A stretch of 32,811 nt of DNA from positions 1 to 32,811 of the forward strand of contig JAUSLX010000018.1 in assembly GCA_030645775.1 (NCBI GenBank), in the 5' to 3' direction. The notes beneath the pieces are model-generated. The model made no database searches. It worked only from the letters and a program-made list of their open reading frames with translations, and was not told the origin of the DNA. Made by a program: the position numbers and the translations under genes. The first letter of the stretch is position 1, and the number at the start of each line of letters is the position of its first letter. The stretch is from Gallionella sp. GTDB lineage: Bacteria > Pseudomonadota > Gammaproteobacteria > Burkholderiales > Gallionellaceae. Shown piece after piece: positions 1 through 32,811 of the stretch.

Positions 1-1
1 C

Positions 2-76
2 CCTAAAGGGTACAAGAGCTGGCAAGTCGCTGGTTATCGCAATGACGGCTTTAATCAGTGCCTACCTAAGGCATAA
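2..76 (+). CDS. C-terminal tail of an unidentified CDS truncated by the window edge (..PKGYKSWQVAGYRNDGFNQCLPKA*)
   Basis: Frame 2 is open from the window start to TAA at 74-76; protein-like composition; too short to identify. Confidence 0.3.
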   Translation, partial: PKGYKSWQVAGYRNDGFNQCLPKA

Positions 77-208
77 TTCGGACAGCGCGAACGCCCGGCG
101 AATGATCTGTTGCAGCATGTCGTCAGCGCTGCAACAGACAGGGATAATGTTTTCCCGGGTGAACGTATGGTCACTGATATTCCTGTTTAATTGTTTCAGG
201 GAGGCAAC

Positions 209-2434
209 ATGAAAAAAAATGCAATATTGATAGGCCTTGGGCTGATGATCGTGCTGATTTTTGTCGGCAATGCGACCGGGCGCTTCTACCGGCTGAATTT
301 TATTGATCAACTGTCTGCTGTCCTGTATGACTACAGTTTGCAGCTCACCATGCCTGAGACACTGGATGAACGTATTGTCATCCTCGATATTGACGAAAAA
401 AGCCTGCAGGAAGAAGGTCGCTGGCCGTGGAGTCGTGATCGCCTGGCTCTGCTGGTGGATAAGTTATTCGATAACTACGGTATTGCAGTGGCCGGGTTTG
501 ACGTGGTGTTTGCCGAAAAAGATGAGAGCTCAGGGCTTAAGGTATTGCAGCGGCTCGGGCAAAATCAGCTTAAAAGTAATGCTGAATACCAGGGCGTTTT
601 GACACGCATCCAGCCACAACTCGAATATGACACGCTGTTTGCTGACAAAATCAAAAACCGCAAGGTGGTGCTGGGGTATTACCTGAGCAATCAGCAGGAA
701 AAGAGTATCTCCGGCATGCTACCCGAGCCGATCTTTCAGGCAGGCTCTTTCAAGGATAGGCCCATCGAATTTATTTCGTGGAATGGCTATGGCGCCAATC
801 TGCCTGAATTGCAGCACGCTGCTGCCAGCGCAGGACACTTCAACCCCATAATAGACGCAGACGGCGCGGTCCGGCGTGTGCCCATGCTGGCTGAATATAA
901 CGGCGCGTATTATGAGTCGCTTTCCATGGCGGTGGTGCGTACCCTGATCGGCAACACGAATGTGTCGGTGCATTTTTCCGGCAACGGCGACAACGATTAC
1001 ACCGGGCTGGAATCGCTGGGACTGGTCGCTGTTGACGGAACGCTGAAAATTCCGGTGGACAGTAATGTGGCAACATTCGTGCCTTATCGCGGCAAGCAGG
1101 GCAGCTTCCGTTACATTTCTGCTACCGATGTGCTGCATGATCGTGTCGAGCCCGGGCAACTCAACAACAAGATCGTGCTGATCGGCACGAGTGCGATAGG
1201 CTTGCTGGACAATCGGGCTACCCCGGTGTCCGAGACCTTTCCAGGGGTGGAAATACACGCCAATATGGTTGCCGGTATTCTTGACCAGAATCTGAAGCAG
1301 CATCCGGCTTATATGCTGGGTGTTGAAGTGATGTGGCTGCTGCTGATGGGTATAGTCCTGAGTTTATGGTTGCCGAGGCTTAGTCCTGCCAATGCGATGC
1401 TGGTTTCGTTCGTTATGCTCGCCACTACGGTAGGCGTGAGTTTGTCCCTCTGGCAATACGGCGATTTGCTGATGCCGATGGCGAACAGTCTGGTAATGAT
1501 TACCCTGTTGTTCGCGCTGGATATGTCCTATGGTTATTTCGTCGAAGCGCGCACCAAACGTCAGATTACCGGACTGTTCGGGCAATATGTGCCCAGCGAA
1601 GTGGTGGAGGAAATGAGCCATCATCCCGAGAGCGTATCCATGAAGGGGGAAAGCCGTGAGATGACGATATTGTTCTCGGATGTACGCGGTTTCACCACGA
1701 TATCGGAAGGGTTGGGCCCTGAAGAATTGACGGAGTTGATGAACGAGTTTTTGACGCCCTTGTCGCGCGTTGTTTATAAACACCACGGCACGATAGACAA
1801 GTACATGGGTGACTGCATCATGGCATTCTGGGGTGCGCCCTTGCCGGATACACAACATGCGCGTGATGCCATCCTGGCCGGCATCGAGATGCAGGCGACG
1901 CTGGATGCGCTGCAACCTCATTTCAAGGAACGCGGCTGGCCGGCCATTCATGTCGGTGTCGGTATCAATACCGGAAAAGTCAGTGTCGGCAATATGGGTT
2001 CAGAGGTGCGTGTCGCCTATACCGTGATGGGTGACGAGGTGAATCTGGCCTCGCGACTGGAAGGCATCACCAAGCAGTATGGCGTGGGCATCGTGGTTGG
2101 TGAGCACACCCGGAATGCCGTAACAGACTTTGTGTATCGCGAGCTTGACCATGTGCGGGTAAGAGGGAAAAACGAACCGGTGGCGATATATGAACCGATA
2201 GGATTGAGCAGTGAAGTGCCTCAGACTATGCAGGATGAAGTGGCGCTGTTTCATGAAATGCGGCATCTGTATTGCGCCCAGGATTGGGATAAGGCCGAGT
2301 TGCAGTTGGTGAAGCTGCAAAGCCTGTCGCCCGATACCCGGTTGTACGGCGTCTATGCCGAACGCATCGCCCATTTCCGCAATAATCCACCTGATGCAGA
2401 CTGGGATGGGGTATTTGTATTTCAGACAAAATAG
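209..2434 (+). CDS. CHASE2 sensor domain / transmembrane / class III adenylate or guanylate cyclase
   Basis: ORF 191-2434; ATG at 209 is preceded by GGGAGG. N-terminal TM, CHASE2-like periplasmic region (DERIVILDIDEKSLQEEGRWPWSRD, FDVVFAEKD, VLIGTSAIGLLD), TM helices, then cyclase motifs FSDVRGFTTISE, DKYMGDCIMAFWGAP, YTVMGDEVNLASRLEG. Confidence 0.92.
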   Translation: MKKNAILIGLGLMIVLIFVGNATGRFYRLNFIDQLSAVLYDYSLQLTMPETLDERIVILDIDEKSLQEEGRWPWSRDRLALLVDKLFDNYGIAVAGFDVVFAEKDESSGLKVLQRLGQNQLKSNAEYQGVLTRIQPQLEYDTLFADKIKNRKVVLGYYLSNQQEKSISGMLPEPIFQAGSFKDRPIEFISWNGYGANLPELQHAAASAGHFNPIIDADGAVRRVPMLAEYNGAYYESLSMAVVRTLIGNTNVSVHFSGNGDNDYTGLESLGLVAVDGTLKIPVDSNVATFVPYRGKQGSFRYISATDVLHDRVEPGQLNNKIVLIGTSAIGLLDNRATPVSETFPGVEIHANMVAGILDQNLKQHPAYMLGVEVMWLLLMGIVLSLWLPRLSPANAMLVSFVMLATTVGVSLSLWQYGDLLMPMANSLVMITLLFALDMSYGYFVEARTKRQITGLFGQYVPSEVVEEMSHHPESVSMKGESREMTILFSDVRGFTTISEGLGPEELTELMNEFLTPLSRVVYKHHGTIDKYMGDCIMAFWGAPLPDTQHARDAILAGIEMQATLDALQPHFKERGWPAIHVGVGINTGKVSVGNMGSEVRVAYTVMGDEVNLASRLEGITKQYGVGIVVGEHTRNAVTDFVYRELDHVRVRGKNEPVAIYEPIGLSSEVPQTMQDEVALFHEMRHLYCAQDWDKAELQLVKLQSLSPDTRLYGVYAERIAHFRNNPPDADWDGVFVFQTK

Positions 2435-2481
2435 CAAAATCGGCACAAAGATTAATCCCAGATAATCCATTGGCCACAATA

Positions 2482-2508
2482 TCCCCTCCCCCTGCAAGGG
2501 GGAAGGGA
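2482..2508. repeat. C/G-run palindrome in the convergent intergenic region (TCCCCTCCCCCTGCAAGGGGGAAGGGA)
   Basis: Near-perfect inverted repeat between two convergent genes. Confidence 0.6.
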
Positions 2509-2636
2509 CATTCGGTTCTAATGAGCTTTTTGGGTTTATCTGACTGGGTTCCCGCCTGATGAAACAACGTAAGCGCGTGGTTTTATCAGCGGCGAAGACG
2601 AATAAATCAGTGCTTTCTTAGCTAATACGCCGGTAG

Positions 2637-5600
2637 TTATTGAGCCGCCACCTGCTGGAATACCGCCACGCCGTTAACCGTGCCGGCATTGAGCCCGCCT
2701 TTTTCAAATCCGTAGGTGATCGCTGCAACCACGCCGCCTGTGCCGCCGAAGCCGCCGCCGATCCCACCGCCGTTGGTCGTGCCGCAAAGTCCGGCAGTAC
2801 AGGTCACCGCTAACGCCCCTGCACCGGTCATCTTGCTATCGGTGAAGAAATTGGCGCGGTTCATAATCGGCACACTTGTTGCGGCTGCATTCAACGTTGC
2901 GCCGCCAGCCGTGACATTCACGCCGACATCCACGGTTTGCGCGGTAAAGTTGGCACTGAGTGTGGCGGAATTCAGCGTCCCGGCCACCCCGGCCTGATCG
3001 GTAGGCGACGTGCCGCCAACCTGGTTATAGGTGTAAGTGCCGCTGGTCGGCAACGACACCGGCCCGGTCGCAACCGAACCCACTACCGCATGGGCGCCAC
3101 CGGCCAGGGTAATGTTGTTCTGCCATACCCCGCTTGTACGGTCTTGCACATTCACCACGGTGCCTGCAGTCCAACGCCCCCAGCTGACCGTGTCGCTGCC
3201 GACCGTGAAACTTCCCTGGTCGGCGTACCCACCGCTCACATGCTGTATCGTGGAGCTGCCGCCACCGGAATTGTCATCAAATTGTGTAAGGTGGCCATTA
3301 ATATCAGTCGAGACACGCGCCGCGTTGTTGTATGCTCCGCCCAACATCACGGTGGGAACCAGCGCCATCGGCTCGCTGATGGAACTCAATACCACGCGAT
3401 AAGAAGTTGCAGTATCGTTGGCTACGGCTGCGCCCAATGCCGCTACGCCCTGCACCCACTCGGTGCTTGCAGCCGGAACGCCAACCAGGTTGAATTTCAG
3501 GATCGCGCCGTCCAGTGCCGCCCCTACCAGTTGCCCGTTCAGACTGCCGCCGGCAACTATCTGCCCCGTTCCAGGATTTACTATTACCGTCAGATAGCCG
3601 GGCTGCGAAGGCGACCGGTAGCTGTCGGCACTAAAGGCATTCAGGATATTACCGTTCGAATATTCCAGCGGCGCATTGCTGGTGCTGGCCGCCCAGGTAT
3701 TCCCGCCCACCGTCAGGTTCAGGTTGGCCGCCACGGTTTGTGTGGCGAAATTGGCTGTCAACGAGGTCGTACCGTTGATCGTGCCATGTCCCCCGCCGGA
3801 CACGCTGAACATATTGGTGACATCGCCGTCGACAAAGTTATACACGGCATTGGTCGTGGTCAGCACCTGAGCCAGATAGACCGGAGTGGGTTCAGGTGCT
3901 GTGATCCAGTGTAATTGCGCAAAACCCGGTGTATAGCTGAAGTTGCTGACAGCCATGGAACCCTCGGCCCAGCTTCCCCAGTTGATCGAGCCGCTGCCTG
4001 TACCGACCGCAGTGTGCACGACCCCGCCGGTAACCGGCTCCACTGTGTTGAGCCAGTTCGTACCGCTCCATTCGGTCAGCAGACCATAGCTCGTGGTGAC
4101 TGTAGGCGAGCTCGCAAGTTGTAATGAGTTCGCCACCACAAAGGCACCGCCCGTAGTGGGGGTGCCATTGCTAACTGTCGGATTGGTAGTTACAGGCATG
4201 CGGTCAAATCCGACCAGGCCGCCCAGATTCAGATTGTTGTTGTCCCACAGGCTGTACTGGACTATCGCGCCGGCATAGTTCTGCCCCAGGAAAGCACCGC
4301 TGACGTTGCCGCCGCAGTTAGTCGCACAAGCACTCGCGTTCACCGTAATAACCGGTGCGCTATCACTGAAGCGAGCGCCCGTGCCGGTAGTGCTGTTCAT
4401 GAACGTGATCGGCCTATTCGTGCTGTCGAGCGTCCAGTTGTCTGTACCCATCGTGCCGGAAAGACCCAGGCTCAGCGTCTGGCTGGTGAAGTTTGCACTC
4501 AGCGTCGTCCGCGTCAAACTGCCGGCAGCCCAACTACCCGAATCGTAGGATGTGGCAGCGACCTGGTTATAGGAAAATGTCCCTGCCAGCGGTCCGGTCG
4601 TTCCCGCTACCACCGCCGAATCGAGATAGCCTTCCGCGCCATACATGTAGGAAGGCAATAGCATGTTCCCGTTCTGACTCGGCACCATCAGACGCCGCTC
4701 GGTCGCAGTGACGCTGGTGACCGTTTCCCACACGCCGAAGGTAATGCCATTGGTGGTCGTGGTCGGCGACGTGGTCGTACTTGGGCTGTTCAGTACATCC
4801 CTCCTGTAGCCCGAACCATTGCCGTAATTTTGCGTAAACGTGGTCGGATTGCCGACGGGTGTAATCTCGCCGGGTGCGGCGATAAAGTTGAAACTTCCGC
4901 CATAAGCCCCGGTATAAGCCACCGCCGTATTGGTTGCAACATAAGCTGCAAGCGGTCCGGTCAGGTTGACGGTCGGCGCGACGCCGGTATTGAACGCCAC
5001 ATATCCGTAAACGATGTCCGCAGGCGAGGTGGGTGTTTCAAGCCAGACGGCGTAACCCAGTACAGCGTCGACCGCCGTTGCGCCGACAAAGGCACCACTC
5101 ATTTCCGCCAGGAATGACTCGCCGGTAGCCAAAGCACACGGGCCGACGGTGCATGCCACGGTGGGCGGAGAAGCCGATTTAAACGAGTTCGAGCCGCTCA
5201 CGGAGTTGATTGGCATATTGCCCGCTACGTCGAACGTATCGCCCGCCAACAGGCCCGTATTCATCGTCAGATTCAATGCCGCGTTCACCAGCTGACTGGT
5301 GAAATTTGCGCTCAGGCTTGCGCTGTTCAGCACACCCATACCGCCTTGCGAATCAAACGGGGTAGTGTGGGCAGTTTTGGTATAGCTTGTTGTGCCTGTC
5401 AATGACTGGACAAAGCCGTTTGCTGGCCCCGTAGCGTACGCCCACAGGCTGCTGGTCGGGCCATAGGTTCCGCCAGTCAGGCTGGTTGTGAACGATGCGG
5501 GCGTGGTGGTGGACAAGTCGGTTACGGCAACAATGCCGCCCTCCCAGCGACCGAAAGTGACAGCACCGCTGGTCGACTGGTGATAGTCGGCAGCGGTTCC

Positions 5601-8600
5601 GCCGCTCCAGGCGATATTCGCGTTCGCGAGTGAAACTATCGGCGGGAGTTGAGTTGTCGCATAGGGCGAACCGCCCGGCTCCTGATAGGTCGTGCCGAAC
5701 AGTTTAACCAGATTCCCGGCACCATCCAGCCTTATGCTGGTATTGGCCATGGGCAGCGTATTGTTGTGAAGCCCGGTGTTATAACCGCCGGCTATGGTAA
5801 CCGGGTTCATGAAATCGATACCATAATTGCCTGCGAGTGGGTGAGTGCCTGTGGTCGGCGCGGTGGCGGTGCTGAACGCGACCAGTCCCATGATTGAATT
5901 GATCGCCGCGTCAGTGGACAGGGCCGTTGGCCAGATGTTATAGGACAGGCCGATGCTGGCCGCACTCGTGCCGGCAAAACTGCCGCCGAGGTCGGCGCTG
6001 TAGCCTGTCGCTCCTGCAGCACAGGTGCCGGTGCCGGTGGTGCAACTTGTTGTCAACGCGCTTGCATTGGGAACGCCGAAGCCGCCGTTAAAATCAATCG
6101 GCATGTTGACTGCGCTTACGTTGAAGGTGCCTGCCATCGTCCCGGTATCCATAGTCAGGCTCACTGCTGCATCCACCAGCTGACTGGTGAAATTCGCCGT
6201 CAGGCTCGCGTTAGTCAATATACCCAGGGTGCCGATAGCATCAACCGGTTTGGTACTGCCCGCCACATTGTAGGTGGTCGTGCCCACCAGCGCGGGCACA
6301 TAACCGGCTGGCGGCGGCAGGATCACTGCCCACAGGCTGGCGGCAGGCGTATAGGTATATACATTGGTTGGTACAGCGTTATCCGTCACGGTCACCGTGC
6401 CGCCCATCCAGCGTCCGGCGTAGAGGCTGTTGTCGGCAAGCTTGAAGGTATCGGCCGCCGTGCCGCCGCTCCATTTAATATCCGCACCCGTGGTAGCCGT
6501 TATGGATGGAGTCAGCACATTGCCATTCTGGTTGGTCTGTACCTGAAACGGCAGGTTGCGGGCTTCGACCAGATTGCCGTCAACATCCAGTACGTAGGTG
6601 GTATTGGGTTGCAGCGGGTTGGTGGGCGCAAAGGCTTCATTGAAACCGCCGGTCACCGCCACGGGAAACATCGCCGCCGCAATAAAATTACCGGCAACGG
6701 CCGGATTATTGTAAGCGGCTATCGGCGCATTCGATGCAATTATCGGGGCCTGGGTGTTGACCGTTACCAGGTTGGTGGTGGAAGTGGACAAAGCTGCTGC
6801 TGCATTATCCGCAGCTGTTTGCGCTGCGCTGGCTTGGGTGCTGGCTGTGCCCGCATTGGTCGCTGCGGTAGTGGCTGCATTGGCTGCCACTGTCACCGCA
6901 TTGCCCGCCGCTGTTTGCGCTGTCTGTGCGTTGGTCAATTGTGTGGCTACAGCGGATTGTGCTGTCTGCGCATTGGTCTGTTCCGCCTGCGCAATCGCCA
7001 GCTGTTGTTGGGCAATAAGCAGCTGCGCCTGCGCGCCAACCAGATCTCCACCGGCCTGTAACGTTGCGGCAGTATCTGCGGCTGTCTGCGCCGCAGTTGC
7101 TGCAACTTGCGCATTGGCAGCTGCGGTCTGGACTGCGGTCAATGGCGTTGTGATGGATCCCTGTGCAGTCACAATCGCCGTGTTTTGGATATTAGCTGCA
7201 GTCAGACTGGTATTGGCTGTAGTCAGGCTGGTGCTGGCTGTGCCCAAAGCGGTACTCGCGGAACCTTGTGCTGTGGATAGCGCAGTGCTTTGTGCGGTTA
7301 CAGTTCCGGCTGCGGCTTGCACGGTTGTGGTTGCGGTCTGTAAAACCGAATTGGCATCCTGTATCGTTGTATTGGCAGTGGTCGCAGTCGTATCCGCAAA
7401 TACGCCATGGGCGGTCAGTGCGGTCTGAGCCGATCCGGCCAGAGTCGAAGCGGTCAGTGCGCTCGCCTGTGCAGCATTTGCATTGTCTGTCGCCGTTGCC
7501 AGTGTTGTGGCAAGGTTAATTGCAGTTGCCGCACTCACCGCCGTGCCTGCAGCGCCTACATCGGTCGTCGCCGTGCTTATCGCCGTGACTGCCGGGGCCG
7601 TGCTTACCTGACCAAGCCCGGCTAACGTCGTACTGTTTCCCAAGGCTGTCGTTGCTGCATTCTGTGCTGCGGTCGCTGCCGCTGCCGCGTCAGTGGCGGC
7701 GGTCTGCGCCAGCGTAGCAAATGGCTGCACAGTTGGCGCCACCTCGGTGGAGAACACCACCAGTCCTTGTATCAGGTCGGCCGCCGGAGTCGTTGCCCCC
7801 GGTGCTGCCCCGGCCCATAACGTGTAGCTCAGGCCGGCGCTTGCGGCGGCATCGCCCGCAAACATCCCGCCAACATTTGCGTAATAGGTTCCGGTGCAAC
7901 CGGTACAAGTGGCGGTTACTCCATTATTCGTGCTAAATCCCGAACCATTAATAGGCATGTTGGGTGTTTGTACATCCAGCGTTTTGGCACTAATGCCAAG
8001 ATTCAATGCAGCACTCACCAATTGGCTGGTGAAATTTGCGCTCAGAGTGGCGCTGTTTAATACCCCGACATTACCCAGCGCATCGGTCGGTGAAGTGGCG
8101 CTGGCCATGGTGTAGGAAGTCGTTCCGGTCAAGGCCTGCACATAAGCGGTGGCGGGCGTCAGCATGATTGCCCAGTGTTCACTGCTGTTACCAAGATTGC
8201 GGGTAAATACAGGAACAGGTGTGTACATAGCCGAACCCGGCGTGTTGTCGGTAACGGTGAGGCTGCCCCCCGTCCATCTTCCGCCGTAAATGCTGTTGTC
8301 GGCAAGCTTGAACGCTTCAGCGGCAACGCCGCCGGTTCTTTTTATATTGGCATCGGCTACCAGTATTTGTGTTGTTGCTGTTGAGGCAGGGGTTTCCTCA
8401 TACCAGGCATGGCGGCTTTCCACGAGATTGCCTGCACCATCCAGCACAAAACTGGTATTGGCCGTCCCCACACCGGCAAATCCGGCACCCGGGCCATAGC
8501 CTTCGATATATTGCCCGGTTGTGGGTGTCACTACCGTAGCCAATACACCGACGAAGCGGTCAGGTGTGACTACTGCCGGGTTGTTATAAGCGGCAACCGG

Positions 8601-11486
8601 TGCATTGGCGGCGACTAGCGGGGCATTAGTGTTGACGGTTGCCAGATTCGTTATGGAAGTGCTCAGGGCTGCTGCTGCATCGGTCGCTGCTGTTTGCGCT
8701 GCGCTGGCTTGGGTGCTGGCTATGCCCGCATCAGTTGATGCGGTATTCGCAGCAGACGCTGCCGTAGAAACGGCGTTTGTTGCCGTAGAAACGGCAGTTT
8801 GTGCAGCGGTGGCCTGGGTGCCGGCTGAGCCCGCATCAGTAGCCGCAGTATTTGCAGCAGTTATTGCAGTAGTCACCGCTGTGCTGGCTGCGCCAACTGC
8901 GGTTTGTGCCGCAGCCGCTTGCGCGCTGGCCGTGCCCGCGTCGGTAATCGCAGTACTGGCCGCCGGTGTGACAGCAACAAGCGCAGTGCTGGCCGCGTAA
9001 GCCGCCGGCGATACGAGTGCAGCCTGTGTGCTTGCCGTGTTGGCGGCTGTTTGCGCCGCCGTTGCCGCTGCAACGGCATTATTCACATTAGTCAGACCGG
9101 TGGTTTGTGCTGTCTGCGCGCTGGTCAATGAAGTTGTCAGCGCAGTTTGCGCGCTGGTGGCGGCAGTCTGTTGTGTTTGCGCAATGGCGAGCTGTTGCTG
9201 GGCGATGAGCAGTTGTGCCTGCGCACCGACCAGATCGCCGGCCGCTTGTAACGTGGCGGCCTGGGTCGCAGCGGTCTGAGCAGCCAGTGCTGCGGTTTGT
9301 GCGGCTGCCGCTGCAGTTTGTGCGGCGGTCAGTTGCGCAGGGGCTGAAGTCTGTGCGGCGGTAATCGTGTTGTTCTGGACGGTTGCGGTGTTCAGGTTGG
9401 TATTGGCCGCAACCAGATTGGCCTGAGCCGTAGTCAGTGCGTTCTGGGCGGCAAGTTGCGCCGTGGTCAGGGCTGCATTCTGAGCGGTCGCGGTATTCAG
9501 GTTGGTATTGGCCGCAGTCAGATTGGTCTGAGCCGTGTCCAACGCGCTCTGGGCGGCAAGCTGCGCCGCAGTCAGGGCCGCATTCTGATTGGTTGCGGTG
9601 GTCAGGCTGGTGTTGGCCGCAGCCAGATTATTGTTCGCCGCAGTCAGCGCGTTCTGTGCGGCAAGCTGAGCCGCAGTCAGGGCAGCGTTCTGATTAGTCG
9701 CGGTGTTCAGACTGGTGTTGGCTGCAGCCAGATTGTTGTTCGCCGCAATCAGCGCGTTCTGGGCAGCCGTCTGCGCCGCAGTCAGACTCGCGTTATTCGT
9801 ACTGACAGGCGTCACCGCTCCTTGCACGGCGGTGTTGGCGCTCTGCAACGTGGTATTGGCGGCCTGGGCGGCAGCAAGCGCGGGCGCGGCAGTCGCATCG
9901 GCAAAAGTGGCGTTTGCCGCTAACTGGTTGGCTGCGGCAGTGGTCTGGGTGCTGGCAGTGCCAGCCGTTGCCGCTGCTGCCGCTGCATTGTCAGCAGCCA
10001 GTGTTGCATTTGCCGGGGTGAGTGTGCCCGCCGCAGTAACGACGGGGGTGGCTGTGCTGATATGTGAGCCGGCTGTTCCGATAGCCGTGGTGGCCGCTGT
10101 GGTTGCAACAGGCGCAAGTAAGCCCGCCGCAGTAACTGCCGTACTCGCCGTCCCGATATTATTGCCGGCTGCCAAGATAGCCGCGTCAGCAGGCGTGGTT
10201 GCAACAGGTGCCAAGGCATTGGCTGCCGTCACTGCAGTAGCCGCCGCATTGACATTCGTCGTGGCGGTCGATACTGCCGTTGCAGCTGACGTAGTGGCGA
10301 CAGGTGTTATCACAGAAACGCCTGAGTAGCTTGTAGCCGCACCGGTAACCAAGGGGTCGGCTGTCGCGATGGCCGTGGAGGCAGGAGCGGTATCAACCGG
10401 TGCCAGTGCCGCCAGCTGCGCGTTATCCGTTTGTGCGGTGTTTGCTGCAGCTTGTGCGCCAGTCGCTGCATTTGCCGCCGCATCGGCGGCGGTTTGCGCC
10501 TGAGCTGCGACCAAGCCCTGAGTAATCGTAAGGAGTTGCCCGGTGTTAGTTGTAGCTGTTCCAGTGGTAAGGTTCACATCTAAACCGGCAACTGTCGTGG
10601 TAGGCATAACTGTAGTCGGTGCCGGTGGTTCAACCACTTCCGCGACGGTGGTGGTTGTCATAGGCGGTGCGTTTGCGGCAGGCGCGCCCCCGGTGCGGGG
10701 AGCAGTGGTATCTACTACTGCTACCTCACGAATAGGCGGTGTTTCATCTTGTGTGGCTGAGTCGGTGCTGGTTTCCTGTGCAGCAGCTTGTTGCTCGGTT
10801 TCCGTCTCGCCGGCATTGACTCCAGGCGTAATGACAGGCGCGGGCGCAACGGTAAAGATGTTGGTGTTGAGCGGTTGCAGTTGCGGGGACTGGTTCAGAC
10901 TGCCTGCGAACCCCATTTGGTTGGGCCCCACGTTGAGCGTGCCCTCATTGGTGGTCATCGATGTTCCGCCTACATTCACCTTGCTGTAAGAGCCTGTGGG
11001 TGCAAGTTGTGCCAGAGGGCTGCCGGGGATAACGACCAGAGTCTCGTGGTCGGAGCCACGGATGCCGATGCTGGCTGTCGGGGTGGTGATGCGGTAGTTA
11101 TGTTTGTTCACCTGCCCGATAGCGCCGGTGATGGCGCGGAAACCGCCTTTGAATACCGAGAAGAAACTTTTTTCGCTGCCATCTTCCTTGCCGGCAAAAA
11201 CGAACTGGTCAAATTTCATCTGTGAATCCGGGCGAATTGCGATGAAGCCGCCGTCCTGCATTTTGATCTGTGCAGAGGATTTTGGCGCGGAGGTCAGCGT
11301 ATCGCCTTCATTGATGGCATCGCCTTTTTGCGCCGAACGGGCCTGGCCTGTCGGGTTGGCGATTTGCACATCTCCGCTGACGAACTGCACGTGTCCGGCT
11401 ATGGCCGCGTAAGCCGCCGGAGAGGCAGCCATGAAGCAGACGACCGTCAAACTCAGACAGGAAAATAATGTGTTAATGTTTTTCAT
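2637..11486 (-). CDS. Giant secreted FecR-domain protein with long Ala-rich regions and six C-terminal beta-rich modules (2949 aa)
   Basis: Single uninterrupted ORF; RBS GGAG upstream of ATG at 11486; signal peptide (MKNINTLFSCLSLTVVCFMAASPAAYAA); FecR-like region (GDVQIANPTGQARSAQKGDAINEGDTLTSAPKSSAQIKMQDGGFIAIRPDSQMKFDQFVF...TPTASIGIRGSDHE); internal repeats. Confidence 0.93.
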   Translation of the reverse strand: MKNINTLFSCLSLTVVCFMAASPAAYAAIAGHVQFVSGDVQIANPTGQARSAQKGDAINEGDTLTSAPKSSAQIKMQDGGFIAIRPDSQMKFDQFVFAGKEDGSEKSFFSVFKGGFRAITGAIGQVNKHNYRITTPTASIGIRGSDHETLVVIPGSPLAQLAPTGSYSKVNVGGTSMTTNEGTLNVGPNQMGFAGSLNQSPQLQPLNTNIFTVAPAPVITPGVNAGETETEQQAAAQETSTDSATQDETPPIREVAVVDTTAPRTGGAPAANAPPMTTTTVAEVVEPPAPTTVMPTTTVAGLDVNLTTGTATTNTGQLLTITQGLVAAQAQTAADAAANAATGAQAAANTAQTDNAQLAALAPVDTAPASTAIATADPLVTGAATSYSGVSVITPVATTSAATAVSTATTNVNAAATAVTAANALAPVATTPADAAILAAGNNIGTASTAVTAAGLLAPVATTAATTAIGTAGSHISTATPVVTAAGTLTPANATLAADNAAAAAATAGTASTQTTAAANQLAANATFADATAAPALAAAQAANTTLQSANTAVQGAVTPVSTNNASLTAAQTAAQNALIAANNNLAAANTSLNTATNQNAALTAAQLAAQNALTAANNNLAAANTSLTTATNQNAALTAAQLAAQSALDTAQTNLTAANTNLNTATAQNAALTTAQLAAQNALTTAQANLVAANTNLNTATVQNNTITAAQTSAPAQLTAAQTAAAAAQTAALAAQTAATQAATLQAAGDLVGAQAQLLIAQQQLAIAQTQQTAATSAQTALTTSLTSAQTAQTTGLTNVNNAVAAATAAQTAANTASTQAALVSPAAYAASTALVAVTPAASTAITDAGTASAQAAAAQTAVGAASTAVTTAITAANTAATDAGSAGTQATAAQTAVSTATNAVSTAASAANTASTDAGIASTQASAAQTAATDAAAALSTSITNLATVNTNAPLVAANAPVAAYNNPAVVTPDRFVGVLATVVTPTTGQYIEGYGPGAGFAGVGTANTSFVLDGAGNLVESRHAWYEETPASTATTQILVADANIKRTGGVAAEAFKLADNSIYGGRWTGGSLTVTDNTPGSAMYTPVPVFTRNLGNSSEHWAIMLTPATAYVQALTGTTSYTMASATSPTDALGNVGVLNSATLSANFTSQLVSAALNLGISAKTLDVQTPNMPINGSGFSTNNGVTATCTGCTGTYYANVGGMFAGDAAASAGLSYTLWAGAAPGATTPAADLIQGLVVFSTEVAPTVQPFATLAQTAATDAAAAATAAQNAATTALGNSTTLAGLGQVSTAPAVTAISTATTDVGAAGTAVSAATAINLATTLATATDNANAAQASALTASTLAGSAQTALTAHGVFADTTATTANTTIQDANSVLQTATTTVQAAAGTVTAQSTALSTAQGSASTALGTASTSLTTANTSLTAANIQNTAIVTAQGSITTPLTAVQTAAANAQVAATAAQTAADTAATLQAGGDLVGAQAQLLIAQQQLAIAQAEQTNAQTAQSAVATQLTNAQTAQTAAGNAVTVAANAATTAATNAGTASTQASAAQTAADNAAAALSTSTTNLVTVNTQAPIIASNAPIAAYNNPAVAGNFIAAAMFPVAVTGGFNEAFAPTNPLQPNTTYVLDVDGNLVEARNLPFQVQTNQNGNVLTPSITATTGADIKWSGGTAADTFKLADNSLYAGRWMGGTVTVTDNAVPTNVYTYTPAASLWAVILPPPAGYVPALVGTTTYNVAGSTKPVDAIGTLGILTNASLTANFTSQLVDAAVSLTMDTGTMAGTFNVSAVNMPIDFNGGFGVPNASALTTSCTTGTGTCAAGATGYSADLGGSFAGTSAASIGLSYNIWPTALSTDAAINSIMGLVAFSTATAPTTGTHPLAGNYGIDFMNPVTIAGGYNTGLHNNTLPMANTSIRLDGAGNLVKLFGTTYQEPGGSPYATTQLPPIVSLANANIAWSGGTAADYHQSTSGAVTFGRWEGGIVAVTDLSTTTPASFTTSLTGGTYGPTSSLWAYATGPANGFVQSLTGTTSYTKTAHTTPFDSQGGMGVLNSASLSANFTSQLVNAALNLTMNTGLLAGDTFDVAGNMPINSVSGSNSFKSASPPTVACTVGPCALATGESFLAEMSGAFVGATAVDAVLGYAVWLETPTSPADIVYGYVAFNTGVAPTVNLTGPLAAYVATNTAVAYTGAYGGSFNFIAAPGEITPVGNPTTFTQNYGNGSGYRRDVLNSPSTTTSPTTTTNGITFGVWETVTSVTATERRLMVPSQNGNMLLPSYMYGAEGYLDSAVVAGTTGPLAGTFSYNQVAATSYDSGSWAAGSLTRTTLSANFTSQTLSLGLSGTMGTDNWTLDSTNRPITFMNSTTGTGARFSDSAPVITVNASACATNCGGNVSGAFLGQNYAGAIVQYSLWDNNNLNLGGLVGFDRMPVTTNPTVSNGTPTTGGAFVVANSLQLASSPTVTTSYGLLTEWSGTNWLNTVEPVTGGVVHTAVGTGSGSINWGSWAEGSMAVSNFSYTPGFAQLHWITAPEPTPVYLAQVLTTTNAVYNFVDGDVTNMFSVSGGGHGTINGTTSLTANFATQTVAANLNLTVGGNTWAASTSNAPLEYSNGNILNAFSADSYRSPSQPGYLTVIVNPGTGQIVAGGSLNGQLVGAALDGAILKFNLVGVPAASTEWVQGVAALGAAVANDTATSYRVVLSSISEPMALVPTVMLGGAYNNAARVSTDINGHLTQFDDNSGGGSSTIQHVSGGYADQGSFTVGSDTVSWGRWTAGTVVNVQDRTSGVWQNNITLAGGAHAVVGSVATGPVSLPTSGTYTYNQVGGTSPTDQAGVAGTLNSATLSANFTAQTVDVGVNVTAGGATLNAAATSVPIMNRANFFTDSKMTGAGALAVTCTAGLCGTTNGGGIGGGFGGTGGVVAAITYGFEKGGLNAGTVNGVAVFQQVAAQ
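9375..9794 (-). repeat. Four tandem 105-bp (35-aa) repeats within the giant gene
   Basis: Protein units NASLTAAQTAAQNALIAANNNLAAANTSLNTATNQ / NAALTAAQLAAQNALTAANNNLAAANTSLTTATNQ / NAALTAAQLAAQSALDTAQTNLTAANTNLNTATAQ / NAALTTAQLAAQNALTTAQANLVAANTNLNTATVQ. Confidence 0.9.
10023..10310 (-). repeat. Three tandem 96-bp (32-aa) degenerate repeats within the giant gene
   Basis: ITPVATTSAATAVSTATTNVNAAATAVTAANA / LAPVATTPADAAILAAGNNIGTASTAVTAAGL / LAPVATTAATTAIGTAGSHISTATPVVTAAGT. Confidence 0.8.
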
Positions 11487-11507
11487 GATGACACTCCAAA
11501 CAAAAAA

Positions 11508-12986
11508 TTATTTGAAATCGCGGCGAACGGTCAACGAAACATCGGTGCGATCAAAGCTGTACAGGGAAAGGTTGGAATGCTTTCTGGAGAACGCTATTTG
11601 CGGTTTTATCGTCCAGAGCTTGTCAGGGTGCCAGTTCGCGGCGACAGTCAGGTCGTATAGTTTCTCGCTGCGATTGCTCATGATCAGGTTGTTCAGTTTT
11701 CCGTAATTGGCAGACTGCAAACCGGTACTGGCAATAACGTCCAGCTGTTCGGCGATAGCGGCCTGACCGCCCATGCGCAGGCCCTCAAAACGCTTCTTGC
11801 CGTCCGTGCGTCCGCCGTTGGGCAGGCCGGGAGAAACGACAGGCGCGACATCCAGCTCATTGCCCGCATAAATACTGCCGAACAGCGCATGCTTGCCACC
11901 CGTCATGATGTGTACCCAACCCGCACCCACTACCACTTGATCGGTGTTTCCCTCAATGCGCGCATCGGTGCCCGGCGAGGTGGGCGGAAAACCGGCTGCA
12001 CGATTCTGAGCATACTGGACAAAAGCACTCATCTGGTTGGCGGGGCTGAATGCATGCTGCCACTCGCCACCCACACCCAGGGAATCGCGACGCATGGAAT
12101 TGGCGGTATAAAGTTGTCCCAGGCTCAGGGATAGTTTGTACACATTCTGTTCGCGTGCATAAGTCACCCCGACACGACCCTCTGTGCTGATGGTGTCGTA
12201 GGCAGTCTGGGTCATATTGCCGTGCTGGCGCAGATCAGCCCCCGCATACACGCCCCAGTTGGCATTCAGGCTGTGGTTGATTTCACCGCCTGTATTAATA
12301 CCTTCATAAACGCCTGTAAGCTTGGCGCCCGGCGGCAATTGATTCCCCGGAAATAAGCCGCCCCAGGGTGAATTGGCTGCGAAGGTAAAAGTTTGTGTGC
12401 TGCTGTTGGCGATGTTGCTGTCGTGTCCTGCCACGCCCTCCACATAAGCACTAATGCGGGTTTTTTGGGCTTGCTCATGGCTGGCAATGGCATCCAGATA
12501 TTTTTGTATGGTGGCTTTGGCTAATTCGGGAGGGTTCTGACCCAACACGGTTTCGAATTCGGTTTTGGCGCGCAGCAGATCGCCGAGCTGATAATAGGCG
12601 CGCGCCATATCCAGACGCGCGCCGGCAAAATTAGGGTCCATGGTCAGCACGCGTTCAAACGCGAGTGTCGCTTTGTCTGCATGCCCGCTATCCAGTGCAG
12701 CGATACCGAACAGATAGTCGAATCGTATTTCACCGGAACGCTCGAATTCAAGCGGTTTAAGCAGAGTGTAAGCGGCGGCGGGATTGCCATTCTTGATTAA
12801 CGCATCGGCATCGCGCAAGGGTTGGTCGCGCGCATCCGGCGTGGTCAGGTCAGGCGGGGCGGTTAGCTGCCCGGGTTGGGCGGACTGTGGTGTTTCCTGT
12901 GCGGCATCGACTGGCTGTGCAACCACACTGCCGGCAAGCAACATCAATCCAGAGAACAACGAACTTGCAGAACGTATGAATTTCAT
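11508..12986 (-). CDS. TPR-containing outer-membrane beta-barrel protein, Slam (surface lipoprotein assembly modifier / T11SS)-like
   Basis: ATG at 12986 preceded by AGGGTG (ORF track starts at an upstream GTG, 12995). Signal peptide, TPR-like repeats (DALIKNGNPAAAYTLLKPLE, ALDSGHADKATLAFERVLTMDPNFAGARLDMARAYYQLGDLLRAKTEFETVL), then a ~310-aa barrel-like region starting AYVEGVAGHDSNIANSS and ending DVSLTVRRDFK. Confidence 0.7.
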   Translation of the reverse strand: MKFIRSASSLFSGLMLLAGSVVAQPVDAAQETPQSAQPGQLTAPPDLTTPDARDQPLRDADALIKNGNPAAAYTLLKPLEFERSGEIRFDYLFGIAALDSGHADKATLAFERVLTMDPNFAGARLDMARAYYQLGDLLRAKTEFETVLGQNPPELAKATIQKYLDAIASHEQAQKTRISAYVEGVAGHDSNIANSSTQTFTFAANSPWGGLFPGNQLPPGAKLTGVYEGINTGGEINHSLNANWGVYAGADLRQHGNMTQTAYDTISTEGRVGVTYAREQNVYKLSLSLGQLYTANSMRRDSLGVGGEWQHAFSPANQMSAFVQYAQNRAAGFPPTSPGTDARIEGNTDQVVVGAGWVHIMTGGKHALFGSIYAGNELDVAPVVSPGLPNGGRTDGKKRFEGLRMGGQAAIAEQLDVIASTGLQSANYGKLNNLIMSNRSEKLYDLTVAANWHPDKLWTIKPQIAFSRKHSNLSLYSFDRTDVSLTVRRDFK

Positions 12987-13024
12987 GACTGTCACCCTGA
13001 TAGTATTAAGCCTATACGCTGCTG

Positions 13025-13053
13025 AGTATCTGCCTATCTGGCAGCCTCGTCAA
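13025..13053 (-). promoter_or_regulatory. Candidate sigma70 promoter for the Slam-like/giant unit: TTGACG-N17-GATACT
   Basis: Minus strand -35 TTGACG (13053-13048), 17-nt spacer, -10 GATACT (13030-13025), about 40 nt upstream of the ATG. Confidence 0.6.
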
Positions 13054-13128
13054 CGACTGAATGGCGCTGGATTCGGTTTAACGGGCATGGCAAATTGCCA
13101 CCCTAAATAAGCCTAAAATCCGCAGTTG

Positions 13129-13250
13129 TCCACGAAAGTCACGAAAAAACACGAACATATTCATTTGTTTATACAATTTTGGCTTATCACCGATTCGGTG
13201 GACCATTAACCTAGGCTAATATTTTGATTTATTTCGTGTTTTTCGTGGAT
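13129..13250. repeat. Imperfect inverted repeat tccacgaaagtcacgaaaaaacacgaa ... ttatttcgtgtttttcgtggat
   Basis: Arms at about 13129-13155 and 13229-13250 are reverse complementary with small indels. Confidence 0.75.
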
Positions 13251-13384
13251 GAAAAGCTTTTTCAAGGATAATGAAACTCGTCATGCCCGAGCCCCCTCGC
13301 TACGCTCTCCCCCTTTCCAATTACCCCCTCGCTACGCTGGCGAAAATTACCGTGAAAACCCTGTGGTGTAAGCAGGCGTAATGG

Positions 13385-13418
13385 CTATAATGACTGCGCT
13401 TCAGTCATACACTGAAGC
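13385..13418 (+). promoter_or_regulatory. Consensus -10 box (TATAAT 13385-13390) followed by 5' stem-loop GCTTCAGT-CATAC-ACTGAAGC (13398-13418) upstream of the psiF-like gene
   Basis: Perfect TATAAT; perfect 8-bp inverted repeat starting about 8 nt downstream, near the expected TSS; -35 is weak. Confidence 0.55.
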
Positions 13419-13462
13419 ATCCCGGTCCGAGGGGATACAACCGACTAATCAAGGAGATATTC

Positions 13463-13780
13463 ATGAAAAAATTGATTGCATTGGCTTGTTTGGGATTGAC
13501 CGTGTCTGTATCTGCTCCTGTTTTTGCGGGTGCGCAACAGGACAAAATGAAAGGCTGCAACAAGGAAGCGAAAGCGGGCGCACTCAAGGGTGACGAACGC
13601 AAGGCTTTTATGGGTAAATGTTTGAAGAAAGACTATGTGTTGAAGGGTGAGGCGGCAGCCAAAACGGACGCCGCAGCGCCGCAACAGGACAGGATGAAAT
13701 CTTGCAATGTGGATGCCAAGGCCAAAGAGTTGAAAGGCGATGAACGTAAGGCATTCATGAAGACGTGTTTGAAAGGTTAG
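13463..13780 (+). CDS. psiF: PsiF-repeat family small periplasmic protein
   Basis: Signal peptide plus two PsiF-like repeats (QQDKMKGCNKEAKAGALKGDERKAFMGKCLK; QQDRMKSCNVDAKAKELKGDERKAFMKTCLK); RBS AAGGAG. Confidence 0.85.
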   Translation: MKKLIALACLGLTVSVSAPVFAGAQQDKMKGCNKEAKAGALKGDERKAFMGKCLKKDYVLKGEAAAKTDAAAPQQDRMKSCNVDAKAKELKGDERKAFMKTCLKG

Positions 13781-13798
13781 GGAAACGCTGATTAAATC

Positions 13799-13883
13799 GT
13801 CTTTGCGAGGAGCGCAGCGACGTGGCAATCCAGAATCCCTTTTAGATCAAAGCACTGGATTGCCACGCTTCGCTCGCAATGAC
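13799..13883. repeat. REP-like inverted pair (gtctttgcgaggagcgcagcgacgtggcaatccag ... ctggattgccacgcttcgctcgcaatgac)
   Basis: Two arms reverse complementary over about 29-35 nt, between psiF stop and terminator. Confidence 0.8.
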
Positions 13884-13935
13884 AACTTTAAGGAATAAAT
13901 CAGCATCACCTTAGGATAAACAGGCATAGGGGAAG

Positions 13936-13957
13936 GGCGCACGAGGTGCGCCTTTTT
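13936..13957 (+). terminator. Intrinsic terminator downstream of psiF-like gene
   Basis: GGCGCAC-GAG-GTGCGCC followed by TTTTT. Confidence 0.85.
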
Positions 13958-14057
13958 CATAGACGGGTCGGTCGCGTCTAATAATTCCCCGTGGGTCTTG
14001 CCGTGTATAATCCGCGCTTCGGCGCGCAACCTGCTGTGCCTAATTATTAAATATTTG

Positions 14058-15407
14058 ATGATCAAAAAATTTCTCAAACGCGTATTCAGCAAATCAGCCA
14101 AGGCTAAAAAAGTCGGCAATGCGCAGGTGATTCCGTTTGCCATGCATGGCGTTTCCCGTGAACAAATCAGTTATGGTGCCAAACGCGTGACAGATGGTTT
14201 GCAGGCAGCGGGCTTTCAGGCTTATGTGGTGGGCGGAGCGGTGCGCGATCTGTTGCTGGATAAAACGCCCAAGGATTTCGATGTGGCGACCGATGCCACG
14301 CCCGAGGAAGTCAAACGTGTGTTCAGGCGTTCACGCATCATCGGGCGGCGCTTTCGTCTGGTGCATGTGATGTTCGGCGAAGAGCTGGTTGAAGTCGCTA
14401 CTTTCCGCTGCATGATGGAGGCGGAAGATGCGCAGACCGACGAGCACGGACGCCTGTTGCGCGACAACGAATTCGGCGATCAGGAGCAGGATGCAGCGCG
14501 GCGTGACTTTACCGCCAACGCGCTGTTTTATGATCCGACCACTCAGGAAATTTTCGACTACCACCGTGGCTATCAGGATACCCGGGAGGGTGTGTTGCGC
14601 ATCATAGGCGACCCGCTGGTGCGCTATCGCGAGGACCCGGTGCGCATGTTGCGCGCGGTGCGACTGTCCGCCAAGCTGGGCATCAAGCTGGATGCGGCGA
14701 CCGCAGCACCCATTGCCGGGATGAAATCCTTGCTCGACAACGTGCCTGAGGCGCGCATGCTGGACGAAGTGCTGAAAATGCTGCTGTCGGGGCATTCGGT
14801 CGAGTGCATCCAGCAGTTGCGCAAGATGGAACTGCATCATGGGCTGCTGCCGCTGCTGGATGTGATCATGGAACAGCCGATGGGCGAGAAATTCGTCATG
14901 CTGGCGTTGAAAAATACCGATGAGCGCCTGGCGCAGGACAAGTCGGTTTCACCCGCCTTTCTTTTTTCTGCGCTGCTCTGGCATGAAGTGCTGGCAGCCT
15001 GGAATGCGCTGGTAGCGCAAGGCGAGCGTCCGGTGGGTGCGATGCATACGGCGATGGACGAGGTACTGGCAAAGCAAAAGAAAAAACTGGCCATTCCGCA
15101 CCGCCACGATGCGGTGATGAAGGAAATCTGGTTGTTGCAGCAGCGCTTCGAGCAGCGTGCCGGCCAGCGTCCGTACCGTCTGCTGGAACAGCCGCGTTTT
15201 CGTGCAGGGTTTGATTTTCTGTTGTTGCGCTGCGCCAGCAATGAAGTGGATAACGAGCTCGGACTGTGGTGGGATGAGTTTCAGGATGCCTCTGAGGCGC
15301 GCCGTCAGGAAATGCTGCAACCGGAAGGCGTGGGCGCGGCAGCCAAAAAACGTCGCCGCAAGCCGCGAAAAAAGCCGGATGTGCTGTCGGATGCGGTGAC
15401 TGAGTAG
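14058..15407 (+). CDS. pcnB: Poly(A) polymerase I
   Basis: Nucleotidyltransferase motifs VVGGAVRDLLLDKTPKDFDVATDATPEEVKRVFRRSRIIGRRFRLVHV, RRDFTANALFYDP; Arg/Lys-rich C-terminus; ATG at 14058 chosen (ORF opens at 13998). Confidence 0.93.
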   Translation: MIKKFLKRVFSKSAKAKKVGNAQVIPFAMHGVSREQISYGAKRVTDGLQAAGFQAYVVGGAVRDLLLDKTPKDFDVATDATPEEVKRVFRRSRIIGRRFRLVHVMFGEELVEVATFRCMMEAEDAQTDEHGRLLRDNEFGDQEQDAARRDFTANALFYDPTTQEIFDYHRGYQDTREGVLRIIGDPLVRYREDPVRMLRAVRLSAKLGIKLDAATAAPIAGMKSLLDNVPEARMLDEVLKMLLSGHSVECIQQLRKMELHHGLLPLLDVIMEQPMGEKFVMLALKNTDERLAQDKSVSPAFLFSALLWHEVLAAWNALVAQGERPVGAMHTAMDEVLAKQKKKLAIPHRHDAVMKEIWLLQQRFEQRAGQRPYRLLEQPRFRAGFDFLLLRCASNEVDNELGLWWDEFQDASEARRQEMLQPEGVGAAAKKRRRKPRKKPDVLSDAVTE

Positions 15408-15895
15408 TGACAGAACACGTCGCCTTTATCGGTCTGGGCAGCAACCTGGGTGAGTCGTGCGATCAATTAAGGTTAGCCCTGGCAGATATCGACGCTTTGC
15501 CCGGCACACGTCTGCTGGTTTGTTCTTCATTTTATCGCAGTGCGCCGGTCGGTTTTCTGGATCAGCCGGATTTCGTCAATGCAGTGGCGAAAATCAAGAC
15601 AACGCTGGCACCACAAGCCTTGCTCGCTGCCTTGCTGCATATCGAACAGTATTACGGTCGGGAGCGAGCTTTTCACAATGCGCCGCGCACGCTGGATCTG
15701 GATGTGCTGCTGTACGGCGATTTTCAGCTACACGAACAGGGTCTGACGATTCCGCATCCCGAGATGCACCGCCGCGCCTTCGTTTTGCTGCCGTTGCTGG
15801 AGATAGCCCCGGATTGCGTTATTCCGGCAATAGGGCTGGCACGGCATGCCATACAGGGCTGTCTGGATCAGGCGTTGAATAAACTGGAAAATTAA
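15407..15895 (+). CDS. folK: 2-amino-4-hydroxy-6-hydroxymethyldihydropteridine pyrophosphokinase
   Basis: [54 protein letters not shown] start overlaps pcnB TAG by 1 nt. Confidence 0.95.
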
Positions 15896-15927
15896 CCTTT
15901 TTTGTCACGCTCGAAAGGATGTCTGCC

Positions 15928-16152
15928 ATGAATACCGAAACTTTGGAAGACGCGGTTATGCACCTGCCGTCACAGCAGCGTGCTGAGCTGGCGCGCAAAT
16001 TGTTGATGAGTCTGGACACGCAGGACGAAGGTGAGATTGCCGATGCATGGCATGCTGAGGCGCTGAATCGCGCGGCAGAAATTGACGGAGGGGAGGTTGA
16101 CACGCTGTCAGAGGAAGAGGTTCGTGCCGCAGCCCGTGCGTTGTTGCGATGA
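15928..16152 (+). CDS. Addiction module antitoxin (RelB-like / addiction module protein family)
   Basis: Small acidic protein [30 protein letters not shown]..., start overlaps next toxin ORF by 4 nt (ATGA). Confidence 0.8.
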
Positions 16153-16448
16153 ATTACCGGTTTCACCCCAAGGCTGCGGGCGAACATTACGATCATGTTG
16201 CCTTTTATGAGGTGCGTCTGCCGGGTTTGGGTGCCGATTATCTGGCTGAGTTTGAGGCGGCGATGGCGCATATTTGTCGTTCGCCCCGTTTTTCACCGAA
16301 AATTGCCGAGCCCAATATCCACAAGGCGGGATTGAAGCGCTTCCCCTTTCACGTTATTTATCGAGTTGAATCAACACAAGTGCTTGTACTCGCCATTGCT
16401 CATCAGCGTCGTCGTCCGGTCTATTGGTCGGGGCGAGTCCTGAAATGA
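16149..16448 (+). CDS. RelE/ParE-family toxin
   Basis: 99 aa, [19 protein letters not shown]...[20 protein letters not shown]...[14 protein letters not shown]...[14 protein letters not shown]. Confidence 0.88.
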
Positions 16449-16503
16449 CGAGGGTGGTAGTGGATCCATTGTGTCGAATCACAAAAAATTAATTGAGGAA
16501 TCT

Positions 16504-17295
16504 GTGCGTACAACATTGACCACCCTGAAAATGATGCACGATCGTGGCGAGAAAATCGCCATGCTGACCTGTTACGACGCGAGTTTTGCCGCGTTGCTCG
16601 AAGCTGCGGGCGTGGATGTGCTGCTGGTGGGCGATTCGCTGGGGATGGTGTTGCAGGGTTTGGAAACCACTTTGCCGGTTACGCTCGATGACATGGTTTA
16701 TCACACGGCATGCGTGGCACGCGGGGCTGCGCAGGCATTCATCATCAGCGACATGCCGTTCGGCACATCGCAGATCAGTCCGCAGGAGACCTTTGCTCAT
16801 GCGGCGAAACTGATGGCAGCGGGCGCGCAAATGGTCAAGCTCGAAGGGGGGGCAGCGATGCTGGATACGGTGCGCTTCCTGACTGCACGCGGCATCCCGG
16901 TCTGCGCACACATCGGACTCACGCCGCAATCGGTGCATCAACTGGGCGGCTATAAAGTGCAAGGAAAAGAGTCCACTGCCGCACAGCAATTGCTGCAAGA
17001 TGCGCTGGCGCTCGAACAGGCAGGTGCTGCGATGATCGTGCTCGAACTCGTGCCCGCCATGCTGGCAGCGGAAATCACCGCACAATTATCTGTTCCGACC
17101 ATAGGCATAGGCGCGGGCGCGTCCTGTTCCGGTCAGGTGCTGGTGCTGTACGACATGCTGGACATCTATCCGGGTAAGAAGGCGCGCTTTGTGAAAAACT
17201 ACATGCAGGGCGCGACATCCATCGCGGAGGCGGTGAGCCTGTACGTTGCCGAAGTAAAAGACGGCAGTTTTCCCGCGTCGGAACACGGTTTTTGA
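16504..17295 (+). CDS. panB: 3-methyl-2-oxobutanoate hydroxymethyltransferase
   Basis: [82 protein letters not shown] 16504 has RBS GAGGA (alternative GTG at 16471). Confidence 0.95.
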
Positions 17296-18128
17296 TGCAA
17301 GTCATATCAACGATTTTCGAGCTGCGTGCACGCCTGAGCGGTGAGCGCGCTATCGCTTTTGTGCCGACCATGGGCAATCTGCATGAAGGGCATCTCGATT
17401 TGATGCGGCAAGCCAGAAACCACGGTAGTTGTGTGGTTGCAAGCATCTTTGTCAATCCCTTGCAGTTCGGGCCGAATGAGGATTTCGAGCAGTATCCGCG
17501 CACCCTGGATGCAGATTGCGCGAAGCTGCAAGTGCTGGTGGATGTGGTGTTTACTCCGGCGGTCAATGAGATGTATCCGGTACAGCAAACCGTGTTTGTC
17601 GAACCGCCGCCGATTGCCGATGAACTCTGCGGCGCGGCGCGCCCCGGTCATTTCAGGGGCATGGCGACGGTGGTGCTGAAGTTGTTGAATATCGTGCAGC
17701 CGCAGGTGGCGCTGTTCGGCAAGAAGGATTACCAACAGCTGCATATCATTCGTCAGTTGGTTGCACAGCTGAATTTGCCGGTGTGCCTTATCGGCGGTGA
17801 AACGGTGCGGGCGGCGGATGGTCTGGCGCTGAGTTCGCGCAACCAGTATCTGACCGGGGCGCAGCGCAGCGAAGCGGTGTTCCTGAGCCTGACTTTGCAG
17901 GGTATGCGGCAGGCCATCGTGCAAGGCGCACGCAACTTTGAATTATTGCAGCAGCAAGCCGCTCAATCGCTCGCGGGCAGGGGTTGGGGGGTGGATTATG
18001 TGTCAGTGCGCGATCAATCGGATTTGCAACCAGCCGGAGTGGGCTCGCGCGAACTGGTGATACTGGCGGCAGCCCGATTGGGCAAAACCCGTTTGCTGGA
18101 TAATATCGAAGTCAGGGTTGTTGCGTGA
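17295..18128 (+). CDS. panC: Pantothenate synthetase
   Basis: FVPTMGNLHEGHLDLMRQA, SIFVNPLQFGPNEDFEQYPRT, FGKKDYQQLHIIRQLV, SSRNQYL; ATG overlaps panB TGA. Confidence 0.96.
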   Translation: MQVISTIFELRARLSGERAIAFVPTMGNLHEGHLDLMRQARNHGSCVVASIFVNPLQFGPNEDFEQYPRTLDADCAKLQVLVDVVFTPAVNEMYPVQQTVFVEPPPIADELCGAARPGHFRGMATVVLKLLNIVQPQVALFGKKDYQQLHIIRQLVAQLNLPVCLIGGETVRAADGLALSSRNQYLTGAQRSEAVFLSLTLQGMRQAIVQGARNFELLQQQAAQSLAGRGWGVDYVSVRDQSDLQPAGVGSRELVILAAARLGKTRLLDNIEVRVVA

Positions 18129-19938
18129 ACTGATTCACAGGCAGGGTCACCCGCACCGTCGTACCCTTGTCCGCAACGCTGGTGATTTCGGCCGTTCCGC
18201 CCATGATTGCAGCCCTTTCCCTGATGCCGATCAGGCCGAAGGATTGCTCCTTTTGTTCCTGCGGGTCGAATCCTGTCCCATTGTCGCTGACCGTCAATAT
18301 CAGCGAGTTATCCAGTATGCATAAGGTGATGCTGACGCAGTCTGCGCGGGCGTGTTTCGTCACATTGGTCAGCGATTCCTGAATAATCCGGAAAATCGAA
18401 GCGGACTGATTGTCATCCAGCGTCAGTTCTGCTTCCGGCAACTTAAGACTGCAAGAAATTTGTGTGTTGCTCTCGAATTGCTGCACATAGTTTTCGATGG
18501 TAAACGCGAGCCCCACCTGGTCCAGCAGCGTGGGCCTCAGCTCGGTGACGATACGGCGCATGGCCTGAGTGCCGCTGGCAATCAGCTTGTTCAGGTCAGC
18601 CACATCCTTCAGGATATCCGTCATTTCGGCGGGGATTTTCCTCGCCAGCAAAGCGGAATTGAGATTGAGCGCGGCCAGCACGCTGCCCATTTCGTCATGA
18701 AGTTCGCGCGCGATGCGCTTTTGCTCGCCCTCCCTGATCACTTCCAAATGGGTAGTGAGCCTTTTCAGTTCCTTGTACGACGCCCCCAGTTTTTTCTCCG
18801 CGAGTTTGCGCTCCGTGATGTCACGCGATAACACGATGAAGCGCGGTGCCATTCCTGCCTCGACAGACTTGGGGGCAACCGAGAGCTCAAACCATAACTG
18901 TCCATGAGGAACTTGCAGCTCGATCTGTTTGCCATGGGAGCGACCTGTTTCGTGCGCTTGCTCAAGTGCAGACACGACTATATTTGCCGCGGTCAGGGGC
19001 AGGAAGTCATGCACGGATTTGCCAATGAGCATTTCCGGCGGGGCGGCCAGCAATTCGGCGCGAGAGGTGCGGCAGTCAAAGTAGTGTCCGTCCAGACCCA
19101 GTTCGAACAGCAGATCCGGCAGCGCATCGAGCGTGGCGGCAAGTTTGCTTTTTGCCGCAAATATCTCAGCTTCCGCATGCTTGCGTTCGGTGATGTCCTG
19201 CACGGTTCCGCTGGAGCGAACCGGGTGGCCTTCGCTGTCGTATTGCGTTTCACACCATTCATGGACAAATTTGATCCGCTGATCTGGAAAGAGCAGTCGG
19301 TGAACAATCGCATAGGAGGTGCGGTTAACCAGCGAATCGGTATAAGCCTTGTTGACCATCTCACGGTCATCCGGGTGAATTGCATTCAGAAAGGCTGCGT
19401 AGGAGGCGCCAAATTTGACCGGATCGATTTCGAAGATGCGGAAGATTTCATCGGACCAGAACAGGGTGCCATTCTTCAGGTTCAGCTCCCAGCTGCCGAT
19501 TTTTGCGAGCTGTTGTGAAGCATTCAGCAAGGCTGCGCTGCGTTTGAGTTCCTCCAGCGCGTGATGCCGCTCTGTCTCGATAGCGTCAACCTGAGACAGC
19601 AATACCAGCGCTTCATCGGTGCGCAGTGTGGTGCGTCTTAAGTGTTCAAAGAAGAAGGCAAACAGGCTGCCCATGAAAAAAAACATCACAATCGAAAAGG
19701 CGGACGCAGGATTTTCCAGCGAGAAGGAAAAGGCCGGCGGTATGAAGAGGTACCAGGCCAGCAGCGCGCTGATGACGGTGGCAGCGAGACCACCGATAAG
19801 GCCGCCGAGCCAGGCGCTGAAAAACGCAGCAGGGAAAAACAGAAACCAGGCGTAGGGGCTGAGGAAGTCCCGGAGCAACCATTGCAGGGCGCAGGCGACA
19901 AAGGGTAGCAGCAAGGCCGGCAACAGACGTAAATACAT
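18112..19938 (-). CDS. Membrane PAS-domain sensor histidine kinase (NarL/DegS-type HisKA_3 + HATPase), orphan
   Basis: N-terminal TM block resembling DUF4118 (LSPYAWFLFFPAAFFSAWLGGLIGG), two PAS/PAC segments, ARELHDEMGSVLAALNLNSALL, HATPase NGTGFDP / FGLIGIRERAAIMGG; no adjacent response regulator. Confidence 0.92.
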   Translation of the reverse strand: MYLRLLPALLLPFVACALQWLLRDFLSPYAWFLFFPAAFFSAWLGGLIGGLAATVISALLAWYLFIPPAFSFSLENPASAFSIVMFFFMGSLFAFFFEHLRRTTLRTDEALVLLSQVDAIETERHHALEELKRSAALLNASQQLAKIGSWELNLKNGTLFWSDEIFRIFEIDPVKFGASYAAFLNAIHPDDREMVNKAYTDSLVNRTSYAIVHRLLFPDQRIKFVHEWCETQYDSEGHPVRSSGTVQDITERKHAEAEIFAAKSKLAATLDALPDLLFELGLDGHYFDCRTSRAELLAAPPEMLIGKSVHDFLPLTAANIVVSALEQAHETGRSHGKQIELQVPHGQLWFELSVAPKSVEAGMAPRFIVLSRDITERKLAEKKLGASYKELKRLTTHLEVIREGEQKRIARELHDEMGSVLAALNLNSALLARKIPAEMTDILKDVADLNKLIASGTQAMRRIVTELRPTLLDQVGLAFTIENYVQQFESNTQISCSLKLPEAELTLDDNQSASIFRIIQESLTNVTKHARADCVSITLCILDNSLILTVSDNGTGFDPQEQKEQSFGLIGIRERAAIMGGTAEITSVADKGTTVRVTLPVNQFTQQP

Positions 19939-20116
19939 CGCGTGTTTTTTAAGATAACGAGATTGTGTATTGTACAGGGGCTCCCTGTCTGTTATTCGGT
20001 ATTCAAAAGCGGTGCGGCGGAAATTTTATCGATTTTGGCGGGCTGTGACTTTTTCCCTGTATACATGCATCGCATCAGATATATAATCCGCGCCCCGATT
20101 TGAAAGGTAGGTTTTT

Positions 20117-20497
20117 ATGCAAAGAATCATGCTTAAAGCCAAGTTGCACCGAGTACGCGTGACGCACTCCGAGTTGCACTACGAAGGCTCGTGCGCGATA
20201 GACGATGATTTGCTGGATGCGGCTGATATCAGGGAATATCAGCAGATTGATATTTATAACGTCAGCAACGGGGAGCGATTCACGACCTATGCGATTCGTG
20301 CGCAACGGGGCTCTGGCATTATTTCGGTGAACGGTGCGGCCGCGCATAAAGCCAACCCTGATGATATTCTGATCATTGCCAGCTATGCGATGTATTCCGA
20401 GCTGGAGCTGCAAAAATTCCATCCGCAGCTGGTCTATGTAAATGAACGTAACCGCATCATCGCAAAACGGGACGAAATACCGGTTCAGGCAGCCTGA
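20117..20497 (+). CDS. panD: Aspartate 1-decarboxylase
   Basis: [38 protein letters not shown] with GS self-cleavage site; [30 protein letters not shown]. Confidence 0.97.
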
Positions 20498-20509
20498 CAG
20501 ACGTTTGCA

Positions 20510-20538
20510 GGGCTATTTCGATTGACCAATAGCCCTTT
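20510..20538 (+). terminator. Candidate terminator between panD and tpiA
   Basis: GGGCTATT-N10-AATAGCCC followed by TTT; weak U-tract. Confidence 0.45.
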
Positions 20539-20583
20539 CGCGGGTACGATTGCGCAACTTTAAAGATGAGTGGAATGATTACG

Positions 20584-21339
20584 ATGCGTCGCAAATTAGT
20601 CGTCGGAAACTGGAAAATGTATGGTCGTCTGGCAACTAATCAGGCGTTACTTCAAGGTGTTCTGGAGGGTGTTCGTGAATTGCGTGATGCCGATTACGCG
20701 GTTTGTGTGCCCTATCCCTATCTTTCTCAGGCGCAATCCATGTTGCAAGGCAGTAATGTGGCGTGGGGTGCGCAGAATCTGAGCCCGCAGGAAGAAGGTG
20801 CTTTCACCGGTGCGGTAGCGCCGGGCATGCTGACAGATTTCGCTTGCAGCTATGTGATTATCGGGCACTCGGAGCGTCGCGGATTGTTTCATGAAAGTAA
20901 TGAGATCGCTTCTGCAAAATTTGCGGCTGCACAGAAGGCCGGCTTGAAGCCGATTTTTTGTGTAGGCGAGACACTGGTGGAGCGCGAGTCGGGCATCACC
21001 GAGCAGGTGGTGGCTACGCAGTTGGATGCGGTGCTGGTGCGTTTTGGTGCGCAGGCCCTGAAGGAGGCGGTTATCGCCTACGAGCCAGTCTGGGCGATCG
21101 GCACGGGCAAGACAGCCAGTCCGGATCAGGCGCAAGCCGTGCACGCCTTTATTCGTCAACGCGTTGCACAACACGACGCTCAGGTGGCGCAGGGCTTGTG
21201 TATACTCTACGGCGGAAGCGTGAAGGCAGGGAATGCAGCGGAATTGTTTGGAATGCCTGATATTGATGGCGGTCTGATCGGTGGTGCTTCATTGGTGAGC
21301 GATGATTTTGTGGCAATATGCCGCGCAGCGCAAAAATAA
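20584..21339 (+). CDS. tpiA: Triosephosphate isomerase
   Basis: MRRKLVVGNWKMYG, VIIGHSERR, AYEPVWAIGTGKTASPDQAQAVH, LYGGSVKAGNAAELF; start uncertain (20566 or 20584). Confidence 0.96.
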   Translation: MRRKLVVGNWKMYGRLATNQALLQGVLEGVRELRDADYAVCVPYPYLSQAQSMLQGSNVAWGAQNLSPQEEGAFTGAVAPGMLTDFACSYVIIGHSERRGLFHESNEIASAKFAAAQKAGLKPIFCVGETLVERESGITEQVVATQLDAVLVRFGAQALKEAVIAYEPVWAIGTGKTASPDQAQAVHAFIRQRVAQHDAQVAQGLCILYGGSVKAGNAAELFGMPDIDGGLIGGASLVSDDFVAICRAAQK

Positions 21340-21360
21340 CTAAGTGGTTTGGAGTGGTAA

Positions 21361-21693
21361 GTGGAAACAATTGTTTGGGTATTTCATCTCGTAACGGCAG
21401 TCACTTTGTGTGGTTTGGTGCTGGTGCAGCATGGCAAGGGTGCTGACATGGGCGCCGCATTTGGTACTGGTTCTGCCGGTAGCTTGTTCGGCTCCGGTGG
21501 CTCTGCAAATTTCCTCAGTCGTAGCACGGCCGTTGCAGCTACGCTGTTCTTTATTACCAGCTTGTCGCTGACTTATCTGTATTCTCATCCCGCCGAGCAG
21601 CAGGGTGTGATGGATAGGGTGAACGCGAACGCGATAAAGTCTGCGGTCCCCGCTGTGGTGGATACTTCGAAGTCAAAGGAGATCCCAAAGTAA
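21361..21693 (+). CDS. secG: Preprotein translocase subunit SecG
   Basis: VLVQHGKGADMGAAFGTGSAGSLFGSGGSANFLSRSTAVAATLFFITSLSLTYL; between tpiA and tRNA-Leu. Confidence 0.95.
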   Translation: METIVWVFHLVTAVTLCGLVLVQHGKGADMGAAFGTGSAGSLFGSGGSANFLSRSTAVAATLFFITSLSLTYLYSHPAEQQGVMDRVNANAIKSAVPAVVDTSKSKEIPK

Positions 21694-21707
21694 TCGGACA
21701 GAATATT

Positions 21708-21794
<87 letters not shown>

Positions 21795-21957
21795 GTTTTA
21801 AAAAGTAGCAAATAAAGCAGTAATAAAATAATAAAATAAAAATAAAAATACAAGTTGATACCCATGTGTATCGGCAGCCTGAAAACGATTACAAAGTAAT
21901 TCTGATTTAACTCTTGCGGGTTGACTTGCGAATTGCATACATAGAGGGGGAAGCTCG

Positions 21958-22314
21958 ATGTTGGAAAATTATTTTCCGGTACTGTTGTTCATCTGCGTTG
22001 GTTTGGCTGTTGGAGTGGTGCCGATGGTGCTGGGCAGATTCGCGGCAATGCATCGGCCGGACAGCAAGAAATTATCTCCCTATGAATGTGGCTTTGAGGC
22101 CTTTGAAGATGCGCGCATGAAGTTCGATGTGCGTTATTACCTCGTCGCTATTTTGTTCATCCTGTTCGATCTCGAAATTGCATTTTTATTCCCCTGGGCG
22201 ATTGTGCTCAAGGAAATCGGCATGTTCGGCTATGTTTCCATGATGATCTTCTTGGCTATCCTCGTGGTTGGCTTTGTCTATGAATGGATGAAAGGAGCCT
22301 TGGAATGGGAATAG
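21958..22314 (+). CDS. nuoA: NADH-quinone oxidoreductase subunit A
   Basis: [43 protein letters not shown]. Confidence 0.97.
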
Positions 22315-22781
22315 AAGGTATTCTGGAGAAGGGTGTCGTCACTACGACGCTCGACACCATTATCAATTACACCCGTACCGGATCGCTCTGGCCGATGACC
22401 TTCGGTCTGGCCTGTTGTGCGGTGGAGATGATGCATGCGGGTGCGTCGCGCTATGATCTGGATCGTTTCGGTATCGTGTTTCGTCCCAGTCCGCGTCAGT
22501 CGGATGTGATGGTTGTTGCGGGTACGCTGTGCAACAAGATGGCGCCTGCCCTGCGCAAAGTGTACGACCAGATGTCCGAGCCGCGCTGGGTTATTTCCAT
22601 GGGATCGTGCGCGAATGGCGGCGGCTATTATCATTATTCCTATTCTGTGGTGCGAGGATGTGACCGTATTGTCCCTGTGGATATATATGTGCCGGGTTGT
22701 CCGCCGACTGCTGAAGCCTTGCTGTACGGTCTGATTCAATTGCAGAACAAGATCAAACGCACCAATACCATCGCGCGCTAG
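22305..22781 (+). CDS. nuoB: NADH-quinone oxidoreductase subunit B
   Basis: [80 protein letters not shown] before ATG 22305. Confidence 0.98.
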
Positions 22782-22789
22782 GACAAGTT

Positions 22790-23386
22790 ATGACAACTGA
22801 AAAAAAATCGTTGCGTGAAGAGTTGGGCAGTTTATTGGGTGGGCATCTGGTCAGCGTGCAAGAGCGATTGGGTGAGATGACCGTCGTGGTCAGGGCGACA
22901 GAGATGTTGTCAGTTTTGACTCTGATGCGCGATGCAGAGGAATTGCGTTTCGCGCAGATGGTTGATTTGTGTGGTATGGACTATTCGGAATATGGTGACG
23001 GTGCCTGGGAGGGCCGTCGCTTCGCGGTGGTCTATCATCTGCTTTCCGTGGTTCATAATCGACGTTTACGCGTGCGCATATTTGCCGAGGAAGATGATTT
23101 TCCGGTACTGGCTTCGGTCGCGGATATCTGGCCGGGCGCGAACTGGTTCGAGCGCGAAGCTTTTGATTTGTTCGGCCTGATTTTCACCGGCCATCCTGAT
23201 TTGCGCCGTATTCTGACGGATTACGGTTTTGTCGGAAACCCGTTCCGCAAGGATTTCCCGCTCTCCGGTCATGTTGAGATGCGCTATGACCCCGAGCAGC
23301 AACGCGTGGTTTATCAGCCGGTTACGGTTGAGCCGCGCGAAGTGACGCCGCGCATCCTGCGTGAACAAACCTACGGTTGTAATTAA
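22790..23386 (+). CDS. nuoC: NADH-quinone oxidoreductase subunit C
   Basis: [54 protein letters not shown]. Confidence 0.97.
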
Positions 23387-23396
23387 GGACGCGCCC

Positions 23397-23429
23397 ATGC
23401 CTGAAATTAAAAATTACCCGATGAATTTT
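23397..23429 (+). repeat. Partial upstream duplicate of the nuoD start region (direct repeat with 23503-23535)
   Basis: ATGCCTGAAATTAAAAATTACCCGATGAATTTT vs ATGCCCGAAATTAAAAATTACACAATGAATTTT, 3 mismatches in 33 nt, offset 106 bp. Confidence 0.95.
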
Positions 23430-23502
23430 AGCTGCGGCCGCCCTGCGGGCGTTGAACTGACTAAGTTGTCCTGCGCAGAAATTCATTGTGTGCGAGGTAA
23501 TC

Positions 23503-24756
23503 ATGCCCGAAATTAAAAATTACACAATGAATTTTGGTCCGCAGCATCCGTCGGCGCACGGTGTGTTGCGTCTGGTGCTGGAGTTGGATGGTGAAGTCAT
23601 CGTTCGCGCTGACCCGCATATCGGTTTGTTGCATCGCGGGACTGAAAAGCTGGCCGAGCACAAAACATTTTTGCAGGCCCTGCCTTACATGGACAGGCTG
23701 GATTACGTGTCCATGCTGTGCAATGAGCATGCCTATGTTCAGGCGATCGAAAAGCTGGCCGGCATCGAAGTGCCGCTGCGCGCACAATATATCCGCGTGA
23801 TGTTCGATGAAATTACCCGCATCCTGAATCACCTGATGTGGTTGGGGGCGCACGGTCTGGACATCGGCGCGATGACGGTGTTCCTGTACTGCTTCCGCGA
23901 ACGCGAAGATCTGATGGATGCTTACGAGGCGGTATCCGGCGCACGCATGCATGCCGCATATTACCGTCCGGGCGGTGTGTATCGCGATTTGCCTGAGACC
24001 ATGCCTCAGTATGAAGCCTCCAAAATCCACAATGCTGCTGCGGTCAAGCGCATGAATGAAAATCGTCAGGGTTCGCTGCTCGATTTTCTGGAAGATTTCA
24101 CGCGTCGTTTTCCGACCTATGTCGATGAATATGAAACGCTGCTGACGGATAACCGTATCTGGAAACAACGCACCGTCGGCATCGGCGTGCTTACGCCGGA
24201 ACGCGCATTGGCTCTGGGTATAACAGGCCCGATGCTGCGCGGATCGGGTGTGGAGTGGGATTTACGCAAAAAGCAGCCCTATGCCGCCTACGATAAAGTT
24301 GATTTCGATATTCCGGTCGGCGTGAATGGCGATTCCTACGATCGTTATCTGGTGCGTGTCGAGGAAATGCGCCAATCCAACCGTATTATCAAGCAGTGTA
24401 TAAGCTGGTTGCGGCAGAATCCCGGCCCGGTTATCACCACTAATCACAAATTTGCGCCGCCTGGTCGCGAGTCCATGAAGCAGAACATGGAAGAGTTGAT
24501 CCATCACTTCAAGTTGTTTACCGAGGGGATGCATGTGCCGGAGGGCGAGGCGTATTCGGTCGTCGAGCATCCCAAGGGTGAGTTCGGCATCTACCTGGTG
24601 TCGGATGGCGCAAACAAGCCTTACCGTTTAAAAATACGTGCGCCGGGTTTTGCGAATCTGTCCTCACTGGATGAGATGGTGCGTGGCCACATGATTGCCG
24701 ACGTGGTAACCATTATCGGCACACAGGACATTGTTTTTGGAGAGATAGACCGATAA
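23503..24756 (+). CDS. nuoD: NADH-quinone oxidoreductase subunit D
   Basis: [31 protein letters not shown]...; ATG 23503 with GAGG upstream. Confidence 0.97.
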
Positions 24757-25235
24757 TGTTATCCGCACATATACAAGAGCAAATCAACCGTGAGCTGAAG
24801 AAGTATCCTGTGGATCAGAAACAGTCCGCCGTGATGTCCGCGCTACGTTTCGTGCAGGATGAAAAAGGCTGGATTTCGACTGACGACATGAGTGACGTCG
24901 CCGATTTTCTCGGCATGGCCAACATGGCTGTACTGGAAGTGGCGACTTTTTACCACATGTACAACCTCAAGCCTATGGGTAAAACCACCATTACCGTGTG
25001 CACCAATCTGTCCTGCACGCTGTGCGGGGCCGAAGAGACCGTGGCGCATCTGAAGGTCAGACTGGGTATCGGTCTGGGCGAAGTGACCGCAGACGGCAAG
25101 TTTGGTTTGCGTGAGGGTGAATGCATGGGTGCGTGCAAGGATGCGCCGTTATTTACCATCAATAACAAGCGATTGTGTGGTCGTTTGAGCAACGAGAAGA
25201 TAGATCAGATTCTGGCAGAATTGGATAAATCATGA
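24756..25235 (+). CDS. nuoE: NADH-quinone oxidoreductase subunit E
   Basis: 2Fe-2S thioredoxin-like: [33 protein letters not shown]. Confidence 0.97.
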
Positions 25236-26497
25236 GAGGCCCGGTTACCCAAACCACGATGGATTTTGACCAGCCGTGGACATTAGAGAATTATCTCAAG
25301 GTCGGTGGCTATCAGGCATTGCGTCGTGTGCTGACGGAGAAAATGTCGCCGGATGCGATTATCGCCGAAGTTAAAATGTCCGCATTGCGCGGGCGCGGCG
25401 GTGCAGGCTTCCCTACCGGGCTGAAGTGGAGTTTCATGCCGCGCAGTTTTGCGGGCGATAAATATATCGTCTGCAATTCGGACGAAGGTGAGCCGGGTAC
25501 GTGCAAAGACTGGGACATCATGCTGTATAACCCGCACCTGCTGATCGAAGGCATGGCGATTGCGGCTTACACCATGAATGTCAAGACTGGCTATAACTAT
25601 GTGCACGGTGAGATTTTCGAAGCTTATGAGCGCATGGAAGAGGCTTGTGAGCTGGCACGTGCCGCCGGTTTTCTGGGCAACGACATTATGGGCACGGGTT
25701 TCTGCTTCGACCTGCATAATCACCTGGGCTATGGCGCGTATATCTGTGGTGAAGAAACGGCCTTGCTGGAATCCATCGAAGGCAAGAAGGGGCAGCCGCG
25801 TTTCAAGCCGCCTTTCCCGGCCAGTTTCGGTCTGTACGGCAAGCCGACTACCATCAATAACACCGAAACCTTCGCCAGCATCCCCTACATCATCAATAAC
25901 GGTGGCAAGGCATTTCTGGAATTGGGCAAACCCAACAACGGCGGGACCAAGTTGTTCTCCGTGTCGGGCCATGTAAACAACCCGGGTAATTTCGAAGTGC
26001 CTATGGGCACGCCGTTTGCCAAGTTGCTGGAGATGGCGGGCGGCGTGCGCAACGGGCATACGCTCAAGGCTGTGATCCCGGGCGGATCATCCATGCCGGT
26101 GATACCCGGTGAGATCATGATGGATCTGACCATGGACTACGATTCCATTCTGAAGGCGGGTTCGGGTCTGGGCAGCGGTGCGGTGATCGTCATGGATGAA
26201 ACGGTTTGCATGGTGCGTGCGCTGGAGAGATTGTCCTACTTCTATCACGAAGAATCCTGCGGTCAATGTACGCCGTGTCGTGAAGGCACCGGATGGTTGT
26301 ACCGCATCGTGCATCGTATCGAGCATGGTCAGGGACGCCCCGAAGATCTGGATTTGTTGCTGAGTGTGGGTGAGAACATTGCCGGACGCACTATCTGCGC
26401 ACTGGGTGAAGCGGCCGTGTGGCCAGTGCAGGGTATGCTCAGACATTTCCGTGCAGAATTTGAATATCACATCGAACACAAGCGGTGCTTGGTTTAG
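25232..26497 (+). CDS. nuoF: NADH-quinone oxidoreductase subunit F
   Basis: [68 protein letters not shown]. Confidence 0.98.
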
Positions 26498-26516
26498 CTG
26501 ACGGGTTAGGTGCGCA

Positions 26517-28934
26517 ATGATCAACATTGAAATTGATGGCAAATTAGTCGAGACCGAACAGGGTTCCACGGTGATGGACGCGGCGCATAAGGCCGGGGTC
26601 TATATTCCGCATTTTTGCTACCACAAAAAACTGTCCATTTCGGCCAACTGCCGGATGTGTCTGGTGGAAGTGGAAAAAGCACCCAAGCCGTTGCCTGCGT
26701 GTGCGACACCGGCTGCTGACGGCATGAAAGTGCATACGCATTCCGAACTGGCGGTCAAGGCGCAAAAAGGCGTGATGGAATTTCTGCTGATCAACCACCC
26801 TTTGGATTGCCCGATCTGCGATCAGGGCGGCGAATGTCAGCTGCAGGATGTTGCGATGGGTTACGGTGGAGGCGAGTCGCGCTACACCGAAGAAAAACGT
26901 GTGGTAAGTCCCAAGCAAATTGGCGAACTGATTTCAACCAATGAAATGAGCCGCTGCATCCAGTGCACGCGTTGCGTGCGTTTCGGTCAGGAAATCGCCG
27001 GCATCATGGAGCTGGGCATGGCTAACCGTACCGAGCATGCGCAGATCATGAGCTTTGTTAACAGTTCGGTCGATTCCGAATTGTCGGGCAACATGATAGA
27101 TCTGTGTCCGGTCGGTGCGCTGACCAGCAAACCTTTCCGCTACACCGCACGTTCGTGGGAATTGTCACGCCGCAAGTCGGTCAGCCCGCACGATGGCCTG
27201 GGTTCCAATCTGGCCGTTCACACCAAAGACAATAAAGTCGTTCGCGTCGTTGCCGCAGAGAATGAAGCGGTCAATGAGTGCTGGATTTCTGATAAAGACC
27301 GATTCAGCTATGAAGGGCTGAATTCGCCCGAGCGCTTAACCCGTCCGATGATCAAGCAGGATGGTAAATGGATAGAGGTAGACTGGGCGCCCGCGCTGGA
27401 ATACGTGGCAAATGGCCTGCGTCAGATTGCCAGCAATGCCGGAGCCGAGCATATCGCCGCGCTGGCGACGCCGCACAGCACGTTTGAAGAGCTCTACCTG
27501 TTGCAAAAGCTGCTGCGTGGCATCGGCAGCGGCAATGTGGATTACCGTTTGCGCCAGTCCGATTTCAGTGCGGATGGGAAACAGGCTGGCGCGCCCTGGT
27601 TGGGCATGCCGGTTGCTGATATCAATGCGGCGGATCGTTTTTTGATCGTCGGCAGCTTTCTGCGCAAGGATCATCCCCTGCTGGCGCAACGCATACGTCA
27701 GGCCGTCAAGCACGGGGCCCAGGCCAACATCGTTCATGCCGCCGATGATGATTTGCTGATGCCGGTTGTCAACAAGGCCATCATTGCACCGAATGAATTA
27801 CTCAACATGCTGGCACAGGTGCTCAAGGCACTCGCCTCTGAAAAACAGACAGCGTTGCCTGCCGCAGTACAGCAGGCTGTTGCGGCGGTAACCGTTACGG
27901 CAGCGGCCGGTGCGATCGCCCAGAGTCTGTCCGGCGGCCAGCAGGTCGCCGTGTTGCTGGGCAATTTCGCGCAGCAGCATCCGCAGGCCGCGCAGATTGG
28001 GCTGCTGGCTGAACAAATTGCCGCCCTGTGCGCGGGCAGATTTGGTTATCTGGGTGAGGCGGCAAACAGCGTGGGTGCTTATCTGGCCGGTGCAGTGCCT
28101 TTTGCAGGCGATGTGCAGGGCATGAATGCAGCACAGATGCTGTCTGAACCTCGCAAGGCTTACCTGTTGTTGAATGTCGAGCCTGAGCTGGATATGCACA
28201 ATCCGCAGCTGGCGATGAACGCGATGCGTGCTGCCGATATGGTGGTGGCCATGTCAGCCTATAAACATCATGCGATGGACTATGCGGATGTGTTGTTGCC
28301 CGTTGTGCCGTTCAGCGAAACCTCGGGTACGTTTGTGAATACCGAAGGCCGCGCGCAAAGCTTCAAGGGCGCTGTCAAGCCGCTGGCTGAAGCACGTCCG
28401 GCGTGGAAAGTATTGCGCGTATTGGGCAATCTGCTCGATGTGTCGGGCTTTGATTACGATACCAGCGAGGCGGTTCGTGCCGAGGGACTGCATACACTCA
28501 GCCTGGACGACAAACTCGGCAATCGTATCGCAGGCGTGGAAATTAACATTACGGCTGACGGCAACGGCGCAGGCCTGCAACGTGTCAGCGATGTGCCGAT
28601 CTATTCGGCTGATGCGCTGGTGCGTCGTGCGGTTTCCTTGCAGAAAACCACTGATGCCGCCGTGCCATGCGTAATGCTGCATGGCAGTGAGCTGCAGAAG
28701 CTGGGCGTAGTATCCGGGGATACCGTCAAGGTCAGTCAGGGTGAGGCAAGCGTGCAACTGACGGTGCAGGCCAACAACCAATTGCCGCCGGGTACTGCGC
28801 GCGTCGCAGCGGGTCATCCTGCTACGGCAGCACTGGGCGCGATGTTTGGAACAATTGAAATAACAACTGGCCATTCGACCAAGCAGCCAGAAAATGCCTG
28901 CCAAGTCGCTGGTCATTCCGTGGAGCGTGCATGA
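26517..28934 (+). CDS. nuoG: NADH-quinone oxidoreductase subunit G
   Basis: [85 protein letters not shown]. Confidence 0.97.
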
Positions 28935-29959
28935 TGGAATGGCTACTACCCATACAGAACCTGTTAGGCCCGGCATGGTTGCCCATCTGGACGGCTGTCA
29001 AAATCATGGTGATCGTCGGGCCGCTGATGGGCGCGGTTGCCTATCTGACGCTGGCTGAACGCAAGGTTATCGGCTGGATGCAGATTCGTATCGGCCCGAA
29101 TCGGGTCGGCCCTTTCGGTCTGTTGCAGCCGCTCGCGGACGGCATCAAGCTGTTGATGAAAGAAATCATCATTCCCAGCGGCTCCAATAAGTTTTTGTTT
29201 GTTATCGCACCTGTCATGGTGCTGATGCCGGCACTTGCGGCCTGGGCCGTCGTGCCATTCAATGCCGAGCTGGTGCTCGCTGACGTGAATGCGGGATTGC
29301 TCTACATTCTGGCGATGACTTCGCTGGGTGTGTACGGTGTGATCATCGCCGGCTGGGCATCGAACTCAAAATATGCCTTTCTGGGTGCCTTGCGTTCGGC
29401 GGCGCAGATTGTGTCATATGAAATCGCGATGGGTTTTGCGCTGGTGACGGTGTTGATGGCGGCGCAAAGTCTGAATCTGGGTGAGATAGTGCGCGGTCAG
29501 CAGGGCAGTTACGGCATGCTCAACTGGTACATCATTCCCCTGTTCCCGATGTTTCTGGTCTACCTGATTTCGGGTGTGGCGGAAACCAACCGGGCACCAT
29601 TCGATGTGGCAGAAGGCGAATCGGAAATTGTCGCCGGATTCCATGTTGAATATTCAGGCATGGCTTTCGCGCTGTTCTTCCTGGGCGAATACGCCAACAT
29701 GATACTGGTCGCCTTCCTGACCTCGATCATGTTCCTGGGCGGCTGGTTGTCGCCCGTGTCATTTTTGCCGGACAGCATCGCATGGATGTTCGCCAAGGTC
29801 GCTTTCGTGCTGTTCCTGTTTCTGTGGTTCCGTGCAACTTTCCCGCGTTATCGCTATGACCAGTTGATGCGCCTGGGCTGGAAAGTGTTTATCCCTATAA
29901 CGATAGTATGGGTCGTGGTAGTGGGTGGCTGGATGCAAACTCCCTATTGGCTGTGGTAG
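28931..29959 (+). CDS. nuoH: NADH-quinone oxidoreductase subunit H
   Basis: [64 protein letters not shown]. Confidence 0.98.
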
Positions 29960-29994
29960 GGACGCGATGACTCACGCTCGCACGAGGAAATAAA

Positions 29995-30483
29995 ATGGAA
30001 AAAATAAAAGAATTCTTTAAGACGTTCCTGCTTTTTGAATTGCTCAAAGGGATGGCGCTGACCGGACGTTATATGTTCGCACGCAAGATTACCGTGCAAT
30101 TCCCGGAAGAGAGAACACCGCAGGGCTTCCGCTTTCGTGGTTTGCATGCGCAACGTCGCTATGCAAACGGGGAAGAGCGCTGTATCGGATGCAAATTGTG
30201 CGAAGCAGTCTGTCCGGCGCTGGCGATCAAAATTGCCGTGGCAGAACGTGAAGACGGCACACGCCGTACCACGCAATACGATATTGACCTGACCAAGTGT
30301 ATTTTTTGCGGTTTCTGTGAGGAATCCTGTCCGGTGGATGCGATTGTAGAAACGCGAATTTTTGAGTATCACGGCGAAAAACGCGGTGATTTGTATTACA
30401 CCAAACCCATGCTGCTGGCGATAGGCGACAAGCACGAAACGCAAATCGCCAAAGACCGCGCAGCAGATTCCAAATACAGGTAG
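29995..30483 (+). CDS. nuoI: NADH-quinone oxidoreductase subunit I
   Basis: Two 4Fe-4S motifs: [12 protein letters not shown] and [24 protein letters not shown]. Confidence 0.98.
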
Positions 30484-30560
30484 TGGTAAGTAGGGAGTGG
30501 GGAATGGGGAGTAGGAAGTAGGAAGTAGGAAGTAGGGAGTAGTGTTTACCACTTACCACT
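30481..30560. repeat. nuoI/nuoJ intergenic G/A-rich short tandem repeat flanked by inverted repeat
   Basis: AGTGGTAAGT (30482-30491) and ACTTACCACT (30551-30560) flank tandem agtagga-type heptamers (gagtaggaagtaggaagtaggaagtagggagtag). Confidence 0.9.
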
Positions 30561-30603
30561 CGCCACTATCCACTTACAACTTACAGTTTTTAAGGGTGAA
30601 TTT

Positions 30604-31203
30604 ATGAGTTTTTTTGATGTGGTGTTTTATCTGTTTGCGACCATTACCGTCATGGCGGGTATGGGGGTGGTTGTGGCACGCAATCCCGTTCATGCAGCGC
30701 TGTTTCTGGTGCTGGCTTTCTGTAGCGCGGCAGGTATCTGGATGTTGCTCGAAGCCGAGTTTCTTGCCATCACGCTGGTGCTGGTTTACGTCGGTGCGGT
30801 GATGGTGTTGTTCCTGTTCGTGGTGATGATGCTGGACATCAACCTGGTGAAATTGCGCGAGGGATTCTGGCGCTGGTTTCCGTTCGGTGCCCTGCTGGCT
30901 GGATTGATGGTGTTCGAGATGATCTGGGTGTTGGGTTCGCCTCAGATAGCGGATGTTTCCAATACCGTGGTACGTGCCGCCGATTACAGCAATACCAAGG
31001 AACTGGGGCGCCTGATTTACACCGACTATGTCTATCCGTTTGAGATAGCCGCTGTGATTCTGCTGGTGGCGATGGTTGCGGCAATCGCCCTCACGCTGCG
31101 CCGTCGTCCGGGCGTCAAGACGCAAAATATTGCAGAACAGGTAAAAGCCAAAAAGGCAGACCGCCTGCGTATCGTGAGCATGAAGTCCGAACCCAAAGTG
31201 TAG
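30604..31203 (+). CDS. nuoJ: NADH-quinone oxidoreductase subunit J
   Basis: RNPVHAALFLVLAFCSAAGIWMLLEAEFLAITLVLVYVGAVMVLFLFVVMMLD. Confidence 0.97.
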   Translation: MSFFDVVFYLFATITVMAGMGVVVARNPVHAALFLVLAFCSAAGIWMLLEAEFLAITLVLVYVGAVMVLFLFVVMMLDINLVKLREGFWRWFPFGALLAGLMVFEMIWVLGSPQIADVSNTVVRAADYSNTKELGRLIYTDYVYPFEIAAVILLVAMVAAIALTLRRRPGVKTQNIAEQVKAKKADRLRIVSMKSEPKV

Positions 31204-31273
31204 GTCGGGTTTTAACCCGACAATGAACCAGGCAGGGTGTCGGGCTGAAGCCCGACCTACAACCCGACCTACA
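31201..31273. repeat. REP-like double hairpin between nuoJ and nuoK
   Basis: GTCGGGTTTTAACCCGAC (31204-31221), GTCGGGCTGAAGCCCGAC (31239-31256), then a partial unit AACCCGACCTACA. Confidence 0.9.
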
Positions 31274-31299
31274 AAATAATCAAGGGAGCGAAAATCGAG

Positions 31300-31605
31300 A
31301 TGGTAACTCTTTCACATTATCTGGTGTTTAGCGCGGTGCTGTTTGCCATCAGCGTGCTGGGCATTTTTCTGAATCGTAAAAATGTGATCATTTTGTTGAT
31401 GTGCATAGAGTTGATGTTGCTGGCTGTGAATACCAATTTCGTCGCGTTCTCACATTATCTTAACGATACCTCCGGTCAGATTTTTGTTTTCTTCATACTG
31501 ACCGTTGCGGCAGCTGAGGCCGCAATCGGCCTTGCGATTCTGGTGGTGCTGTTCCGCAATCTGCGCACCATTAACGTTGACGATCTTGGCAGTTTGAAAG
31601 GCTGA
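31300..31605 (+). CDS. nuoK: NADH-quinone oxidoreductase subunit K
   Basis: [31 protein letters not shown]...[19 protein letters not shown]. Confidence 0.98.
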
Positions 31606-31609
31606 TGTG

Positions 31610-32811
31610 ATGGATATCCAAACATATTACCTGTTAGTACCGCTGGCCCCTTTGTTCGGCGCCATCGTAGCGGGACTGTTCGGCAAATTGCTGGGCCGTA
31701 CTTTTACACATCGCATTACTATTGCGCTGGTTGGCGTTTCCCTGTTTGCCTCGATACAGGTGTTTCTGGACGTCATGGCCGGGCATACATTTAATGGCAC
31801 GGTATATACCTGGCTGACGACAGGGGATACCAGTTTCCATGTCGGATTTTTGATCGATCAGTTGACCGTTACCATGATGCTGGTGGTGACCAGCGTCTCC
31901 CTGATGGTGCATATCTACACCATAGGCTATATGTCGGAAGATGCCGGATACCAGCGTTTCTTCAGCTACATCTCCTTGTTTACCTTCTCCATGCTGATGC
32001 TGGTGATGGCAAACAATTTCATGCAATTGTTCTTCGGTTGGGAGGCGGTAGGCCTGGTGTCCTATCTGCTGATCGGTTTCTGGTATGACCGCCCTACGGC
32101 GATTTATGCCAACCTGAAAGCATTTCTGGTTAACCGGGTCGGCGATTTTGGATTTTTGCTGGGCATAGGCCTGGTGCTGATGGTGTTCGGCACGCTGGAT
32201 TATGCCGCCGTGTTTGCCACAGCGGCGAGTCACGCGGATGATCTGGCACCGATTGCCGGCATGTCAGTCAACCTGTTGACTGCAATCTGTATCCTGCTGT
32301 TTATCGGCGCGATGGGCAAGAGCGCGCAATTTCCGCTACATGTCTGGCTGCCGGATTCCATGGAAGGCCCGACACCAATCTCCGCGTTGATTCATGCGGC
32401 CACCATGGTGACTGCCGGTATCTTCATGGTGGCGCGCATGTCGCCTCTGTTTGAATTGTCCGATACGGCGTTGTCCTTTGTCATGGTGACAGGTGCGATT
32501 ACCGCGCTGTTCATGGGCTTCCTCGGCATCATCCAGAACGACATCAAACGTGTGATTGCTTACTCTACCCTGTCGCAACTGGGTTACATGTTCGTCGCAC
32601 TGGGTGCATCCGCCTATTCGGTGGGTATCTTCCACCTGATGACGCATGCGTTCTTCAAAGCCTTGCTGTTCCTGGCTGCCGGCAGCGTAATTATTGCCAT
32701 GCACCATGATCAGGATATTCGCAACATGGGCGGCTTGCGCAAGTACATGCCGATCACCTGGATTACCTTTTTGATCGGTACGCTGGCGCTGATCGGCACA
32801 CCGTTCTTCTC
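31610..32811 (+). CDS. nuoL: NADH-quinone oxidoreductase subunit L, 3' truncated by window end
   Basis: Open from ATG 31610 to window end (absent from ORF track): MDIQTYYLLVPLAPLFGAIVAGLFGK..., LFFGWEAVGLVSYLLIGFWY, KSAQFPLHVWLPDSMEGPTPISALIHAATMVTAGIFMVAR. Confidence 0.96.
   Translation, partial: MDIQTYYLLVPLAPLFGAIVAGLFGKLLGRTFTHRITIALVGVSLFASIQVFLDVMAGHTFNGTVYTWLTTGDTSFHVGFLIDQLTVTMMLVVTSVSLMVHIYTIGYMSEDAGYQRFFSYISLFTFSMLMLVMANNFMQLFFGWEAVGLVSYLLIGFWYDRPTAIYANLKAFLVNRVGDFGFLLGIGLVLMVFGTLDYAAVFATAASHADDLAPIAGMSVNLLTAICILLFIGAMGKSAQFPLHVWLPDSMEGPTPISALIHAATMVTAGIFMVARMSPLFELSDTALSFVMVTGAITALFMGFLGIIQNDIKRVIAYSTLSQLGYMFVALGASAYSVGIFHLMTHAFFKALLFLAAGSVIIAMHHDQDIRNMGGLRKYMPITWITFLIGTLALIGTPFF

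Follow-up and report, generated by a model that had tools for sequence, protein, structure and literature searches.

The window analysed here, a stretch of 32,811 nucleotides from a Gallionella sp. contig (JAUSLX010000018.1), carries on its minus strand a gene for a TPR-barrel protein, followed 21 bp later by a gene for a giant, putatively exported protein of 2949 amino acids. A plus-strand gene encoding a cyclase with a CHASE2 sensor domain converges with the giant. Gallionella MAGs provide the closest named loci (90-94% identity), and among named relatives the source genome is nearest to Gallionella-type betaproteobacteria. This genome has one SlipAM match and one FecR match in total, located side by side. 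An earlier note, made from the sequence alone, had placed the two minus-strand genes at the positions given below, where both were found, and had set them behind one good promoter. The promoter did not survive comparison with shuffled sequences, since a single sigma-70-like site was detected upstream of the pair against 0.8 expected, a count no better than chance, and it was rejected. The genes and the parts of the TPR-barrel protein are as follows.

11508..12986, minus strand: SlipAM/Slam-like outer-membrane protein of 492 aa, with ATG at 12986; signal peptide, TPR and predicted 14-strand barrel
12462..12839, minus strand: TPR domain of this protein, residues 50-175 (helices in the AF2 model, Pfam TPR families)
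11511..12461, minus strand: its 14-strand beta-barrel, residues 176-492, whose first strand has the GHDSNI motif (AF2)
2637..11486, minus strand: giant FecR/multi-module protein of 2949 aa, putatively exported (translation, FecR and module analyses)
209..2434, plus strand: CHASE2-domain adenylate/guanylate cyclase, convergent with the giant (CHASE2 196 bits, Guanylate_cyc 79.8 bits)

The product of 11508-12986 matches the Pfam family SlipAM (PF04575) with 31.9 bits against a cut-off of 22 and TPR_19 with 43.1 bits, also above the cut-off, and TPR_Slam (PF24575) stays below its own, with 15.5 against 35.2 bits. SlipAM is matched as well by 66 of the 69 relatives of this protein (E up to 0.01). 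In the AF2 model (pLDDT 84.7), the TPR helices precede a barrel of exactly 14 long strands, the first comprising residues 176-189 and the last residues 478-491. The GHDSNI motif is part of a conserved G-x-D-x-N pattern, with G187, D189 and N191 being invariant in the 69 relatives. Pfam and the AF2 model agree with the TPR and the C-terminal barrel-like region with GHDSNI at the junction that had been read at this gene. Given its weak SlipAM score, the protein would belong to a divergent subfamily of the Slam family. A plasmid search for close relatives returned one weak TPR match only.

The second gene encodes a protein with the following features, all of them on the minus strand.

11406..11486, minus strand: signal peptide ending in AYA|A, with no lipobox (read from the sequence)
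10887..11405, minus strand: FecR region, residues 28-200, the part conserved among partner proteins and present in nearly all linked loci
8625..10586, minus strand: first Ala/Thr-rich stalk, residues 301-954 (7- and 35-residue periodicity, composition)
9373..9785, minus strand: 105-bp tandem repeat of 3.9 copies inside the first stalk (Tandem Repeats Finder)
7731..8624, minus strand: module M1, residues 955-1252 (internal homology)
6750..7730, minus strand: second Ala-rich stalk, residues 1253-1579 (composition)
5850..6749, minus strand: module M2, residues 1580-1879 (internal homology)
4971..5849, minus strand: module M3, residues 1880-2172 (internal homology)
4191..4970, minus strand: module M4, residues 2173-2432 (internal homology)
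3414..4190, minus strand: module M5, residues 2433-2691 (internal homology)
2640..3413, minus strand: C-terminal module M6, residues 2692-2949, predicted hemophilin/TbpB-like handle and barrel (AF2, Foldseek, profile comparison)

A Pfam scan of the whole 2949-aa giant gave no match; with the domain scanned alone, FecR (PF04773) spans residues ~61-145 with 32.3 bits against a cut-off of 24. A heptad-like periodicity of seven residues is present in both stalks, and the six modules, of ~260-300 aa each, are true repeats, with BLASTP E values between modules of about 1e-11 to 1e-77. The signal peptide, the FecR region, the Ala-rich regions and the six modules attributed to this protein by the earlier note were therefore all found, and the AYA|A site together with the absence of a lipobox, as read from the sequence, agrees with its description as non-lipidated. 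The same note had doubted that FecR on such a giant would act as a classical anti-sigma regulator. Indeed, FecR lies directly behind the signal peptide, it has neither a cytoplasmic anti-sigma part nor a membrane helix ahead of it, and no sigma-factor family was detected among the window proteins scanned, and so the classical anti-sigma role of the FecI/FecR/FecA type was rejected.

The six modules had been proposed to be barrels like those of the known substrates of Slam and type 11 secretion (T11SS) translocators. A Pfam scan of the six modules and of 38 other C-terminal modules assigned no family, TbpB_B_D (PF01298)/lipoprotein C barrel included. However, M6, the only module modelled, resembles Slam cargo. 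Its AF2 model, built from 39 natural sequences, has a pLDDT of 92 and shows the C-terminal handle-plus-8-strand-barrel fold expected of T11SS cargo; the best 11 Foldseek PDB matches are all hemophilin, TbpB or fHbp (E below 1e-3), with hemophilin HphA at the top (E 1.4e-5, probability 1.00). Despite these significant E values the TM-scores are low, about 0.37, so the overall match is loose. At the profile level, an independent comparison of the module with the handle-barrel regions of SlipAM-linked TbpB-type proteins by hhalign gave a co-linear match of 77.8% (E 1.9e-5), against 0.07% for the control, and only two PDB sequences were matched by the module profile, both hemophilin-type with E about 3. 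Moreover, a FecR relative from a distant genome (G316) reaches the cut-off of PF01298 (TbpB_B_D), and a FecR protein of Shinella matches FHBP_C, the C-terminal barrel of fHbp, below the threshold. The modules would be, on the basis of the M6 model, fold-level relatives of T11SS cargo and not Pfam family members; for M1-M5 this fold is inferred from their homology to M6. In a tree of the modules, the C-terminal ones form nearly one group apart from the internal ones, with 2 changes against 33 in shuffles, which fits a special role for the C-terminal module.

The linkage between both genes was surveyed in two sets of loci, the first comprising 50 Slam-like loci read among 100 relatives and the second 78 named loci from a scan of public genomes, several of them from the same genomes as the first set. 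A FecR or module gene is directly downstream in 76 of 83 named Slam-like genes, as a rule at a distance of 3-30 bp. Of the seven exceptions, three are truncated at the end of a contig, which leaves 76 of 80 untruncated genes with such a neighbor and bears out the conserved linkage that the co-occurrence survey was proposed to examine. The partner proteins themselves are variable, with a number of modules from 0 to 6. Partners with FecR only (225-311 aa, no barrel) are confined to one translocator clade, placed by a single change in the tree (SH-aLRT 97), and this clade reads as a single loss of the modules. The two halves, FecR and modules, are encoded separately in another clade, where both gene products have an apparent signal peptide. 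Because all partners in the first of these clades are FecR-only, the barrel cannot be the sole reason for the pairing. In this comparison of sequences, the constant partner of the SlipAM protein is FecR and not the barrels, which are dispensable. The reading of the giant as T11SS cargo stands, then, as regards family, fold and linkage, but not in its emphasis on barrels, since FecR is constant and modules range from 0 to 6.

A third component emerges from the neighborhood of these loci. A CHASE2 cyclase is found beside the SlipAM/FecR pair in close and distant relatives, and in Shinella the gene order TPR-barrel, FecR protein, CHASE2 cyclase corresponds to the same triad. Among 40 SlipAM loci sampled across the phylum, 11 with a FecR gene by the translocator and 29 others, CHASE2 sensors are near 7 of the 11 FecR-linked loci and none of the 29 others (Fisher p 1.8e-5, a value that overstates independence because the counts contain related genomes). 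The output domain joined to CHASE2 varies among loci, being a cyclase, a hybrid histidine kinase or a Ser/Thr kinase. The idea of CHASE2 as an obligate neighbor was rejected, as most Gallionella-like genomes have their full-length cyclase elsewhere (tens of kilobases off in G026, G039 and G057). Also, FecR, TPR and a barrel are joined in a single Sinorhizobium ORF of 1221 aa, which lies beside a CHASE2 cyclase. The size of this ORF, the position of its barrel (600-1200) and its adjacency to the cyclase fit NsrA, the receptor that external signals need in order to act through CyaK in Sinorhizobium (PMC7529298). The profile of the SlipAM branch has no match to this protein, and for this reason the Sinorhizobium barrel need not be homologous. 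Related arrangements have been described in Campylobacterota, where a CHASE2 cyclase/FecR/TPR gene cluster is known (PMC9239204), and in Burkholderia, with an operon of LysM-FecR and a CHASE2 kinase (PMC5192318). The cyclase at 209-2434 is the probable signalling partner of the pair, and the CHASE2 link suggests sensing, a role absent from the earlier reading of this locus.

The identification of the two minus-strand genes as a T11SS-related (Slam-like) translocator/substrate pair, with export as a presumed property, is well supported by family, fold and linkage. For the locus as a whole, we favor with moderate confidence a T11SS-related surface-display unit coupled to CHASE2 signalling, which would double as a trans-envelope sensor. 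The giant would use Sec to cross the inner membrane, its C-terminal module would engage the SlipAM barrel, and the array of modules would be displayed on the cell surface on helical stalks. With less certainty, the FecR part may stay at or below the outer membrane and, by analogy with NsrA-CyaK, might inform the CHASE2 sensor of the nearby inner-membrane cyclase about the state of the surface part. Extending this, we put forward tentatively, as a possible but still somewhat doubtful generalization, that SlipAM-FecR-CHASE2 systems may be trans-envelope sensors of a family not recognised so far. In it, a T11 translocator would be part of a receptor and display a multi-barrel surface arm, and FecR, rather than the barrel, would be the core partner, reporting to CHASE2 enzymes of interchangeable type (cyclase, histidine kinase or Ser/Thr kinase).

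Three other explanations were weighed against this coupled unit. The giant could be no more than a T11SS cargo, long and non-lipidated, for example an adhesin or a ligand-binding surface protein, with the CHASE2 cyclase as a casual neighbor. The fold of the modules and the family of the translocator match T11SS, Sphingomonas and Psychrobacter are known to have T11SS cargos that carry the handle-barrel two to three times (PMC12282271), and the separation of the cyclase from the pair in most Gallionella-like genomes would be expected. Nonetheless, the constancy of FecR beside 0 to 6 barrels and the phylum-wide enrichment of CHASE2 at FecR-linked loci, with interchangeable outputs, argue against secretion without signalling, and we regard it as rather unlikely. 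The converse, in which the SlipAM protein transports nothing and serves as a receptor or anchor in the outer membrane, while FecR and the modules are periplasmic and signal to CHASE2, the whole being an NsrA-like FecR-TPR-barrel protein split in parts, would accommodate the FecR-only partners, the Sinorhizobium fusion beside a CHASE2 cyclase and the Campylobacterota cluster. However, signalling without transport leaves unexplained six modules related to exported Slam cargos and stalks hundreds of residues long, and it is at odds with the lack of a SlipAM-branch profile match in the Sinorhizobium protein; we judge it improbable.

Finally, the TPR-barrel protein could be a BcsC/PgaA-like polysaccharide exporter or an ordinary porin, the giant being unrelated to it. 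This would agree with the Foldseek search of the whole model, whose best match is BcsC, a TPR-barrel exporter, and where no solved Slam structure is among the PDB matches listed. On the other hand, the model has 14 strands, as in T11SS proteins and unlike PgaA with its 16 (PMC8406197); the SlipAM score is above the cut-off, the Pfam scan detected no BcsC-specific family, and the FecR partner is near-universal. The exporter identity was rejected, this third explanation as a whole being hardly credible, and the Slam-like assignment made by the earlier note is upheld against PgaA/BcsC and plain porins. In the case of the coupled surface-display unit, the more interesting point is not the T11SS reading itself, but that translocators of T11SS type are paired in this branch with FecR proteins showing an apparent tie to CHASE2 sensors. 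According to a 2025 survey, secretion had been verified only for members of cluster 1 of T11SS, an animal-associated cluster (PMC12282271), and in a 2021 survey the other nine clusters, mostly associated with water and soil, had no characterised protein (PMC8406197). FecR is not mentioned in the main text of either survey, and our literature search found no earlier description of a T11SS-type translocator paired with a CHASE2-tied FecR protein. A large environmental branch of T11SS is provided in this way with a partner that is concrete and near-universal, and with a role that can be tested. A true CHASE2 link would connect a family of secretion proteins with one of signalling proteins, and offer a reason for FecR domains on exported proteins. 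Moreover, the FecR-only clade amounts to a natural experiment on recognition by the translocator.

The locus compares with known systems as follows. With Slam1/2, NilB, HrpB and TepS (SlipAM, DUF560, PF04575), the TPR-barrel protein shares the signal peptide, the TPR, the 14-strand barrel and the adjacent substrate gene; here, however, the partner is a FecR protein, CHASE2 sensors are neighbors and secretion is inferred for this branch. The giant shares with the cargos hemophilin/HphA, TbpB and fHbp the predicted handle-plus-barrel fold at the C-terminus and, like hemophilin, is non-lipidated, but it fails Pfam TbpB_B_D and carries six copies in 2949 aa behind FecR and helical stalks. The multi-TbpBBD surface proteins of Sphingomonas and Psychrobacter also bear several handle-barrel copies in a T11SS-linked protein (PMC12282271), in their case with proline-threonine repeats, whereas the giant has FecR and Ala-rich stalks. 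The Campylobacterota cluster, compared by its description only, contains the same three kinds of component (PMC9239204). NsrA-CyaK of Sinorhizobium meliloti, in turn, combines FecR, TPR and an outer-membrane barrel beside a CHASE2 cyclase, as in the window, although there they form one fused protein with a larger barrel lacking a SlipAM-branch profile match, in which no handle-barrel modules were found.

At several loci of other genomes (handles L, own coordinates), the FecR part and the module protein are encoded by separate genes:

L146:9119-14327, L143:3957-7293 and L142:5057-5524, split FecR and module genes

In these three loci, the FecR part is a stand-alone exported protein of ~145-155 aa, followed by a module protein that starts with an apparent signal peptide of its own, which in L143 precedes an apparent second half of the FecR region. 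This arrangement is a gene split within or close to the FecR region. The operon holding the split genes begins with the CHASE2 cyclase gene.

Other SlipAM-linked partners have module-like regions with no recognisable FecR domain, and one Slam-like gene has no recognisable partner:

L183:7642-11262, partner of 1206 aa
L184:7630-10692, partner of 1020 aa
L089:5173-6636, Slam-like gene, first of a tandem pair

Downstream of the latter lies a short module-like remnant, which suggests that this gene once had a partner, since decayed.

The following CHASE2 proteins near FecR-SlipAM loci carry a Ser/Thr-kinase or hybrid histidine-kinase output in place of the cyclase:

L148:2748-5297
L150:2735-5284
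L186:1915-5841
L189:8663-12394

Two further loci contain a CHASE2 cyclase:

L223:9104-15934, Shinella TPR-barrel/FecR/CHASE2-cyclase operon and its continuation
L224:230-4344, Methyloprofundus plasmid FecR/CHASE2 cyclase locus

The Shinella operon runs on into genes for NHLP-type bacteriocin export and for a protein that binds cyclic nucleotides. On the plasmid, the FecR and cyclase genes overlap, a CRP-family regulator is also present, and no SlipAM gene was seen within this stretch.

The rest of the window has ordinary gene content:

13463-31203, psiF-repeat protein, poly(A) polymerase, HPPK, pantothenate, PAS histidine kinase and triosephosphate isomerase genes, then consecutive genes for NADH dehydrogenase subunits

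Finally, many FecR-only partners close with a short Pro-rich tail, among them:

L094:8654-9478
L098:11426-12271
L108:11417-12241

Their terminal hydrophobic-Phe motif (KVF, RVF, VVF, LVF, IKF) is possibly a targeting signal.
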